IMG/VR virus record: IMGVR_UViG_3300023210_000017
Span: 29,689 to 93,688 of that record
Direction: 5' to 3' (one strand)
DNA from: a virus
DNA: 64,000 bases
The position numbers and the translations under genes were made by a program. This document shows, piece by piece, positions 1 to 64,000 of the stretch. Under the pieces are notes generated by a model, which had not been told where the DNA came from, did not search any database, and worked only from the letters and a program-made list of their open reading frames with translations. Position 1 is the first letter of the stretch; each line of letters starts with the position of its first letter.

Positions 1-2
1 TA

Positions 3-1817
3 GCAAGCTCTTATAATGCATATGATGCGGTAGTTGGTCAAAGATATCCATCAAATGAATTTTTATCTGAAGCAAAATTAAAGGAATCTTTAGGGCTTCA
101 AAGTGCAAGTAAAGAGAAATTGGGTTATCCATATTATGATGATGGCGTATTAATGCAACAGGATCCTGATAAGTCAAGTGGATTTACACCTGTTTCAGAA
201 GGAACTAAAAATTGGATAGAATCAGTACCATATTTTAAACATACTAGAGAGGGTAAAACAAAGCTTGATTTTACAGCAGATAGTTGGGATACCCATGGTG
301 TAATGGTTGAAAACAAAGGTAGCAATATTTTTACAGCTTCAGATGATGATATTAAAAATAACAGAAATAAGTTTGCAAATTTATCTGAAAAAGAAAAGCA
401 AAAGCTTTATGCTCAAATGACTCCAGGTACAGTTGTATCATTTACAAGTCCTTTTGGTGCAAGTGATGGTAATTTAAGAATAGGTCTTAATGATAAGTAT
501 GGTTTAGGTAATTCAAGTCATAGTGCTCAAGTTGTTGGTTATGCTGAAGATGGTGTTCCAATTATATTTGACTATGGTGTGTATAGACGTATAGATGATG
601 ATGATGCAGCTCCAGTATACGGTGATATGAATACTTTAAGTAACATCACTATACCTAAAGCGCATATAGGTAAAAATCTTGAATGGGCTAAGAAAAATGG
701 TTACTTTGACAAAGAAGGACCTGGAGAATTAGATTTTGATTTAACCCCTTTATATGATGAGAAAAATGCAGATATAGATGAATTAGAACCATTTTATAAT
801 GCATTAAAAACTAACAAGCGTTCTTTAATGGATGATCTTAATATTAAATCTGAAAACTATGACATGATTGCCAAATCATTAATTGGCATAACAATGGAAG
901 AGACAGAAGGTGGTTCTGGATTGCAACATAATATTGAAAATAAAATGTTTAGTGTAGGTCAAGACAGTATTGGATTAACTCAGCTAATGTGGTCTAACAT
1001 TGAAAATGATCCTAAGTTAAAAAAAGTAGCTGCAAAATATGACATTACTAAAAAAAGTGATTTAAAAGACTCTGACAAAAGTGCTATTGCTTCCATGATA
1101 TATGGGCATAGAAACTTTTTATCAGCTAAAGAAAATTATAAAAAGGGTAAAGGAAAGCCTGGTATAAGAACATATAAAGCATCTGATAGCTGGAAAACTA
1201 CTGCTAAACAATATGCTTTAAAAGATCCTGTATATGATGGATATACATTTAGAACAGAAGAAGGTGTGGAAGTAGATTTCTTTACAGGTGCTAATGATGT
1301 TTGGAATCCTTTTTATGGTGTAGGTATGGATAAAAGTATAGAAAATATTCAAAGTCAATTTGAAAAAATAGCACCCGGTAAATATAAAGTACGTGAAGAA
1401 GATGGAGAGTATGTTGTTGATAAAACTACATTGGGTAATGGTAGGATTAATAAAGAAACAGGAGAACTAGAAGATCTTACAGACTCTGAAATATTTTCAT
1501 ATAATTGGAATTCACCTTATAGCTTATCTTCAGGAGATGCCCAAGGTGGTGCAGCATATGTAGAGGGTATACAAAATATAGGGAATCTTATACAAAAAAA
1601 GGTTGGAGGTGAGATTGCACGTAATCAAACTGTTTTAGAAAAGTTTAATTCAGGGGGAGCTAAAGAACTTAAATTATATAAAAATTATTTTAATGGAAAG
1701 GTGAAGAATGAAAAGGCACGTAAAAATTATGATAAACTTAATAGAGTTTATTACAAAGATGCTAAGGCTAAAAAAATGTCTTCACCTAATTATATATTAA
1801 CGCATGTAATTACATAG
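3..1817 (+). CDS. Partial large protein with peptidoglycan-hydrolase-like domains (5' end outside window)
   Basis: The reading frame is open from base 3, so the gene begins before the window; the TTG at 120 is not needed as a start. About 604 residues are visible. Counting from TTG120, a segment near residues 105-160 contains SSHSAQVVGYAEDGVP followed by IIFDYG, which looks like the His half of an NlpC/P60- or CHAP-like papain fold. No cysteine is present in the visible part, so a nucleophile would have to lie upstream. Residues about 255-320 contain an EETEGGSG stretch followed by GQDSIGLTQL, which resembles the Glu and GLxQ core of lytic transglycosylases. A virion-associated wall-degrading enzyme acting during DNA entry is the likely role, consistent with its place just upstream of other giant virion proteins. 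The domain calls are motif-level only. Confidence 0.6.
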   Translation, partial: ASSYNAYDAVVGQRYPSNEFLSEAKLKESLGLQSASKEKLGYPYYDDGVLMQQDPDKSSGFTPVSEGTKNWIESVPYFKHTREGKTKLDFTADSWDTHGVMVENKGSNIFTASDDDIKNNRNKFANLSEKEKQKLYAQMTPGTVVSFTSPFGASDGNLRIGLNDKYGLGNSSHSAQVVGYAEDGVPIIFDYGVYRRIDDDDAAPVYGDMNTLSNITIPKAHIGKNLEWAKKNGYFDKEGPGELDFDLTPLYDEKNADIDELEPFYNALKTNKRSLMDDLNIKSENYDMIAKSLIGITMEETEGGSGLQHNIENKMFSVGQDSIGLTQLMWSNIENDPKLKKVAAKYDITKKSDLKDSDKSAIASMIYGHRNFLSAKENYKKGKGKPGIRTYKASDSWKTTAKQYALKDPVYDGYTFRTEEGVEVDFFTGANDVWNPFYGVGMDKSIENIQSQFEKIAPGKYKVREEDGEYVVDKTTLGNGRINKETGELEDLTDSEIFSYNWNSPYSLSSGDAQGGAAYVEGIQNIGNLIQKKVGGEIARNQTVLEKFNSGGAKELKLYKNYFNGKVKNEKARKNYDKLNRVYYKDAKAKKMSSPNYILTHVIT

Positions 1818-1846
1818 CTACGCTTATTAGCAAATATCCTTATTTA

Positions 1847-1856
1847 TTTGTATATT
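1847..1856 (+). promoter_or_regulatory. Candidate phage promoter element TTTGTATATT
   Basis: TTTGTATATT starts 29 nt before the ATG at 1876 in the 58-nt gap between two giant genes. The same 10-mer lies 30 nt before the ATG at 36238 and 27 nt before the minus-strand ATG at 59974. Shared sequence and spacing suggest a promoter. This is inference; no transcript data are available. Confidence 0.35.
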
Positions 1857-1875
1857 ATTAATATAGATTATCATC

Positions 1876-4800
1876 ATGGATTTAAAAAGCATAAATAAAA
1901 AAAGTTTAAATGGAAAGCCATTTCATAAAATGCCAGATGGATCTTGGATGCCCGGCACAAAGCATATGAAAAAAGGCGGAGAACTTGAAGAGACTGTTGT
2001 TAGTGAAAAAGGTTTTGATTATAAAAAAATCTATGATGCTAGTTCTGGTACAACAATGTATTATACAAAACCTTCAAGAGGTAAAAATTGGAAAGATCTT
2101 CAAGATGGTAGAAACAATAGAACATTAACTGTTGTTAAAACAAAAATATTTAAAGATGATTCTTTAAAAGAATTAAAAGAAGGTGGAGATTCTGAAGAGA
2201 AATATATTCCAACAATAGATGAAATTAAAAAAGGCGGTTACAAAGTTAAGGTAATAGCGTATGCTCCAAGTAAAAGCATGCCTCCTGGACATACAGAAGC
2301 TATACTCATTGATAAAAATGGAAACCCTGTTGATTATTATTATGATAAAGATGATAACAAAAAAGAAGCCTTTGTAAATAGATGGGAAGAAGGAGGAGAT
2401 GAAGGATCACAATTTGATGATGATGCTGGTTGGGATAATAGAAACAAAAGCTATTTTAAATCTAAATCTATAGAAGCTTTAAATAAAAAGATTAAAGCAA
2501 ACAAGTATAATAGAGCAATGGATCTAAATTTAGATTCTGATCAAATTGAAAATTTTTTAAACAGCACATCATTAGAAGGCGGCCTTGATTATAACTTCAT
2601 GGAAAATAATTGTGCTGACGGTGTATGTAGAGCTTTTGGTTTAGACTCAGATAAAGTTGGAGGAACATTTGGCACACAATGGGTAGGAACAGAACCACAA
2701 CAAGTATTTAGCCAATTGCAAGAAAACTATAAAGATCAAATTTCAGGTAAAGTAGTAGGAGAGCAAATGTCTAGAGAAGACTTTGTAAAACAAGCTGCGC
2801 TACTTGGAGCAGGAAATGTAGATGGGATAGGAGGTACTATATTACAAGGTATTGCAACACAACAAGTTAATGACCCGACCAGTCTTCTTAATGCAGCGGG
2901 GAATGCATACAAAGCTGGAAGATATGTAAAACAAAAACTGGAAGATTCTGCAGATTTTGTAGATGAAAATACAGATTTTTCTTCTGAAGGGGTGAGTAAT
3001 TTTTTCCCTTGGTGGGGTAATACAATTAATAGCGTATTTGGAGGAGATGAAAATTATTGGAAATATTCATCTCAAAAAAGAGCAGAAGCAGCAGCTAGAA
3101 AAAAGAAACGGGATGCAGATAATTGGGCCAACCCTGTTATAATAGATCCAACTTTAATGCAAGGTGATGAAACAAGGCAGGGCCCAGCATTTACTCAACC
3201 ATTTAATTTAAAAGAAGGTGGACAATTACCTACAGCGCAAAATGGAAATGGTAGATATTCAGATTTAACTTCTAGGTATGGTAGTTATAATCAATGGAAT
3301 CAAAGCAATGATAGGTCTGTTAGAGCGCCTGTTCAAAGCGCTTATTTGCCAATGAACTTAGGAGCAAGAGGTGATGTGATAGGTGCAGTTTCCACTCTTG
3401 TTGAAGGTGCTGGAAGATTATTTGGCGGTAAAGATAGAGATGGAGATGGGCTAATGGATGGAGCTTTTAGAGATAATAAAGCTAAAAGAAAAAGACATAA
3501 AGCTAGAAGGCAATTAGAAAAATCTCAAAACTATGATTATAAAGTTACAGCTGATCCTAATGATCCAACTAAATATGTAGATTCATCAACAAATCTTTAC
3601 AATGCTAGTAAGAAAAAAAATCCTGAATCTTTGCAAACTGTTGATAGTTGGAAAGGTGAGTTAAATGAAGATAATACATTTTTAGACTTTGATGTTGCAT
3701 CAAATCAATATACGGCTAGCTATATGGATCCTGATCTTATGTCAAAAAATAAAAAACTTAGACCTACTAATACTGTTAAAGATTTTCAATCTCGTAAAGA
3801 AAAGCTGGATACTGGCAAGTATAATGAACTTAGCTTATTAGGTCAAGATGCTGATGCATTTAATGCTGCTAATGACATACCCGAAGGTACTACATTTGGC
3901 ATGAATGAAAATGGTCAAAGTACATATTATGCGCCTAATGCACAGACAGAAGAAGAAAAAACAAATTACTATAATACAATGATGATGAAAAAATTTGGAG
4001 GACACATGCAAGAAGGTGGGCAACCATCTCCAGAAGAAATGGCAATGATGCAGGCTCAACAAGAACAAGCGCCACAACAACAAGCACCGCAAGAAGGTGG
4101 TGAAGAAGCTGTAGTTCAACTTATGGAAGAAATAAAAGGAGCTCTTGAAGGTGGTGCTAAACCACAAGAAGTAATGGTGCAGTTAATACAAAGTGGTATG
4201 CCGCCTGAATCTGTGGCTCAAGTATTTGTACAATTAGGAATGCCCGAAGATCAAATAGGTCCAGCTATAGAACAAGCAATGACTCAAGCTCAAGGTCAGC
4301 AAGGCGCTGAACCTTCTGAAGAAGAAATGATGGCGGCTCAACAATCACAAGCTGGAGCACCTGCTCCACCAATGATGAGATATGGAGGTGGAGATTCACC
4401 TTTTGCGGAAGCACATCCATTGTCTGCATTTGCATATGGTGGTGATAACGATTATGTTGAAACAGGAGAAGGACTTTTAGATGAAGATAACTTTATTAAA
4501 ACTAAACGTAAAAGAAATGGAAAAATTAAACAAAAAGAAATTTCTGAAAAAAGATTTAATAGAATTCAAGATAGATATGAAAGAAAAGGTGGACACGATG
4601 GTGGAGATAACCCCAATGTAGATAACACTGTTAATAGAAGAGGTAATAAAAGTGTTTCTGATATGAATGCTGGAATACCTTGGGAAGATTATACACGACC
4701 TAGCTTGATAAGACCTCAGTTAAGAACTCCTTATGAACGTCCACTTGCTATGGTTGAACCTGACCTAATATTTGATGATCCTTCAACTATAGAAGCACCA

Positions 4801-5649
4801 GCATTTAATGCAATGCAAGAGTTGAATAGTGCTGATGCTCAATACTCACCGACCCCTTCTTTTATTAGTAGTTCTGATCCTATGGCTGCTGCTATGGCAG
4901 CAGATGCTACAAGTACTCCATCATTTGCATATGGTGGTCAAGCTCAAGATGGAACTGAAATAAATCCAGCACAATTTGCAGCTGAACAAGATACATATGC
5001 AGCATCTGAAGGAGATCCTATGGCTCAACAAATGATGCAAGAGTCTAATCCACAAGGTGGTTCTGGAGATTTAATTCAAGAAGTTTTAGCAGCTTTATCA
5101 CAAGGAGTAGGTCCAGAACAAGTATATACTAAAATAATGGAAATGGGCATTGATCAAGAGCAAGCTGGTCAAATTATACAGCAAGCTATGGCAATGATGA
5201 ATCAAGGTGGACCAAGTAATCAAGCGCCTGCTGAAGATGATGGATATGCTCAAATGCTTTCACAGCTTCAAGATCAAAGAGATTCTTTTAAGAATGAATA
5301 TAGAAGAGATGTAAATAAATTAGGTGGAGGTGCAGCTATGCAAAATGCTCAGAATGGTACTGGTAGAGTTGTAAAATCAGACACAACTAAAACATCTAAA
5401 TTTTGGCCTAGAGAAAAAACATCTGCTATTTTTAATGAATTTCTTGGACAGGGTTATAGTGCAGAAGAAGCTAGAAATAACATATACAATATGAATGTAA
5501 TCTCTGAAAAAGATTATGATTTTGTTAGAGGGTTGGGAGCTAAAAAGAAAAAATTAAAGAAAAGAGGTGGTCAATCAGATTCTGTAGAATTAACTACTAA
5601 GCAAATTGCTCAAATAATCGCTGCAGGTGGCAGTGTTAAATACGTATAA
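1876..5649 (+). CDS. Giant virion-type protein with permuted papain-like domain and repeated GG motifs
   Basis: 1,257 residues. Near the N terminus, GHTEAI (His139) followed about 107 residues later by NNCADGVC (Cys246) gives the His-before-Cys order of a permuted papain/NlpC-like amidase or peptidase. DRDGDGLMD at residues 521-529 is an EF-hand-like calcium loop. The central and C-terminal parts are Gln/Met/Gly-rich and contain two related helical repeats, about residues 746-805 and 1064-1112, built on the pattern (L/I)xxxGxxxExxxxxxxxxG. Double glycines recur throughout (MKKGGE, RYGGGD, AYGGDN, AYGGQA, KRGGQS), and QLPTAQNG (450-457) and QNAQNG (1156-1161) are short repeated motifs. Large GG-rich proteins of this sort occur among structural or ejected proteins of Bacteroidota phages; the exact role here is unknown. 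Start at ATG1876. Confidence 0.6.
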   Translation: MDLKSINKKSLNGKPFHKMPDGSWMPGTKHMKKGGELEETVVSEKGFDYKKIYDASSGTTMYYTKPSRGKNWKDLQDGRNNRTLTVVKTKIFKDDSLKELKEGGDSEEKYIPTIDEIKKGGYKVKVIAYAPSKSMPPGHTEAILIDKNGNPVDYYYDKDDNKKEAFVNRWEEGGDEGSQFDDDAGWDNRNKSYFKSKSIEALNKKIKANKYNRAMDLNLDSDQIENFLNSTSLEGGLDYNFMENNCADGVCRAFGLDSDKVGGTFGTQWVGTEPQQVFSQLQENYKDQISGKVVGEQMSREDFVKQAALLGAGNVDGIGGTILQGIATQQVNDPTSLLNAAGNAYKAGRYVKQKLEDSADFVDENTDFSSEGVSNFFPWWGNTINSVFGGDENYWKYSSQKRAEAAARKKKRDADNWANPVIIDPTLMQGDETRQGPAFTQPFNLKEGGQLPTAQNGNGRYSDLTSRYGSYNQWNQSNDRSVRAPVQSAYLPMNLGARGDVIGAVSTLVEGAGRLFGGKDRDGDGLMDGAFRDNKAKRKRHKARRQLEKSQNYDYKVTADPNDPTKYVDSSTNLYNASKKKNPESLQTVDSWKGELNEDNTFLDFDVASNQYTASYMDPDLMSKNKKLRPTNTVKDFQSRKEKLDTGKYNELSLLGQDADAFNAANDIPEGTTFGMNENGQSTYYAPNAQTEEEKTNYYNTMMMKKFGGHMQEGGQPSPEEMAMMQAQQEQAPQQQAPQEGGEEAVVQLMEEIKGALEGGAKPQEVMVQLIQSGMPPESVAQVFVQLGMPEDQIGPAIEQAMTQAQGQQGAEPSEEEMMAAQQSQAGAPAPPMMRYGGGDSPFAEAHPLSAFAYGGDNDYVETGEGLLDEDNFIKTKRKRNGKIKQKEISEKRFNRIQDRYERKGGHDGGDNPNVDNTVNRRGNKSVSDMNAGIPWEDYTRPSLIRPQLRTPYERPLAMVEPDLIFDDPSTIEAPAFNAMQELNSADAQYSPTPSFISSSDPMAAAMAADATSTPSFAYGGQAQDGTEINPAQFAAEQDTYAASEGDPMAQQMMQESNPQGGSGDLIQEVLAALSQGVGPEQVYTKIMEMGIDQEQAGQIIQQAMAMMNQGGPSNQAPAEDDGYAQMLSQLQDQRDSFKNEYRRDVNKLGGGAAMQNAQNGTGRVVKSDTTKTSKFWPREKTSAIFNEFLGQGYSAEEARNNIYNMNVISEKDYDFVRGLGAKKKKLKKRGGQSDSVELTTKQIAQIIAAGGSVKYV

Positions 5650-5650
5650 T

Positions 5651-8600
5651 ATGCCTAAAATAAAAAATACAAAACATAGAGTTTTAATATCTAATCTTCC
5701 TAAAGGGTTTGAATTAGTTGATGGTGAATTAGTAAAAAAAGCACATGGTGGTTTAGTTACTGGAGATCAACATAACTATGGTTTAGTTACATTTAATCCA
5801 CACGCAGGTGATTCAGAAAATGATAGAGATGTAGATGTAAGATATAGTTTATCTTCAGTGCCTAGAGATGCTGCTAATATAGAAGCTGAAGGAGGCGAGA
5901 CTGTATTAACAGATCTTACTAATGATGGTAACTATGGATTGTATGATATAACAGGACCTAAACATTCTAAAGGTGGTGTACCAATGTTCTTACCTGAACA
6001 ATCTTTTATTTTTTCTGATACAGAGAAGATGAAGATGGATAAAACAGAGCTTGCTGAATTTGGAATTGAATCTAAAAAGAAGATGACCCCAGCTAAGGTT
6101 TCTAAAAAGTTTGATTTAAATAGATACTATGGTTTATTAAATAGTGAATATGCAGATAAGACACAGGCAAATTCTGCAGAACTTATGCTTACAAAAAATT
6201 CAGAGTCTCTTTCTAAATTAGCATTTGGTCAAGAATTGAAAAAGGATTTTGAAGAAGGTGTTCCTGTAGCAGCTCATCCATATCTTAATTCTATTGGTAT
6301 AGATCCAATGGAGTTTACTGCACAAGTAGAACAAAGACAACAAGGTGGCCAAGAGCAAATGGGTGAAATGAGATATGGTGGTATATTACGTAAAGCACAA
6401 GTGGCTGGACCTGCTCCTTGTCCAGAAGGACAAGAATGGGATGATGCTGTACAGGCGTGTGTATTAAAAGAATCAACAAGCGAACAACCAAATGGTCCAT
6501 TTGCTCCACAAAATCAATATACTTCTTCAGCATATTCTGAGTATGAAAATGATGACATAAATGATGGTACTTTACCTGCAAATCCTGGACAATTTGGACT
6601 TACTCGACCTGAAACTCCTGCTGTTGAAACTCCTACTTATGGAGCGCCAACTGTAGAAAGAACAAATAAAAAAGGAATGGGTGCAAGAATGGAGCAAGGA
6701 TTAGATAGATTTATGGATAGTCCTGGAGTGGATAAATTTGCAGAAATTGGATCTTTTGGTGTAGCAGCTGCAAATGTTGGGAATCAAATAGCTCTTAATA
6801 CTAAAGGTGAGCAAGCTAAACAAGATATGCTGAAAATGAGCATGGTAGATAATTCCGTTGGTGTTGTAGATTATGATCCAAATGCTCTGGGGTACACGGG
6901 TGTACAAGAAGGTCTTATAAATAAAACCCTGCAAGGTCAAGGTCCTTCTGGATATAATGGTTACTATGGAGAAGATGGGATGGAAATACCAAAGGCTCAA
7001 GAAGGTACAGAAACTGGATATTATGATGTTATGGGAAATTGGTACCCTATTGATAAACCATTATCTACCGGAACTGATTTTGCTATGGTAAATGGATTTA
7101 GTGCAACGAAAGAAGAGTTAGATCAATTTGTAATAGATCAACAAGCTGAATTTGATAGACAAACTGCAGAATTAAACGGTACTCCAGCAAAAGCAGAACA
7201 ACTATGGGAATCAGGCAAAACATATAAAGGTGGTTCTCCTGAATGGAATCAATGGTATATGTCTGATAATGCTGAACAATATAGAGATGATAGATATACT
7301 GCATATAAAGCCCGTAGGGAATCAAAAGGTTTAAAATCTTTAGATGCAGATGCTTACCACGATATATATCTAAGAGGTCAAAAGCAAATTAATGCTATAC
7401 AACAAAGGTATGAAAGTGATCCAACTACTTTAACAGATAAAAAGTGGGATGCAACTCAAAATGATTTCTATAACGAGCAGATTGACCTTTTAAATGCAGA
7501 TATAGAAGCTGCAAATACTGCAGGTCTAGCAGCAGATCCTGACTATAAAGCAAAACCTTTATATAAAGGATTATCTGATAGTGAGGTTGGTGATTTTCAA
7601 TCAGGATATATAGGAGGAAAGTTTCTTCAATCTAATATTGGCGGTACTTCAAAAGATTTAGTAGACATGATTCATAAAGGTGTCAATGATCAAACTGTTA
7701 ATGTAGGTGCTGATACTTATAACATATCACCAGAAGATAAGTGGTTTGGAGATACAACGGTTGGACAATGGGAAGAAAAAACAATACCCACCTATAATGA
7801 AAAGACTGAAAAATGTGAGTGTGAATTTGAAGGTCAGACATTTGAAATGACACCACTTAATGATGGCGGCTGCCCACCATGTCCTGAAAAAGAGCAAAAA
7901 ATATTAGATGATGCAGAAGTACCTGAAGAAATAGCACCTACTGCAAAGGTTCCTTTTATACAAGACATTTTAAAGTTAAGATCTATTGCAAATAGGAAAA
8001 GAGATTTATTTTTACCATGGGAACCTGCTGAACGAAAGGTACGGTATGAAGATGTATTAGAAGATCCAACTAGAATAATAGCTGCTGCAAATTCAGATGC
8101 TAATGCAGCAATGCAAGCAGCTGGAGCATTTGCTGGACCACAAGCTTTAGGAGCAAGAACTGCTGCTATTCAAGGTCAAAATGCTAGAGCTATTGCAGAT
8201 CAAGTTGGAGCAGTTAATCAAAGAAATGTTGCAACTATTAATAGAGGTAATGCAGTTAGAGGTCAATTTGAAGATTCATATAATCAAAGAAGTAATGCTA
8301 GCAATAAAAGAGTATATGATAATACTATGAAAGCCCTTCAAATAGGAATGGATGAGCAAAACTTTGATAATGAGCAATATATAGATCAATTGGGTAATAC
8401 AATTACAAATGCATCACATGCATATAATGATAACTCATTGAGAGATTATTATGGTTATAATCCTTTAAAAGGTGGAGATGTATATCAAAAAGGAAGCAAA
8501 GCTTTTAAACCTGTACCAGAAGTAGATAGATTTGCACATGTAGATAAAGCTGGTGAAATAGCAAAGCGTTATAGACTAGCTACAAATTCAGAACCATCTA

Positions 8601-8767
8601 AAGAAATGATGAATTATTTAATGGGTATAGAATCAAGCAAAAAGTCAAATTCAAATGAAACATATGCTCAGAGAGAAAGAAGAAATGAACAAGGCGCAAG
8701 CAGAAAAAAAGGTGGAGCAATGAAAGCATGGGCATCTCCATTTTACACAGGAAAGATGGGTGTTTAA
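5651..8767 (+). CDS. Large virion-associated protein with GG/KAQxG motifs and CxC...CxxC cluster
   Basis: About 1,038 residues from ATG5651, which follows the previous stop by one base; this start is preferred to an upstream GTG at 5627 that would overlap the previous gene. The N-terminal 250 residues look like a folded domain (GVPMFLPEQSFIFSD near 120). RYGGILRKAQVAG at 241-253 and EIPKAQEG at 445-452 repeat a motif seen in the preceding protein. Four cysteines in CEC (722-724) and CPPC (741-744) could bind zinc. The C-terminal quarter is Ala/Asn/Gln-rich and helical, and the protein ends in a GG-containing tail (KKGGAMKAW). No enzymatic motif was recognised. Its place between cell-wall hydrolase-like and RNA polymerase proteins suggests a virion cargo or ejected protein. 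Confidence 0.5.
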   Translation: MPKIKNTKHRVLISNLPKGFELVDGELVKKAHGGLVTGDQHNYGLVTFNPHAGDSENDRDVDVRYSLSSVPRDAANIEAEGGETVLTDLTNDGNYGLYDITGPKHSKGGVPMFLPEQSFIFSDTEKMKMDKTELAEFGIESKKKMTPAKVSKKFDLNRYYGLLNSEYADKTQANSAELMLTKNSESLSKLAFGQELKKDFEEGVPVAAHPYLNSIGIDPMEFTAQVEQRQQGGQEQMGEMRYGGILRKAQVAGPAPCPEGQEWDDAVQACVLKESTSEQPNGPFAPQNQYTSSAYSEYENDDINDGTLPANPGQFGLTRPETPAVETPTYGAPTVERTNKKGMGARMEQGLDRFMDSPGVDKFAEIGSFGVAAANVGNQIALNTKGEQAKQDMLKMSMVDNSVGVVDYDPNALGYTGVQEGLINKTLQGQGPSGYNGYYGEDGMEIPKAQEGTETGYYDVMGNWYPIDKPLSTGTDFAMVNGFSATKEELDQFVIDQQAEFDRQTAELNGTPAKAEQLWESGKTYKGGSPEWNQWYMSDNAEQYRDDRYTAYKARRESKGLKSLDADAYHDIYLRGQKQINAIQQRYESDPTTLTDKKWDATQNDFYNEQIDLLNADIEAANTAGLAADPDYKAKPLYKGLSDSEVGDFQSGYIGGKFLQSNIGGTSKDLVDMIHKGVNDQTVNVGADTYNISPEDKWFGDTTVGQWEEKTIPTYNEKTEKCECEFEGQTFEMTPLNDGGCPPCPEKEQKILDDAEVPEEIAPTAKVPFIQDILKLRSIANRKRDLFLPWEPAERKVRYEDVLEDPTRIIAAANSDANAAMQAAGAFAGPQALGARTAAIQGQNARAIADQVGAVNQRNVATINRGNAVRGQFEDSYNQRSNASNKRVYDNTMKALQIGMDEQNFDNEQYIDQLGNTITNASHAYNDNSLRDYYGYNPLKGGDVYQKGSKAFKPVPEVDRFAHVDKAGEIAKRYRLATNSEPSKEMMNYLMGIESSKKSNSNETYAQRERRNEQGASRKKGGAMKAWASPFYTGKMGV

Positions 8768-8826
8768 ACTTTAAAAGTGTTTTTAATTTGTTTTTTAAAC
8801 CTATAAAATTTTATTAATTTAGCAAT

Positions 8827-11800
8827 ATGGCAACTTACGTACCAGGAGTACCACAATATTTACCAACATTTAAACCATTTACACCGGACTTTAAATACCT
8901 ATCTAATGTAGTAGATGCAAAAGAGCAGAAGTATAATTCTAATCATAAAGCATTAAATGATTTATATAGTAAAGTAGTGTATGGAAATCTTTCTAGGGAA
9001 GACACTAGAGAAATGAGAGATCAGTTTGCTGAAAACTTAGGTCCAAAATTACAACAAATTTCAGGAATGGATTTATCCATGATGCAAAATGCAGAAGCTG
9101 CAAAATCTATATTCAACCCTTTCTTTGAAGAAGACCTTATTGTTAAAGATCTTGTAACAACTAAAACATATAGAGAGCAAATGCAGGAAGCTGAGTTATT
9201 GAGAAATAATTCAGATAAAGATCTTCGTGAAATGTACTGGCAGACTGGAGTACAGAAAATGCAATATGAAATGGAAGATTTTGTAAATGCAACTGAAGAA
9301 GATGCAATGAGAATGGCTGCACCTAAATATACTGCAGATGCAGATCTTCATGAAATGGCTATGGCTGTATTAACAGAATCTGGTCTTGAGACTGGGGATA
9401 TTTCAGAGTTTTCTAAAGATGGTATGTGGAAAATAACTAGAGCTAATGGAGATCTTATTAGTAGAGAGGCATTACAGTTAGTTCAAAAAACACTTAAAGA
9501 TGATCCTAGAGTTATAGATGCATATCATGCTAAAGCTTTTGTAGAATCAAGACAGTTTGCGGATAATGGTATAAAAGAAGGAAAATATCAAAATGTTAAT
9601 GAAGGTCAAGTTGCTTGGGCTGCAGATAAAATATCTGATATAGAAGCACAAATTGCAGAACAAAATAAAGGTTTAGTAAAAGAAGAAAAAGTTGCTCAAA
9701 ATACAGCAACCTCTTGGGATGTATATAGAAATGAGCATGATCTAATAAAAGGAAGTAAAGAAGCAAAACTTGCTAGAGAGTCTTGGTCAGTTGTTAATGC
9801 TATAAAGCAAAAAATAAAAAGTAACAATGCTGCACTATCTGATACTAAAAGTGTAGATGTATCAAACCCAGAAGAAGTAGTTCCTGAGAATAAACAAAAG
9901 CTTTTACATAGAGCATACGGTTTAATGATGAATTTAAACATGGAATCTGATCTTCAATCAGCAGCTTTAATATATAGTAATATTGGTAAAAAGATTGATT
10001 TTGAAGCAACAGAACTTCAAAAAAATAAATATCAAATGGCTCAAATAGATAGACGCCATGAAAATGCAAAAAAATTAGCAGATTACAATAGAACGAAAGA
10101 CAAGGAGGCAAATGCTGTAACTGGATTTGAGTTTATTGATGAAGCTGTAGGAGCTGCCGGTCAACTTAATACACATACTGCAAAAATGGTAGATGGTAAA
10201 CTTGCTTTACATACAGATACACAAGCAGACCAAGATGCTAAATACAATAAGCAGGATGATATATTAATGCGAAATAAAATAGACATAGCTTTAGGAGGAT
10301 TAGCTGGTCTTGATAAAGCTGGTAGCACAACTGCTTTATATACTGTACCTGGAATAGGTAAAGATAAAACTATGAATCAGCTACAACAAATAATGAAAAA
10401 TGGTTTAAGTAGTGGCAATGAATCAATCATAGCTGCTATAGATGCAGAATATTATAGAATAGAAGATTTATTTGATGCTAAAGATGCAGAAGTAGCAGCA
10501 GCATCTGATGGCAAACCTTATCCTAAAAGCGAGCATTATCTTGCATTGAGAGGAGGTATGATAGATATTGAATCACATCAAGGTGCAATAGATGCTGCTG
10601 ATTCAGCAGTAAAAGCATCTCTTTCTAGAAACCTTAATAGATTAGCAAATACTGCATTAGACCAGGTTGACGGGCAAGAAGAAGCTGGAGCAGCAGTAAA
10701 GCAATATATGAATTCTAGTGGCCCTAGTATTTTTTATGAAGATGCAGAAGGTAACACTCACAGGTATACAGAAAAAGAATTTGTTAATGTATTTGCTGAT
10801 TGGGCTCAAAGTGATAAAAATAAAACTAATGTAAGAAATACATCTTTTGATGATAGTAGTTTCTGGAGTCATGATGGAAGTGAGCAAACCGTAAATGAAG
10901 ATGGAGGTGCAGCTAAGTTTGGTTATGGTCAAAATAGACCTGTACTTGGAACAAGTGTAATAAACATAGCTCATAGATCTCCTGGTGGTGGTGGAGGTAT
11001 GGATCCAAATGCTGGATCTCACACGGTAACTAATTATGGAGATTATGATGGAGACTTTTATTTTCAAAAAGATTTAGCTAGAACACAAGCTGAAACAATA
11101 TATAAATCTCAATATAACTTAGCAAACAATTCTGCAACTGGAGCATTAGAAGGAGAATTTGGAGTAGAAGGATCAATGTTTGAAACACCAGATTTTAATC
11201 AATTTTTAAAAGGTGTTGATATAGCAAATATGACTCCTGGAGATATTGCTTCAAATCCAAGTTATATAGCTGTTGTAGATCCTGCAAATGCAGATCCAAA
11301 TGGTGCAGGTGTAGATTTTTTAAAAAATATACACTATGCAACACAAGTTGATGCTTTTGGAACAGATGTATATATGAATGATGTAGCATTCAATGAGCAT
11401 CAAGCGAATGAAGGAAAATTTCTGAATGCCGATGATCAAAATTCAGAAATACTTGATCCTGCTGATGATGATTCAGCTGGTCAAGCAAATTTTGATGCTG
11501 GTCAAGCAATATTAAAAGATTATTACATGGAGATAAAAAGATTGCAGGGAGCGGGAACTCCTACTAAATCTGACTATCCAATAGCTACAATACAATATTT
11601 CCCAGCTTGGAGTGCTGATGCAAATGATTTTAGTGGTGGTAAAGCAGGCTATACAATTACATTTGGTGAAGATTATATGGATAAACATAGAAAATCAGGT
11701 GGTATATTAGATGGCCTATCAGGAAGTAATGGTGGTAAACCTTATGTATTAAATGTTGTAATTCCTAGTGAAAACGATCATAATGTTAGGAAAGCGGGAG

Positions 11801-12186
11801 AAATGAATTTTTCATCTGTTGCTGCACAGGTAGCTTCTAGTACAAACGGAGGATATCAATATGTAGCTCCTTTAGGTGGATCCTTGAATATTACTCAAAC
11901 TCATACTGGCCAATTTCAAATAGACTATTCAGCATTACAATTTGATGCTGATGCTGCAGGAAAAGGAGAAAATATGTGGAAATCTGTTCAAGAAACAAAA
12001 CTAATGGAATATAAAGGGGTGCCTATAACATCTCTTGATAGAAGATATTTAGATTATTTTGTAAATGAATATAGAGGTTTACTTGATAATAATGGAATAA
12101 CTAATGAGGCAGATAGAGCTAGTTGGTTAGCTTCACATCCAGAAATGAAAGTAGAAGGTCCAACATATCAATATGATTATAAATAA
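8827..12186 (+). CDS. Large hypothetical virion/cargo protein upstream of the RNA polymerase polyprotein
   Basis: 1,119 residues, starting at ATG8827 after a 59-nt AT-rich gap. The N-terminal 150 residues, beginning MATYVPGVPQYLPTFKPF, are followed by long Glu/Lys/Ala-rich predicted helices to about residue 620. A more Gly/Asn/Asp-rich, probably beta-containing C-terminal half follows. I see no catalytic motif, signal peptide, membrane segment or cysteine cluster. The gene is 9 nt upstream of the 5,201-aa gene and is therefore almost certainly co-transcribed with it. In crAss-like phages the genes around the virion RNA polymerase encode large proteins thought to be packaged and injected; I infer the same for this one. 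Composition matches its neighbours. Confidence 0.45.
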   Translation: MATYVPGVPQYLPTFKPFTPDFKYLSNVVDAKEQKYNSNHKALNDLYSKVVYGNLSREDTREMRDQFAENLGPKLQQISGMDLSMMQNAEAAKSIFNPFFEEDLIVKDLVTTKTYREQMQEAELLRNNSDKDLREMYWQTGVQKMQYEMEDFVNATEEDAMRMAAPKYTADADLHEMAMAVLTESGLETGDISEFSKDGMWKITRANGDLISREALQLVQKTLKDDPRVIDAYHAKAFVESRQFADNGIKEGKYQNVNEGQVAWAADKISDIEAQIAEQNKGLVKEEKVAQNTATSWDVYRNEHDLIKGSKEAKLARESWSVVNAIKQKIKSNNAALSDTKSVDVSNPEEVVPENKQKLLHRAYGLMMNLNMESDLQSAALIYSNIGKKIDFEATELQKNKYQMAQIDRRHENAKKLADYNRTKDKEANAVTGFEFIDEAVGAAGQLNTHTAKMVDGKLALHTDTQADQDAKYNKQDDILMRNKIDIALGGLAGLDKAGSTTALYTVPGIGKDKTMNQLQQIMKNGLSSGNESIIAAIDAEYYRIEDLFDAKDAEVAAASDGKPYPKSEHYLALRGGMIDIESHQGAIDAADSAVKASLSRNLNRLANTALDQVDGQEEAGAAVKQYMNSSGPSIFYEDAEGNTHRYTEKEFVNVFADWAQSDKNKTNVRNTSFDDSSFWSHDGSEQTVNEDGGAAKFGYGQNRPVLGTSVINIAHRSPGGGGGMDPNAGSHTVTNYGDYDGDFYFQKDLARTQAETIYKSQYNLANNSATGALEGEFGVEGSMFETPDFNQFLKGVDIANMTPGDIASNPSYIAVVDPANADPNGAGVDFLKNIHYATQVDAFGTDVYMNDVAFNEHQANEGKFLNADDQNSEILDPADDDSAGQANFDAGQAILKDYYMEIKRLQGAGTPTKSDYPIATIQYFPAWSADANDFSGGKAGYTITFGEDYMDKHRKSGGILDGLSGSNGGKPYVLNVVIPSENDHNVRKAGEMNFSSVAAQVASSTNGGYQYVAPLGGSLNITQTHTGQFQIDYSALQFDADAAGKGENMWKSVQETKLMEYKGVPITSLDRRYLDYFVNEYRGLLDNNGITNEADRASWLASHPEMKVEGPTYQYDYK

Positions 12187-12195
12187 AATTTAATA

Positions 12196-15100
12196 ATGGA
12201 AGATATCATTTTAAATAATCAGGTTCCAAACAATCCTGTTGGAGTGCCAGATGATCAATTTAATTTTCAAACAATTTCAGAATTAGAAGTTCCGCCAAAT
12301 TTAGCAGAATTTGATAAATCTTTAGATCCTGAATATGAAGTAATGTTGGAGCAGCAATCTGCTTTAATTAATAAGTTTGCAATGGCTGCAACTCATAATT
12401 ATAATTCTCCATATCCAGCTCCATCAACTGGAGGTTATAATACAGCTAGTCAACAATCTGCACCAAATCCTCATACATTGCAAGGTAAGTTAAGATTATT
12501 TTCTGATGTAGATAAACAAGATCCCGTAGTTAAAGAACAGGGTATGTTTGGAAGTAATGTAGTAAAAATAGCAGATCCTGTAGTTTCTGGAATTAGACAA
12601 AGTAATTTTGATAGATTCTATGCTTCCCCTGCTTATGGTAAACTAGGTTGGCATCCTCATGCTAACATGGAAGAATACTATAATGAACGTACTACTTGGT
12701 GGGATGATACTTCAAGAATGCTTGGTGAGTTAGGTGCATTAACTGGAACTGGTTTTTTAAGTGGTTATAGAAGTTGGGGTGATTTGGATAGTGTTATGGA
12801 TCTTCAAAGTGCTGTTGAGTATGAAGATGCAATAAGAATTGGTTCTTCTTCTAAAGATGGTTTTGGTGCAGGCTTTAATAATTTTCTTCTTAATGCTGGT
12901 TATACATTTGGTATTATAGGTTCAATTGCTTTAGAAGAAGCTGCATTATTTGGTCTTGCTGCAATACAAGGAGGATTAAATCCTGCATCTGATGCTATAT
13001 TAGCGGCAAGAACTGCATCTAATGCAAGTAGATTAGCCAAGCTTGGTAGAAGAGTTGCAAATAGTTTTTCAGTTGGTAAGTTGGCTCAAGGTACTAGAGC
13101 TATAGTTCAAAATTTAAAAAGAATAGAGAATGCAAGAGATTTTTATAGTGTTGCTAAAGCTGGTGGAAATGTATTAGGTAAAATGCTTATTCCAGAAACT
13201 ATGTCAACTTTTAAAAATCTTAAAAGTGCTCAGAAAGCTGGAGAGAATTTAACCTGGATGGCAAGAAGTTCTAAAAAACTTGGAGGATTTTACAGAGATG
13301 CTAGGTCTATGAACTTTGCATTATCAGAAGGTAGAATGGAAGGTGGTTCAGTTTATAAAAGCCAACTTTCTGCAAATTATGCTATTCAAGCAGAAAAAAA
13401 TAGAAGAGAAGGTTTAGGAGATGTTACTTCAGAGCAAATGAAAGCGTTAAGTGATCAAGCATTGGAGGCTGCTTTTGTAACAAGTTCATGGAATGTTCCG
13501 GTTATTTATTTATCTAATCAATTACTACTAGGAAATGCTTTTGGAGGTTTTAAAAGATCTCTTAGTCAAATGGCTAGAGATAATATTAAAGGTGTTGGTA
13601 AGAGAATTCTTAAAACTAAAGCTACACTTGAAGGAGCAAAAGGCGCTAAAAAAGTAGCTAGAGATGTTTTTGAAAAAGTAGATGATAGTTTTATGGATTG
13701 GAAATATCTTAAAGCTAAGGTTAAAGCTGGAGGTGCAAAAGGTGGGGTTGTAATGGCTGCTGGTGCAGGTCTAAGATTTTTTGCAAATAATGTTGCAGAG
13801 GGTGCTCAAGAACTTTATCAAGAAGCTGTATCTGCAGGTGTAAAAGATTACTATACTAGTTTAATGCGTGATCCAGCAAATTCTAACATTCAGCAAATGA
13901 AAGCATCTGCACAAGCAGGTCTAGGTGAGCAATGGAGTGGTCAAGGTTTAGAAACATTTATGTCTGGATTTTTTATGGGAAGTGTAGTAAGCGGACCACA
14001 AAAATTAGTATTTCAAGGAATACCAAATCTTTATCAAGCTAAGTTTAATAAGACTGAGTATGCTGAATACAAAGCAAATAAAGAAAAATTAGTAGATGCA
14101 ACACTTAAGTCACTAAATAGTAGTTGGAATTCACAACAAGAAAGTGTTGATTCAATGTTTGACACAGATACCTTAAATTTTCTAGAGCAAAAGCAAGCTG
14201 CTGAAGCTATGGAAAGTGCTACTATGCAAGATAATGTATTTGATTTTATGGATGCTGGTGATACGGCAAGATTTTCAAGTCTGCATAGAATGTTTAGTAC
14301 AGGAAAAGAAGACTTCTTTAAAGAGCAATTGCAAGATTATTTAACTATGTCCGATGAAGAATTAGGACAAGCTTTTCCTGCAGAAGCAAAAGCAGCTAAA
14401 TCTGGCAAGCTTAGAAATAAAATTCAAAAGCAGATAAAGAATATTGATGTAATGCGGGAGATGTATGATAAGCATAATGAGGATATGGTTAATCCTTATG
14501 ATCCTGCTGCATTTACCCCAGGCTCTAAAGAACATACTGAAGAATCATATAAACATCTAGCTTTTAATCACGCTAAGATGCTATTCATGTTTACCAAAGA
14601 TGGTTTTTTAAAAGCCGGAGAAAGAGCTCAAAGTATTTATAATAAATTAGAAAGTGATCCAATAATAAAAGAATTAGCTGCAAATGATATAACAGTTCTT
14701 CTTAATAAAGATACTTTACAAAAAGAAATTAAACAACTTGAGGAAGAAATCCCAGGGCTAGGTGAAGCAGGGACCAAGCTTCTTAAAAAGGATAAAGAGA
14801 AAAAATTAGAAAAGCTTAAAGCTATTGCAGAAGTATTATATGCAAATGAGAATCAAACACTATCAATAAAGGATAAGCGTTTTGATAGAAGAAAAACTAG
14901 CAAACTTATGCCTAAAGTTTTAGACTATTTAAAAATGTTAGCTAAAACTAAAAAAGATTTTGTTGATGAATCAAGAATAAAAGAAGTGATTAACATGATT
15001 ATAGATCATAATCATTTATCAAATAGACAAAAGGTTTATGATAAGGCTATACAATTTATGACCAATCCTAAAGAGTTAGATCTTATTGTTAGAAGAAGTG

Positions 15101-18100
15101 CTGAGTATATAAAGTTTGCACATACAGATAAACTCAATCTTCAAAAAGAATTAATTGAAAAGTTAATTTTAAGAAAGGAAATAAATCAATTACTAAATGA
15201 ATTGATGAAGTTAGATGTATATGTTGATCCTAGTGAAATGTTAATGTTTAATGAAACTGGAGACTCTAAACATCTTAGAACATTTCATACAGAAGATGGA
15301 ATATTAAATGAAATAGATGATCCAGTTTTGTATAATAAAGTACTTAGTATAATAGATGTATATAGACAAACTTCTGGAGTTCAAGAAAAAATTGATGCTG
15401 AAAAAGCTGCTGAAGCTGAAGCTGCTCAATCTGGTACACAGAGTGCAGATACTACAAAAAGTAAAATTGATGAATTGCTTGAAGAAGAAGGTATTAAAGC
15501 TCCTGAAGTTAAAATTCAAGGTAAAGCAAAAAATGAATCTCCTGTCTTAGATAAAATTATAAACTCTAGATGGATTCAATATAGAGCTATGCAGGCAAAT
15601 CTAGGAAATGCTCCTGTTACTTTAGAAGAGTTTTTAGAAACAGCTATTGCAAAAAATATTATAACTGCATATACTGGTTTAAAAAAACTATGGTATCAGA
15701 GTTTAATCAGTATGGAGAATGAGCAGATAAGAATGCTTAAGTATACTACTGATAATGGGTTTTTAAATTGGCTATCTCTTCAAGAAGAAAATCCTATAGT
15801 TTTCAAAATATTAGATGAAAGTAATTTAGATTTTAAATTCTTTTTGCCTGACTTTGAAAAACAGAAAGGCGAGCAAGCTGGTAAAGAAGATGGGGAAAAA
15901 ACATTTAAAGGTTATACTGGAAATAATGTAGAAATAATTGAAATAGAAAGTATAGATATAAACACAAAAGAAAAAACTACATATTATCAAATACGTCAAA
16001 AAAATGGAGACTATGTTGAAGAAAGTATATCAGATTCTGTTGCTCCAGGCAATCCAACTTTATCTTTTACAGATGCAGCTGTAGCTAAACAAATAGCTGC
16101 AAAAATAGATCCTTTAGTAGTTAACCTTGATGCATATGAATTCGGAGGACAGACTCTTCAGTATGGTATGAGAATAAAGGATGTAAAAACAGGCAAGCAT
16201 TATATTGTATTGGCAAATCCTTCTGATGTTAAATCTGGCAGAATATATGTTTTAAATGAGGATTCTTCATATTTATTAGCTAGTGATAAACGTACTAGAA
16301 ATGCAAGTGTTGAAAAAGGAAAAGATGGTAAAAGAGGATTAACTGAAGCTGAATTTCAAGCACGTTTTAAAGTAGAAAAAATTAATCTTGGTGCAACCGC
16401 TTTACCTAAAGGAGCAAGTAAGTTAAGACTTGATTCAGCAACCAGTTTAATACCACATAAAAATGATAGAGGTACTAATACTGAAGAAGGAAAAGTATTA
16501 GCATTTAGAAGATATGCATACATTGTTCAAAGATTATCTAAAGAAGAATTAGAAAGTTTAGAAGTTGAAGTAACAACAAACTCAAATGGTGGAGCATTCA
16601 TCCGTCAATTTAAATTAGATAAAGAAGGAGCTGAACCAAATCCTTTTATAGATGCAACTAGCGCCCCTTATAATATTGCAATTAAAATGCCTGAAGCATT
16701 ATCAAAAAAAATGAATAAGCTTCTTTTAGCTGAAAACCTAAATCCAACTAAGGATGGTATAATAGGATATATTCCAAATGGTGATGTAATATTAAAAGAT
16801 AGAAAAACCGGAGAGGTGATCAATCCTTTAAATATACAAGGAGATCAAATTTCAGATTTATTTAGCACTTCAAAAGATAGTGAGGTAGCAGCAAAAGAAA
16901 TCCAACAAAGCTTTGCTATTCAGTATACTATAATGAATGCAATAAAAGATAAACTTGATGGTGCATCTGAAGGAACATTTAGTTTAACAGATATAGGTGG
17001 AGTTAATTTTTCAACTACACCTGGGTATATAGAATTTCTTAAAAAAGGAGAAACTGTAAGAATTGATCAACTGCATCATAATACAGTTGATGGTAAAGTT
17101 GTGATTTTAAAGAATACTAAAAGAAGAAATAAAAAAGGAGAAGCAAGTATTAGTACAGCATTTACACCAATGGGTTTACCTGTTGAAGAAGAATTGGCAT
17201 TTGAGAAAAAAATTAAATCTGAAATGAATGATCAAAGTTTAAACATATGGGATAGCGCAACTAATGCTGGAAGATATGTTATGATTGTTAAACAGGATAA
17301 TGGCGTATACTCATATTTTCCAATTAAATCTGATAAATTAGAAGCTGAAGAATTAAATACTTTAGCTGATGCATTAATTAAACAATCAGCAACAACAGCA
17401 AAAGAAAATGTTGAAACTAATGAAGATGGTGAAACTAAAGTAAAAGATTTATCATATAGTTCTGCGTGGAATCAAGATTTAAATAATGGAGAAATTGAAG
17501 GTATTTCAGGATTCTATATAGCTTCTATACCGGGTTATTCTTTTGATATTAATATAACAGCAAAAGGTGGGATTCAAGTAAAAATTTATGATAGAGCTGG
17601 AAATGAAGCTATATCACTTATAATGTCTAATGTTTCTGATATAGCTCAATATGCTGGTGCTGAAAATAAATCTGATTTAATAAAAGATTTATTTGAATTA
17701 GTTAATGAACAATTAAAAGATGCTCCTAGTAAATTTACAAAAAAGACTTCTGATGCTAGAAAGAAAGTTATAAGAGATGCTTCTAAAAATATAAGTTTAA
17801 ATCTTGACTCTTTAAGAAAATCATTTTCTCAAAAAACAAAAGCTAAAGACATTATAGATAATGTAGTAACAACAGTATCTCCAAGTATTAGAGCAGGTGC
17901 AAAAATAATATCTAATGTAGATGGTGTAGATGCACAACAAATGATAGCTGCTGGTGTAACTGTAGGACCTTCAGTTCCAACTGCTGGTACATTTACGCCA
18001 ACTGAAACTTTTACAGATGCGGATGGAAAGCCTATACCTAAAGGACCTGAAACAACTACAAGTAGTGAAGATTTAGATATTGATCTAGCTTTACTTTCTG

Positions 18101-21100
18101 ATGAAGCGTTTAAGGAAATGCAAGATAAAGAGTTTATAAGCCTGACTAATAATCAAAAAGATTTTATTGCAGATAAAATAGCAAAAGACGGATTAACTAG
18201 TTTATCAAACAGAGAGTCTCAGGTAATGGAGTCATCTTATAGAGATATAATTAATGGAAAGGTTGCTAAAAAATTAGCAAGTAAATCTTCTACTGCATCT
18301 GATCCTAAAAAATCTACATCTGAAAAAGAAGTGGTGAATTTAAGAGCAGAGTTGGAAAAAGTAAAATTAGAAATAGAAGCACGAGAAACAGAGCTTTTTG
18401 ATAATAAACTTACTAATGCTGAATATATGCAGCAAATAGATCCAACTTCTAAAATATATGATAAAAACTTAAAAAAATTAGTAAAAGAACGCAATAGCAT
18501 TCTTTCAAAACTTGGAGCAAATAAAGTTATATCTGATGATTTAACTACTGAAGAAGTTGCGCACATAGATGAGTTTATACAATGGGCTGCTGAAAATCTA
18601 CCTGACTTTATTACAATAGAAAATATTGATACTTTAGGTAATAATATGAAATCTGGCGGTCAAAGAGTTGGATCATTTGTAATGGCACTTAATAATATAG
18701 CCGGTAAACAATCAATTAACGGAACTATATATGCAGGTACATCAACAAGACACGCATACCATGAAGCATTTCATGCTATATTTGAAATGCTTTTAACTGA
18801 AGATCAACAAAACCAATATTATAAAATTGCTAAAAAAGAGCTTCTAGGTAAATTGAAGTCTCAAGGTAAAAGTCTTAAGTCTGCATTAGAAGAACTTAAA
18901 AATTCTGATATAGATAAATATAAAAGATATTCTAAAGAAAAACTAGAAAAGTTATTGTATGAGGAATATATGGCAGATGAGTTTGAGCTGTTTAAGCAAA
19001 ATCCAAAAAGCACTAAAACTGATTCTTGGATTAAGTCTTTGTTTAATAAGATTATTGAGTGGCTTAGAAATGTATTGGGTACTTATAATGCTACTGAATT
19101 GCGAGTTTTATTTGAAGAAGTTAATGCAGGCAAGTTTAGATCTGGCAAAGTTCAATCTAATCCGTTTACAAATGAGGCTGCGTCAGGCGTTACTTTGGAT
19201 GTCAGTAAGATAATTAGAAGTAAAACAGTAAAAGGAGAAGATGGTTTTGAGTATAGTGTAAGTTTAGATCCAGATGTAGGAAGAGGTATGGTGTCTTCTA
19301 TTGCAGCTAGAGTTATAATGCTAGAGTTAGAGAATGAAGATCCTAATTTCAATATAGCAGATGCGGTTACAACTTCAATTGATCTTTATAGAGATCTTTA
19401 TAAGCTTGATAATCCTCAATATGAAAATCTTTCAAAAGCTCAATTTGATCTTTTAATTGCAATAAATAATTCATTTGAAGATTTTGGATATGATTTTTAT
19501 GAAGCAGTTATAGATGAACTTAAACTATATGATATAAAACTTGAACTCAAAGAAGAAGAAGATTCAACATGGGAAGAGGGATATGGATTAAGATCTACAG
19601 GAGAATATGATAAAGATGCTTCTCAAAGTGGAGGAGTTAGATCGTTGCCATCTTTCATAAGAAAATATATAGGTACTACAACTATTAGTGAAAAAGATAT
19701 CTTTGGTCAAACTGTTTTAAGAACTTATGAAAATGACAAAGGTGAGACCGTTAATGAAAATATTATAACAGCTGTAGATTTTAGTGCAGCTTATTCAGGA
19801 TTTTTAAAAGCTGCTAGTGGCAAGTCTGATCCTGTAACTATATTGCAATCATTATATCTTTTTAGTATTGACAATCCACAAACAAGTGCGGTTGTACAAA
19901 GGTTGTTCAATGATTTAGGTATAGTATGGGAAGGCCAACTTGAACAAGGTGAACTACCAGGAAAAATCAAACAAAATGGTTTATTCCAAGCTATGCTTAA
20001 AGGATTTGAAAACTTTAAAGTTGATTACCTATTTATACACAGAGTGCTAGGAAATGGTAAGAATGATCCAAATTCAGGTAAAGTTGTAACATATGATGCA
20101 GCTAATAGAGATGATGCTCATGAGCAAATAGCAAGATGGACAGATAATTATAAAATGTTACGTAAACAATTTAATTTAGATCCAAGCTTAAGCAAAGATC
20201 TTTCTGATAAGTTAAATGAGTTAATGAAATATTTAGATTCTGATAATAAACAAGAAGAAATATCAGATAAAAAATTAGGAGATATATCTAGAGAATTTGC
20301 AAAATTATTAGAAAGTACTTTAGGTATAGTGTTAAGTCCAAGATATATTGCGTTTAGTATTGCTTCTAACTTAGTTATTGCAACTCCTTATCAAGATGCA
20401 TTACTTAGATCTCAAAAAGATATTGTACCTATACAACATAAAGTTATAGAAGAATTACGTATTGGTGTTGATAATAATGCTGATATCATGTCTGAAACTG
20501 AAGAAGGTTTATATGGCAGACTTAGAACAATGGCTTTAGGTAATGCACCATTTGATGAAAGAATAGGTGCGTCAGTATTTAGAAATCCTAATGGGGATTT
20601 AGTATATGCACATCAACTTCCTACATTCCACCTTAAAAGAATAGCTTCATTAAATGATGTTAAAGGAAAAGGTGCTGTTATTGCAGACTTAGCTGAAACA
20701 GATCCTTTTTTAGCAATGAACTTTTTAGTAAAAAGTGAAGCTATGCAGAAGCTTTCTGCAGAAGGTAGATTGAAAATTACTAGACTTTCTGGTTCAAAAT
20801 CAAGTAGATCTATTGAAAAAGATGAAGCTGGAGGTATAACAGAGACATATGATAAAAATGAAAAAGGAACTGTATATGGGGATTATAATCCTCAAGAATT
20901 TATAGTTGGTTTATTAAGTGCTTATATATCAGGTGTTAATCCTAAATCAGGAAAAGTAAATGATGTAATAGTAGAAACTGAAAAGGATGGAGAAAAAAGT
21001 GTAGCAATAGCTCCAGTTTTACTTAGAGTGATTGAAGCATCTAATACAGGAGATATGATAGGATTACCTATTATAAAAGCTATATTAAAAAGTTCTTCTG

Positions 21101-24100
21101 GAAAACCTAAAATTACTCAAGAGGCTATTGATGCTCTTGCAGGAAATGTTGAAGCTGAATTTAATAGAATAATGTTGGAGTTAAATCCTGAGACAGCTAC
21201 ATATAATCCTGAGACAAAAGAAGGTGAATTAATTGTAGGAGCTAATGCAGATAAAACTGGTCAAAATTTTGATATAAACGGAAGAGCCTTTCAATTTACT
21301 AATAATAAATTAATTTTAGAAAATGCTATCAAGAAAGCTTCCATAGATACTTCAACAGCTAATATTGAACATAATGTTGAACTTGTAGAAAGAATTAAAG
21401 AAGGTACTCAGACAATGTTTATAATGTCTAATGCTGGAGCTACATTTTCAAATTTTAAAACATCTGATCAAATTAGAAATGTATCTATACAAGGTAGGCT
21501 AGGTGCTAAAAAAGCAAATAAGAAAAAAGGCATAAAAGCTCAACCTAAACAATTAGTTGGAGATCCTACATTAAGAAGAGTTAAATCTTATGGTAAGATA
21601 AGTGTTGATGGCTTAAATGAAGGTCAAGTAATAGAAAAATTTGGCAGTGCTTTACATGTTGATAAAATTCCAGGTGCTAAAAAAGATCATATAGTTGCTA
21701 TTGCTGGTAAAAGATATTATGTAGAATCTTTAGAAATAAAAGAATTTTTACAAGGTAATAGAGAATCTTATTTATATGAAGTACTTGAAGATGTAGATAC
21801 ATCAGAAGAAGTTGAACAAGCTGCAACTGAAGGATTTGCTAATAGATTAGAAACATTATTAAAAGATAATGCTAAACTACCTAAAGATAAACAAGTAGCT
21901 TATACATTAGACTCAGCATTAAAAGCTATTGGGGAAAGCAGAAAAACTTTCAATGAGTTTATTGAAAGAAGAATGGATGAAAACTTTAAAGAGTTTGAAA
22001 TTGAATTAAATAAACAATTTCCTAAAGGGGGATTACCTAGATTTATAGATGAAGGTTTAGTTGGATCTACTACAGCTGGTAAAGATGGAAGTTTTGCAAA
22101 AGCAAATGAAAAATTAAATTTAACAAATAATGCAACGCATAATTTAAAGCAAATATTTATAAATGATTTTATAAATACTACAGCTATAAATGATATTTTA
22201 TTAGGAGATCAGACATATACTCTTAAAGATGCAGTTGATGCAGTTAAAAGAGCAAAGATGCAAAATGCTGCATACTACAGTGCTGAAAGTAAAATAGCAG
22301 CTCCAGAAATGGGAGTTAAAAAAGCAACTAGTAAAATATCTTTATTTGCAACTACAGATCCTGTAGGAACTTCTATTCATACAGGTAAAGATATTGAAAT
22401 AGCAGATGCTCAAAACTATATGACTGTTAAAGCATTTAGATATATGTGGTTTGGTTTTGGAAAGCTTACTCAAACTCAATCTAATTTAATTGATAAAATT
22501 GAAAGAGGTGAAGATATACCAGTAGATGATATATTTGGTGCAGCAGGTGCAGCAAAGAAACAAGAAATGCTAAACTCTAAAAAACTTGTTTATGGTGATG
22601 GAAGAACTTTTGATAAAATGTCTATTGTCCCTCTTACTAAAGCGTTGACTTCTATTAAAAATGAACAAGGCCAATGGGTTGCAAACCCACTTAGAGCTAG
22701 ACTTCATAATATTAGAGTTAAGATGGAGCAGTTTGAGCAAACTAATGATACTATTGCAATAACAGCTCCTTTATCAGCTCTTAAGATGTTAAAAAAGAAT
22801 GTCACTCTTATTGATGATTTTAGTGGAGATAGTGGGGCAATCTGGCAATCTGATTCTAAAGTTTCAGGACCTGGGGGTTCTTTTGACTATATGGATAGAT
22901 TTGTATCAACAAATGCTTCTGAGTTATCTATAGATCAATCTATGGAACTTGACACTAACTTTATGGGACTTCAGGTTTTAAATCCTTCTAATAAGATGGA
23001 GATAGTAGATCCTACTCAAATTAAATCAATAATAACCGGAGAACAAGATGATAGTGTTACTGTAATAGTAGACGGTAAACCTGTTTCTATAGGAAAACTT
23101 AGAGATCAATATAATAAAGCTACATCAGATAGAATGTTGGGTAAGCATTTAAATAAAAGAAATTTAATATTTTCTTTTGATCCTGAGTATGCTTCAGATG
23201 AACTTCATAAAAGCATTAAAGAAGGTGCAATAAATGTAGACTTATTTAATTATTTACAATATGCTCAGACTAGTTTGGAATCATCTCAAAGTGCAAGTGA
23301 TCTTATTGAGTTCTTTACAACTGATGAGGATACAGGTGAGCAAAAATATGAACTTAATAATCCAATTGTAATAGCAAAATTTGAACAATTGTTTCTAAGC
23401 TATTTTAGTAAAGGAGTAACAGCTGAAAAATTGCCTGGTACATCTGCAGCTTTAATGTCTGATTTTGGAATGAATGTTTATAGAAGAGTTATAAGCGTAG
23501 ATGAAAAAGGACATCCGTTAGAACAAGAAATAATTAGATCAGATGATTTCTTAAATAACTATTCTCAAGAAGATCTTATTGCAAGAGGAGATAAACCATT
23601 AGACTTTTCAGATGATAAAAGTTTTGACACACTTAAACTTGAAGTAGAAAAAGCAAAAGGAAAAGGTGTAATAATATTAGATAGACTTAGATCTGATATG
23701 ACTGAATTTAAAGATGGAAAATCTACAAAAATAAAATACAGTGAGTCATTGTTACCTGCTCATTCTAAAGAAGCATACACATTAGTAGATCAGGTTCCAT
23801 CAAAACAAATACCAGATGTACTTTCAAAAATGTTTGGTATACGTATTCCATCTCAGGATAATCATTCTACAGTGAATATTAAAGTTGTAGATTTCTTACC
23901 TGTCTTCTATGGTTCAACAATTGTTTCTTCACGAGAACTAGTTGAGGTATCAGGGGCCGATTTTGATATTGATAAACTTTATATTCAAATGAAGGATTAT
24001 TATGAAGATAATGGAGAATTTAAAGAATATTCAGATTCACATGAAGATTATATTAGATATGTAAATAAACAAGTAAACAAACAAGGGAGTATATATAATG

Positions 24101-27100
24101 AAGCTTTATTAAAATCTCAAAAAGGAATGGATGAAAGTGTTGATGACAGCACTATGGATTCTTTCAAAAAAGAGAAGTTAACAGCAGCCAGCATTAATGC
24201 TTTAACTGAATTAAAATTACCTAGATCTAAAGCTGAGTATGACGCATATATTAAAAAGAATGATAGAATTCCATATGCAGGTGCTTTAAATAATAAAATA
24301 TTAGATTTAAAAATAGCTTTAATAGGTAATGACGGTGTAACAAAATCTATGAATGGTAATTCACCTATATCATATGAAGCCGCAGATATAGAGATACTAA
24401 CTGATGTATGGAAAGAAATTTCAGAAGCACTTCCACAGTTAGCTGAATTGGTTAATGAAGATGGGATTAATGCTAATGATTTATTTGGTAAATGGAAAGG
24501 ATTTACAAATAATAAAGCGGGTGCTAGATCAATTGGAGCTGCAGTATTACCAAACTTATATCTAAGTTTAATGCAAGAATATGAACTTGAATTTAACTCA
24601 GTAACAGTTGCTGGTAAAACTTTAGGTACTAAATTAACTTTTGATAATAAAATTTTTAGAAACTTTAGAAATAAAGATGAAAATGGTAAATCTACAACTA
24701 GAGAGTTAAAAGAAGATGGCACTGAAGGTAGAAGAAAGCAATATATAATTTCTGCATTAATTACAGCAATGACAGATAATGCTAAAGAAAGACTTGCTGC
24801 TAAATTAGGATTAAGTAGAAATTCTTTAGCTGTTGTTACTAATATGGTTGCAATGGGTGTTCCAATTAAAACTTCTATATTATTAATGAATCAACCTCAA
24901 GTGAAGAGAGTGTATGAATTAGAAGCATTATCTGGTGATGAAATTTTTAGTGTTACTAAGGTAATGGAAGAAATGGTTTCAGCTCTTGAAGGTGCTGTAA
25001 TGTCTCATCCTTCAACTATTAATATTGAAGATATAAATGTTAATCAAAAATCATTGACTGAAGCAATTGATGACCCAAGTTTAGCTTTTGATGATATTTC
25101 AGATTTCTTTGATAGTGCAGATGACTTAGATTCAAAAATAAATAAAGCTATTGAATCAGGAAAAAATATTAATCCAGAAAATATGGTTAGAGATATTGCC
25201 ATATTAAATCAATTTTTAGAAGCTGCTAAAATTGCAAAGTTTACACGAAATTTAGGAGCAATATTAAATTTAACAGGTGGATATGGTAAAAATTTAGCTG
25301 AATTTACACAGATTGACAATGCTATAAAAGAACTTGGTTTAAATTTAAGTGATGCGGAATATAATAAATTGCCTATTTCAAAATCTAAATTTACTAAAAG
25401 TAGCAAAAGTAATTCAAAATTGACTGTAAAGCCAATAATGGATGTAAGAAAGATATTTAAAGGTAAGGCATGGCAAAGTACACTGCTTAATGTATATTTA
25501 GAATTTTCTAAAAATTTAGCACCTAAAGTATTTTTATCTGAAAGCAGAATATACAAAGCAATGTATAATTCAATAATTGATCAGATGGAAGGCTTTGTAT
25601 CAAATGATACTAGAGATGTTATTAAACGAGATCTTTTATCTTACATTACATTAAAAGCCTGGGTAAAGTTATCCGTTGAGTCTAGTTCAAGTGGTTGGGC
25701 CAATTTGAATAATGACATGATTTATGAAGAAGGTGAAAGTAGTATAGGAAACATTGTAGAAAAAGCAAGAGAAGCAAACGGTGCTACATACAATGCGTTT
25801 TTAAATGATTTCATTAAGATAGAAAGAGCATCAGATGAAAATAATAAAATAGGAATAACAACAATATCAGCAAATACATTAACACCGTTAAATGATTTTC
25901 AAAAAATTAATGTTCAAAATGGATTTAAAGAATTGTTTGTAAATCCTGAAACTAGAGAATATGCTGTTGCAATTTTAAATTATCTAATGGTTAAAGATGG
26001 ATTGCAACCTACATATAAAACATTGTTGACAGCTGTTTCACCAAGTATGCTTGGACGATATCTTGAAAGTATAACAACAGTGAGAGAAGCTGTTGCAAGA
26101 GAAGAAGATTCCAATCAACTTTTTCAATCAGTATTTGGCATGAGTGCTAGTGAATTAAGATCTGATTTTACAGTTAACTATTTAGCTTCTGTAAAAAATA
26201 AAAGATTTGTTCAACAAAAAGGAGAAGGAACAGCTATTCCATCATATAATCCTATATCACAAGCTATTACTACATCAACTATTTCAACTGAAAAAGTAAT
26301 ATCTCAACCTAATACACTTTTTGTTATATTTGATAATGAAGATGGGCTTGGTTCAACTGATGGTGGAATTGTAAGAGATCAACCTAATGTTTATAGAATA
26401 AAAATTAAAAAGAATATAACAAATAATGCAGGTAGTTTTTATACAGAGGATGAAGTTACTGCTAAAACAATAGAGTTAACAAACTCAATAAATCAATTAG
26501 AAAAAACTGCAGAATTATTTCCTGGCGGTATAGTTTTTCCAACAAAAATGGAGGATACTATTAGAAAAGCTTTTAGTGAAAATAATCCAAAAATGCATGA
26601 TGATTTAGCTATTTTATTGCAGGAAAAGTTTGCGTATAGAATGAATGGTGTAAAAACAGAAAAGCAAAAAAATGCGGCCCCTGTAAATAAAAAAGCTGTT
26701 AAAAGTCCTATATATATAAATAACTCTAAAGAAGTTCCGGTGTTAATCATTGATTTAAATAAAAATGTAGGTAAAGAATTTTCACCAAAATCAAATGAAG
26801 TTCAAGAAAGAATTCAACCTAAAGCTAAAAACTCTGCAGAAAGAAAAACTTTTAAAGATAATCTTTATAAAGTGAATGTGGCCGGATTTAAAAGTGTAGA
26901 AGTTGTAAGAAATAATATTCAATATCAAGAAGTATTATTACCTGCAATGATTAAGGTGAAAGGTCAGCTATTTCAATTAGTAACAATAGCCGGAAGTCAA
27001 TTGGGAGATCAATCTATTTTAGATAGTCTTGGTGTTTTATCAGGAAACTACGCTGAATATATTGCAGTACCTGATATGGGTAGTACTGGAGCAACAGCAG

Positions 27101-27801
27101 TAGGATTTGTATTTCCAAATCTTAAAGAAACTAGTGAAGTTCAAAAGGTTATTAAAGAAGCTAATCCTAATTCAGAAGATGGTGGTAATAAATTTACAAA
27201 AGATCCAATACCATCACAAGATTATACGCAAGGAGATTATCCAGCAATGGATGCTATACTTGAACAAAAATATGAAGAAATGTCAACTGTAGCAAAATCA
27301 GTTAATATTCAGGTACCAACATATGAAGAATTTATTTTATTAGATACGGCTCAAAAAGCAATTAAAAATTATTTAGATACAATATCTGATTCTGATTCTC
27401 AAGTAACTTATACTAATGGTTCAGTTACAGTTAATGGAAATCCATTAAATGATCTTAAAGCAGAAATAGAAGAAGCTGGTGGAGGTAAAGCTGAAGATTC
27501 TTTTGATATAGGAGGTCAACCAGCACAACCAGCTAGTGAGGTTGAAGGTAAAAAAGAAGATTCTTTTGATATTAATAATACTGAAGGTGTAGCAAATGAA
27601 AATGAAAGTGATATATTTGGGAATTCTTCTGAAACTACATTAATGTTAACAGAATTTTATGATAGTTTGACAATACGTCAAAAACAAATATTAGCAACAT
27701 TTGAGATTAAATCAACTAAAGATTTAATTAAAGAAAGTGAAAAAAATCAATATGGTACAACAGAAGAATTTATTGAAGAGATTAAACAATGTTTTATTTA
27801 A
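12196..27801 (+). CDS. 5,201-residue polyprotein: zincin-type metallopeptidase plus crAss-like single-subunit RNA polymerase
   Basis: One uninterrupted frame of 5,201 codons, exceptionally long for a phage protein. Residues about 225-265 are hydrophobic (FLLNAGYTFGIIGSIAL) and may insert in or cross a membrane. Residues 2189-2193 are HEAFH with a downstream EEYMADE (2256-2261) as a possible third zinc ligand, typical of gluzincin-like peptidases; an amphipathic WIKSLFNKIIEWL segment follows. Residues 3922-3926 are DFDID in the context VSGADFDIDKL, matching the metal-binding DxDxD of YonO/crAss-like RNA polymerases, whose large subunit resembles a fused beta/beta-prime core. NNKILDLKIALI near 4030 continues this region. 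EDSFDI occurs twice near 5100-5130. The likely role is a virion-packaged RNA polymerase injected to transcribe early genes, with self-processing or processing by the zincin possible. Overall assignment is strong; domain borders are approximate. Confidence 0.8.
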   Translation: MEDIILNNQVPNNPVGVPDDQFNFQTISELEVPPNLAEFDKSLDPEYEVMLEQQSALINKFAMAATHNYNSPYPAPSTGGYNTASQQSAPNPHTLQGKLRLFSDVDKQDPVVKEQGMFGSNVVKIADPVVSGIRQSNFDRFYASPAYGKLGWHPHANMEEYYNERTTWWDDTSRMLGELGALTGTGFLSGYRSWGDLDSVMDLQSAVEYEDAIRIGSSSKDGFGAGFNNFLLNAGYTFGIIGSIALEEAALFGLAAIQGGLNPASDAILAARTASNASRLAKLGRRVANSFSVGKLAQGTRAIVQNLKRIENARDFYSVAKAGGNVLGKMLIPETMSTFKNLKSAQKAGENLTWMARSSKKLGGFYRDARSMNFALSEGRMEGGSVYKSQLSANYAIQAEKNRREGLGDVTSEQMKALSDQALEAAFVTSSWNVPVIYLSNQLLLGNAFGGFKRSLSQMARDNIKGVGKRILKTKATLEGAKGAKKVARDVFEKVDDSFMDWKYLKAKVKAGGAKGGVVMAAGAGLRFFANNVAEGAQELYQEAVSAGVKDYYTSLMRDPANSNIQQMKASAQAGLGEQWSGQGLETFMSGFFMGSVVSGPQKLVFQGIPNLYQAKFNKTEYAEYKANKEKLVDATLKSLNSSWNSQQESVDSMFDTDTLNFLEQKQAAEAMESATMQDNVFDFMDAGDTARFSSLHRMFSTGKEDFFKEQLQDYLTMSDEELGQAFPAEAKAAKSGKLRNKIQKQIKNIDVMREMYDKHNEDMVNPYDPAAFTPGSKEHTEESYKHLAFNHAKMLFMFTKDGFLKAGERAQSIYNKLESDPIIKELAANDITVLLNKDTLQKEIKQLEEEIPGLGEAGTKLLKKDKEKKLEKLKAIAEVLYANENQTLSIKDKRFDRRKTSKLMPKVLDYLKMLAKTKKDFVDESRIKEVINMIIDHNHLSNRQKVYDKAIQFMTNPKELDLIVRRSAEYIKFAHTDKLNLQKELIEKLILRKEINQLLNELMKLDVYVDPSEMLMFNETGDSKHLRTFHTEDGILNEIDDPVLYNKVLSIIDVYRQTSGVQEKIDAEKAAEAEAAQSGTQSADTTKSKIDELLEEEGIKAPEVKIQGKAKNESPVLDKIINSRWIQYRAMQANLGNAPVTLEEFLETAIAKNIITAYTGLKKLWYQSLISMENEQIRMLKYTTDNGFLNWLSLQEENPIVFKILDESNLDFKFFLPDFEKQKGEQAGKEDGEKTFKGYTGNNVEIIEIESIDINTKEKTTYYQIRQKNGDYVEESISDSVAPGNPTLSFTDAAVAKQIAAKIDPLVVNLDAYEFGGQTLQYGMRIKDVKTGKHYIVLANPSDVKSGRIYVLNEDSSYLLASDKRTRNASVEKGKDGKRGLTEAEFQARFKVEKINLGATALPKGASKLRLDSATSLIPHKNDRGTNTEEGKVLAFRRYAYIVQRLSKEELESLEVEVTTNSNGGAFIRQFKLDKEGAEPNPFIDATSAPYNIAIKMPEALSKKMNKLLLAENLNPTKDGIIGYIPNGDVILKDRKTGEVINPLNIQGDQISDLFSTSKDSEVAAKEIQQSFAIQYTIMNAIKDKLDGASEGTFSLTDIGGVNFSTTPGYIEFLKKGETVRIDQLHHNTVDGKVVILKNTKRRNKKGEASISTAFTPMGLPVEEELAFEKKIKSEMNDQSLNIWDSATNAGRYVMIVKQDNGVYSYFPIKSDKLEAEELNTLADALIKQSATTAKENVETNEDGETKVKDLSYSSAWNQDLNNGEIEGISGFYIASIPGYSFDINITAKGGIQVKIYDRAGNEAISLIMSNVSDIAQYAGAENKSDLIKDLFELVNEQLKDAPSKFTKKTSDARKKVIRDASKNISLNLDSLRKSFSQKTKAKDIIDNVVTTVSPSIRAGAKIISNVDGVDAQQMIAAGVTVGPSVPTAGTFTPTETFTDADGKPIPKGPETTTSSEDLDIDLALLSDEAFKEMQDKEFISLTNNQKDFIADKIAKDGLTSLSNRESQVMESSYRDIINGKVAKKLASKSSTASDPKKSTSEKEVVNLRAELEKVKLEIEARETELFDNKLTNAEYMQQIDPTSKIYDKNLKKLVKERNSILSKLGANKVISDDLTTEEVAHIDEFIQWAAENLPDFITIENIDTLGNNMKSGGQRVGSFVMALNNIAGKQSINGTIYAGTSTRHAYHEAFHAIFEMLLTEDQQNQYYKIAKKELLGKLKSQGKSLKSALEELKNSDIDKYKRYSKEKLEKLLYEEYMADEFELFKQNPKSTKTDSWIKSLFNKIIEWLRNVLGTYNATELRVLFEEVNAGKFRSGKVQSNPFTNEAASGVTLDVSKIIRSKTVKGEDGFEYSVSLDPDVGRGMVSSIAARVIMLELENEDPNFNIADAVTTSIDLYRDLYKLDNPQYENLSKAQFDLLIAINNSFEDFGYDFYEAVIDELKLYDIKLELKEEEDSTWEEGYGLRSTGEYDKDASQSGGVRSLPSFIRKYIGTTTISEKDIFGQTVLRTYENDKGETVNENIITAVDFSAAYSGFLKAASGKSDPVTILQSLYLFSIDNPQTSAVVQRLFNDLGIVWEGQLEQGELPGKIKQNGLFQAMLKGFENFKVDYLFIHRVLGNGKNDPNSGKVVTYDAANRDDAHEQIARWTDNYKMLRKQFNLDPSLSKDLSDKLNELMKYLDSDNKQEEISDKKLGDISREFAKLLESTLGIVLSPRYIAFSIASNLVIATPYQDALLRSQKDIVPIQHKVIEELRIGVDNNADIMSETEEGLYGRLRTMALGNAPFDERIGASVFRNPNGDLVYAHQLPTFHLKRIASLNDVKGKGAVIADLAETDPFLAMNFLVKSEAMQKLSAEGRLKITRLSGSKSSRSIEKDEAGGITETYDKNEKGTVYGDYNPQEFIVGLLSAYISGVNPKSGKVNDVIVETEKDGEKSVAIAPVLLRVIEASNTGDMIGLPIIKAILKSSSGKPKITQEAIDALAGNVEAEFNRIMLELNPETATYNPETKEGELIVGANADKTGQNFDINGRAFQFTNNKLILENAIKKASIDTSTANIEHNVELVERIKEGTQTMFIMSNAGATFSNFKTSDQIRNVSIQGRLGAKKANKKKGIKAQPKQLVGDPTLRRVKSYGKISVDGLNEGQVIEKFGSALHVDKIPGAKKDHIVAIAGKRYYVESLEIKEFLQGNRESYLYEVLEDVDTSEEVEQAATEGFANRLETLLKDNAKLPKDKQVAYTLDSALKAIGESRKTFNEFIERRMDENFKEFEIELNKQFPKGGLPRFIDEGLVGSTTAGKDGSFAKANEKLNLTNNATHNLKQIFINDFINTTAINDILLGDQTYTLKDAVDAVKRAKMQNAAYYSAESKIAAPEMGVKKATSKISLFATTDPVGTSIHTGKDIEIADAQNYMTVKAFRYMWFGFGKLTQTQSNLIDKIERGEDIPVDDIFGAAGAAKKQEMLNSKKLVYGDGRTFDKMSIVPLTKALTSIKNEQGQWVANPLRARLHNIRVKMEQFEQTNDTIAITAPLSALKMLKKNVTLIDDFSGDSGAIWQSDSKVSGPGGSFDYMDRFVSTNASELSIDQSMELDTNFMGLQVLNPSNKMEIVDPTQIKSIITGEQDDSVTVIVDGKPVSIGKLRDQYNKATSDRMLGKHLNKRNLIFSFDPEYASDELHKSIKEGAINVDLFNYLQYAQTSLESSQSASDLIEFFTTDEDTGEQKYELNNPIVIAKFEQLFLSYFSKGVTAEKLPGTSAALMSDFGMNVYRRVISVDEKGHPLEQEIIRSDDFLNNYSQEDLIARGDKPLDFSDDKSFDTLKLEVEKAKGKGVIILDRLRSDMTEFKDGKSTKIKYSESLLPAHSKEAYTLVDQVPSKQIPDVLSKMFGIRIPSQDNHSTVNIKVVDFLPVFYGSTIVSSRELVEVSGADFDIDKLYIQMKDYYEDNGEFKEYSDSHEDYIRYVNKQVNKQGSIYNEALLKSQKGMDESVDDSTMDSFKKEKLTAASINALTELKLPRSKAEYDAYIKKNDRIPYAGALNNKILDLKIALIGNDGVTKSMNGNSPISYEAADIEILTDVWKEISEALPQLAELVNEDGINANDLFGKWKGFTNNKAGARSIGAAVLPNLYLSLMQEYELEFNSVTVAGKTLGTKLTFDNKIFRNFRNKDENGKSTTRELKEDGTEGRRKQYIISALITAMTDNAKERLAAKLGLSRNSLAVVTNMVAMGVPIKTSILLMNQPQVKRVYELEALSGDEIFSVTKVMEEMVSALEGAVMSHPSTINIEDINVNQKSLTEAIDDPSLAFDDISDFFDSADDLDSKINKAIESGKNINPENMVRDIAILNQFLEAAKIAKFTRNLGAILNLTGGYGKNLAEFTQIDNAIKELGLNLSDAEYNKLPISKSKFTKSSKSNSKLTVKPIMDVRKIFKGKAWQSTLLNVYLEFSKNLAPKVFLSESRIYKAMYNSIIDQMEGFVSNDTRDVIKRDLLSYITLKAWVKLSVESSSSGWANLNNDMIYEEGESSIGNIVEKAREANGATYNAFLNDFIKIERASDENNKIGITTISANTLTPLNDFQKINVQNGFKELFVNPETREYAVAILNYLMVKDGLQPTYKTLLTAVSPSMLGRYLESITTVREAVAREEDSNQLFQSVFGMSASELRSDFTVNYLASVKNKRFVQQKGEGTAIPSYNPISQAITTSTISTEKVISQPNTLFVIFDNEDGLGSTDGGIVRDQPNVYRIKIKKNITNNAGSFYTEDEVTAKTIELTNSINQLEKTAELFPGGIVFPTKMEDTIRKAFSENNPKMHDDLAILLQEKFAYRMNGVKTEKQKNAAPVNKKAVKSPIYINNSKEVPVLIIDLNKNVGKEFSPKSNEVQERIQPKAKNSAERKTFKDNLYKVNVAGFKSVEVVRNNIQYQEVLLPAMIKVKGQLFQLVTIAGSQLGDQSILDSLGVLSGNYAEYIAVPDMGSTGATAVGFVFPNLKETSEVQKVIKEANPNSEDGGNKFTKDPIPSQDYTQGDYPAMDAILEQKYEEMSTVAKSVNIQVPTYEEFILLDTAQKAIKNYLDTISDSDSQVTYTNGSVTVNGNPLNDLKAEIEEAGGGKAEDSFDIGGQPAQPASEVEGKKEDSFDINNTEGVANENESDIFGNSSETTLMLTEFYDSLTIRQKQILATFEIKSTKDLIKESEKNQYGTTEEFIEEIKQCFI

Positions 27802-27811
27802 GTAAATAATT

Positions 27812-30800
27812 ATGGCAACGTGTATAAATAAGAACCTTAGTGAATTTAAAGAAGTGGCCAAGGTTATGGGTTCTCCTATTTTAGCAAATAGTTTAATAGC
27901 GTCATGGCAAATATTTAATAATAATGATTCAATTCCAACAGTAGTTGAAGCTCTAGCTTTTCATAAAAAAACAAAGTCATTTAGTACTTTAAAAATAAAT
28001 GAGTTTACTGAAGCGTTATATGCTAATTTAGTTAGAGAAAAAATACTAACTAAATTTAAAGGTGATTATTATATTGTTTCTTCACAAAATAGAATCTTTG
28101 ATCCTAATATAAGAAAGTTTAATAAAGATAGATTATATAACTATTTAAGAATAAATAATATAAATAGTGAATCTGTAGTAGAGACTACAAAAGGAAAAGG
28201 TTTATCAATAAAAATTAATAAAACTTTATTTTCACCAAAAGATATTATTCCTGAATCTAGAGGTTTTAATACTCCACAAACAAAAGAAGTTGTAAGACAT
28301 TTGATAAGAATGTTTCCTAAAATGAGAGTGAAGATGTTTTCAGTTAAAGATGCTAAAGCTTTACATGATGCCTTGCCTTCTTCACAAAGATCTAAAGTAA
28401 ATTTTAATGAAGTAAGATCTTTCTATATAAATGGAATGGCTATTTTAATTGAAGGTAGAGTTACAGATGATGTTGCTATTGAAGAAATCTTACATCCATT
28501 TATTGAAGCAGTTTCTTTAGATAATACAGCATTGTTTGATGGTTTAGTTAAAGAAGCTAAAAAAAGTTTTCCTGAATTATGGGAAGGTATAAAAGATTCA
28601 TATAATGATAATAAAGAGTTTAGTGAAAAAGATAGAAATTTAGAATTAGTAACTCAAGCTCTATCTAGACATTTCAATAAAGAGAATAAAGAAAATGGTA
28701 CAGTAACATTCCGCAACAGAGTAAAAGATTTTTTAGATTGGTTTCTAAATATAATAAAAGATCTTCATGAATATATAGCAGGAAAACCATTGACTGTTGG
28801 CATGATATCTCCAAATGCTACTTTAACAAGCATTGCAAAATTATTAAATACTGAAAGTATTGAATTTAAATTATCTACGTTACCAGAGAAAAAAATAAGA
28901 TATAATTTATCTCCAGAAAAAAAGCAGGTTTATGATTATATATCTGCAAGAGGGAATAAAGTTCAGCAATCAATTATAGAAACAATGTTTCATGCTGGTG
29001 TAAATTCACCTAAGCAAGTTGGGTCATTGGCAGCATCTACTATTACAGATGGAGATCCTATATTAGTTTTAGATGAAGCTACACACACCTATCAAGATAT
29101 TAATGATTTAACTAGCAAGTGGACAAGCGCTACAACAGCAATTAATGGTAAAATGTCTGATGAAGTTAAAGCTGAAATTCAATTAAATTTAGATTTAGGA
29201 AATGATTTTGATTCAATATTAGATGGTTTAGCTACAGATAAGTCATTAGAAGAAATCATGCCTAATCTTAAAGTTTTAAATCAAGAACAATCTGGAAAAG
29301 CTTATGCGGCATTACAAGCTAATTTAGCATTACTAACGCAAGACGGTAGTATAGCAATACCTCAAGTTGTTGTTTATGATCAAGCAACAGGAATGGCGGG
29401 TAGTATTGATTTATTATTAGTTAAACCTAATGGGACACTTAAGATAGTAGATCTTAAAACTTCACGTACATCTATTAGTGAAAAGAAAATTGGAGGAAAA
29501 CTTAAGTATGACACTATAAGTGAGTATGATACTCTTAACGAGGATAGTCTTTTAGCACAAAAAGGATTAGCTAAAGAACTTAGTAAAAGACAAAAGCATA
29601 ATCTGCAAGTAAATCTTTATAGAAGGATGTTAGAAAATATGGGTTATACCATATCTAATGAAGAAGGTGCTACTAGCACAATGCATATTAAAGTTGATGT
29701 GACAGGCCGAGGTAAGGAACAAAAGTTCAAAGGTGGGTTTACAACTGAACAATGGATAGAACATCCTATAAGTCAAAATCAGTTATATGTAGATGCAATT
29801 GTACCATCAAATGTAAATCAATCTAAAAAAGAAAAAATTAATGAGGCTACATCAGAATCTCCTGAGTCTATTCAAAGTTTTAATTTAAATGAAGAAGACC
29901 AAAAGCCGGATCCAATAGATGTAGACTCTTCTGGTAAGAATTCAGATATTGCATATGAAGTTATAGGTCAATCTTTAATGAATTATCAACTAGGTCTTGT
30001 TAAGAAGCAAGAAGTTATTAATGCAACTCAAGGTAAAGCATTTCTTGGCCGTCATCAAACAACAGCACAATTAGAAGAAAGTGTATTAAATGCAATTAGT
30101 GCAGTTAATATAGCATTAGCTGGATCACCTACAGGTAGATCTAGAACTTATACAGCATTGTTAAGAGATTCTTTAAAGCAAATTAATGAATTTCAAGCTT
30201 ATGTTGAAGATCCTGCAAATTTTGGAAAACCTGAGTATATATCTTATGTATTAAATTTTGATAAGTTCTTATCTACTTTTGAAGGACTATATGCTATTAG
30301 TAATGCTAAAGGATTAAATTCATCACAAAAAACTTTAGTATTACAGCTTCAAACCAAAGCAAATGAAATGGTTGGAGTTGGTGGTTTTGATAAATATTCT
30401 GAAGGAGTTATTGATAAAGCGGTAATGTCATATGTAAGAAGCACTGTTGAAAATACATCTGAAAGAGAGTTTACCAAAGATCAGTTAGATGAGTTATTGC
30501 AAATGGGTGAAGAGATGGGGGTTGTTGATTATCAAACAAGAGATATGGCTACTGCAGAAGATACCCTTTTAGCAGTAATGGATAAAATATATAAAATAAA
30601 AAAACAAGAACTTTTAGATAAAATACAAACTAGAGAAGGTGGCATAAGACGAGCTGCTCAAAAGCTTCAAGAATTAAGCGGTATTACAAATATAGAAAGC
30701 CCAAAGCAACTTAAGAAGTTGTATGAGTTTATGTTAATATTTGATAAAGATGGTGAATTTTCAGGAAGATATGTTCAAGAACTAGGAGAAGAATATCAAA

Positions 30801-33517
30801 ATAAACAAGATGAATTAAGAGCTCCTTTATTTGATGAACAAGGTCAACCATATCAGTTTAGAGATATTACAGATCTTGCAACAGCAAAACCTGAAGATAT
30901 TGAGTACAATAAAAAACTTGCAAAAAATAAAAGATTATTTGGAAAGTTTTTTAATGCTGAAACTAAAGGTTTAAATGATCAACCTGTACCGGGAGAATAT
31001 CATAGTTATACTGAAGAATTTAAAACTGCTAGAAAAATTCATGAATATTTTGTACCAGTTGGTGAAAATGGATATTGGAAAAGAAGAAAAAACATAAGTG
31101 ATCAAAATTGGTCTAAATATGAATCTAAATATTATACTACAGGTGTTGACAATGAAGGCGTAACTATAGCTTTAAAAGATCAAGATGGTAATTATACAGG
31201 TGCAATTAAAAAAGATTTTCTTTTTCCAAAAGTTAAAACTGAGTATAGAATAGCTAGATTAGATTCAGGATACCCGTCTAATAAAGATATGCGTAGTGAG
31301 CAATTTAAAGCTATACAAAATGATAAAACAGCATTAGGTTTAGCACGTAAAGAATTTTATGATTTATTTAGGTCCCAATATGAAAATGAACTTTTAACTA
31401 AATTACCAAAAGCCCAAAGAACTCAAATGTTAGGAAGAGTTCCATTAATAAGAGGGAGAGTTACTCAAGACTTAAGAGGTAAAGGTATACCGTTTGCAAA
31501 AGCATTTGCAAAAACAAGTAAAGGTGTAAAAAATCTTTTTACAACTACATCACAACAAAGAACTTTACTTACAGATGAAAAGAATAACATCATAGATACA
31601 ATGCCTATATTTTATACTGGTAGACCAGCAGATGATAAACAGCTTGTTGATATAGATGAAAGAATTCAATCATTAAATCAAGAAAGAAAAGAAGGTAAAG
31701 TAAAATTTCAAGAATATAAAGATAAAATAGCTATTCTTGAAGGTGAGCGTGTAAAAATAGAAAGTAAGCCAACTAGAGGTGAGTTAAACTTAGATATGGG
31801 GAATGGCTTATTAAAGTTTGCATCAATGGCAGAACATTATGAAACCATGAGTACTGTTGAGGATACGTTCAAAGCAATGCTTGAGGTTATAAAAAGAAGA
31901 GAATATCAACCTGCTGGTGGAAAAACTAAAACTCGTGTTAAAAAAGCACTTGGATTTGAGGCAAAAGGAGCAATAAAAGGAGTTGATTCAAATGTATTAA
32001 AGCGGGCTAAAAAGTGGATGTCTATGGTCTATTATGATAATGATCAAATGACTAAAGGATTTTTTGATAAAGCGGCTGATGGATTAATTCAATTTTCATC
32101 TTTATCATATGTTGCGTTTAATCCATTTGGTAACTTTAATAATTATGTTCTTGGTAGACTCAATGATAATATAGAAGCAATAGGGGGTAGATTTTTTGGT
32201 GCTACAGCGTATGGTAAAGCTTCTTTAGAGTGGAATAAAAGAGCTCTTCCTGATATGATTCATAGATTATCTTCAATGGCCCAAAAGCCTTTATGGAAAA
32301 ATGATTATGATCCAGAAATGCCAACTAGTAAGTATGAAGCATTTGTAGATCTATATAGAATGATGGATTCTGATGTAGAAATAAGAGAATCTGGTTCTAC
32401 TATAGATAGAGCTGGTAAATCTTATTTTAAAAGATTTATGGAATGGGGTTATGTAATGCAAGATGCTGCAGAGTGGAATGTTCAAAGTAAAGTTGGTATA
32501 GCAATGTTGATGGATACCTTTATTAAAAATAAAGAAACTGGAGAAATATTATCACTTTATGATGCACATGAATTTGACTCAGCAACTAAAGGTGTAAGAT
32601 TAAAAGAAGGTTTTACAACAATAGTAGAAATAGATAATAAAAATTTAGATGAAAATAGTCAGCCTCAATTAATAAGAGAAGTTGAAGAATATGGAGATCA
32701 ATATAGATATAAACTTAGAAATAAAATACGTGAAGTAAACAAACAAATACACGGTAACTATTCATCTGAAGATAGAATGGTTTTACAATCTAGCACAGTT
32801 GGTAAATTAGCAGCTCAATTTCACAAATGGGTTGCACCTGCAGCAAGAGCAAGATTTCAAAGAGAATATTTTGATGAAAACTTAGGTTGGATGGAAGGTA
32901 GATATTTAGGTTGGTGGAAATTTGTAGCTTACTCTTCTAGTCAAGTTGCTAAAGGAAATTTTAAATTTAATAAATTTTCAGATGGGTTTTTAGAAGATCA
33001 AGGTTTTATAGAAGGAGGAAGTAGACAAGATAACCAAAGAGCAAAAGATAAGTTATTTGGTTTTTATAGAACTATGGGAGAAATTGGAATTATGATGATG
33101 ACCATGGTAGTCAAAGAATTAATGGCTGCTAGTATGGGAGATACTGATGATGATGATGAGATTACAAGAAAGTTTAAAAATATAGCTTTATACCAGGCAG
33201 ATAGAACTTTTAAAGAATTAATTTTATTTACACCTTTTGGAGGAGATCAAATTTATCAAATGGTTAAATCTCCAATTGCATCTACAAGAACTATGGGTGA
33301 ATTAACTCAAGCATTGTATTCAACTATTGAAACTCCATATCAATACTTTACTTCATCTAATAATGAATTTTGGTCAAATTCAAGTGTAGTTTATCAAAGA
33401 GGAAGCAGAGCCGGTAGCCTTAAGTTGGTTAAAGAATGGCAAGATGGTATGATTATTTTATCTACTATTAAAAAATGGGAAAATTTTAATGATAGGCATG
33501 ATTTCTTTATTAAATAA
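27812..33517 (+). CDS. 1,901-residue protein with PD-(D/E)XK nuclease core
   Basis: Starts 10 nt after the RNA polymerase gene. Residues 533-549 read SID...IVDLKTS, with D533 and D547-x-K549 forming the PD-(D/E)XK signature of RecB/Cas4-like nucleases. The following QVNLYRRMLENMGY helix is also typical of that fold. An EEILHP stretch at 224-229 is reminiscent of a decayed metallopeptidase helix but lacks HExxH. Long Glu/Lys-rich helical segments occupy about 660-1500. Near 1757-1780 a Met-rich hydrophobic stretch (EIGIMMMTMVVKELM) could associate with membranes. As the last gene of the giant-protein block it is probably also packaged; degrading host DNA or trimming ends on entry would fit, but this is inference. 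Confidence 0.6.
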   Translation: MATCINKNLSEFKEVAKVMGSPILANSLIASWQIFNNNDSIPTVVEALAFHKKTKSFSTLKINEFTEALYANLVREKILTKFKGDYYIVSSQNRIFDPNIRKFNKDRLYNYLRINNINSESVVETTKGKGLSIKINKTLFSPKDIIPESRGFNTPQTKEVVRHLIRMFPKMRVKMFSVKDAKALHDALPSSQRSKVNFNEVRSFYINGMAILIEGRVTDDVAIEEILHPFIEAVSLDNTALFDGLVKEAKKSFPELWEGIKDSYNDNKEFSEKDRNLELVTQALSRHFNKENKENGTVTFRNRVKDFLDWFLNIIKDLHEYIAGKPLTVGMISPNATLTSIAKLLNTESIEFKLSTLPEKKIRYNLSPEKKQVYDYISARGNKVQQSIIETMFHAGVNSPKQVGSLAASTITDGDPILVLDEATHTYQDINDLTSKWTSATTAINGKMSDEVKAEIQLNLDLGNDFDSILDGLATDKSLEEIMPNLKVLNQEQSGKAYAALQANLALLTQDGSIAIPQVVVYDQATGMAGSIDLLLVKPNGTLKIVDLKTSRTSISEKKIGGKLKYDTISEYDTLNEDSLLAQKGLAKELSKRQKHNLQVNLYRRMLENMGYTISNEEGATSTMHIKVDVTGRGKEQKFKGGFTTEQWIEHPISQNQLYVDAIVPSNVNQSKKEKINEATSESPESIQSFNLNEEDQKPDPIDVDSSGKNSDIAYEVIGQSLMNYQLGLVKKQEVINATQGKAFLGRHQTTAQLEESVLNAISAVNIALAGSPTGRSRTYTALLRDSLKQINEFQAYVEDPANFGKPEYISYVLNFDKFLSTFEGLYAISNAKGLNSSQKTLVLQLQTKANEMVGVGGFDKYSEGVIDKAVMSYVRSTVENTSEREFTKDQLDELLQMGEEMGVVDYQTRDMATAEDTLLAVMDKIYKIKKQELLDKIQTREGGIRRAAQKLQELSGITNIESPKQLKKLYEFMLIFDKDGEFSGRYVQELGEEYQNKQDELRAPLFDEQGQPYQFRDITDLATAKPEDIEYNKKLAKNKRLFGKFFNAETKGLNDQPVPGEYHSYTEEFKTARKIHEYFVPVGENGYWKRRKNISDQNWSKYESKYYTTGVDNEGVTIALKDQDGNYTGAIKKDFLFPKVKTEYRIARLDSGYPSNKDMRSEQFKAIQNDKTALGLARKEFYDLFRSQYENELLTKLPKAQRTQMLGRVPLIRGRVTQDLRGKGIPFAKAFAKTSKGVKNLFTTTSQQRTLLTDEKNNIIDTMPIFYTGRPADDKQLVDIDERIQSLNQERKEGKVKFQEYKDKIAILEGERVKIESKPTRGELNLDMGNGLLKFASMAEHYETMSTVEDTFKAMLEVIKRREYQPAGGKTKTRVKKALGFEAKGAIKGVDSNVLKRAKKWMSMVYYDNDQMTKGFFDKAADGLIQFSSLSYVAFNPFGNFNNYVLGRLNDNIEAIGGRFFGATAYGKASLEWNKRALPDMIHRLSSMAQKPLWKNDYDPEMPTSKYEAFVDLYRMMDSDVEIRESGSTIDRAGKSYFKRFMEWGYVMQDAAEWNVQSKVGIAMLMDTFIKNKETGEILSLYDAHEFDSATKGVRLKEGFTTIVEIDNKNLDENSQPQLIREVEEYGDQYRYKLRNKIREVNKQIHGNYSSEDRMVLQSSTVGKLAAQFHKWVAPAARARFQREYFDENLGWMEGRYLGWWKFVAYSSSQVAKGNFKFNKFSDGFLEDQGFIEGGSRQDNQRAKDKLFGFYRTMGEIGIMMMTMVVKELMAASMGDTDDDDEITRKFKNIALYQADRTFKELILFTPFGGDQIYQMVKSPIASTRTMGELTQALYSTIETPYQYFTSSNNEFWSNSSVVYQRGSRAGSLKLVKEWQDGMIILSTIKKWENFNDRHDFFIK

Positions 33518-33550
33518 AAATAAAGAGGACTACCACATCCTCTTTATTTT
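33518..33550. terminator. Bidirectional intrinsic terminator
   Basis: AAATAAAGAGGA (33518-33529) and its exact complement TCCTCTTTATTT (33538-33549) form a 12-bp stem with an 8-nt loop. A-rich and T-rich flanks on both sides suit termination of both convergent units, the giant-gene operon and the nrdJ gene. Confidence 0.85.
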
Positions 33551-33599
33551 ATTTTTAACATAGATATTATCTACGTTATTTATATAGCTAGCGATTAAT

Positions 33600-35459
33600 C
33601 TATTGAATTTCACAAGCACCTCCTGCACAGGCTAGTTCACCTGTAAGGTTTGTTTCATCTTTTTCTTCTATTACTTTAGATAAGTCAATTTCTTTAAGAT
33701 ATTTTAACATCTCATTGTACTTCTCTTTTGTAATGTCTTGAAAAGGTGCTTGCTTATATGTACCACCGTTATGCGGTAAAACAGATAATCCATTATAAGA
33801 ATCTCTATTTTCCCACATCCATTTACCAGCTAGGTCCCAATCATCTTCTTTTAAAGATATTGTGGCTGAAACATTATGGGTATTTGAACCAGTCCTATGA
33901 CCAGGTTTAATCCATTCTGCTGCAACTCTCTTAACTCTTTCTAAAAGAGCAAATGGGGATTCAGTTCTCATTATTGCTCCTTCTGGAGCTTTTTGAGGAA
34001 TGCTGATAACAGCAGTGGTATGAGGACTAAAAAACTCATCTTCTACCAATGCTGGGATGTTCTTAGAAAGATACTCATATATAGCTTCAGTCTTACCAAC
34101 CCGTAGAGTACGAATATAATAATCATTATGCCATGCATGAATACCAGAACTTGTTCCTAAAGTTAAAGATGTAGTGCCCGCAGGTTTTACAGTTGTTGTT
34201 CTAGCAGACTTATTGATTCCAATAAGCTTTGCTACTCTAGAGTTTTCTCTTTTTACAACATCTGCAGCTTTAGGCATATCATATGTTAAAACAGATCCAG
34301 ATCCAATTCCTGTCATTGACACGCCAATTAGCGCATCTTTTTCAGTGGTTTCTTTCCAGATATTTCTTAAATAATGAAAATCAGTATAACCAGCTTGAAG
34401 TGTACCAATAAATGCAGCACCCTTAACTCTTTCATTTAAGTCTTCTTGTGATTCAATATTAGATACATTAACTTCACATAGATTACAAAATTGAAAAGGA
34501 CGTAAAGCTATTTCACAACATGGATTGGTACCCCAATCTTTATCATTGTTAAAATAGAATCCAGGTTCTCCAGATCCACTTGCTTCTACACGTTTCCATA
34601 AATTCATAAAAAACTCTTCAGTAATTTTATGTCTTATTAAAACTGCAGAGTTATTTGCTCTACCTCTTTGTGGATTTAATTCCCACCAGTCTCCAGATTT
34701 ACATGAAATCATTTCTAAATCATCAGCACTAAATAAACTAATAAGTGCAGCTCTACGAATACCACCTGCTAATACTGCATCTGCAATATAACAAATCATA
34801 TCATGTACTTCTAAAGTTGTAAGCTTTTCACCATCTTCTTTTTGATCTAGAATACCTGTTAATTTAACAATACATTCTTTCAATGGTTGAGGGCCCGGTG
34901 CTTTACCACCTGATGTTACAAGTCTTGCGCCTTTAGCACGTATATCTGAATAATCAAATTCAATACCAGAACTTTTACCATTAAGATAAGACTTCATAAG
35001 AATTTTAATAGCATCAGCCCATCCTTCAATTGAATCACCAATTAAAAACCTACGTTTTCTTTTTGGATATGGTTTATTTATAGGAGGAAGTTTTTCTACA
35101 TGATGTTTTTGTACTGAGTAACCTACACCGGTTCCTCCTAGTAGTAAAAACATAACTTCACTAAATGACGCTTTGTCATCTATTGGTAAATAAGCACAAT
35201 TATATATTCTATTTGGTGATATTTCAATAGGTTTTCCACCAAATTGCATACTCCTCATTGACGGGAGAACTTTTTTATTATAGACAAGTTTATACACTTT
35301 ATTAATTTGATCCTTTAATTCTGGATATTTTTTAATGTGCATTTCCTTGTTTCTTGTTGTAAGTTCATTCCATGTCTCTCTTCTATTGAGTTCAGGTATA
35401 AATCTTGCATACTTCATGTGGACAGTAATGTCACTAAGAATTTTGTTGCTTAATTCCAT
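33600..35459 (-). CDS. nrdJ: Adenosylcobalamin-dependent (class II) ribonucleotide reductase
   Basis: 619 residues. Reduces ribonucleotides to deoxyribonucleotides using a B12-derived thiyl radical, supplying dNTPs for phage replication. The sequence has the redox cysteine C88 (RIYNCAY), the finger-loop motif NPCCEI with N312, C314 (thiyl) and E316, and CNL with C325, which would pair with C88. The 11-residue spacing between C314 and C325 matches the monomeric Lactobacillus-type enzyme. A C-terminal CAGGAC pair (C611/C616) is the usual re-reduction site. GGTGVGYSVQ (108-117) is a family hallmark. No separate small subunit is nearby, as expected for class II. It stands alone on the minus strand between two plus-strand late blocks, so it is probably transcribed from its own promoter upstream of 35,459. 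Confidence 0.9.
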   Translation of the reverse strand: MELSNKILSDITVHMKYARFIPELNRRETWNELTTRNKEMHIKKYPELKDQINKVYKLVYNKKVLPSMRSMQFGGKPIEISPNRIYNCAYLPIDDKASFSEVMFLLLGGTGVGYSVQKHHVEKLPPINKPYPKRKRRFLIGDSIEGWADAIKILMKSYLNGKSSGIEFDYSDIRAKGARLVTSGGKAPGPQPLKECIVKLTGILDQKEDGEKLTTLEVHDMICYIADAVLAGGIRRAALISLFSADDLEMISCKSGDWWELNPQRGRANNSAVLIRHKITEEFFMNLWKRVEASGSGEPGFYFNNDKDWGTNPCCEIALRPFQFCNLCEVNVSNIESQEDLNERVKGAAFIGTLQAGYTDFHYLRNIWKETTEKDALIGVSMTGIGSGSVLTYDMPKAADVVKRENSRVAKLIGINKSARTTTVKPAGTTSLTLGTSSGIHAWHNDYYIRTLRVGKTEAIYEYLSKNIPALVEDEFFSPHTTAVISIPQKAPEGAIMRTESPFALLERVKRVAAEWIKPGHRTGSNTHNVSATISLKEDDWDLAGKWMWENRDSYNGLSVLPHNGGTYKQAPFQDITKEKYNEMLKYLKEIDLSKVIEEKDETNLTGELACAGGACEIQ

Positions 35460-35579
35460 TTAATTAATTTTTATTGTTAATAATTGAATTTTGATTGAGT
35501 TATTCTAGAAAATGGTGTATTAATTCTCTAACTCATCTATACTTAATTTAAGTAAAATAAAACTTACAATCAAGATATT

Positions 35580-35744
35580 TTATATAATTTTTATCCAAGT
35601 CAGCTTAATAAATAGTAAACCTATTTCTAAGCCAATTACTCTACTTATTTTATCATCTTCTATGACACATCTTGAGTTTACTATTAATATGCCAAGCATT
35701 GGTTCTTCTGGTAGTAATACCAAGTTAAAAACATTTTTCTTCAT
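35580..35744 (-). CDS. Small hypothetical protein (54 aa)
   Basis: ATG at 35744 opens a 54-codon frame (begins MKKNVFNLVLLPEEP, ends FIKLTWIKII) closed by TAA at 35580. It fills most of what would otherwise be a 391-nt gap between nrdJ and the plus-strand cassette. The composition is ordinary for a protein, with a hydrophobic beta-like N-terminal half and a hydrophobic C-terminal segment. The start is preceded by AAAAAAATAAATTT, the A-rich type of leader seen elsewhere here. No homologue was recognised. It would be co-transcribed into nrdJ 121 nt downstream. Confidence 0.5.
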   Translation of the reverse strand: MKKNVFNLVLLPEEPMLGILIVNSRCVIEDDKISRVIGLEIGLLFIKLTWIKII

Positions 35745-35770
35745 AAATTTATTTTTTTGATTTAATTATA

Positions 35771-35823
35771 AATATACATTTTTTATATGTATATTATAGT
35801 ATGTAGTAATAGGTATTATTACT
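35771..35823. promoter_or_regulatory. Divergent intergenic region with two inverted repeats
   Basis: Between the minus-strand 54-aa ORF and the plus-strand gene at 35851. AATATACAT (35771-35779) and ATGTATATT (35787-35795) form a perfect 9-bp inverted repeat with a 7-nt spacer. AGTAATA (35805-35811) and TATTACT (35817-35823) form a second of 7 bp. ATGTATATT resembles the candidate promoter TTTGTATATT in both orientations, so this may be a paired divergent promoter or an operator. Confidence 0.4.
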
Positions 35824-35850
35824 TTTTATATATTTACATAATAATAATAC

Positions 35851-36171
35851 ATGGAAGTTACAGGAGTTGGGATAGGTTTTGAAGCATTAATTTCATTACT
35901 ATCTGCAGTAGTAGGCGCATTAACTGTATGGTACAGTTTAAAGGGAAAGGTGGAAATTCAATCTGTAATTTTAAAAAATCTTAAAGCAGATATGGAAGAG
36001 GTTAAAGCAGATAAAAAAGCTGGACATACCACATTGCATAAAAGAATAGATGATGTAAAAATGCAAGTTGAAGAAAACCGTGCTAATAATGATAGGGTAA
36101 TTGGTGATTTAAAAACAGAAATGCAGGCAATGGAGCTGAGAATTATAACAGCTATTCATGAAAACAAATAA
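35851..36171 (+). CDS. Small membrane-anchored coiled-coil protein, possible lysis accessory
   Basis: 106 residues. An N-terminal hydrophobic segment (about 9-30, FEALISLLSAVVGALTVWYSL) is followed by a Lys/Glu-rich stretch with heptad character to the C terminus. This layout, one membrane helix plus a coiled coil, resembles phage holin-accessory or XhlA-like proteins. It is the first of three consecutive small membrane proteins just before the tail-fibre genes, which supports a lysis-cassette role. No catalytic motif is present. Start at ATG35851, preceded by AT-rich DNA without a Shine-Dalgarno box. Confidence 0.45.
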   Translation: MEVTGVGIGFEALISLLSAVVGALTVWYSLKGKVEIQSVILKNLKADMEEVKADKKAGHTTLHKRIDDVKMQVEENRANNDRVIGDLKTEMQAMELRIITAIHENK

Positions 36172-36207
36172 CCTTAAAGTTTCTCTTTTTGGTTTTGTCA
36201 ACTGTTT

Positions 36208-36217
36208 TTTGTATATT
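36208..36217 (+). promoter_or_regulatory. Candidate phage promoter element TTTGTATATT
   Basis: This 10-mer starts 30 nt before the ATG at 36238, almost the same spacing as at 1847 (29 nt). It lies in the 66-nt gap between two small membrane-protein genes. Confidence 0.35.
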
Positions 36218-36237
36218 ATATTATAAAATAAAAACTT

Positions 36238-36495
36238 ATGAAAGTATTAAAATTTATTATTAATTTTGTATGGACTTTATCCTTACAAAATCTTTTTTTA
36301 TGGGCTGGAATGTTATGGAAATGGCTTTGGTCTTTAACAACTGTTGATGAAAGAAGCATTGCTATAGCAAAAGAAATTAAAGCTAGAGCTGAAAAAGCAG
36401 CAGATGAGATGGGGGATGTTGTAGATGCTTTAGCTGGAAAAGAAATTAATCCAAATGGCAAATCTAAAAAATCTAAGTCTAAATCTAAAAAATAA
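36238..36495 (+). CDS. Small membrane protein with Lys/Ser-rich tail, possible holin-type
   Basis: 85 residues. Residues about 4-33 are hydrophobic and Trp/Leu-rich (FVWTLSLQNLFLWAGMLWKWLW), enough for one or two short membrane passes. An amphipathic Ala/Glu/Lys helix follows and the tail is SKKSKSKSKK-like and strongly basic. Small size, membrane helix and basic C terminus are common holin features, and the gene is next to a 3TM-holin-like gene. The function is inferred from this context only. A candidate promoter lies 30 nt upstream. Confidence 0.45.
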   Translation: MKVLKFIINFVWTLSLQNLFLWAGMLWKWLWSLTTVDERSIAIAKEIKARAEKAADEMGDVVDALAGKEINPNGKSKKSKSKSKK

Positions 36496-36500
36496 ATATT

Positions 36501-36941
36501 ATGCCAGCGCCTTGGGTAACAAAAATATTTGGAAATCTTCTTGGTAATGCTGATAAGATAATTGATAATGTTGTAACTAGCAATGAAGAGAAAACTACTT
36601 TAAAAAATGAATTAGAAGATCTCTTAATAAAAGGACAACAGTCAATAGATGATAATGTAACAAAAAGATGGGAATCTGACATGGCTAGTGATAGCTGGTT
36701 AAGTAAAAACGTTAGGCCAATGGTTTTAATGTTTCTTGTTTTTTGTACAGTGCTTATGGTTTTTATTGATGCTGGCTCTATTAACTTTAATGTTGAAGAT
36801 AAGTGGACTGATTTATTAGAAATTGTTTTAATTACAGTGATTGGAGCTTATTTTGGAGGTAGATCTGTAGAAAAGGTTGGTAAAATAAAAAGTTGGAGAG
36901 AAAAACGTGCTGAAAAAAAAGCATTAAAGAAAAATAAATAA
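36501..36941 (+). CDS. Holin of the 3TM/gene-transfer-release type
   Basis: 146 residues. A soluble helical N terminus (1-65) is followed by SWLSKNVRPMVLMFLVF, a hydrophobic pass at about 72-92, then a second at about 105-122 (LLEIVLITVIGAYFGG), and a very basic C terminus. The (D/S)SWLSKNxRPxxL signature before the first pass is characteristic of the Holin_3TMs family known from phages and gene transfer agents. The protein would form lesions in the inner membrane at the end of infection to release the endolysin. It is flanked by other small membrane proteins and the stop codon overlaps the next start (TAATG). Confidence 0.65.
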   Translation: MPAPWVTKIFGNLLGNADKIIDNVVTSNEEKTTLKNELEDLLIKGQQSIDDNVTKRWESDMASDSWLSKNVRPMVLMFLVFCTVLMVFIDAGSINFNVEDKWTDLLEIVLITVIGAYFGGRSVEKVGKIKSWREKRAEKKALKKNK

Positions 36942-37087
36942 TGAGACCATACATTATGCAAATTTCTTTTCATTGGCCGCATGATAGACTTGCGTTAGGT
37001 TGGGATTGGGTACGTCCTAGTTTTAAATTTAATTATCATACATTTACATTATATCTTTTAATATGTACTGTAGATATTAATATATAA
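36941..37087 (+). CDS. Small hypothetical protein (48 aa)
   Basis: ATG36941 overlaps the stop of the holin gene (TAATG), so translation is probably coupled. The frame encodes 48 residues, rich in aromatic residues (begins MRPYIMQISFHWPHDRLALG), with a hydrophobic C-terminal half (TFTLYLLICTVDINI) that is probably beta-structured or membrane-associated. It is too short to classify. The tight overlap, preserved frame and place in the lysis/adhesin operon argue that it is real. Confidence 0.6.
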   Translation: MRPYIMQISFHWPHDRLALGWDWVRPSFKFNYHTFTLYLLICTVDINI

Positions 37088-37090
37088 GTT

Positions 37091-37252
37091 ATGAAAAAAA
37101 AATCACAATCACTTTTAACAAGTTTAGAAGGACGCTTAGATATGACAATGCCTGGAGTATCTACAAAAAAAAAAGATTGCGGATGCAAGCATAAGAAAAA
37201 GATGAACATGGGAGGAACAGTTCCTTCAGCAAATACTTATCAAGGTAAATAA
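37091..37252 (+). CDS. Small basic Cys-containing protein with GG motif (53 aa)
   Basis: Begins 3 nt after the previous stop, and its TAA overlaps the ATG of the following adhesin gene (TAATG at 37250). It encodes 53 residues with KKKDCGCKHKKKMNMGG near the end. The CGC-H cluster could bind metal. The MGGTVPSANTYQGK tail echoes the double-glycine motifs of the giant virion proteins upstream, so it may be a small virion or head-tail component processed by the same protease. That link is speculative; the coding call rests on the overlap on both sides. Confidence 0.55.
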   Translation: MKKKSQSLLTSLEGRLDMTMPGVSTKKKDCGCKHKKKMNMGGTVPSANTYQGK

Positions 37253-39048
37253 TGAATATTTTAACGGATATACTCAGCCTTATAAGGAGAAAGCAATATG
37301 TTTCACAAGCTTTACCCGAAGATGTTATTGTATTGGGTGTACATACAGAGCCTGAAATAGAAGGAATAGCTTCTCCAATTCCTTATAAAAATGTTAAGCT
37401 TATAAAGATTAAAGACTTCGTTGAGCAAAATGAATGCTTACCTGTCAATGTTCCAATTGGAGGTTTAGGATCTGGTGTATTTAGAGATAAAACAATTGAT
37501 CCTTTAACTGATGAGTGTTATATAAACTTTAGAAGGTTAAAATCATTATCTTTAAATTTAATAATTAATGAAAGTCTTGACAATAACTTTGTTGAGTTTA
37601 ATTGCATAGCTGAATTAAATACAGCATCTAATGTTGGTGGTGGATCAAAAGTATTTAAACAAAAAGTTGGAGAAGATCTTGAATTTAGAACTTTAACTTC
37701 TATAGATAATAGTGTAACTATAACTGCAGGTCTTGATACAATTGATTTTGCAACACCCGGATCTTCTGGATATGGAGTATGGTCAATATCAGATGCTTTA
37801 GGTCTAAGAACTTATTATCCTACAGTAACTGATGCATTAGCAGCTGCAGTTGCCTTTGATACAATACATCTACATGCAAATGTAACTGAAACTAGTGTTA
37901 CAGTTATATTAAAAGACAAAGTAAATATTGATTTTAATGGATTTTCATATTTTTATACAAATCCTGATACATCAAGTGCATTTACTGATGATAGTGAAAA
38001 AGTAATAACTAACTTATTTAATGGTCTTATATATAGAGCAGGTTCACCATTAGGTGATGAAACTAATACTGCATGTATAGAAATGCTATCTCAAAGTTCT
38101 GCATTGATTTCTAAAAATACTGAATTTATAAGTACTGAAACTTGGGCTGTAATTACACAGTGTTATACAGAAGGTGTAATTGCATATGGTTATTATGGAG
38201 GAATTGCGCTTAGTGGTTATGTTGAAATAAAAGATTGCATTGGAAAAGGCATTAACCAATCTGGAATTAAAGTATTTGGTGCAATTAAAGAAGGAACCAT
38301 GTTCAATTGTAAAGGTTATTCTTCTAGTGGACCACAACAACATGCTGGAATACATAGTGAATTTGCAAACATGGAAGTTTCAAATTGTTTTGGGTATTGT
38401 GCTAATTTGGGAGATGGTGTTTTTTTAGGAAATTGTCAAAGTACAAGTATTACTGGAATTTCTAAAAAAGGCTCAGGGGTTGTTATATCAGGAAGAAATT
38501 GTACATCAATTACAGGTAAAACATATTCTAATGAAACCCCAGGCTTAAATCTTATAGCAGGTGTTGTATTAATTGATGTAGAAACAGCTACTAATATAAA
38601 TGGAAGTTCTGAAAGTCAGGATAATCCAGGTATAGCTATTGGTCAATATCAATCAGGGCTTGGTGGTTCCGAATGTATTGTTTTAAATGCAAATGGCAAA
38701 GGTAGAGACATTGGATGTTCTATTTATCAAACTCTTGGAGGAGATGGAGCTGCTAATAGATTGATGATTCAGAATAGTAGTTTTCATGCTGAAAGTTTAA
38801 ATAATGCTGTTGCATGCACTATTGAAAAAAATCAAAATTTTGGAAATAGAATAAATATTTTAAATTCATCTTTTACAACAAGTGGGGCTAATGCAATTGG
38901 AATAGAAGGAATTGGTGTTGTAGCACAAGTAAGATATTCTAATTGTTCATTTGCTTTTGGTCTTGATAGTGGTAACAATCCTGCTACTGTTAATGTAACT
39001 CAGCTTATAACTAATACACAAGACAATCAAGGTAATATACTTTTATAA
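37252..39048 (+). CDS. Tail fibre/spike-like adhesin with beta-helix domain
   Basis: 598 residues. The N-terminal 130 residues (MNILTDILSLIRRKQYV...) are probably the virion-attachment part. From about residue 190 (YYPTVTDALAAAVAFDTIHL) the sequence has the short, Gly/Ser/Asn-rich, regularly spaced beta strands of a right-handed parallel beta-helix, as in pectin-lyase-fold tailspikes, and this continues almost to the C terminus. No clear catalytic acid pair can be named. It is the first of three successive adhesin-like genes, so it probably contributes to host-surface recognition or to cutting surface polysaccharide. Confidence 0.65.
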   Translation: MNILTDILSLIRRKQYVSQALPEDVIVLGVHTEPEIEGIASPIPYKNVKLIKIKDFVEQNECLPVNVPIGGLGSGVFRDKTIDPLTDECYINFRRLKSLSLNLIINESLDNNFVEFNCIAELNTASNVGGGSKVFKQKVGEDLEFRTLTSIDNSVTITAGLDTIDFATPGSSGYGVWSISDALGLRTYYPTVTDALAAAVAFDTIHLHANVTETSVTVILKDKVNIDFNGFSYFYTNPDTSSAFTDDSEKVITNLFNGLIYRAGSPLGDETNTACIEMLSQSSALISKNTEFISTETWAVITQCYTEGVIAYGYYGGIALSGYVEIKDCIGKGINQSGIKVFGAIKEGTMFNCKGYSSSGPQQHAGIHSEFANMEVSNCFGYCANLGDGVFLGNCQSTSITGISKKGSGVVISGRNCTSITGKTYSNETPGLNLIAGVVLIDVETATNINGSSESQDNPGIAIGQYQSGLGGSECIVLNANGKGRDIGCSIYQTLGGDGAANRLMIQNSSFHAESLNNAVACTIEKNQNFGNRINILNSSFTTSGANAIGIEGIGVVAQVRYSNCSFAFGLDSGNNPATVNVTQLITNTQDNQGNILL

Positions 39049-39066
39049 TTAAAATTATAGATAAAA

Positions 39067-40002
39067 ATGGCAGTAACAGTATTAACAACGGATATGGCAG
39101 GAGGGGTAAATTACACTCATACTACAGAGATTCCTTTAGATTGGGTCCTTATTCCAAATGATACTTACTTTTATGATTTACAAGATAAAATAGTTTATTA
39201 TAAAGATGGATCTGGTACTATAATTAATGCATATGGGTCGGGCGGTACTGGTTCAGTTACTAGCATTGATACCACAATAGGCGGAACAGCAATTACAGCA
39301 GGTGGAGTACCAATAACAACTAGTGGAACTATAGCTTTTACATATAATGGGGCTGCAACAGATTATATAGATGGAGCTGGAGATTTTCAACCTTTTCCAG
39401 CCATACCAGTTTTACCTGCTAATATAGTAGAAACTGTTACTACAACAGATGGTTCATTTATAGATCTTACACCTAATGCTCCAATAGATGGAGCTGTTAC
39501 AGTAACTGCAGATTTATCTGCTACAGGAACACAAGATACCACTACTTTTTTAGGAGGAGATAATGTTTGGAATATTGCTCTTAAAAGTTTAACTGTAGGA
39601 AATAGTACATTTATAAATTTACAAAATGTAGGTACAGTAAATGTACCTGATATTACGGCTACATTATCTGCTACTGGTACACCAGACGCTACTACATTCT
39701 TAAGAGGAGATAACACATGGGTTACACCTGCAGGTGGCAATATTGTTAGACCTGTTTCTACTACTCAAGTTATATTATCAACTGATCAAACACTTGATTG
39801 CACAAGTACTATAACATTAACTTTGCCCACAGCAGCACTTATAAATGGTAAGATTTACAATATTAAAAATAGTGGTGCTGGAGTTATAACAGTTGATACA
39901 ACATCAGGGCAATTTATAGATGGAACATTAACAAAAACAATAAATGTACAATGGGATAGTATGACAGTACAGTCAACTGGATCTAATTGGATTATTATAT
40001 AA
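39067..40002 (+). CDS. Tail fibre-like protein with repeated LSATGT...TFLxGDNxW motifs
   Basis: 311 residues, Thr/Gly/Ala-rich. The motif LSATGTxDxTTFLxGDNxW occurs twice (about residues 150-171 and 199-220), a pattern common in trimeric phage tail-fibre shafts. Residues about 60-100 contain TTIGGTAITAGGVPITTSG-type beta repeats. The C-terminal 90 residues resemble a small beta-sandwich knob (TLTLPTAALINGKIYNIKNS). A 19-aa-spaced gene pair with the beta-helix protein upstream and another downstream suggests a common receptor-binding apparatus. No enzymatic motif was seen. Confidence 0.65.
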   Translation: MAVTVLTTDMAGGVNYTHTTEIPLDWVLIPNDTYFYDLQDKIVYYKDGSGTIINAYGSGGTGSVTSIDTTIGGTAITAGGVPITTSGTIAFTYNGAATDYIDGAGDFQPFPAIPVLPANIVETVTTTDGSFIDLTPNAPIDGAVTVTADLSATGTQDTTTFLGGDNVWNIALKSLTVGNSTFINLQNVGTVNVPDITATLSATGTPDATTFLRGDNTWVTPAGGNIVRPVSTTQVILSTDQTLDCTSTITLTLPTAALINGKIYNIKNSGAGVITVDTTSGQFIDGTLTKTINVQWDSMTVQSTGSNWIII

Positions 40003-40005
40003 ATT

Positions 40006-42372
40006 ATGAGTTATTTACCAAACATATCAACAGGAAATACTTTATGGGTAGATGCGACCAATGGCGATAATTCTACAGGACTTAGAGGTAAAGGAGATAA
40101 ACCATTTTTAACAATAGAAGCTGCAATTACTGCTTCAATTGCCGGTGATTTAATTTCTGTTAGACCAGGAACATATCCTGAAGAAGGTTTAAACATATCT
40201 GGAATATCTTTAATATCAACAGGACAGTGGGAACATACAATTATAGGTCCTGCACCAGCTGTTATTACACAAGATGTTATAACAATTGGCGATGAAGGAT
40301 ATCTTCAGGGATTTAGCATTAATGTTCCTAGTGGTGCATTTAATGCAATAAATTGCAATCAAGCAAGCGGAACAAATTCAATATACGATGTAGCATTTTA
40401 TGGGAGTGGTGTATTAGCCGGTCTTGGAACGGCATTAAATAGAGAAGGTGGTGGAAAAACAATAGGTGGTAATATTAGAGTAGAAGGAGGTGGTATGTTA
40501 AATGCATTAAGAGTAGATTCTGGTGTATTAGCTTTAGAAGGCATACATGTACCTCAATCTGGAGGTGCTATAACCAATGTTCTTTTATGTACAGTTAATG
40601 CAGGACAAACTACTGGTGGTAGAGCTCAAATGATAGGATTTAATTCGGGTTCTACAAATGTAACTAATGGTATTAGAATAGAAGGTGGAGTTTCAGGACT
40701 TACTTTTAATCCAACAGCCTTAATATTTACAGCAAATATATTTAATTGTACTAATGCCTTAAGTACAGATGGTGTTTATTTAATTGCTAATTTACTTGGA
40801 GGAAGAATTGAAAATGTTACTTATGCTGTTAGTGTGGATATTGGAGCAACAGGAGTTGGAATAGAAGATTCAACTTACAGATTAACATGCAATCATCAAC
40901 CTAATTATTTTTATAATCCAGAAGTTGCAAATAAGGCTGAGTTTTCTTTAAATTTTACACAAGAACGTACAGATACATTTGATTCAAGTTTTAATATATT
41001 TGGAGCAGATCAGCTATCAGTAGGTTTTTCTGAAAAAGGAACAGAATCTCATTTTGGTAAAGGTGCTCCATTTACAACTGGAATGGTTGTTCTTAATGCT
41101 ACTGATTGTGTTCTTGCAAATACTGCTACCGATATAACAGATATAACGGTAGATGCTTTAAGTAAAGATGGTAGTTCTTTTGGGTTTCAAACAGCTGTTG
41201 CAAATAATGGTATATATATAGGCTCATTTAGAAAAGATGGTTTTGGAAATCCTTTACCATTTTATGGATTTGAATTATTTACAATTACTGGAGCTTTAGG
41301 GAACGTTGGTGATTATATAATTGAAACTTGGGATGGAACAGGTTGGAAAACAATTAATGCTATGAGTACTTCTAGTGAAGAAGGTTATCCTTATAGTATA
41401 AATCATTTTTTAAGATCTGATTCACAAGAATTTGTTAGAGCTGGAATAACTAACACTGCTTTTTATGAACCTACTGGATCTTATGGTATAATTGAAAATT
41501 CAAATTGGCAATCAGTATCTGTTACTCCAACAGCAGGACCTTTAAGTGGCGTTGCAATAAATTCTTATTGGTTAAGAATAAAAACTATAGTACCTGAAGG
41601 AGGTGGTGTTACATATCCAACATTTGAACAATTTAAAATAACAGATAGTTCATTTAATGTTTCTAAAAATGGTATACCATATGGTACTGGCTTAGGAATG
41701 TTTGTAAAAACAATATCTTTAAGTGGTAGACTATGGTCTAGTAATATTGCTGGAATGGGTGTAGTAGACTTAGAAAATTATGCAAAAGTAGTAGGAAATA
41801 CTACAGGAGATAATTGGACACATGAAATTAATTTTTCACAAATGGCACAAAACGATGAAATTAATATTCAATTTCCAATTCCAATAGGAACATGTACAGC
41901 ATATCCAATAAAAATAAAATGTGTACTTAATTTTGAAGAAAGTCAAAACAATCTTACTGATTTAGCAAGCGATCCTGTGACACTAACAATAAATACTTTA
42001 CCACAAACTAGTAGTAATAATTTTGTTGCAGATCCTAGTGGAGGAAAAACTTTAGTTAGAAGAAATTTTTCAGTTGCAAATGAATTATCTGCATCTGGAT
42101 CAAGAGATCCTCTTGTTGTTGTAAAAACAATTAATGGAAGTACAGTTCCAACTGTAATTGAAGGTGCTATTGGAACTACATTATGGAGTGATTTAGAAAA
42201 CTTAACTCATGAAATAGAATTGTGTGAAATTGATGTATCTTCTCTTTATGAAAATGATGTAATTCTTTTAAATGTTAACTATACTGATGATCCTACAAAC
42301 GGTGATTTGTTAATTACTCCATTTACTTTAATAGTAGAAGGTGTTTTTCATCAAGATGGAGCAGGTATATGA
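40006..42372 (+). CDS. Large tailspike/adhesin with pectin-lyase-like beta-helix
   Basis: 788 residues, 3 nt after the previous gene. The N terminus (LWVDATNGDN...GDKPFLTIEAAI, then DLISVRPGTYPEEGL) is the classic opening of DUF1565/pectate-lyase-like parallel beta-helices. The beta-helix runs to about residue 300. The C-terminal half (about 310-788) has Gly/Thr/Asn-rich beta-sandwich character and may carry carbohydrate-binding or trimerisation modules. It probably binds or degrades host surface glycan. The last codons overlap the following SET-domain gene by ATGA, so both are translated together. Confidence 0.65.
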   Translation: MSYLPNISTGNTLWVDATNGDNSTGLRGKGDKPFLTIEAAITASIAGDLISVRPGTYPEEGLNISGISLISTGQWEHTIIGPAPAVITQDVITIGDEGYLQGFSINVPSGAFNAINCNQASGTNSIYDVAFYGSGVLAGLGTALNREGGGKTIGGNIRVEGGGMLNALRVDSGVLALEGIHVPQSGGAITNVLLCTVNAGQTTGGRAQMIGFNSGSTNVTNGIRIEGGVSGLTFNPTALIFTANIFNCTNALSTDGVYLIANLLGGRIENVTYAVSVDIGATGVGIEDSTYRLTCNHQPNYFYNPEVANKAEFSLNFTQERTDTFDSSFNIFGADQLSVGFSEKGTESHFGKGAPFTTGMVVLNATDCVLANTATDITDITVDALSKDGSSFGFQTAVANNGIYIGSFRKDGFGNPLPFYGFELFTITGALGNVGDYIIETWDGTGWKTINAMSTSSEEGYPYSINHFLRSDSQEFVRAGITNTAFYEPTGSYGIIENSNWQSVSVTPTAGPLSGVAINSYWLRIKTIVPEGGGVTYPTFEQFKITDSSFNVSKNGIPYGTGLGMFVKTISLSGRLWSSNIAGMGVVDLENYAKVVGNTTGDNWTHEINFSQMAQNDEINIQFPIPIGTCTAYPIKIKCVLNFEESQNNLTDLASDPVTLTINTLPQTSSNNFVADPSGGKTLVRRNFSVANELSASGSRDPLVVVKTINGSTVPTVIEGAIGTTLWSDLENLTHEIELCEIDVSSLYENDVILLNVNYTDDPTNGDLLITPFTLIVEGVFHQDGAGI

Positions 42373-42776
42373 TCTTAGAAAAAAATTTAAACATTGAAAT
42401 AAGAAAAAGCATACTTCATGGATGGGGTGTATTTGCTATTAATGATATTTCAAAAAATACTTTATTAGAAGAATGTCATGGTTTATTTCTTTCTACGGAA
42501 GACTTTAAAAAAATAAAATCTATTTCAGGAATTGGTTGTAATAGTTTTACAATAGATAAAGATAAAATAATGATACCATATGGTTATGGCGCAATATATA
42601 ATTCTAAGAAAGATAAGACTGTTACAACAAAATTTAATAAAGAAAAAAAAACATTAGATTTTTATACTATAAAAGATATAAATGCTAATGAAGAATTGTT
42701 TCTTAATTATGAATTTGCAAGACTAATCTATAAACAAGAAGGTATAGAAATACAAAAAGAGCCCACTAGAACATAA
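42369..42776 (+). CDS. SET-domain protein lysine methyltransferase
   Basis: 135 residues, starting inside the last codons of the adhesin gene (ATGA overlap). SET hallmarks are visible: HGWGVFA (17-23) for the first SAM-binding loop, GYGAIYNSKKD (72-82) at the place of the NHxCxPN motif with Asn78, and DINANEELFLNY (103-114) matching the ELxxDY motif with catalytic Tyr114. No post-SET cysteine cluster is present. It would transfer a methyl group from S-adenosylmethionine to a lysine of an unknown protein. Single-domain SET proteins of this size occur in bacteria and some phages. Co-translation with an adhesin suggests a virion protein, perhaps the adhesin itself, as substrate, but a host protein is equally possible. 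Confidence 0.75.
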   Translation: MILEKNLNIEIRKSILHGWGVFAINDISKNTLLEECHGLFLSTEDFKKIKSISGIGCNSFTIDKDKIMIPYGYGAIYNSKKDKTVTTKFNKEKKTLDFYTIKDINANEELFLNYEFARLIYKQEGIEIQKEPTRT

Positions 42777-42800
42777 TAACTAGCGGGTTGGTTTCTCTTT
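42762..42800 (+). terminator. Probable intrinsic terminator of the adhesin/SET operon
   Basis: CCCACTAG (42762-42769) and CTAGCGGG (42780-42787) pair with one mismatch around a 10-nt loop and are followed by the T-rich TTGGTTTCTCTTTT. The stem overlaps the last codons of the SET gene. Confidence 0.6.
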
Positions 42801-42830
42801 TCATACCTTTCTTTCAGAAAATGTTTTTAA

Positions 42831-42863
42831 TATCTATCTTGTCTTGTAGCTATAAGATAGATA
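42831..42863. terminator. Perfect 10-bp hairpin between convergent operons
   Basis: TATCTATCTT (42831-42840) and AAGATAGATA (42854-42863) are exact complements with a 13-nt loop. It lies between the end of the plus-strand SET gene and the end of the minus-strand DUF932 gene. A role as terminator or 3'-end stabiliser for either strand is likely, although its flanking T-tract is weak. Confidence 0.5.
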
Positions 42864-42906
42864 ATACCCATGGCTATAAAAGCCTTTAATATTAAGCCTA
42901 TTATAA

Positions 42907-43872
42907 TCAAATTTCAAAATCAAATGAGTTATCTTCTAATTCTCTTTCTTCAATGATTTCTTCATTTTTAATCATGTCAGCTTCTTCAGTAGCCTCACCA
43001 AATTCTTCAACTTGCTGTTCTTCTACTAAGTCATAAGTCTCTTCCATAGTAGGAGGAGTTTCTTCTGAATCTAACATAACATCACTTTCATTTTGATCTA
43101 CAACGCTATTTGTATTAATTGTATCTGTATTTATAATACCCATACCTTTTAATACATTTGCTGTCATAAAATCATGAAAGTTTTTGGTATCACTTAACCA
43201 AGATCTTGGATGAACACTTTTATAAGCATGCGTTACATGGTTGTAAAAAGCCCAGGCATTATCTTGATCTGCTTGATAGTCAAAAGATGGCTTATCCATT
43301 TCATCTTTAACAGTACTCATTTGTCTAGCACTGATTAAATCTTCATTAAAAAACATTCTACCTAATAATTCAGCTTGTTCTTTTTCTGATAATGTAACTG
43401 TTCTTAGTGCATCTTTATCTTTTTTGATTCTATCAAATGCTTTTTGAGCATTTTTGATTTGACTAGATATTTGCATTTTAATTTCTTGATCTGCGGTCCC
43501 TGTATGCTTTCTAGCATAATTAAGTTCCCCGCATACCATTCCATTAGAACAAGCCATTACATAAGCTCCTAATGCACACTGAAACCTTATAGACTTATCA
43601 TAAGAGTTTGTCCAAGCAAACATCATCCCTAAATCAGCATCTGTTGAATTTTCAGGATTATGTATAGATTTTATATGATATATACCTTGAGCAACTTGAC
43701 CCATGCCATTTGCTCTATAATATTCATGTGTAATAATAAAGCCGCTATTAGCCAGCATTTGTTTTGTTGTATCTATCACTTGTTTATGTGATATAACAGT
43801 GTATGTACTACCATGATTTGGTAGTGGTGCATTGAGAACATAACTTTTCTCTACATTAGTTTTACTTTTCAT
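42907..43872 (-). CDS. DUF932 family protein
   Basis: 321 residues. The middle third (RFQCALGAYVMACSNGMVCGE, about residues 95-115) followed by a long helical region and QADQDNAWAFYNHVTHAYK matches the DUF932 family, which is widespread in phages and plasmids and of unknown biochemical function. The C-terminal 80 residues are very acidic (Glu/Asp-rich) and probably disordered. It is the last gene of the minus-strand replication block, downstream of DNA polymerase and separated from the plus-strand operon by hairpins. DUF932 proteins usually accompany replication or recombination genes; nothing more specific is supported. Confidence 0.7.
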   Translation of the reverse strand: MKSKTNVEKSYVLNAPLPNHGSTYTVISHKQVIDTTKQMLANSGFIITHEYYRANGMGQVAQGIYHIKSIHNPENSTDADLGMMFAWTNSYDKSIRFQCALGAYVMACSNGMVCGELNYARKHTGTADQEIKMQISSQIKNAQKAFDRIKKDKDALRTVTLSEKEQAELLGRMFFNEDLISARQMSTVKDEMDKPSFDYQADQDNAWAFYNHVTHAYKSVHPRSWLSDTKNFHDFMTANVLKGMGIINTDTINTNSVVDQNESDVMLDSEETPPTMEETYDLVEEQQVEEFGEATEEADMIKNEEIIEERELEDNSFDFEI

Positions 43873-43925
43873 ATTTTAAACTTTATAAGTGTAAATGTAT
43901 AAATTATTTTAATTTATTCCAAATT

Positions 43926-44009
43926 TTATTCAATAATTATATATGCAGTTATTGCTAATATTAAAATCATTATTATAAATGATAATATTCTATGTCTTAA
44001 TTCTTTCAT
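43926..44009 (-). CDS. 27-aa membrane microprotein coupled to DNA polymerase
   Basis: The ATG at 44009 overlaps the stop codon of the DNA polymerase gene (TAATG on the minus strand). The 27 codons encode MKELRHRILS followed by an uninterrupted hydrophobic stretch of about 16 residues and a final Glu: positive-inside N terminus plus one membrane helix. The exact stop/start overlap and the membrane-helix pattern make a real small gene likely. Function is unknown; anchoring or host-membrane modulation are possibilities. Confidence 0.5.
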   Translation of the reverse strand: MKELRHRILSFIIMILILAITAYIIIE

Positions 44010-46009
44010 TAAAATAATTTTAATTGATTAATGCTTGCAGATAAAATATTATTTATTTCAGATTCAATAGCTTTGCTATAGTATGCTTTATTAATATTAT
44101 AATCTTCCCATTTAAGCTTAAGCTTTATATTATTATATATTGCTTGTTCCCAAATACCAGCTTCACACTGTATCTCTCTTCCATCATCTTTATTGACTTT
44201 GATCATTTTAACACTTTCTTTGCCAGATTTAGATATATAATATCTATTTATTTTTTGAAGATTTTTTTCTGAGTATACACCATCATCAATTGATCTTGAA
44301 ACTTGTTTCCAAGCTCCTTTTGATTTCATTCCAATGCAGTAATCAAGTATATTTTTATTTTGATTTAAATAATCTTCAGGAAGAATATCTTTAACAAAGT
44401 AATTATATATTGCTTTAGGAACTACAAGCTTTGACTTATTCTTATGAAGAGCTAAATCATGGAAATTAAACCTTCCTTTAAGCTTAACTGCAGCATACAT
44501 AAACTGTGATCCTTTTACTTTAAATAAATAATGGGGATTACTTTCTTTAATTTTTCTCCAGTTAGTTAAATCAATCTCTTTATATTCATTTACGGCTATG
44601 TAATTATTTACATCTCCTAATATGATTTTTTCATAAGTATCATGTTCTAAATTTAACTTAGTTAAATCTTCCCATTCTTTACAAATTTCTAAATAAAGAT
44701 CTTTTTTATTTCTAGGAATTCTAATTTCAACTCCATCTGTATTTTGCAATAAACCAAATGCTTCCGGTATCCTTTCACATATCATTTCATATAGCATCAT
44801 CAAACTTAATTGACCATTCAATGTTATACGCATGCATAGTTCTGGATCATAAAAGAAACTATTCTCTTCATTACTTAAGCCAAATATGCAATTAAGTATA
44901 ATCTTATATACGTAATTCATAGGATTAGACTTTGGAATTGCCACTCTTTCATCAAAAATCCATTCATATAGCTCACAAAACTCTTCTTTTGGAAAATGAG
45001 CGGGTGCCCAATTGTTTCTAATAACTAAATTAGGATAGAAACTGGTAACATCTGAAGACATTATAATATGATCTTCATCTGATTTATATACACCACTCTT
45101 TCTAGCACCATGGATGCCACCTAAAGCAAAAGTTGTATGAACACCTTTATGTTCCAACTTATATTTAAATTGACCTTTAAGACTCATTGCATCAAGCTCC
45201 AAAGAATTAAATCTTATTAAAGCCTGTTGAAATACAGGAGATGTGAACTTTATATAAGGAAGTATTAAATCTTCAACTTTAATTATAGATCTATATGTTT
45301 TCCTTTGTTTTATTTCACGTTCACCTACATTTAATTTTCTACTTAAAAAATATGCAAACAACTCTTTAGCAATTTTTGGTTCAGAAGCACTAAATAAATT
45401 AATATTATACTCAGAGGTCAACTCTTTACGTAATTTAATTTGTGATTGAGATCTATTATAAATCTCTTTAGTAGAAGTTACATCATTAATGCAATAACCA
45501 ATAATCATATCTAACTCTTCTTGGGTTTCAATTGGTGTAGTATGGTCAATAGGCATTTCTTGCATATTTTCCCAATCCATGCTATATTGAATCCATTTAA
45601 GGCTAGATCTTTTAGCCGGATTATCCCAATGATGCATTTTAAATAAATCAATTTGACCTATTGTCATATGCCATGGTGCATAAACTCCAAACTCTCTTCT
45701 ATTTTGTCTAGCTATTGTTTCTTGAGCAAATGCATAAATAGCTTCACCTATTGCACATCCAGACATGTTCTCCCATAATTGAGCATTATTCATTATATGG
45801 TGAGTGACTTGGGCATCAAAGGCTAAACCATTATAGGATATATGCCACTCTTTGTTTTCTTTATTGTGTTCTAAGAACTCAACGAAATCTTTAAGATCAT
45901 TTTGTAGATCATGTATGACAAAAATCTTCCTTTCAGAAGTTTTATAATGTTCAAACACAGCCACAAAACAATTACGCAAAGTTTCATAATCCATTACATA
46001 ATGATTCAT
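44009..46009 (-). CDS. Family B DNA polymerase with 3'-5' exonuclease
   Basis: 666 residues. The exonuclease domain shows DYET (D7, E9; Exo I), NGLAFD (N60-D65; Exo II) and YCIND (Y172-D176; Exo III). The polymerase domain has motif A SDVTSFYPN (D320), motif B KIILNCIFG (K369-G377) and motif C NTDG (D425). These are the catalytic acids for two-metal nucleotide addition. At 666 residues it is short for the family, with compact thumb and palm insertions. It is the phage replicase, working with the helicase, primase and SSB-like genes of the same strand. A hairpin terminator just upstream (46031-46056) suggests it may have its own transcript start or be expressed by read-through. Confidence 0.9.
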   Translation of the reverse strand: MNHYVMDYETLRNCFVAVFEHYKTSERKIFVIHDLQNDLKDFVEFLEHNKENKEWHISYNGLAFDAQVTHHIMNNAQLWENMSGCAIGEAIYAFAQETIARQNRREFGVYAPWHMTIGQIDLFKMHHWDNPAKRSSLKWIQYSMDWENMQEMPIDHTTPIETQEELDMIIGYCINDVTSTKEIYNRSQSQIKLRKELTSEYNINLFSASEPKIAKELFAYFLSRKLNVGEREIKQRKTYRSIIKVEDLILPYIKFTSPVFQQALIRFNSLELDAMSLKGQFKYKLEHKGVHTTFALGGIHGARKSGVYKSDEDHIIMSSDVTSFYPNLVIRNNWAPAHFPKEEFCELYEWIFDERVAIPKSNPMNYVYKIILNCIFGLSNEENSFFYDPELCMRITLNGQLSLMMLYEMICERIPEAFGLLQNTDGVEIRIPRNKKDLYLEICKEWEDLTKLNLEHDTYEKIILGDVNNYIAVNEYKEIDLTNWRKIKESNPHYLFKVKGSQFMYAAVKLKGRFNFHDLALHKNKSKLVVPKAIYNYFVKDILPEDYLNQNKNILDYCIGMKSKGAWKQVSRSIDDGVYSEKNLQKINRYYISKSGKESVKMIKVNKDDGREIQCEAGIWEQAIYNNIKLKLKWEDYNINKAYYSKAIESEINNILSASINQLKLF

Positions 46010-46030
46010 ATTTTTAATTTTAAGACAAAA

Positions 46031-46056
46031 AAAAAGGCTGAATAAACAGCCTTCTT
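46031..46056 (-). terminator. Intrinsic terminator within the replication block
   Basis: On the minus strand AAGGCTG (complement of 46047-46053) and CAGCCTT (complement of 46034-46040) form a 7-bp stem with a 6-nt loop, followed by a run of T corresponding to the A-tract at 46027-46035. It ends transcripts from the 139-aa gene and upstream, before the DNA polymerase gene. Confidence 0.75.
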
Positions 46057-46076
46057 TTGTAAGTTTAGATTAAATT

Positions 46077-46496
46077 CTAAGTTGGTAATATAAGAGGAGA
46101 TTTTTTAGTTTCTTTCTCTTCAATGTTAAGAAATTGATCATAATCAAATGATTCAGCATTAATTGCAAATAAATTAATGAAATTCTTAATTTCTTCTTTT
46201 TCTACAATATAAACTTCAGAAAAAGTTTCTACAGTCATTCTTTGTTCTTTATGAACTTTACCAGTTTCTTTGTTAGGAACTTTAAGCCTTTGAGGTTGAC
46301 CACTCTCATCCAATCTTGGCATCATATGGAAAGATTGTTTTCTAATTTTTGTTATAACAGCAATAATTCCTGAACTAGGATCAAACATTGCTTCAACATA
46401 TGGGCAGTCATCATTGACTGGCATTAAACTAAATGATTTAACATTTCTAAAAACTGATGAAATTAACATCATGTTTTGACCTATTTGGTTTTTCAT
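46077..46496 (-). CDS. Hypothetical protein (139 aa) in replication operon
   Basis: 139 residues, soluble and of mixed composition. I do not recognise a family. Residues about 20-60 look beta-rich (FSLMPVNDDCPYVEAMFD, IIAVITKI), residues 60-90 are basic (PRLDESGQPQRLKVPNK), and the C terminus is acidic. It lies 2 nt downstream of a 195-aa gene and immediately upstream of a terminator, so it is the last gene of the primase-to-nuclease transcript. Its position beside nuclease, ligase and polymerase genes suggests a replication accessory role. Confidence 0.6.
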   Translation of the reverse strand: MKNQIGQNMMLISSVFRNVKSFSLMPVNDDCPYVEAMFDPSSGIIAVITKIRKQSFHMMPRLDESGQPQRLKVPNKETGKVHKEQRMTVETFSEVYIVEKEEIKNFINLFAINAESFDYDQFLNIEEKETKKSPLILPT

Positions 46497-46498
46497 AC

Positions 46499-47086
46499 TT
46501 ATTGATTTGTTTTTTCCAAATGTATTAATTTATTTTCAAGTTCCAATACTTCATCTGGTATTTTTTCAAATAAAGTTTCTTTTTCTATATCAGGAATGCT
46601 GCATATTTCATAAACTTCTCTTATTAAGTCTACATGCACTAAAAGTGCTTCAGCGTATACTTCATGGTATTCTTCAGGGTTTAAATAACTTTTAATATAG
46701 CTGCTAATTTTACCCACTTTACCAAAATAATTTAATATTTTATTTTTGCAGTTTATAGAAAATTTTGAATAATACCCATTAATAAACATTTCATAATCAT
46801 GCTTATGTTCTGAATAATCAAAAACATAAACATGTCTATCTTCACTTAAGCTAAATGATAATTCATAGTTATCAAGATGCTTTAACACATTATCTTCAAA
46901 TAATTTATATTTTTTATCTTTTTTTGCATTGTAGATGCATATATATTTGCAATCTTCAGCAGTATAAAGCTTATCCCAACAGATGTATGTTTCTATTGGG
47001 ACATACTCTTTACCTTTGCTAATGCCTAAAAGAGGATATAAAAAAATTTTTGATTTTTGAAAATAATGTGTATAAGCACTTATCAT
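46499..47086 (-). CDS. Hypothetical protein (195 aa) next to RecB-like nuclease
   Basis: 195 residues, rich in Tyr, Lys and Ile. The N-terminal half (begins MISAYTHYFQKSKIFLYPLL) is probably an alpha/beta fold and the C-terminal third is helical and charged (VDLIREVYEICSIPDIEKE). No catalytic motif, membrane segment or zinc ligands were recognised. It is separated from the RecB-like nuclease gene by one base, indicating tight co-expression and perhaps a physical partner, but no function can be assigned from sequence. Confidence 0.6.
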   Translation of the reverse strand: MISAYTHYFQKSKIFLYPLLGISKGKEYVPIETYICWDKLYTAEDCKYICIYNAKKDKKYKLFEDNVLKHLDNYELSFSLSEDRHVYVFDYSEHKHDYEMFINGYYSKFSINCKNKILNYFGKVGKISSYIKSYLNPEEYHEVYAEALLVHVDLIREVYEICSIPDIEKETLFEKIPDEVLELENKLIHLEKTNQ

Positions 47087-47087
47087 A

Positions 47088-48083
47088 TTATAGTATAAAT
47101 TTATTAGGTTTTAAAAACTTATAAGGTAAACTATAATCTTTTCTAGTATAATGTACATTTACTTCATCTAAAGTTGCTTTCAACCCTTGTCCCCAGCTAT
47201 GCATGGTAGATTCAGAAACATCAAATACATATACTTGATTATATTTATCTATGACTACAAATTTAAACAAATATTCATAACTTTTTGAAGTTTTATTCAA
47301 TTTAATATATTCATATACTAATTTATAATAAATAGCGGCTTGCAGCCAATAATTATAAAACTCAATAGTTTCTGTAAAATCAGATATAGTTTTACCAGTA
47401 GTTTTTAAATCACAAATAATAACTTGACCGGTCTCATCATTTACTTTAAAGTAATCTATGTATCCGTGTAAGCCAAATTTATAATTTTGTAAATCACATT
47501 GCAGATATTTTTCTGCATATGTAGTAACATTATCTAATTCAAAATCACTTTTTGGATCACTTCTAAATAAATGCATTACATCTTTATTGGATTCTAAACA
47601 CTCTACTTGACGTTTACATCGTTCTAGGGTATCATTATCAACAACATCAATGACTTTATTATTTAGAAATTCCCAATAAGGTTTAAAATCTACAACTCTT
47701 ATTTTAGCTATTCTAGATTCATCTGTTTTAAGAGATTGATATAGATCCATATGTTTTAATGAATCAAGAATTATATGATCATCAATGTTATCTAAATCCT
47801 TTTCATCTGTATAAAGCACCATATCTTTCATTACTTTTCTAATATTATCACTAGGATTCTTCCCAGGCACAACATTAAACTTGTCTTTAAGATTTTCAGG
47901 TTCAAATAAAAGACAATGCACAAGCTTGCCTTCAATAAGATGCTTTTCAGTTTGAATCTCACGATCTTGTAATATATAATCTTTATAGAATAAAGAGGGT
48001 GAAAATTTTAATTTGTTAATAGAAGAATAGCTAAAATTAAAATCTTTAGCATAGAATTCTTCTTCTTTTTTTAAGTTTATCAT
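47088..48083 (-). CDS. PD-(D/E)XK nuclease, RecB/exonuclease VIII-like
   Basis: 331 residues. The N-terminal FSYSSINKLKFSPSLFYKDY and EGKLVHCLLF (E51, H56) correspond to the GxxxH entry motif of lambda-exo/RecE/Cas4-type nucleases. HGYIDYF (D210) and IICDLKTTG (D225, K227) complete the metal-binding PD-(D/E)XK centre, and QAAIYYKLVYEY is the usual following helix. It probably resects duplex ends for recombination-dependent replication, fitting a neighbourhood of ligase, RusA-like resolvase, SSB-like protein and P-loop ATPase. Transcribed with the upstream ligase (2 nt gap). Confidence 0.8.
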   Translation of the reverse strand: MINLKKEEEFYAKDFNFSYSSINKLKFSPSLFYKDYILQDREIQTEKHLIEGKLVHCLLFEPENLKDKFNVVPGKNPSDNIRKVMKDMVLYTDEKDLDNIDDHIILDSLKHMDLYQSLKTDESRIAKIRVVDFKPYWEFLNNKVIDVVDNDTLERCKRQVECLESNKDVMHLFRSDPKSDFELDNVTTYAEKYLQCDLQNYKFGLHGYIDYFKVNDETGQVIICDLKTTGKTISDFTETIEFYNYWLQAAIYYKLVYEYIKLNKTSKSYEYLFKFVVIDKYNQVYVFDVSESTMHSWGQGLKATLDEVNVHYTRKDYSLPYKFLKPNKFIL

Positions 48084-48085
48084 AA

Positions 48086-49210
48086 TTATTTATCTAATCT
48101 AAATCCGTGGCACACTGGAAATCTTGGTATACCATCTTCACTATATTCAAAGAATCTTATCTCTGCAGTTTTACCAATGTAATCAGCTTTATTAATTAAT
48201 ATCTCCTCACGTTCAGCATGAGAAAACTTCATTCCACAACCAAATGTACCTTTATCATTTTCACAGTGCACTACACCTTGTTCTGGATTCTTATCTGAAG
48301 GTAGTACATCTATTACATTACAAGAAATATCTATAAAATCTTTATATTTTAATAATTGACTATCTCTTTTATTAATAGCATATCCAGCATCACTGTGTCT
48401 TACAATTGTTCCTTCATATCCTTGAGATATAAATTCACCATGTAAACGTTTTAAGGCTTCTTCATCAGCTACAACATATGTTTTGACTAATTCAATAGCA
48501 TCTACATAACTGGCTAAACTTTTAAGGATTTTAAATCTTTCTATAAAAGGAATATCTAACACAATGTCATACACGCAAAACTTTACTTTTTCAGTCTCTT
48601 CACCACGGTCTTTTTTAATAAGCCTCATGTTTTCTTGAAATGACTCACCGTGTACATACAATTCACCATCTAAATAATTATCATTTAGTTCCTGTGAAAC
48701 ATTTGGAAGAGCATCTTCAATGTGTTTCATTGTATCTATAGATTTTCCTTTTCTTGATATAAATCCTGACTTTTTATTGTATAAAGCCCTCATTCCATCT
48801 AATTTTGGTTGAATAACGCATGGAAACTTAATTTTATGAGATTCTTTTTTATAATCTTTAGCCAACATAGGTAGAATTACTACATTATTTTCAGCTTCTT
48901 CAATTGTTTTAAAATAACCCTGAGTCATTTTATTTTTAATTTTAGATGTTGCTTCTAATATAGCTTGCTGTTCAGGCGTTGTTTCATTAGATTTACCAGT
49001 ATTTTTTCCTTCACAAGTATGAACATGATTAATCATATTTTCACTACCGTGTACTCCAGAATTTTGAATTACATCAGCACCTTTATTATAAACGTGTAAT
49101 ACACGCACTTTTCCTTTACTATCTTTTTTATAGATTTTTTTTGAAAATGATTTTATTTGATCATTCATAATTGCATTTTTAATAATTTTTGATTTTAAGT
49201 GTACTGTCAT
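48086..49210 (-). CDS. ATP-dependent DNA ligase
   Basis: 374 residues. The nucleotidyltransferase core carries motif I KLDGMR with adenylated Lys136, motif III YLDGELYVHG near 175, motif IV GYEGTIVRH near 257, and motif V LLKYKDF near 278. A C-terminal OB-fold domain follows. The first 120 residues are an extra N-terminal region (KGKVRVLHVYNKG then MTQGYFKTIEEAE) that resembles a small WGR-like DNA-binding module. It seals nicks in phage DNA during replication and repair. The expected C-terminal domain is complete. Confidence 0.85.
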   Translation of the reverse strand: MTVHLKSKIIKNAIMNDQIKSFSKKIYKKDSKGKVRVLHVYNKGADVIQNSGVHGSENMINHVHTCEGKNTGKSNETTPEQQAILEATSKIKNKMTQGYFKTIEEAENNVVILPMLAKDYKKESHKIKFPCVIQPKLDGMRALYNKKSGFISRKGKSIDTMKHIEDALPNVSQELNDNYLDGELYVHGESFQENMRLIKKDRGEETEKVKFCVYDIVLDIPFIERFKILKSLASYVDAIELVKTYVVADEEALKRLHGEFISQGYEGTIVRHSDAGYAINKRDSQLLKYKDFIDISCNVIDVLPSDKNPEQGVVHCENDKGTFGCGMKFSHAEREEILINKADYIGKTAEIRFFEYSEDGIPRFPVCHGFRLDK

Positions 49211-49252
49211 ATTATTGATATTTAATGTTTATCCTATTTGTTACGGTAACAT

Positions 49253-49310
49253 AAGGGTGGATGTGTACATTTCTGCACACATCCAATAACAATCAATTAT
49301 GGCTACCCTT
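49253..49310 (-). terminator. Nested hairpin between the 411-aa gene and ligase gene
   Basis: GGATGTGT (49259-49266) and ACACATCC (49277-49284) form a perfect 8-bp stem. An outer pair, AAGGGT (49253-49258) and ACCCTT (49305-49310), could extend the structure. No strong T-tract follows on the minus strand, so attenuation, RNA processing or a regulatory RNA structure are as likely as termination. Confidence 0.45.
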
Positions 49311-50544
49311 AAAGTTGTACATCAGCCAAAAGTTCTCCAAAGCTTAGTTGATTAGGATCAACTTCTTTTACAGCAAATTCTTTTGAAAGTTTGATATCTG
49401 ATATATCTAATTTAAAAATATCACTTTTAGTTAATCCTATATCTGCAAATACTGTTTCAGAAATATCAACAATTGTTGCTTTATATGCAAATTCTGTTAT
49501 TGCATCATTTTCTTTTAAATATCTAAACAGTCTTTCATATGGATACATTCCTCTATTATAATCATCTTTTGTACCTGCTTTCTCTAATCTAGATCTTAAT
49601 GTTTTAACATTTACAGTATTCCAATTCTTAGCATTTCTTAAATAATAAGCATGTTTAAAATATAATAATGCAGCTTTATCTAAAGACTTTTCTATATTAC
49701 AGTTTGCTAACATTTCTAAGCCTACAGCCATATTATCTATATCTTTAGATTTAAACATAGAGTTTAAAGATTTATATTGATCTTCTGTTAATACTACAGA
49801 ATCCTCAGAGCATATTTTTGAAATATGAGAATCCATAACTAAATTATTGCTGTCACTCATACTTTTAAATGCAACAGCATCTGTTAAATATAAAGGACGA
49901 CTAATAACATCTATATCACTTATATTACTCACTTTAGTTACCCTCTTTAATGTATCAAAATTATCACTCCAATTATAATTAATAGATATATGAAAATAAG
50001 AATCTTCTGAAATTTTATTTAAAAAATTTTCTAATGAAGCTTTAGCTTGTGAATCTAAATGCTCATTAAGATCAGTAACATAATGATTGATTGCTTTTTT
50101 AGTATATACAGATTGCCATCCACCATGAAACATATTATTTATATATTTTTTAGATATAATCTTATAATCAGCTTTTGTTCTATCTCTTATAATTTTAACA
50201 TTATACTTATCTTTTAATAAATCTACTTTTGATCTTGGTAAAGTTAAATCTGGATACCTGTATAATAATTTATCTTGGATATCTGCACCTGTTATATTTA
50301 ATGCTTTATCAGATATAACAGAAAGATCCTCCTTATGATTTCCTGAAGCTGGATTTACATATAAACACTCTACACCTTGTAAATCATAATTAACTTCACT
50401 TTTTACATGCCAGTTATTTCTCAACCATTCTGTACTATATGACAAACTATCTAATAAAAGAATAGAATCTCCAGTACCTAAATCAGCTGTAGTTTCTTTA
50501 TTTATAGTTATTGATATTACATATACTTTTTTTAGTTCATTCAT
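49309..50544 (-). CDS. Unknown protein (411 aa), paralogue of the next upstream gene
   Basis: 411 residues with no recognised domain. Residues 101-139 (TLPRSKVD ... RTKADYKIISKKY..MF) align by eye with residues 71-113 of the 340-aa upstream protein (ILPKCPIS ... YEAADFIITHDDFYELF). A second region (LTEDQYKSL...SKDIDN, about 257-290) matches DLTEELVND...SSDNDN there. The two look like diverged paralogues. Their start/stop overlap of 4 nt and place downstream of AAA+ and VWA/metallopeptidase genes suggest they form part of one complex with these. It ends just before a nested hairpin. Confidence 0.65.
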   Translation of the reverse strand: MNELKKVYVISITINKETTADLGTGDSILLLDSLSYSTEWLRNNWHVKSEVNYDLQGVECLYVNPASGNHKEDLSVISDKALNITGADIQDKLLYRYPDLTLPRSKVDLLKDKYNVKIIRDRTKADYKIISKKYINNMFHGGWQSVYTKKAINHYVTDLNEHLDSQAKASLENFLNKISEDSYFHISINYNWSDNFDTLKRVTKVSNISDIDVISRPLYLTDAVAFKSMSDSNNLVMDSHISKICSEDSVVLTEDQYKSLNSMFKSKDIDNMAVGLEMLANCNIEKSLDKAALLYFKHAYYLRNAKNWNTVNVKTLRSRLEKAGTKDDYNRGMYPYERLFRYLKENDAITEFAYKATIVDISETVFADIGLTKSDIFKLDISDIKLSKEFAVKEVDPNQLSFGELLADVQL

Positions 50545-51563
50545 TTTAAATATTTTTGATATTCTTTTTTTACACTTACTTTAAATGTATATAACTCTCT
50601 ATTATGTATGGAGATTTCTTGACGTATTATTTTTTCAAGAAACCTAAATGATGCTGAATCAAGTTTTTTTTCTTCTTCAAGCTTTAAAACCATTTCTTGA
50701 GCTTCTGTACGATAAAGACTATTTATATCTGCAGCGTCCATCCAATATTGAACATCTTTATCTCTTTTAAAACTATACATTCTACCTCCTATTTTTTGAG
50801 CTAAATGCCATACTAAATGAGGATGTTTTGTATAATTTATTGTTGGTAAAATTTTACCAGCAAGACTTATGTTATCATTATCTGATGAATCTAACCAATG
50901 TTCTAAATCATTAACCAATTCTTCAGTAAGATCAATTAGATTTGCTGAAGAATGCAATAATGTTTCTGAATCTAAAGTTTGCAATTGACCAGCTTCTATT
51001 AAATATGCTAAATTTATAGCAAGACCTGGAATACCACATTCATCCATTAATGAATCAGTTACATTGCAATGATAAGAGTTTGTATGTTCAGTCCATTTTT
51101 CATCATATATTACAGATTTATCATGGGTTTCAACTATATTAATTCTACCATTACTTGAATCCATAGCTTCATAATTCCATAAAGTATACATCACAGTTTG
51201 AATTTTAATTTTTTCACCGTGTTGAAATAGTTCATAAAAGTCATCATGTGTAATTATAAAATCAGCCGCTTCATAATCATTGGTAATGGTTATTTTATGT
51301 TCTTTACAAGCAGCTTTAATTCTGTCTTGAGATATGGGGCATTTAGGTAGAATAAATGCTCTTTTATAAGATTGAAAATTAGTAGAAGTTAATGTAGATC
51401 CTGCTAAAATATCTTTTATTTTATTATATGTAGTTACATCTTGGGTTATAAGCACGTCATCAACTTGATTTGAAGTGATGAGCCCAAACATAGGCTCATC
51501 CTCCAATCCAAAGTGAATAAGTGCATCTAAATTGTATTCTTGATATACTGATTTATTTGCCAT
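50541..51563 (-). CDS. Unknown protein (340 aa), paralogue of the 411-aa protein
   Basis: 340 residues, acidic, with no family recognised. It shares the LPK(x)nADFIIT(x)nF segment at 71-113 and the LTEELxxxL...S-D-DN segment near 198-222 with the following gene product, supporting a duplication. Residues 30-60 (NQVDDVLITQDVTTYNKIKDIL) and 90-105 suggest alternating strands and helices. It is encoded one base after the AAA+ ATPase gene. Given that MoxR ATPases act with VWA proteins to remodel a target, this protein and its paralogue are candidate targets or adaptors. This is inference from order only. Confidence 0.65.
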   Translation of the reverse strand: MANKSVYQEYNLDALIHFGLEDEPMFGLITSNQVDDVLITQDVTTYNKIKDILAGSTLTSTNFQSYKRAFILPKCPISQDRIKAACKEHKITITNDYEAADFIITHDDFYELFQHGEKIKIQTVMYTLWNYEAMDSSNGRINIVETHDKSVIYDEKWTEHTNSYHCNVTDSLMDECGIPGLAINLAYLIEAGQLQTLDSETLLHSSANLIDLTEELVNDLEHWLDSSDNDNISLAGKILPTINYTKHPHLVWHLAQKIGGRMYSFKRDKDVQYWMDAADINSLYRTEAQEMVLKLEEEKKLDSASFRFLEKIIRQEISIHNRELYTFKVSVKKEYQKYLK

Positions 51564-51564
51564 A

Positions 51565-52833
51565 TTATTTTATTGTCATCTTGATAATTTCTGGTTTCAT
51601 CATCAATTTATTAAATTTTTGCTTGTTTCCGTTGAAAATAGTTCTTACAACTAAGTACTTAAGATCATTAGTAAAATAATCTTTTGTACAAAGAGCTTCT
51701 AATCTATCAGTGATCTTTTGTGTAATTGTATTTTCTTTAGAATAAACAACTGAATAATTAGCTAATCTTGTAGCTAATGTTGACGCAATGTCTGCACGAT
51801 AATTATCATCTTTACCTACACATCCTGTTAACTCACCAAGAATATAAGACTCATTATCATGAGTTAATAGATCTTTTGGAGTAACAAGTTTATCTAACTT
51901 ATTATTAATAAAAACTGTAAACATTGATGCAAATTCATCACCTACAGATCCTTCACCAATCATTTGAATGTATGGTAAATTATCTTCAAAATTTTCAAAA
52001 CTTGATATTGAATTAAAGAATGTAGTAATTGCTCTTGCATTTGTTTCTTGTGTTACAAGCTCAGGATGTAATAATAAAAAGTTAATACATCTTGAATCTA
52101 TCCCAGCTTCTTCTGCCCAACGAGCCCATACATCTACATCAAATTGAAGATTAGCTGTTATGTATCTTGTTTTTTGTGCTGAATCAACTGAATTAACCAT
52201 ATAATCTCCAGTATCTGGATTTGCTGTTAATACAATATGCCAATCTTTAGGAAGAGACCATGAAATATATGTTTGTCTGTCAACTAACTCCATACATGCT
52301 TGAATAAATCTAACATCTGCACGGTTCCAATCATCTAATAATAAAATACCACCGGCTTTTTTATCAGCAATCCATTCTGGTGCACAATAAGACATTCTAT
52401 TCTTACCTGTCATCTTATAACCATTTTTTAAATAGTCAGCTACAGCAAGTTCATTAACCCATTGGCCAACTTTTTTTGTAACAGTATTTTGTGACATTTT
52501 TGTTAAATCTTCAGAAGCAGCTGCTTGAGATGAATATTGTATATCATCAGATTTACCAACTTTTACAACTTGCTCTTTATACATTTGAAATTGTCTTGTT
52601 GGAAATCCAACTAAATCACCAAGCTCTTCAATTTGAGCTAAATTTAATTTTACAAAATCTAAATCATGTTCTTCAGCTATTTCTTTAACTGTAGATGTTT
52701 TTCCAATTCCAGATTCACCCAATACTTCTATTGAGACAGGAAGCTTTCCTTCTTTTTGTAAAAATCTATTGTTATTAATAATGTGACCCATAAATCCTTT
52801 TAGGTCGTCAATGTTTAAATTTACTTGTGCCAT
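51565..52833 (-). CDS. MoxR-like AAA+ ATPase
   Basis: 422 residues. Walker A is GESGIGKT (39-46), followed by FVKLNLAQIEELGDLVGFP, typical of MoxR-type ATPases. Walker B is GGILLLDDWNRAD near 158, with the WNRAD sequence at the sensor/inter-subunit position and HIVLTANPDTGDY after it (sensor 1, Asn). The protein hydrolyses ATP to remodel a partner. MoxR ATPases are usually encoded beside a VWA-domain protein, and here such a gene lies directly upstream (24-nt gap). The role in phage replication is unknown. Confidence 0.8.
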   Translation of the reverse strand: MAQVNLNIDDLKGFMGHIINNNRFLQKEGKLPVSIEVLGESGIGKTSTVKEIAEEHDLDFVKLNLAQIEELGDLVGFPTRQFQMYKEQVVKVGKSDDIQYSSQAAASEDLTKMSQNTVTKKVGQWVNELAVADYLKNGYKMTGKNRMSYCAPEWIADKKAGGILLLDDWNRADVRFIQACMELVDRQTYISWSLPKDWHIVLTANPDTGDYMVNSVDSAQKTRYITANLQFDVDVWARWAEEAGIDSRCINFLLLHPELVTQETNARAITTFFNSISSFENFEDNLPYIQMIGEGSVGDEFASMFTVFINNKLDKLVTPKDLLTHDNESYILGELTGCVGKDDNYRADIASTLATRLANYSVVYSKENTITQKITDRLEALCTKDYFTNDLKYLVVRTIFNGNKQKFNKLMMKPEIIKMTIK

Positions 52834-52857
52834 AATTGTTTTTTTATTAATTTGTTT

Positions 52858-54012
52858 TTAGTTTAATTGTATTTTTTGTCCTGGTAATTCATCATTTATA
52901 CTGCATGCAGAACTATGCACCCATAAAGTATTATTTGGACATTTGTCTGGAGTTCCTGCTTCTCCATCTGTAAAATAGATGAGAGCTGTATATCTTCCAA
53001 ACTCATTATAATGGTCTATAACAGGTTGGAATATTGTCCCACCTCTACCATGTATTTCCCAATCTTGTTTAGGATTAAAATCCTTAACTGAGTTTATTTT
53101 TGTATCACATTGAACAATTGTAATTTTATGTCCAGTTTTATGCATGTGAGTCAATTCACTAAAAAATTCTTTTAATTCATTTTGACTTACAGAACCTGAT
53201 GTATCTACACCAACACATATGTGATTTTTAAATTTAATTTTAAGACCAGGGCTACCTGAATATCTTTTGTTATACTTCCGTCTGATCTTCTTTGTAAAAA
53301 CAATAGAAGAGTTTCCAACAAATCTGCGTAAATATCCTTTCCAATCAAATTTTGCAGGTTCAACATGTCTTAGTCTTTGAATAAGATCTGCTAACTCTCC
53401 AGGTATGCTACCACATCTTTTTTCTGTTGTGTCAGCATTTTCTTTGACTTGATGATCAATCTGTTTTTGAATTAACTTTTTTTCAGCTTCAGGGATATCC
53501 TCAAAATCATCCCAAGTAGGATGACAATATGGAGAATTACCATCCATTTCATCTAAAAGTGAATCTAAAGCTGGACAAGAACCATCTTGACGGGCCTCTT
53601 CTAACATTTTATAATATACTTTAGTTCCAGCTCTACAAGGAAAGTTTATTTCAGGAAAAGAATCAAATGTTAATCCGCCTTCTGGAAGATCTGAACTATC
53701 TATGTATTGATTAATTTCTAAATCAGCTGCTATATTAAATAGTTTATGATCACTGTACATATCTCGCATAATTAAATGCCCAAAACTTATATGAAGTAAT
53801 TCATGTTTTAATAAACCAACTCTATGTCTTTCACTTAAAGAATTAAAAAAATCAGGATTTACTGTTAATTGTACGCCTATTCCATTCTTGCTGACACCAG
53901 CTGTAGGAATTTTATCTGTGAAGGATTTATTTAATCCAACTAAAAAAAGCCCGTAAAAGGGCTCTTCAAATATTAAGTTTTTACTTGTTTTTGAAACTAA
54001 GTCTGCTACCAT
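52858..54012 (-). CDS. VWA-domain protein with N-terminal DUF2201-type metallopeptidase motif
   Basis: 384 residues. The N-terminal part has HELLHISFGH (70-79), the HExxHxxxxH zinc signature of the DUF2201 putative metallopeptidase family. The C-terminal VWA domain begins HICVGVDTSGS with the MIDAS motif DTSGS (270-274), has GRGGT (the MIDAS Thr) and ends IYFTDGEA. The domain pair is typical of VWA partners of MoxR AAA+ ATPases, the gene for which follows. It may present or cleave a substrate remodelled by the ATPase. A 7-nt overlap with the upstream 125-aa gene indicates coupling. Confidence 0.8.
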   Translation of the reverse strand: MVADLVSKTSKNLIFEEPFYGLFLVGLNKSFTDKIPTAGVSKNGIGVQLTVNPDFFNSLSERHRVGLLKHELLHISFGHLIMRDMYSDHKLFNIAADLEINQYIDSSDLPEGGLTFDSFPEINFPCRAGTKVYYKMLEEARQDGSCPALDSLLDEMDGNSPYCHPTWDDFEDIPEAEKKLIQKQIDHQVKENADTTEKRCGSIPGELADLIQRLRHVEPAKFDWKGYLRRFVGNSSIVFTKKIRRKYNKRYSGSPGLKIKFKNHICVGVDTSGSVSQNELKEFFSELTHMHKTGHKITIVQCDTKINSVKDFNPKQDWEIHGRGGTIFQPVIDHYNEFGRYTALIYFTDGEAGTPDKCPNNTLWVHSSACSINDELPGQKIQLN

Positions 54013-54383
54013 TTTTTATTGTTTTTGTTTATGTCATCTATATTAGGATGAAAGCTCGGATTATATATTAATTTTTTATAAATTAATTTGTAATTATTTT
54101 TATAAGCACTTTTATCTTTACTTATATTTCTAACTATATTATGTGTTGTTAAACTTTCCCAAGTTTCAGTATTATATGGTAAATCAAAGTATGCACTATA
54201 AGATACTCTTTCAGTAAAAAATAAAAGTTTTAAAAATAACATATGATATATGTCCGTCATATTCATATTTTTTATAGTCACGTATGCTAAATCTCTATCT
54301 TCAATAGTTGATTCAATCATTTTTAGTAATCTCTTAAATGTTTTAAGATCAATATCTAATTCATTTTTTACTTCACTTGTCAA
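54006..54383 (-). CDS. Hypothetical protein (125 aa)
   Basis: 125 residues, mostly helical, Lys/Asn/Tyr-rich, with a central hydrophobic segment (YHMLFLKLLFFTERVSYSAYF, about 51-71). This could be a buried helix rather than a membrane pass because charged residues interrupt it. No known motif. The start overlaps the stop of the RusA-like gene by 4 nt and its end overlaps the VWA gene, so it belongs to this operon. It may be a small subunit of the AAA+/VWA assembly. Confidence 0.6.
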   Translation of the reverse strand: MTSEVKNELDIDLKTFKRLLKMIESTIEDRDLAYVTIKNMNMTDIYHMLFLKLLFFTERVSYSAYFDLPYNTETWESLTTHNIVRNISKDKSAYKNNYKLIYKKLIYNPSFHPNIDDINKNNKKW

Positions 54384-54760
54384 GATTTAATAATTTTAAT
54401 TTCTACACCGGGATTTACTTTATCATATAAGTAAGGTTCAAATACAGGTATTATATTTTCCATATTATCATCTTCAATCCAATTATATGTGACCATATCA
54501 TCTTGGGTTGTTTGAGCTGGATTAATATAATCAAACTTATGTTTGCTGCCTCTAATGAAAGTAAAAGAGACTTTAACAGGTAGTGTATGCTTTTTTAATT
54601 CTTCTTTAAATTCTGGAGCATATTTTTCAAAAAAAGATTTAGTATCTTTTCTATATTTCATAGTAGATTTACTTGCTATAAAGTACTTGCCTGTCCAACG
54701 TCTTCCATTTTTACTAGACGGAACATTCCCTGGTATAAACCATTTTTTTTCTTTTGCCAT
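54380..54760 (-). CDS. RusA-like Holliday junction resolvase
   Basis: 126 residues, the usual RusA length. The N terminus FIPGNVPSSKNGRRW matches the RusA opening (PxSKN). Acidic residues in HKFDYIN (D77), TTQDDM (D87, D88) and IEDDN (D97, D98) match the conserved catalytic Asp positions in the D-x-DN...D...DD pattern. It would cut four-way junctions during recombination-dependent replication or packaging. It fits with the RecB-like nuclease, SSB-like protein and P-loop ATPase in the same operon. Confidence 0.75.
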   Translation of the reverse strand: MAKEKKWFIPGNVPSSKNGRRWTGKYFIASKSTMKYRKDTKSFFEKYAPEFKEELKKHTLPVKVSFTFIRGSKHKFDYINPAQTTQDDMVTYNWIEDDNMENIIPVFEPYLYDKVNPGVEIKIIKS

Positions 54761-54761
54761 A

Positions 54762-55736
54762 TTATTTGTGTATAGTCTTCTTAAGAAGAGATTTTAATTC
54801 ATCATGGACTTTTTCCCATCCATAATTTTTAACAGCATCTGAAGGATCTTTGCTTAAGCTAATTGTTGTGCCATCTAGATTATATAATTCTTTATATTTA
54901 TCTATAGCATTTTTTCCTGCTGTATCATTATCAAAAAGTGTTATTACTTTTTTATATTTATTTTTCAAATTTTCAATTATATGAGGTTTTATCATTGTAT
55001 TTTCACTGTCTGGAGCAATTAACTCTACATTATATCCAAATTCATCTAAACACATTATATCTTTTAAAGATGATGTTATTATTAAATAAGGTTTATTATA
55101 TTGTAATTGATCTATACCTTGAATATGAGATGCTACTTTATGAAACTTATGTTTTTTATTAAACGGTTGGTAAATTTTATATAATTCACCAGACTTATTA
55201 TAATACCCATACATTGAAGATGATTGAATTTTTATTTTATTTAATTTATCATCATCCTGTTTAATCATATTGTAATATTCAATAGGAGCTACATTATATT
55301 TTTCAAGCATAGTTTTACCTATTCTATATTGAAGCCAATATTTTACATCTATTTGATTCCAGTCTCTTGTTTTTATTAATTCAATTTCCCATTTAGCAGC
55401 CACTTTAAAAGATACATCTATTGTGTTACTCTTTATAAAGACATTATAGTCTTTGATCATTTTTTCTATAGAATCTGAATAATTTAAATTAAATAACTTT
55501 TGAATTAAATTAATTTTATTTCCTCCAGTACCAGTTGAAAAATCTTTAAACATATAACATTGCTTTTGCGTATCTACATATATGCACATACTAGGAGTTT
55601 TTTCAATTGGATTCCACGGAGATGTTATTTTTAAATCTTGACCAGTGAGAGATTCCTCTATATTGAGATAATACTGAAAAACCCAATAACTTGGAATATC
55701 TGATTCTCTTACAACTAAGTTTTTAGTATTTATCAT
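54762..55736 (-). CDS. DnaG-type primase with altered Toprim domain
   Basis: 324 residues. A Toprim-like core is visible: PYLIITSSLKDIMCL (216-230), then APDSEN (241-246) and VITLFDNDTAGKNA (264-277) with D269 and D271. In canonical DnaG/Toprim enzymes the first strand ends in a catalytic Glu (xxEGxxD); here TSSLKD has Ser at that place. The N-terminal 100 residues resemble a CHC2-type region (TPSMCIYVDTQKQCYMFKDFSTG) but lack the zinc cysteine/histidine set. It probably makes RNA primers for the phage replisome with the DnaB-like helicase, although loss of Glu leaves its activity uncertain. Confidence 0.75.
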   Translation of the reverse strand: MINTKNLVVRESDIPSYWVFQYYLNIEESLTGQDLKITSPWNPIEKTPSMCIYVDTQKQCYMFKDFSTGTGGNKINLIQKLFNLNYSDSIEKMIKDYNVFIKSNTIDVSFKVAAKWEIELIKTRDWNQIDVKYWLQYRIGKTMLEKYNVAPIEYYNMIKQDDDKLNKIKIQSSSMYGYYNKSGELYKIYQPFNKKHKFHKVASHIQGIDQLQYNKPYLIITSSLKDIMCLDEFGYNVELIAPDSENTMIKPHIIENLKNKYKKVITLFDNDTAGKNAIDKYKELYNLDGTTISLSKDPSDAVKNYGWEKVHDELKSLLKKTIHK

Positions 55737-55748
55737 ATTATAAATTTA

Positions 55749-55790
55749 AAAAAAAAGGAATAGACAATTTTATATGTCTATCCCTTTTAG
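55749..55790 (-). terminator. Intrinsic terminator after the lipoprotein gene
   Basis: On the minus strand GGGATAGAC (complement of 55776-55784) pairs with GTCTATTCC (complement of 55757-55765), giving nine pairs with one G-U and a 10-nt loop. A run of nine T follows. It separates the lipoprotein transcript from the primase operon. Confidence 0.8.
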
Positions 55791-55794
55791 ATTT

Positions 55795-56001
55795 TTACTC
55801 TTTTTCTGCAACTACTTCAGCGTCTGGAGAAACAGCATCAGCTGATTCTTCAATTACAACTTCAATAACAGCTTCTTCAACTACAACTTCTGCAATTTCT
55901 TCTACTGCTGGTGCAGCATCAGATGTAGCTTCATGTGTATCTGAATCATTACAAGAATAAAGTGCACAAAGTGCAAATAAACTAAAAAATAACTTTTTCA
56001 T
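55795..56001 (-). CDS. Small lipoprotein with acidic Glu/Val-rich body
   Basis: 68 residues. A signal peptide MKKLFFSLFALCALYSC ends in lipobox LYSC, so Cys17 would be lipidated. The following NDSDTHEA is acidic, like the lipoprotein export signals that send Bacteroidota lipoproteins to the cell surface. The rest is a low-complexity run of Glu, Val, Ile and Ala (EEIAEVVVEEAVIEVVIEE) without a recognisable fold. It is followed directly by a strong terminator. A role in superinfection exclusion by coating or blocking the host surface is plausible by analogy with other phage lipoproteins; there is no direct evidence. Confidence 0.7.
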   Translation of the reverse strand: MKKLFFSLFALCALYSCNDSDTHEATSDAAPAVEEIAEVVVEEAVIEVVIEESADAVSPDAEVVAEKE

Positions 56002-56078
56002 GTGTTGATTTTTAAATATTAATAAAAAGATTGATAGTTATAGACCATAACCTAAAAAAGATGTCTTAATTTTAAATA

Positions 56079-56747
56079 TTAAAGATCAAAATCATCTCCT
56101 TTAGCCGCTTTAACAGGCTCAAAAGTTCCTGCAGTAGCAGCTTTACCTTTTAACTCACGAACGTGATCTGATTTAGAAAATGTATATAATCTACTATTAT
56201 CATTATCTAATGATTCCAGGGCTACACCATCTTTAGAGTTTCTTGGTAAGAATAAATCAAAGTTAATATACCCTTCTTTATTTTCCCATTCTCTACCTCC
56301 AATACAAGCATTGATATATGTATCTCCAGATAATAGACTATTAGCAGAAACCATGAATTCTTCAATAGTATCTGCTTCAATATTATCAAGATCATCTCTT
56401 TTACCTAAAACTTCAGATAAAAAAATCATACCTTTTAATACTTCTTGATCTCTTGTGATTTCTCTACCACTAGGTAATGTTGCATCTTTATATGCAAATG
56501 GACTTAATCTTACTCTTCCAACTTGGCCTTTATATCTAGGTCCATTTTGATCTGTAGAGTCTACTAAAAATCCATCAAATTCACCAGTTACTGGCTCACT
56601 TTCTACATGTAATACAACATTATATGAATCTTTATCATATGGTGTTTGATCAAAAGTAATTTTATTAATTTTAACTTTTTGATTACCTACAGTAATTACA
56701 GGTCTTGTTTTGCCTGATCCGGCACTCATGTCTTTTGTATTTAGCAT
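56079..56747 (-). CDS. Single-stranded DNA-binding-like replication protein
   Basis: 222 residues, with a beta-rich core (KVKINKITFDQ, YNVVLHVESEP, YKGQVGRVRLSP) compatible with an OB-fold. The acidic C-terminal tail KGDDFDL is typical of SSB proteins that recruit partners through their last residues. It is encoded between the P-loop ATPase and the lipoprotein in the replication block. It probably coats single-stranded DNA at forks and during strand annealing. The family assignment rests on the fold pattern and the tail, not on a recognised signature. Confidence 0.6.
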   Translation of the reverse strand: MLNTKDMSAGSGKTRPVITVGNQKVKINKITFDQTPYDKDSYNVVLHVESEPVTGEFDGFLVDSTDQNGPRYKGQVGRVRLSPFAYKDATLPSGREITRDQEVLKGMIFLSEVLGKRDDLDNIEADTIEEFMVSANSLLSGDTYINACIGGREWENKEGYINFDLFLPRNSKDGVALESLDNDNSRLYTFSKSDHVRELKGKAATAGTFEPVKAAKGDDFDL

Positions 56748-56778
56748 ACTTTCTTTTTTTGATTAATTAATTATTTAT

Positions 56779-57462
56779 TTATTGTTCATATTTGATTATA
56801 CAATCTTTTACATATTGTAAATCATTTTCTATAAAGGATTCTTCAAACATACCCATAGGAGATTTACAAGTGTTGTTCCCGTCAGTTTGTGTTTCAAATC
56901 CATATTGTAATACACCATCATCATCTTTAATAACTTTACCAAATAACACAATGGAGAATAATCCTTCCAAAGTTAAAGCATTATCTATCATTTTACCAAC
57001 AGTTTTTGCTTTTACTCTTCTACGACCATTCATATCAGTTGATTCTTCTGAATGAGTTAGAAAAAATATATATAAATCATCTCTCAAGTCTTTTGGCATT
57101 TTTGCTACCTGGGCTAGGTTAGAAGCTATTGAGGTAAATTTATCATATCCTTTTTCATTTGCTTTATCAAAATACTCAAAAGCGGACATATATTGCCAAT
57201 CATCTACAACTAAATTAGTTATATGAGGCATTTTATCATTAACATGTTGAATAGCTTTTATAATTCCAGCAGCTGATGACGCATTTGTCATATTACCTTT
57301 AGGATTATCTTTGCTAATTAACGTATAATCTTTTCTCCAACCCTTAAATGGTAAAGGTTTGTTTGCTATATTAATCCAAAAAGTTTCTTTTGAATCTAAA
57401 GTTCTACCTGATGTAGATTTACCAGAGCCTGACTCTGCTATTACTAATGTGCTTTGCGCCAT
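56779..57462 (-). CDS. P-loop ATPase, RecA/Sak4-like
   Basis: 227 residues. Walker A is ESGSGKST (10-17) right at the N terminus and Walker B is NLVVDDWQYM (83-92). FFLTHSEES further on resembles sensor regions of RecA-like or AAA_24 phage ATPases. Length, N-terminal P-loop and context suit Sak4-type single-strand annealing or recombination ATPases, which usually sit next to an SSB gene, as here. It is preceded 2 nt upstream by a 175-aa gene and followed by the SSB-like gene. Confidence 0.7.
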   Translation of the reverse strand: MAQSTLVIAESGSGKSTSGRTLDSKETFWINIANKPLPFKGWRKDYTLISKDNPKGNMTNASSAAGIIKAIQHVNDKMPHITNLVVDDWQYMSAFEYFDKANEKGYDKFTSIASNLAQVAKMPKDLRDDLYIFFLTHSEESTDMNGRRRVKAKTVGKMIDNALTLEGLFSIVLFGKVIKDDDGVLQYGFETQTDGNNTCKSPMGMFEESFIENDLQYVKDCIIKYEQ

Positions 57463-57464
57463 AT

Positions 57465-57992
57465 TTATTTATTTATTGATTTTGCTATTGATTCTAATGC
57501 TATTGCTATTCTTTTTAACCATTCTTGGTTACCTTCAATAATATCATCCGGATTTGGCAAATCATCTATTTTTAAAATAGAGGCTACCTTACCTCTTGAT
57601 GTAACATCATTTATTATCCTTAATTCATTTACTGGAATAAGATGTCTTTCAAATCCTGAGTTACTAGTTACAAGCTCATATTCTTCTTTCCAATGAGGAT
57701 TATACTTATATAGGTATAAAGTTCTTTTTGGATCTTCAGAGTCATATGCTATGCTTACAAATTCTGTATATATTTCACCGCCTTTTTCTAGTTCACTAGG
57801 AAAAAAGGATATATGCAAATCATCTTTGCCCGATGGTCTATATGCCATTTTTGGTATATATAAAGCATCAGTTTCATCAATAGTTTGAAAATACTCTTCA
57901 TGCTCTTTTCTTAATTTTGCAACTTTTTCTTTTCTTTCAGTTGGTGTCATATTTGCATTTGTTATATTTTTTTTATTTTTAGTACTTATCAT
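57465..57992 (-). CDS. Hypothetical protein (175 aa) between helicase and ATPase
   Basis: 175 residues; the start overlaps the helicase stop by 4 nt. Residues 15-40 (MTPTERKEKVAKLRKEHEEYF) are a charged helix; Met15 is an alternative start. The middle (LHISFFPSELEKGGEIYTEFV, LYLYKYNPHWKEEYELV) is probably beta-structured and the C terminus is helical. No conserved motif is recognised. The position suggests a replication or recombination accessory protein. Confidence 0.6.
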   Translation of the reverse strand: MISTKNKKNITNANMTPTERKEKVAKLRKEHEEYFQTIDETDALYIPKMAYRPSGKDDLHISFFPSELEKGGEIYTEFVSIAYDSEDPKRTLYLYKYNPHWKEEYELVTSNSGFERHLIPVNELRIINDVTSRGKVASILKIDDLPNPDDIIEGNQEWLKRIAIALESIAKSINK

Positions 57993-58942
57993 CTTCTATC
58001 TTGTTGGTCTGGTGTTTTCATTTCAGCTATTTGCATTTTTTCAAATTCACCTCTAAAAAAACTCATTCTTGCATCTCCATTTCTTGCTTTAAGAAAGTGT
58101 AATACAAGAGTTCTATCATCTTTTATTATATATCTATCAGGCCCATAAAATCTAATTTTTTGTTTTGCAGGTCTGTTTATACCAATTAATGTATCAGCAT
58201 GTTGTAACATTGCATCTGAACCAAATATATCTGATTCAAGAACGTAGTTACCATATTTACCATCTACAGCTCTATCAGGATTATCAATATTCCTATTAAG
58301 CTGAGATAATGCAATAAATAAACAAGGGTAATCTCTTTTAGCTTGAGTAAAAAACTCACCTAACTCAAATAGCATGTCTAATCTATTATTTTGATATGGA
58401 GCTCTCTTTACAAGTATTGTATGATCTAACGTTACCATAGTCTTTTTACCTTTATGAAAGTTCATATACATATCTAATTGATCTCTCATTTGATTAACTG
58501 TCATAGGAGTACTAATTATATCAACCGGATGCTTCACTCTTTCTTTTGCATATTGATGGCAATTGTTGATAGTATCGCTTGATACTACACTACCTGCACT
58601 ACAAAGTTCTTTATAAGTTTTTCCTGTTAAAGAACTAAATTCTCTAATTGCTGAAGTTCTTCCAACCATTTCAAATTGAAATTCTAAAACTCTAAAATCA
58701 TCATTGGGATTTAAATCAAATGATTCTCTTATAATCTGATCTTTAATTAAAGTTTTACCTGAGCCAGGTCTTCCGCCAATTACAGTAAGAGTATTCCACT
58801 CTAATCCATCTGTAGTAGCATCATTAAACTTTGGCCAAGGTGTATATATAGACTTTTCTTCTCCAGTCTGTCTTTTCATCATATATTGCAATGCTTCATT
58901 AAAAGCACTGTATTGACCATTCCAGGCTTGTTTATCACTCAT
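57989..58942 (-). CDS. DnaB-like replicative helicase (SF4)
   Basis: 317 residues, corresponding to the RecA-like C-terminal motor of DnaB without the N-terminal primase-interaction domain. Walker A is GGRPGSGKT (56-64), LEFQFEM (86-92) resembles the H1a region, TLDH (171-174) is Walker B, and SQLNR (213-217) is the H3 motif typical of DnaB. It would unwind DNA ahead of the family B polymerase. The gene directly upstream may encode its loader, and both overlap by 4 nt. The short length suggests that hexamer assembly depends on another phage protein. Confidence 0.85.
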   Translation of the reverse strand: MSDKQAWNGQYSAFNEALQYMMKRQTGEEKSIYTPWPKFNDATTDGLEWNTLTVIGGRPGSGKTLIKDQIIRESFDLNPNDDFRVLEFQFEMVGRTSAIREFSSLTGKTYKELCSAGSVVSSDTINNCHQYAKERVKHPVDIISTPMTVNQMRDQLDMYMNFHKGKKTMVTLDHTILVKRAPYQNNRLDMLFELGEFFTQAKRDYPCLFIALSQLNRNIDNPDRAVDGKYGNYVLESDIFGSDAMLQHADTLIGINRPAKQKIRFYGPDRYIIKDDRTLVLHFLKARNGDARMSFFRGEFEKMQIAEMKTPDQQDRR

Positions 58943-59520
58943 ACTATTTTTTCTTTAAAATAATCTTCTTCTGTAGTAACTCCATCTTTAATCATATCAC
59001 AGTAATCTGCAAGTTTTGATGTCTTTACTTTATGCTTATCTTGTTTAGAAATGAAATATTGACTATTCTGCATATACATATACTCTTTATCTCTATATTC
59101 ATTTACATACATTTTAGCTGCTTTTATAACATCTTCCCAGGTATAATCATATTCTGCAAAAAACCATCTAAAATTTTCAGTTAGTATTTTTACATTGTTT
59201 CTAGCTGGGACCCCAGATGGTAATTTAATTGCAGGAAATATTTCCCTGTATTGACTAATATTTAATTTACCACTTTTACCCAATAATTGAGCATTGGTCT
59301 TTTTCTTATTTATAAGGAAGTAATTATCAAGTGTAACAATAATTTTTTTACCTTCTGGAGTTATAGATTTATCTTCATGTATATATCCTTCTTCAAATAA
59401 AGCTGATAAATCAGCAGCTCCACAATTTAAAGGCGTGATATCTTCATTAAATGCAAATAATATTAAGCATTGATCTGGTGTTATTTTATATTTCTGTATT
59501 TTTTGGAATAGTTCCCACAT
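58939..59520 (-). CDS. Replication protein, possible helicase loader
   Basis: 193 residues. The N-terminal 70 residues (KYKITPDQCLILFAF...LFEEGYIHEDKSITPEGKK) look like a winged-helix domain. Residues about 90-190 are helical with several aromatic residues (YREIFPAIKLPSG, TENFRWFFAEYDYTWEDV). Genes of this size directly upstream of a DnaB-like helicase often encode loaders or origin-binding partners. There is no P-loop, so it would not be an ATP-dependent DnaC-type loader. The start lies inside the preceding gene (35-nt overlap). Confidence 0.5.
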   Translation of the reverse strand: MWELFQKIQKYKITPDQCLILFAFNEDITPLNCGAADLSALFEEGYIHEDKSITPEGKKIIVTLDNYFLINKKKTNAQLLGKSGKLNISQYREIFPAIKLPSGVPARNNVKILTENFRWFFAEYDYTWEDVIKAAKMYVNEYRDKEYMYMQNSQYFISKQDKHKVKTSKLADYCDMIKDGVTTEEDYFKEKIV

Positions 59521-59974
59521 AATCTTTTAATTTATTAAGTAATAAGTTATATCCAGTCATAAAAGTTTCATCATTACTCCAAATATAAGCTTCTGATCTA
59601 TTAATTGAATTTATAGCAGTAGCATGATTTTTGTGTAAAAATTCACCAATAAGCGTGGGCCCAAAGTTTAATTCTTTATTAGCTATATGAGAAAATGCAT
59701 GCATATAAGTTATCCATGTTCTCTTTCTAGTTTTTTTTTGTAAAAAAGTATATTCTAGATATTCAGGATCATTTTCTGCTACAACTTCAATTAATAAAGC
59801 CCATAATTCTTTTAATGATATAATTCTATTTTGATTTGGATTAACCGGTACAGAAACTACATATAATTTAACATTGTGTATATTGAACATTTTACTTCTA
59901 AAATTAGAAATTTCTAATTCAACTTGTTCTTGAGAAGTTAATTTTATTTTTTGACTTTCTTTTAGTTTAATCAT
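59486..59974 (-). CDS. DnaA domain IV-like DNA-binding protein
   Basis: 162 residues. Residues about 83-128 resemble the DnaA C-terminal double-stranded DNA-binding domain: RKRTWITYMHAF, then GPTLIGEFLHKNHATAINSI, which matches the IGxxFxxxDHxTVxxA helix-turn-helix signature (here KNHATAI). The AAA+ module of DnaA is absent. It probably binds repeated sites such as a phage origin or regulates replication genes. It is the first gene of a replication operon, 39 nt downstream of the UDG gene, and is preceded by the candidate promoter TTTGTATATT. Confidence 0.7.
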   Translation of the reverse strand: MIKLKESQKIKLTSQEQVELEISNFRSKMFNIHNVKLYVVSVPVNPNQNRIISLKELWALLIEVVAENDPEYLEYTFLQKKTRKRTWITYMHAFSHIANKELNFGPTLIGEFLHKNHATAINSINRSEAYIWSNDETFMTGYNLLLNKLKDYVGTIPKNTEI

Positions 59975-59991
59975 ATTGATTTAAGTTTGTA

Positions 59992-60001
59992 AATATACAA
60001 A
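59992..60001 (-). promoter_or_regulatory. Candidate promoter TTTGTATATT for the replication operon
   Basis: On the minus strand TTTGTATATT starts 27 nt before the DnaA-like ATG (59974). It is part of the near palindrome TTTGTAAATATACAAA. The spacing agrees with the copies at 1847 and 36208 (29 and 30 nt). Confidence 0.35.
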
Positions 60002-60013
60002 TTATAACATTCT

Positions 60014-60712
60014 TTACCAAAGAATAGGACTTCTGTTTTGCTCTTGTAATATCACATTTATTTTATAAAATATATTATCACAATCCCATTTTCCACCATT
60101 ATATGCAGCAGATGCAGGATGTGGTATTTTAAATATTTTTTGATTATGGAGTCTTAAATGCCATTCTTCAGCTTTAACACCAAACAATACTACAGGTATT
60201 CCATCAAGATCATCATTTATCTCACTTAATATTAATTTAATTATAGGCTTCCATAAATCATGATGACTTCCTATTTTACCTATTTGAACAGTAAGCGCAG
60301 TATTAAGCAATAAAACTCCTTGATTAGACCATCTTTTAAGATCTGGATTAAGACTATCCCATTGACTTCCATTTAATTCTTTAAATATATAGCGTAATGG
60401 AGGTTGTATTGTTTTTGTCTTAGAACAACTAAAGGCAATGCCATCAGCTACTCCTAATTCTGGATAAGGATCTTGACTTATAAATATTGTTTTTAATTTA
60501 TTATAAGGACATTCTTCAAATGCTTTAAATATATCTTTTATTTTAGGTGTAAATCTTTTGTTATTTTTTACTTCTGTTTTAAGAAAATATATAACTTCAT
60601 CAAATCTATCACTATTTATAATTGGTTCTAATAAAAACATCCAACCTGATGTTTTTAACCCATCACACAACATTTTTTTTATATTTGGTATGTTTATCTC
60701 ATTTTTATTCAT
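60014..60712 (-). CDS. ung: Uracil-DNA glycosylase with atypical water-activating loop
   Basis: 232 residues. The family 1 UDG layout is visible: SQDPYP (79-84) in place of GQDPYH with the catalytic Asp81 kept and the last His replaced by Pro; GIAFS (91-95); GVLLLN (132-137); and HPAS (198-201) in place of HPSP. It would remove uracil from DNA, which matters for a phage with AT-rich DNA and its own nucleotide metabolism. UDG is a frequent gene in crAss-like phages. It is encoded divergently from a plus-strand gene with only 25 nt between the starts. Confidence 0.85.
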   Translation of the reverse strand: MNKNEINIPNIKKMLCDGLKTSGWMFLLEPIINSDRFDEVIYFLKTEVKNNKRFTPKIKDIFKAFEECPYNKLKTIFISQDPYPELGVADGIAFSCSKTKTIQPPLRYIFKELNGSQWDSLNPDLKRWSNQGVLLLNTALTVQIGKIGSHHDLWKPIIKLILSEINDDLDGIPVVLFGVKAEEWHLRLHNQKIFKIPHPASAAYNGGKWDCDNIFYKINVILQEQNRSPILW

Positions 60713-60719
60713 AAATTTG
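60712..60719 (+). promoter_or_regulatory. Possible Bacteroidota-type -7 element TAAATTTG
   Basis: TAAATTTG fits the TAnnTTTG -7 consensus of Bacteroidota promoters and lies 19 nt before the ATG at 60738. An upstream TTTG exists but 24 nt away, longer than the usual 19-21 spacing, so the call is weak. Confidence 0.25.
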
Positions 60720-60737
60720 ACTATTAAAATAATTATT

Positions 60738-61175
60738 ATGGCTGATAAAGAAAAAAAAGAAAGAGTTGCATTACACGATACTATAGACTATACTAAAATG
60801 CTTACTGAATTAAGTATTGGATCTTCTTATATTTTTGCATTGGAGCAATTAATGATGTATCATATTATGAGATTGGATAATCCCGGAGAATCTCCACTTA
60901 TATTTGCTAAATTTGAAAAATACGTATTAGGTGAAGCGGATTTAGAAGCAGATCCTTGGTCTGAAATTGAAATGCATTTATTTACAATATTTTCATTACA
61001 ACAAATGCTTAAAGCAAGAGCTTATCAAATGGGATTTAATACCAAAAATGAAGCTACACTTGATCAAGATTTAGTTGATGAATTAATGACTGCTACATTT
61101 AAGCAAGATGCTGATAAAATAAATGAAATAAATGAAAGAATAGAAGAATCCATCAAAGAACAACAATCATCTTAA
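60738..61175 (+). CDS. Hypothetical helical protein (145 aa), only plus-strand gene of the replication region
   Basis: ATG60738 is chosen because the frame upstream overlaps the 5' end of the UDG gene on the other strand. 145 residues, predicted almost all helical, acidic, with Met/Leu-rich segments (GSSYIFALEQLMMYHIMRL, EMHLFTIFSLQQMLKARAY) and a charged tail. No known family. It is inserted between two minus-strand genes and converges on the next gene with a 9-nt overlap of the 3' ends. Independent expression is therefore likely, perhaps early or late relative to the replication genes. Confidence 0.65.
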   Translation: MADKEKKERVALHDTIDYTKMLTELSIGSSYIFALEQLMMYHIMRLDNPGESPLIFAKFEKYVLGEADLEADPWSEIEMHLFTIFSLQQMLKARAYQMGFNTKNEATLDQDLVDELMTATFKQDADKINEINERIEESIKEQQSS

Positions 61176-61550
61176 TTGGACTCCACTAAAATCACCTATT
61201 TCAATACAAGCTTGTATAGCTAGATTTAAATCATCTTTATCACAATCTGCAAAAGATTTGCAATATTCTGTATTATTTCTTGTAAAGCATAATCCCGCTG
61301 TTCTTTTTACTTGTAATTTAATTTCTTCAAATGTATATCCAATATCATTTGCTAATTGTCTAATCATAGCATGAATTCTTGCTAATTGTGGATTACTACC
61401 TTTATCTGTAGTAACTCCTATAAACATTTCTAATTTTGCATCATTTGGTAAATTTTTAAGAAATGTATTTAATTTAGTTTCTTGAGCTTTCATTGGAAAA
61501 CTAAGCTTTCCATCTTTGACGGAGAGCTTTATAAAAATGTTATCCTTCAT
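61167..61550 (-). CDS. Small protein with NinB-like features (127 aa)
   Basis: 127 residues. The central LARIHAMIRQLANDIGYTFEEIK followed by a basic stretch (LQVKRTAGLC) and a C-terminal acidic helix resembles phage NinB/YbcN-type recombination proteins, which bind single-stranded DNA. The match is a general impression rather than a defined signature. Its 3' end overlaps the plus-strand gene by 9 nt and its start overlaps the next upstream gene by 11 nt. Confidence 0.45.
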   Translation of the reverse strand: MKDNIFIKLSVKDGKLSFPMKAQETKLNTFLKNLPNDAKLEMFIGVTTDKGSNPQLARIHAMIRQLANDIGYTFEEIKLQVKRTAGLCFTRNNTEYCKSFADCDKDDLNLAIQACIEIGDFSGVQLR

Positions 61551-62130
61551 ATAAATCTATTATTGCTCCACTTGTTAAGGTGTATAAAACACATTTTAAT
61601 TCAGCTTTATCAAGAATATTATTTACCCATGTATTACAAGTATTTAATGCATTATAAGATCCTTTAGCTTTATAAAATTTAGTATTGTTATATTTTAATA
61701 TAGGGTTAGAATTAAATTCTTTATCATTAAAAAATGAATTATTGATTTCTTCTTTTACAATTAAATATTGTTTTTTAGAGCAATTAACTTTTACCCAATT
61801 TGTATTTATTCTATAAGAATCTATTACACGCATTAAACTTTCCGGTTCTGTAAATAAAGCTTTGAATGCAATTCCGCATGTTAAATCATCCCAAGTCTCA
61901 ACCTCTGTAAAAAAGATTTTTGATCCCCAACCATATGCTTTATAACGTCCTTCTTCATATAGTATAATGTCAATATGTCTTCCGTTATCTGATAAATAAA
62001 ATTCTGCTTCTGTTGAAGAACTATGAGAATTTATTGAAATATAATGTGGGATAATTATTATTAAAGAAATAATAGTAATTAATCCAACTGTAATGTATAA
62101 TATTTTTAATAATTTCTTTAAATATTTCAT
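61540..62130 (-). CDS. DUF2459-like membrane-anchored protein
   Basis: 196 residues. An N-terminal membrane anchor (about 6-31, LLKILYITVGLITIISLIIIIP) is followed by a domain with HIDIILYEEGRYKAYGWGSK, a conserved H-(x)-GWG arrangement, and YNALNTCNTWVNNIL near the C terminus with a Cys. This His...Cys combination (TCNTW) is characteristic of DUF2459/TIGR02117 proteins, usually chromosomal, of unknown function and related in layout to permuted papain-like hydrolases. It could act at the cell envelope, for example in lysis or superinfection exclusion. Its ATG overlaps the upstream microORF stop. Confidence 0.6.
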   Translation of the reverse strand: MKYLKKLLKILYITVGLITIISLIIIIPHYISINSHSSSTEAEFYLSDNGRHIDIILYEEGRYKAYGWGSKIFFTEVETWDDLTCGIAFKALFTEPESLMRVIDSYRINTNWVKVNCSKKQYLIVKEEINNSFFNDKEFNSNPILKYNNTKFYKAKGSYNALNTCNTWVNNILDKAELKCVLYTLTSGAIIDLYEG

Positions 62131-62231
62131 TTTTTAATTAATACTTTTATTTTAAACTTTTTTAAAAATTTTTTTCTTTTTATTCTCATATATCTATTTA
62201 TGAGCTCATCTATGTTGTCATTCTTTTTCAC
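62127..62231 (-). CDS. Basic microprotein (34 aa, GTG start)
   Basis: From GTG at 62231, 5 nt after the upstream stop, a 34-codon frame encodes MKKNDNIDELINRYMRI followed by a very Lys-rich tail. Its TGA overlaps the next ATG (ATGA). The overlaps at both ends support coding; the GTG start and short length keep confidence moderate. It fills the 106-nt gap. Confidence 0.45.
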   Translation of the reverse strand: MKKNDNIDELINRYMRIKRKKFLKKFKIKVLIKK

Positions 62232-62236
62232 ACTAA

Positions 62237-62494
62237 TCAGGTTAGATAATCAATATAAGGATTTTCTCCTGATTTTTTTAATTTTTTTAACTCTTCCTTC
62301 CACTTTTCTATTTCTTTATCTTTATTTATAATCATATCTGCCAACATCTTGTTCTGAGCTATTATATCATCTGCTATGGCACATGTATTTTTAAGATTTT
62401 CTAATACTTCCATTTGTCTAGCAGTTGCTCCGTGAAATATCACATGTCCAAACTCTGGATGATCTACTTTTATTTCTTTTCTTTTATCTTTCAT
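62237..62494 (-). CDS. Small coiled-coil protein (85 aa)
   Basis: 85 residues. The N-terminal 30 residues may form a small beta unit (VDHPEFGHVIFHGATARQ). Residues 30-75 are a continuous charged helix with heptads (LENLKNTCAIADDIIAQNKML...KEIEKWKEELKKL). Function unknown. Its ATG lies inside the end of the upstream gene (11-nt overlap) and is preceded by the 13-nt leader motif 4 nt upstream. Confidence 0.6.
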   Translation of the reverse strand: MKDKRKEIKVDHPEFGHVIFHGATARQMEVLENLKNTCAIADDIIAQNKMLADMIINKDKEIEKWKEELKKLKKSGENPYIDYLT

Positions 62495-62738
62495 CTTCTT
62501 TGTTTTGGTTTAATAAATTAATTAGCTCAGTCAGTGACTTAACATCCCTGAACTTTATTCTTGGGTTACAGTCAAAGGATAATTCTATAGACCACTCATC
62601 ATTCTTAATTTCATCATCAGCATCTGTGATGCCATACAAGCCTTCTACTATATTCAATGTATAATAATAGTATGGGCTTTCTTCATCTTCTTCTATATGC
62701 TTTTCAAAGCCTAGTGATATTAATTCTTGTTCAGTCAT
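62484..62738 (-). CDS. Small hypothetical protein (84 aa)
   Basis: 84 residues, acidic. The sequence begins MTEQELISLGFEKH and has a YYYYTLNI strand followed by WSIELSF and a C-terminal helix, suggesting a small alpha/beta domain of a kind common in Bacteroidota phages and mobile elements (recognised only by look). Its first six codons are identical at nucleotide level to those of the upstream thioesterase gene. The last residues NQNKEDER are dictated by the leader motif of the next gene. Confidence 0.6.
   Translation of the reverse strand: MTEQELISLGFEKHIEEDEESPYYYYTLNIVEGLYGITDADDEIKNDEWSIELSFDCNPRIKFRDVKSLTELINLLNQNKEDER
62499..62511 (-). promoter_or_regulatory. 13-nt translation leader AAACCAAAACAAA (copy 1)
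   Basis: Exact copy on the minus strand, 4 nt before the ATG at 62494, inside the coding end of the 84-aa gene. Confidence 0.6.
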
Positions 62739-63153
62739 TTTTGTTTTGGTTTAATTTATTTTTAACTCTTTCTGATATAGGTATAGCATCGCCATCACCA
62801 TCTACTCTAACAAACTTTATGTTAGTTGTTAATACTGATGTTTGTTTTCCTGTATATACGCTATGTGCTCTACACTCTAATAATAGAGTTACAGATGTAG
62901 TTCCAAACTCGTATACTTTACCATAGATTTTTAGTAGTTGACCTTCTTTGGATGCTTTTTTAAACAAACATTCATCTATCTTTATTGTAACCATTCTTGG
63001 GGTATCACATACTTGAGCTGCGAATGCTGCTCCTGCTGCATCTAACCACGCTAATAGTTTACCACCAAAAAGTTTTCCATGAAACCCTAAGTCTGATTTC
63101 TTGATCGGGTGTGTGGATATTAATTGAAATTCTTCTAATTCTTGTTCAGTCAT
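62731..63153 (-). CDS. Acyl-CoA thioesterase-like hotdog protein
   Basis: 140 residues, the normal length for a single hotdog domain. GFHGKLFGGKLLAWLDAAGAAFA (residues 23-45) matches the long central helix of YciA/BFIT-type acyl-CoA thioesterases, with Asp38 at the catalytic acid position. The following beta strands (VTIKIDECLFKKA, KIYGKVYEFGTTSVTLLLECRA) complete the sheet. It would hydrolyse acyl-CoA thioesters, which could alter host fatty-acid pools, membrane lipids or protein acylation. It is an unusual phage gene, set among tiny genes; the shared leader suggests it is part of the same regulon rather than stray host DNA. Confidence 0.75.
   Translation of the reverse strand: MTEQELEEFQLISTHPIKKSDLGFHGKLFGGKLLAWLDAAGAAFAAQVCDTPRMVTIKIDECLFKKASKEGQLLKIYGKVYEFGTTSVTLLLECRAHSVYTGKQTSVLTTNIKFVRVDGDGDAIPISERVKNKLNQNKND
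62740..62752 (-). promoter_or_regulatory. 13-nt translation leader AAACCAAAACAAA (copy 2)
   Basis: Exact copy on the minus strand, 1 nt before the ATG at 62738, inside the coding end of the thioesterase-like gene. Confidence 0.6.
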
Positions 63154-63180
63154 TTTTTTTGCTTTATAGGTTTAACACAT

Positions 63181-63333
63181 TCATCCTTGTTTTGCTTTAT
63201 ATGATAATGATATTCCTACACTCATCCACCCAACTATAAATTCATACTCTCCGTTAAGAGTTCTGTCATACGTTATCTTAATGTAAGGTAACACATGAAA
63301 CTGTCCTACTATACTGTGCTTACTTATCTTCAT
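63181..63333 (-). CDS. Small hypothetical beta-rich protein (50 aa)
   Basis: ATG63333 lies inside the end of the 36-aa gene (14-nt overlap) and the frame runs 50 codons to TGA at 63181. The sequence (MKISKHSIVGQFHVLPYIKI, then YEFIVGWMSVGISLSYKAKQ) alternates hydrophobic and polar residues as in a beta-hairpin or small beta-barrel. No homologue recognised. It fills most of the 166-nt gap before the thioesterase gene. Confidence 0.5.
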   Translation of the reverse strand: MKISKHSIVGQFHVLPYIKITYDRTLNGEYEFIVGWMSVGISLSYKAKQG

Positions 63334-63430
63334 GCTCCTCAATTATTTTTATAATTTCTTCTAATATTGATTCATCTAGTATGTTGAGTATTTGTTCAAG
63401 TACCTCAAGCCTTAGTTCATTTATGTCCAT
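63320..63430 (-). CDS. Helical microprotein (36 aa)
   Basis: ATG63430 has the exact 13-nt leader 1 nt upstream. The frame encodes MDINELRLEVLEQILNILDE and ends with KIIEEHEDK, a strongly acidic amphipathic helix with Leu/Ile every three to four residues. Coupled by a 14-nt overlap to the 50-aa gene. It could bind a helical partner; function unknown. Confidence 0.55.
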   Translation of the reverse strand: MDINELRLEVLEQILNILDESILEEIIKIIEEHEDK

Positions 63431-63431
63431 C

Positions 63432-63444
63432 TTTGTTTTGGTTT
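63432..63444 (-). promoter_or_regulatory. 13-nt translation leader AAACCAAAACAAA (copy 3)
   Basis: Exact copy, 1 nt before the ATG at 63430. Unlike copies 1, 2 and 4 it is in noncoding DNA, which shows that conservation is not caused by a protein motif. Confidence 0.65.
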
Positions 63445-63465
63445 AGTTTTTTCAATTGCACTACT

Positions 63466-63502
63466 AAATGCTTTTTACCCCTTTAAAATGCTTTTTACCC
63501 CT
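63466..63502. repeat. Tandem 17-bp direct repeat in intergenic spacer
   Basis: AAATGCTTTTTACCCCT occurs at 63466-63482 and 63486-63502, a 20-bp period (about two DNA turns), in the 198-nt spacer upstream of the 36-aa gene. Suits a pair of protein-binding sites. Confidence 0.7.
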
Positions 63503-63582
63503 AAAAGTGTAGTATAAAGCACTATAGTAGCAATTTCTACAACTACTTAGTATCTTTTGTTACTGGAGTAGCTATTGATTTT

Positions 63583-63600
63583 GTAAACAAATCTGTTTAC
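63583..63600. promoter_or_regulatory. Operator-like palindrome GTAAACA-N4-TGTTTAC
   Basis: A perfect 7-bp inverted repeat with 4-nt spacer in the same spacer. Another TTTTGTAAA half-site lies about 30 nt to the right (near 63611-63619). Together with the direct repeat this looks like an operator/promoter region controlling the small-gene cluster on the minus strand. Confidence 0.5.
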
Positions 63601-63628
63601 TTTTATATGGTTTTGTAAAGACAGCTCC

Positions 63629-63826
63629 TTACTTATTTTTTATCCAGGGATACCATTTATTAGTTATTAATATAAATAATAGAAAAGTACAAGTTGATCT
63701 AAGATAATTATTTGGAATAAGGTCATAAATAATCTCACGACATCCAAACCAAATTAACATCAATAACCCTATAGTTAACCCTGTATAAAATAAATTTGTT
63801 ATTATAGTATATAATTTTTCACTCAT
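63629..63826 (-). CDS. Small membrane protein (65 aa)
   Basis: 65 residues with two hydrophobic helices: about 8-27 (ITNLFYTGLTIGLLMLIWFG) and 43-55 (STCTFLLFILITN), a short linker, and a positively charged C terminus (KWYPWIKNK). It could be a second holin-like or anti-exclusion protein. The ATG follows the exact 13-nt leader by 1 nt and lies within the end of the 55-aa gene (8-nt overlap). Confidence 0.6.
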   Translation of the reverse strand: MSEKLYTIITNLFYTGLTIGLLMLIWFGCREIIYDLIPNNYLRSTCTFLLFILITNKWYPWIKNK

Positions 63827-63986
63827 CTTTGTTTTGGTTTAATCCATGCAATCTTTCTAATATGTATTGCACTAATGGACTTGATGTAATCTTACCTCCT
63901 GCACCTATTGGATTCAATACTTGGGGATTCTCTTTAATGAACTCTAACATTTGTTCTAATTCATCTTTTCTAAATGGGTTATTCAT
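63819..63986 (-). CDS. Small hypothetical protein (55 aa)
   Basis: ATG63986 opens a 55-codon frame ending at TGA 63819. It begins MNNPFRKDELEQMLEFIKEN, with a short Gly-containing loop (NPIGAGGKIT) and a second helix (SSPLVQYILERLHG). The tail LNQNKDE is encoded by the leader of the next gene. A partial leader (ACAAAGAAG) is seen before its ATG where the window ends. Function unknown. Confidence 0.55.
   Translation of the reverse strand: MNNPFRKDELEQMLEFIKENPQVLNPIGAGGKITSSPLVQYILERLHGLNQNKDE
63828..63840 (-). promoter_or_regulatory. 13-nt translation leader AAACCAAAACAAA (copy 4)
   Basis: Exact copy, 1 nt before the ATG at 63826, inside the coding end of the 55-aa gene. Confidence 0.6.
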
Positions 63987-64000
63987 CTTCTTTGTTTTTA

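Follow-up and report, generated by a model that had tools for sequence, protein, structure and literature searches.

A MoxR-like ATPase and a predicted metallopeptidase-VWA protein are encoded with three related partner proteins in the replication block of a crAss-like phage

Gene organization of the locus

All positions refer to the window, the whole stretch of 64,000 nt that was analysed, which belongs to a 93.7-kb phage record. Five open reading frames on the minus strand, in the transcription order p125–VWA–ATPase–p340–p411, form the module described here; their coordinates and sizes match those given beforehand in a sequence-only reading of this DNA. The first gene, p125 (54006..54383), starts with TTG and encodes a small, basic protein of 125 aa (pI 9.0) with a helical block at residues ~5–50. 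It is followed by the gene of the VWA protein (52858..54012), which has a zincin-like domain, DUF2201_N, at the N-terminus and a MIDAS VWA domain at the C-terminus, and by that of the MoxR-like AAA+ ATPase (51565..52833), which matches PHROG_1297 'ATPase' (1.1e-33) and has invariant motifs. The acidic protein p340 (50541..51563; 340 aa, pI 5.1) combines a BRCT-like block (~67–115) with a helical block (~199–290); the fast-evolving p411 (49309..50544; 411 aa) has such blocks at ~92–140 and ~246–330. The p340 and p411 genes overlap by 4 nt, as they do in 35 distinct relatives, and short overlaps at this junction are common among relatives.

At its upstream end, the p125 gene overlaps by 4 nt with the gene of a RusA-like Holliday junction resolvase (54380..54760, minus strand; PHROG_1682, 5e-19), which has a profile match of 2.4e-48 to RusA of Cellulophaga phage phi14:2 and a position conserved in 112 of 112 loci. 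A DnaG-type primase (54762..55736, minus strand; PHROG_12622, 1.5e-26) precedes it and is the apparent first gene of the transcription unit. A terminator-like hairpin of 12 pairs lies directly 3' of p411 (49258..49285, minus strand) and a second one upstream of the primase (55788–55753); together they weakly suggest the bounds of a seven-gene unit. A conserved terminator after p411 was considered and dropped, as an 8-pair hairpin occurs there in only 42 of 146 relatives and the same test, positive after the ATPase gene in 104 of 147, is noisy.

The surrounding genes follow the order primase–RusA–[module]–ligase–exonuclease with DnaB, Sak4 and PolB close by, and the replication block as a whole comprises a crAss-type primase, PolB, DnaB, an AAA ATPase and a PDDEXK exonuclease. 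The module is co-directional with primase and RusA, and giant late-type genes lie on the opposite strand. The sequence-only reading, which raised replication coupling as one option, is supported as far as the module's place among replication genes goes. Judged by its primase, exonuclease and gene order, the phage is an uncultured crAss-like phage, of a group that is probably marine; Bacteroidota would be a first guess for its hosts. The primase matches 85 records, the classified ones among the matches listed being Crassvirales, the exonuclease profile matches nine such loci, and the gene order agrees. The major capsid protein has its best match in Leptolyngbya phage Lbo-JY46 (2e-53), followed near 1e-8 by Cellulophaga phages phi4:1 and phi17:2 and epsilon-crAss csAssE-Sib. 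Candidate counterparts elsewhere were rejected: crAss001 gp75–gp79, in the same slot and including a 'metalloprotease', gave no match to any module family and reads, from the annotation and our own domain reading, as a ThiF/JAB-type cluster, and the ATPase profile did not pick up the CbbQ/norQ-annotated genes that precede the primase in cr115_1 and cr10_1.

The ATPase and the VWA protein

The ATPase carries Walker A (GESGIGKT, residues 39–46), Walker B (LLLDDWN, 164–170), the sensor-1 residue N205 and the basic finger residues K221 and R223, all of them invariant in 137–138 of 138 relatives. We call it MoxR-like, not a MoxR member, because it stays below the cut-offs of the curated Pfam models (AAA_3, 15.8 vs 27 bits; AAA_5, 12.4 vs 22; AAA, 21.0 vs 21.2); the label derives from the VWA partner and weak matches. 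No subfamily model recognises the protein, PHROG_249 'porphyrin biosynthesis' is matched weakly (3e-4), and an assignment as DolB by PADLOC (1.5e-5) was discarded as a generic AAA match that covers the P-loop region only.

The VWA protein matches the Pfam models PF13203 and PF09967 above their curated cut-offs, with DUF2201_N at 7.5e-16 (59.0 vs 23.2 bits) and DUF2201 at 2.7e-15 (57.0 vs 26.4 bits). Of 148 relatives, 147 keep the HELLH motif (residues 70–74) unchanged and the remaining one has a gap, and the MIDAS residues (DxSxS-T-D), which include DTSGS at 270–274, are kept in 148 of 148; both motifs had been described as intact, and they are. On these grounds the protein is classed as a DUF2201 metallopeptidase-VWA protein with intact catalytic motifs and is a predicted peptidase.

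Co-occurrence and rates of change

Co-occurrence was assessed in 181 distinct loci, counting a gene only where the sequence leaves room for it. Loci with the ATPase contain p340 in 153 of 153 cases and p411 in 136 of 136, and loci with p340 contain the ATPase in 167 of 167 and the VWA gene in 165 of 165. Of the 164 distinct loci with p340 and enough sequence on its upstream side, 162 contain p125, which went undetected in the other two. The gene order is fixed, and in 106 of 106 loci no more than 150 nt separate the ATPase stop from the p340 start. Co-occurrence of all five genes, which the sequence-only reading had proposed as a check, is obligate in the close lineage, where 100% does not stand for many independent events because all loci come from one lineage. 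The five genes never separate, although the ligase is present in only a few relatives (seven loci, with repeats counted) and some loci have an additional gene of 128 aa between VWA and ATPase that others lack.

The sequence-only reading had named an ATPase/VWA pair in relatives that lack the partners as counter-evidence, and on this the outcome is divided. The case never occurs within the lineage; outside it, Moorella phage MTATph1, Vibrio phage SBP1 and cyanophage S-TIM66 have the pair with no match to p340 or p411. As far as can be judged from sequence, the engine formed by ATPase and VWA protein is general and the partners are lineage-specific. The named crAss-like phages gave no match to DUF2201_N or to p340/p411 in searches that remote relatives could escape.

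Mean identity over 138 loci falls from 83% for the ATPase and 74% for the VWA protein to 47% for p340, 30% for p411 and 26% for p125, the last two being among the fastest-changing proteins of the region. In phages whose ATPases are 94–100% identical, p411 averages 72% and p125 76%, with primase, RusA and VWA protein at 92–93%. Such a gradient is as expected for a fixed engine with variable recognition parts. Once shared ancestry is taken into account, the remaining correlations of distances are modest (partial r 0.01–0.48), a point against the reading preferred below.

Three related partner proteins

The proposal that the 340- and 411-aa proteins form a duplicated family is upheld by profile comparison, which indicates that p340 and p411 are real, distant homologues (paralogues): hhalign gave 1.4e-6 to 6.5e-6 at a probability of 85–90%, compared with 2.4e-3 or worse for control families of the same region that are unrelated, and HMM cross-hits reached 1e-7. 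Among the motifs that had been paired beforehand, the AD(Y/F)xI and LTE..S-D-DN blocks align, but LPR/LPK is out of register, 'ILPK' of p340 pairing with 'YRYPD' of p411. By the same comparison, p125 also belongs to the family (p411–p125, 2e-7 to 8e-7; p340–p125, 1e-4 to 2e-4), the three proteins being mutual best matches (1.7e-7 to 1.4e-4) among the families of the region, so that the operon holds three relatives, not two.

The helical block is common to all three proteins and in p411 contains an NCN motif with the invariant N281; the BRCT-like block is common to p340 and p411. A profile of the helical block matches p340, p411 and p125 only and, having been built from all three, is informative solely for the absence of a fourth copy from the 93.7-kb record. 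Searches of Pfam, NCBIfam, PHROGs and PADLOC with the partners returned scattered sub-threshold hits, which we treated as chance, and no consistent match to structural PHROGs. AF2 models reached a pLDDT of 91.9 for p340 and 85.3 for p411. The p411 fold has four significant matches in other phages (BFVD entries A0A8S5QMV2, A0A8S5TKB2, A0A8S5TL70 and A0A6J5LXR8), one of them in a phage named crAss-like and two within a single phage, and on the strength of these models the partner family seems to extend beyond this lineage. With a charge of −17, p340 is a strongly acidic protein, unlike a DNA binder, which speaks against the reading preferred below.

In sequence and model, the block shared by p340 and p411 weakly resembles the BRCT domain of PARP1. 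Foldseek was run separately with the two models, and each time PARP1 BRCT had the highest probability (0.77) of the matches listed, at E 0.4–0.8. When the blocks of both proteins were combined into one sequence profile, PARP1 BRCT came second and fifth of 177,635 PDB sequences (E 0.16–0.26). Taken one by one, none of these searches reaches significance, which weighs against the reading preferred below, and Pfam BRCT is not among the families listed for the block. Considering the BRCT topology (beta-alpha-beta-beta-alpha-beta-alpha), the order in the p411 model (E93–96 H104–114 E117–119 E127–130 H132–137 E139–141 H149–162) fits, and the p340 model matches in its first half only. In the family alignments, YN/EH stands where the GG turn after helix 1 is expected, and helix 3 has no conserved Trp. 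The top E-values of Foldseek against the PDB (clamp loader 0.055, ketol-acid reductoisomerase 0.069) came with probabilities ≤0.08 and were not taken as a sign of kinship with clamp loaders.

Proposed function

A MoxR-like/VWA remodelling pair with a duplicated family encoded alongside, as the sequence-only reading had it, is supported by these data. We tentatively prefer, with somewhat less than even confidence, a MoxR-VWA engine whose dedicated adaptors or clients are the three paralogues, with a probable link to replication and a presumed target. The five genes would constitute one protein-remodelling module, in which, much as in NorQ/NorD and RavA/ViaA, the VWA protein would bind a target on which the ATPase ring then exerts force. 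p340, p411 and p125 could be paralogous subunits of one complex that serves this engine as its own adaptor or client, the common helical block being bound by the engine or by the sibling proteins and the diverged N-terminal parts choosing the target. Least certain is the target itself, which may be a nucleoprotein assembly in phage replication or recombination, involving primase, RusA, exonuclease, PolB or host fork factors; we consider it because the module is always embedded in the replication gene block and because of the likeness of p340 and p411 to BRCT modules, whose role is to recognise complexes of repair and replication. A bolder version, a five-subunit machine in which MoxR-VWA acts via three paralogous adaptors with a BRCT-like module for recognition to remodel replication/recombination complexes at phage or host forks, appears rather unlikely; if true, no MoxR-VWA system before it would have been devoted to DNA replication.

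Elsewhere the same engine has been shown or proposed to serve virion assembly (PMC4124505; PMC7824862), an observation that goes against the preferred reading. A virion assembly or maturation chaperone, the pair assembling or processing structural proteins with p125, p340 and p411 as scaffold-like or structural clients, is unlikely in our judgement. In its favour, the MoxR-VWA system p618/p892 of the archaeal virus ATV acts in tail development, p618 being a virion component that functions in tail growth (PMC4124505); for group 2.2 jumbo phages, with MoxR and a vWA protein to which a metallopeptidase is fused N-terminally, a role in virion assembly with peptidolytic processing is proposed (PMC7824862); and the N4-like phage RPP1 has four virion-protein genes near its gp24/gp25 homologues (PMC4193335). 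The intact zincin motif HELLH also favours this explanation, whereas the location in the replication block, co-directional with primase and RusA and opposite to the late-type genes, and the lack of any structural PHROG consistently matched by the partners argue against it.

Quite unlikely is a counter-host module, in which p125, p411 and p340 would seize variable host proteins (defence, nucleoid, replication) for the engine to inactivate. The 26–30% identity of p125 and p411 beside 83% for the ATPase, and their divergence even between phages with nearly identical ATPases, agree with it, but fast change may also reflect relaxed constraint. The module genes are universal in the lineage, unlike anti-defence genes, which are usually gained and lost. 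The counter-defence role raised beforehand found no meaningful match in PADLOC either, which returned nothing for p340, p125 and the VWA protein, a weak hit for p411 (0.0016) and P-loop-type matches only for the ATPase. It is distinctly improbable that the partners are replication accessory proteins tied to ATPase and VWA protein by gene order only: the neighbouring genes for primase and RusA are just as syntenic across the lineage, so order alone proves little, yet the five genes stay together where the ligase and the 128-aa gene vary. That operon linkage could be inheritance alone is a point against the preferred reading. Insertion of a metal or cofactor, as by NorQ/NorD or CobS/CobT, into a metalloenzyme such as the phage-encoded ribonucleotide reductase (33600–35459) would follow the best-known MoxR-VWA mechanism (PMC13036017) and recall the PHROG_249 match, but is highly improbable, given that the reductase lies outside the operon, the three homologous partners lack a metalloenzyme signature and no subfamily model recognises the ATPase.

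MoxR-VWA pairs belong to the core genes of N4-like phages and turn up again in cyanophages and in jumbo phages, with a phage role that is at most proposed. Constant, lineage-specific partners offer a concrete handle on the targets of such engines, be they replication, virions or host proteins, and as the partner family seemingly occurs in other phages, what is learned here could matter for viruses that abound in the gut and in the environment.

Comparison with known systems

To our knowledge, no homologue of p125, p340 or p411 is known in the NorQ/NorD or RavA/ViaA systems. There, the VWA protein engages the target, a respiratory enzyme, and the ATPase ring applies force (PMC13036017, PMC10585395). 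The bacterial vWA-MoxR ternary conflict systems of the VMAP type resemble the module in having MoxR, vWA and a constant extra component in fixed order (PMC7159879), but their order, VMAP-MoxR-vWA, differs from p125-VWA-ATPase-p340-p411, and they carry effector domains, of which the partners show none by Pfam or NCBIfam. ATV p618/p892 is likened by description only: a viral MoxR ATPase, a strong VWA partner and additional viral proteins as clients.

The sequence-only reading had called the complex undescribed, which stands for the three partners and not for the ATPase/VWA pair, known from jumbo phages (PMC7824862) and as N4 gp24/gp25, core genes of N4-like phages (PMC4193335). N4-like phages carry homologues of the VWA protein (tblastn 2e-13 to 1e-24), one of them named N4 gp25-like. 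In SBP1, the ATPase lies just upstream of the VWA homologue, in reversed order and with another ORF between, and p340 and p411 have no match, unlike in the phage described here. Group 2.2 jumbo phages share with it the same two components and a metallopeptidase N-terminal to vWA; the passage of PMC7824862 names no third family, whereas here three paralogous partners accompany the pair in the replication block of a smaller, crAss-like phage.

A three-member family encoded with the ATPase/VWA pair

Profile–profile comparison of family alignments (85 members for p340, 82 for p411) bore out the proposal of the sequence-only reading that the operon carries a duplicated protein family, with three relatives rather than the two claimed. 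The 340- and 411-aa proteins, p340 and p411, matched each other at 1e-6 to 7e-6 over ~167 columns, and the 125-aa p125 matched p411 at 2e-7 to 8e-7 and p340 at 1e-4 to 2e-4, with 2.4e-3 the best value among the region's other families. Cross-family HMM matches among these partners were as low as 1e-7, and the helical-block profile, run over the phage, hit three places only, p125, p340 and p411. The three thus stem from an ancestral duplication, and their presence throughout the lineage dates it to before the diversification. A fast-changing 162-aa protein of the replication block (59486–59974, − strand; median 29% identity to relatives) showed no relation to the partners in profile comparison.

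To estimate co-occurrence, we drew 181 non-duplicate loci from searches with VWA, ATPase, p340 (two queries) and p411 and from three MAG contigs. The ATPase was never found without p340 or p411 where room allowed, nor p340 without the ATPase or VWA; as the loci represent one lineage, these figures gauge stability, not independent gains. The p125 gene was undetected in 2/164 loci, and in one p125-less locus of the earlier set a 136-aa ORF occupies the gap. Three more distant carriers of the pair, Moorella phage MTATph1, Vibrio phage SBP1 and cyanophage S-TIM66, gave no p340 or p411 match, though remote homologues may exist there.

Mean identity across 138 complete loci was 83% for the ATPase, 74% for VWA, 70% for RusA, 59% for the primase, 47% for p340, 30% for p411 and 26% for p125. 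For pairs with 94–100% identical ATPase, p411 and p125 retained 72% and 76%, compared to 92–93% for primase, RusA and VWA. The engine is constrained about as strongly as DnaB or Sak4, and the partners are either free to change or driven to change.

The ATPase and the VWA protein

VWA passed both DUF2201 models. Its HELLH, NxxxDxxxN, DTSGS, GGT and TDG motifs do not vary within the lineage, and neither do Walker A, Walker B and the sensor residues of the ATPase. No curated AAA model scored over cut-off for the ATPase, and its MoxR label derives from the VWA partnership and weak similarity. The ATPase gene of a near-identical phage contig (L002, IMGVR_UViG_3300023112_000134, 9180–10448) contains one in-frame stop, either a sequencing error or a truly broken copy; the copy in phage contig L001 is intact. 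The ATPase frame (relative loci L193, L197, L240) or the VWA frame (L182–L184) can be broken into two ORFs ~1.1 kb apart, which looks like intron or intein insertion. A minority of loci, 18/113 in the first set (e.g. L025, L030, L047, L076, L079, L128, L304), have an optional 128–136-aa ORF between VWA and ATPase, starting MGRYY.GDIEGKF.FG.Q.S..AD.FGV and not present in the window, which may be a further module component.

Genomic setting

In the 93.7-kb virus record (window, bases 29689–93688), the − strand encodes, in transcription order, primase, RusA resolvase, p125, the VWA-metallopeptidase, the MoxR-like ATPase, p340 and p411, followed by an ATP-dependent ligase, a PD-(D/E)XK exonuclease, two unknowns and PolB. 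The ORFs are tightly packed, with overlaps of 4 nt (p125/RusA), 7 nt (p125/VWA) and 4 nt (p340/p411). Terminator-like hairpins lie ahead of primase and behind p411, the latter not conserved in relatives. The ligase directly after p411 (48086–49210) is a recent or mobile neighbor, given that few relatives carry it (7 matching loci including repeats, 3 distinct sequences). Two giant ORFs occupy the + strand, 12196–27801 (5201 aa) and 27812–33517 (1901 aa), the latter with an exonuclease PHROG match (9e-10).

We place the phage in a crAss-like lineage, assigned to no family, judging from primase, exonuclease, RusA and gene order. The primase matched 85 records, including Bacteroides, Cellulophaga and 'uncultured cr...' phages, the classified ones among those examined being Crassvirales; the exonuclease profile picked out these phages as well, and a profile search paired RusA with its counterpart in Cellulophaga phi14:2. 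The gut crAss-like order PolB-DnaB-Sak4-unknown-primase-RusA-exonuclease is partly retained. For the capsid protein, the nearest match is in Leptolyngbya phage Lbo-JY46, with Cellulophaga and epsilon-crAss phages next. A 68-aa ORF ahead of primase (55795–56001, − strand) has a lipoprotein-like start (MKKLFFSLFALCALYSCNDSD), and the acidic residues behind its cysteine recall Bacteroidota lipoproteins, a hint of the host.

In named crAss-like phages, the slot occupied here by the module, between primase and RusA/exonuclease, is taken by other protein-modifying clusters: in crAss001 (gp75–gp79, locus L322) by ThiF-like and metalloprotease-annotated genes, and in phi14:2 (gp034–gp038, locus L333) by cyclotransferase, ATP-grasp-like, aminotransferase and amidoligase genes. 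Modules for protein modification may therefore tend to settle in this slot, as in a hot spot.

Structure and possible target

AF2 models of p340 and p411 were confident (pLDDT 92 and 85), and neither significantly matched a PDB fold. The highest-probability listed PDB match was PARP1 BRCT entries for both (0.77), and with a joint-block sequence profile against the whole PDB, PARP1 BRCT ranked 2nd and 5th (E 0.16–0.26). As both routes agree, a BRCT-like half-domain is plausible; this resemblance is not BRCT membership, as the hallmark GG and Trp, sought in the family alignments, are missing. Neither protein matched any of 50,697 phage records. In a viral structure library, p411 matched four proteins (3e-7 to 3e-10), one from an uncultured phage, one from CrAss-like virus ctYsL76 and two from the single phage ctz6O13, suggesting that ctz6O13 also has a paralogue pair.

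According to PMC13036017, NorQ and NorD make contact at two points, by a finger of the VWA domain that sits in the pore of the ATPase and by the C-terminus of NorD; the complex is proposed to twist and stretch the NorD linker and so to act on its target. In the phage module, p340, p411 and p125 would either recruit the target or be the target, and the common helical block could be the means by which they hold the engine or one another. The surrounding replication genes, together with the BRCT-like block, lead us to favor tentatively a replication or recombination complex as target, at somewhat less than even probability. A role in virion assembly, for which ATV (PMC4124505) and jumbo phages (PMC7824862) offer precedents, is rather unlikely, and host proteins as targets, for which the rates of change leave room, are less likely still.

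The earlier view of the operon as an undescribed complex holds in part: the engine pair and its co-encoded family stand, the pair itself is already known in phages, and the undescribed element, judging by the databases and literature covered here, is the obligate family of three partners.
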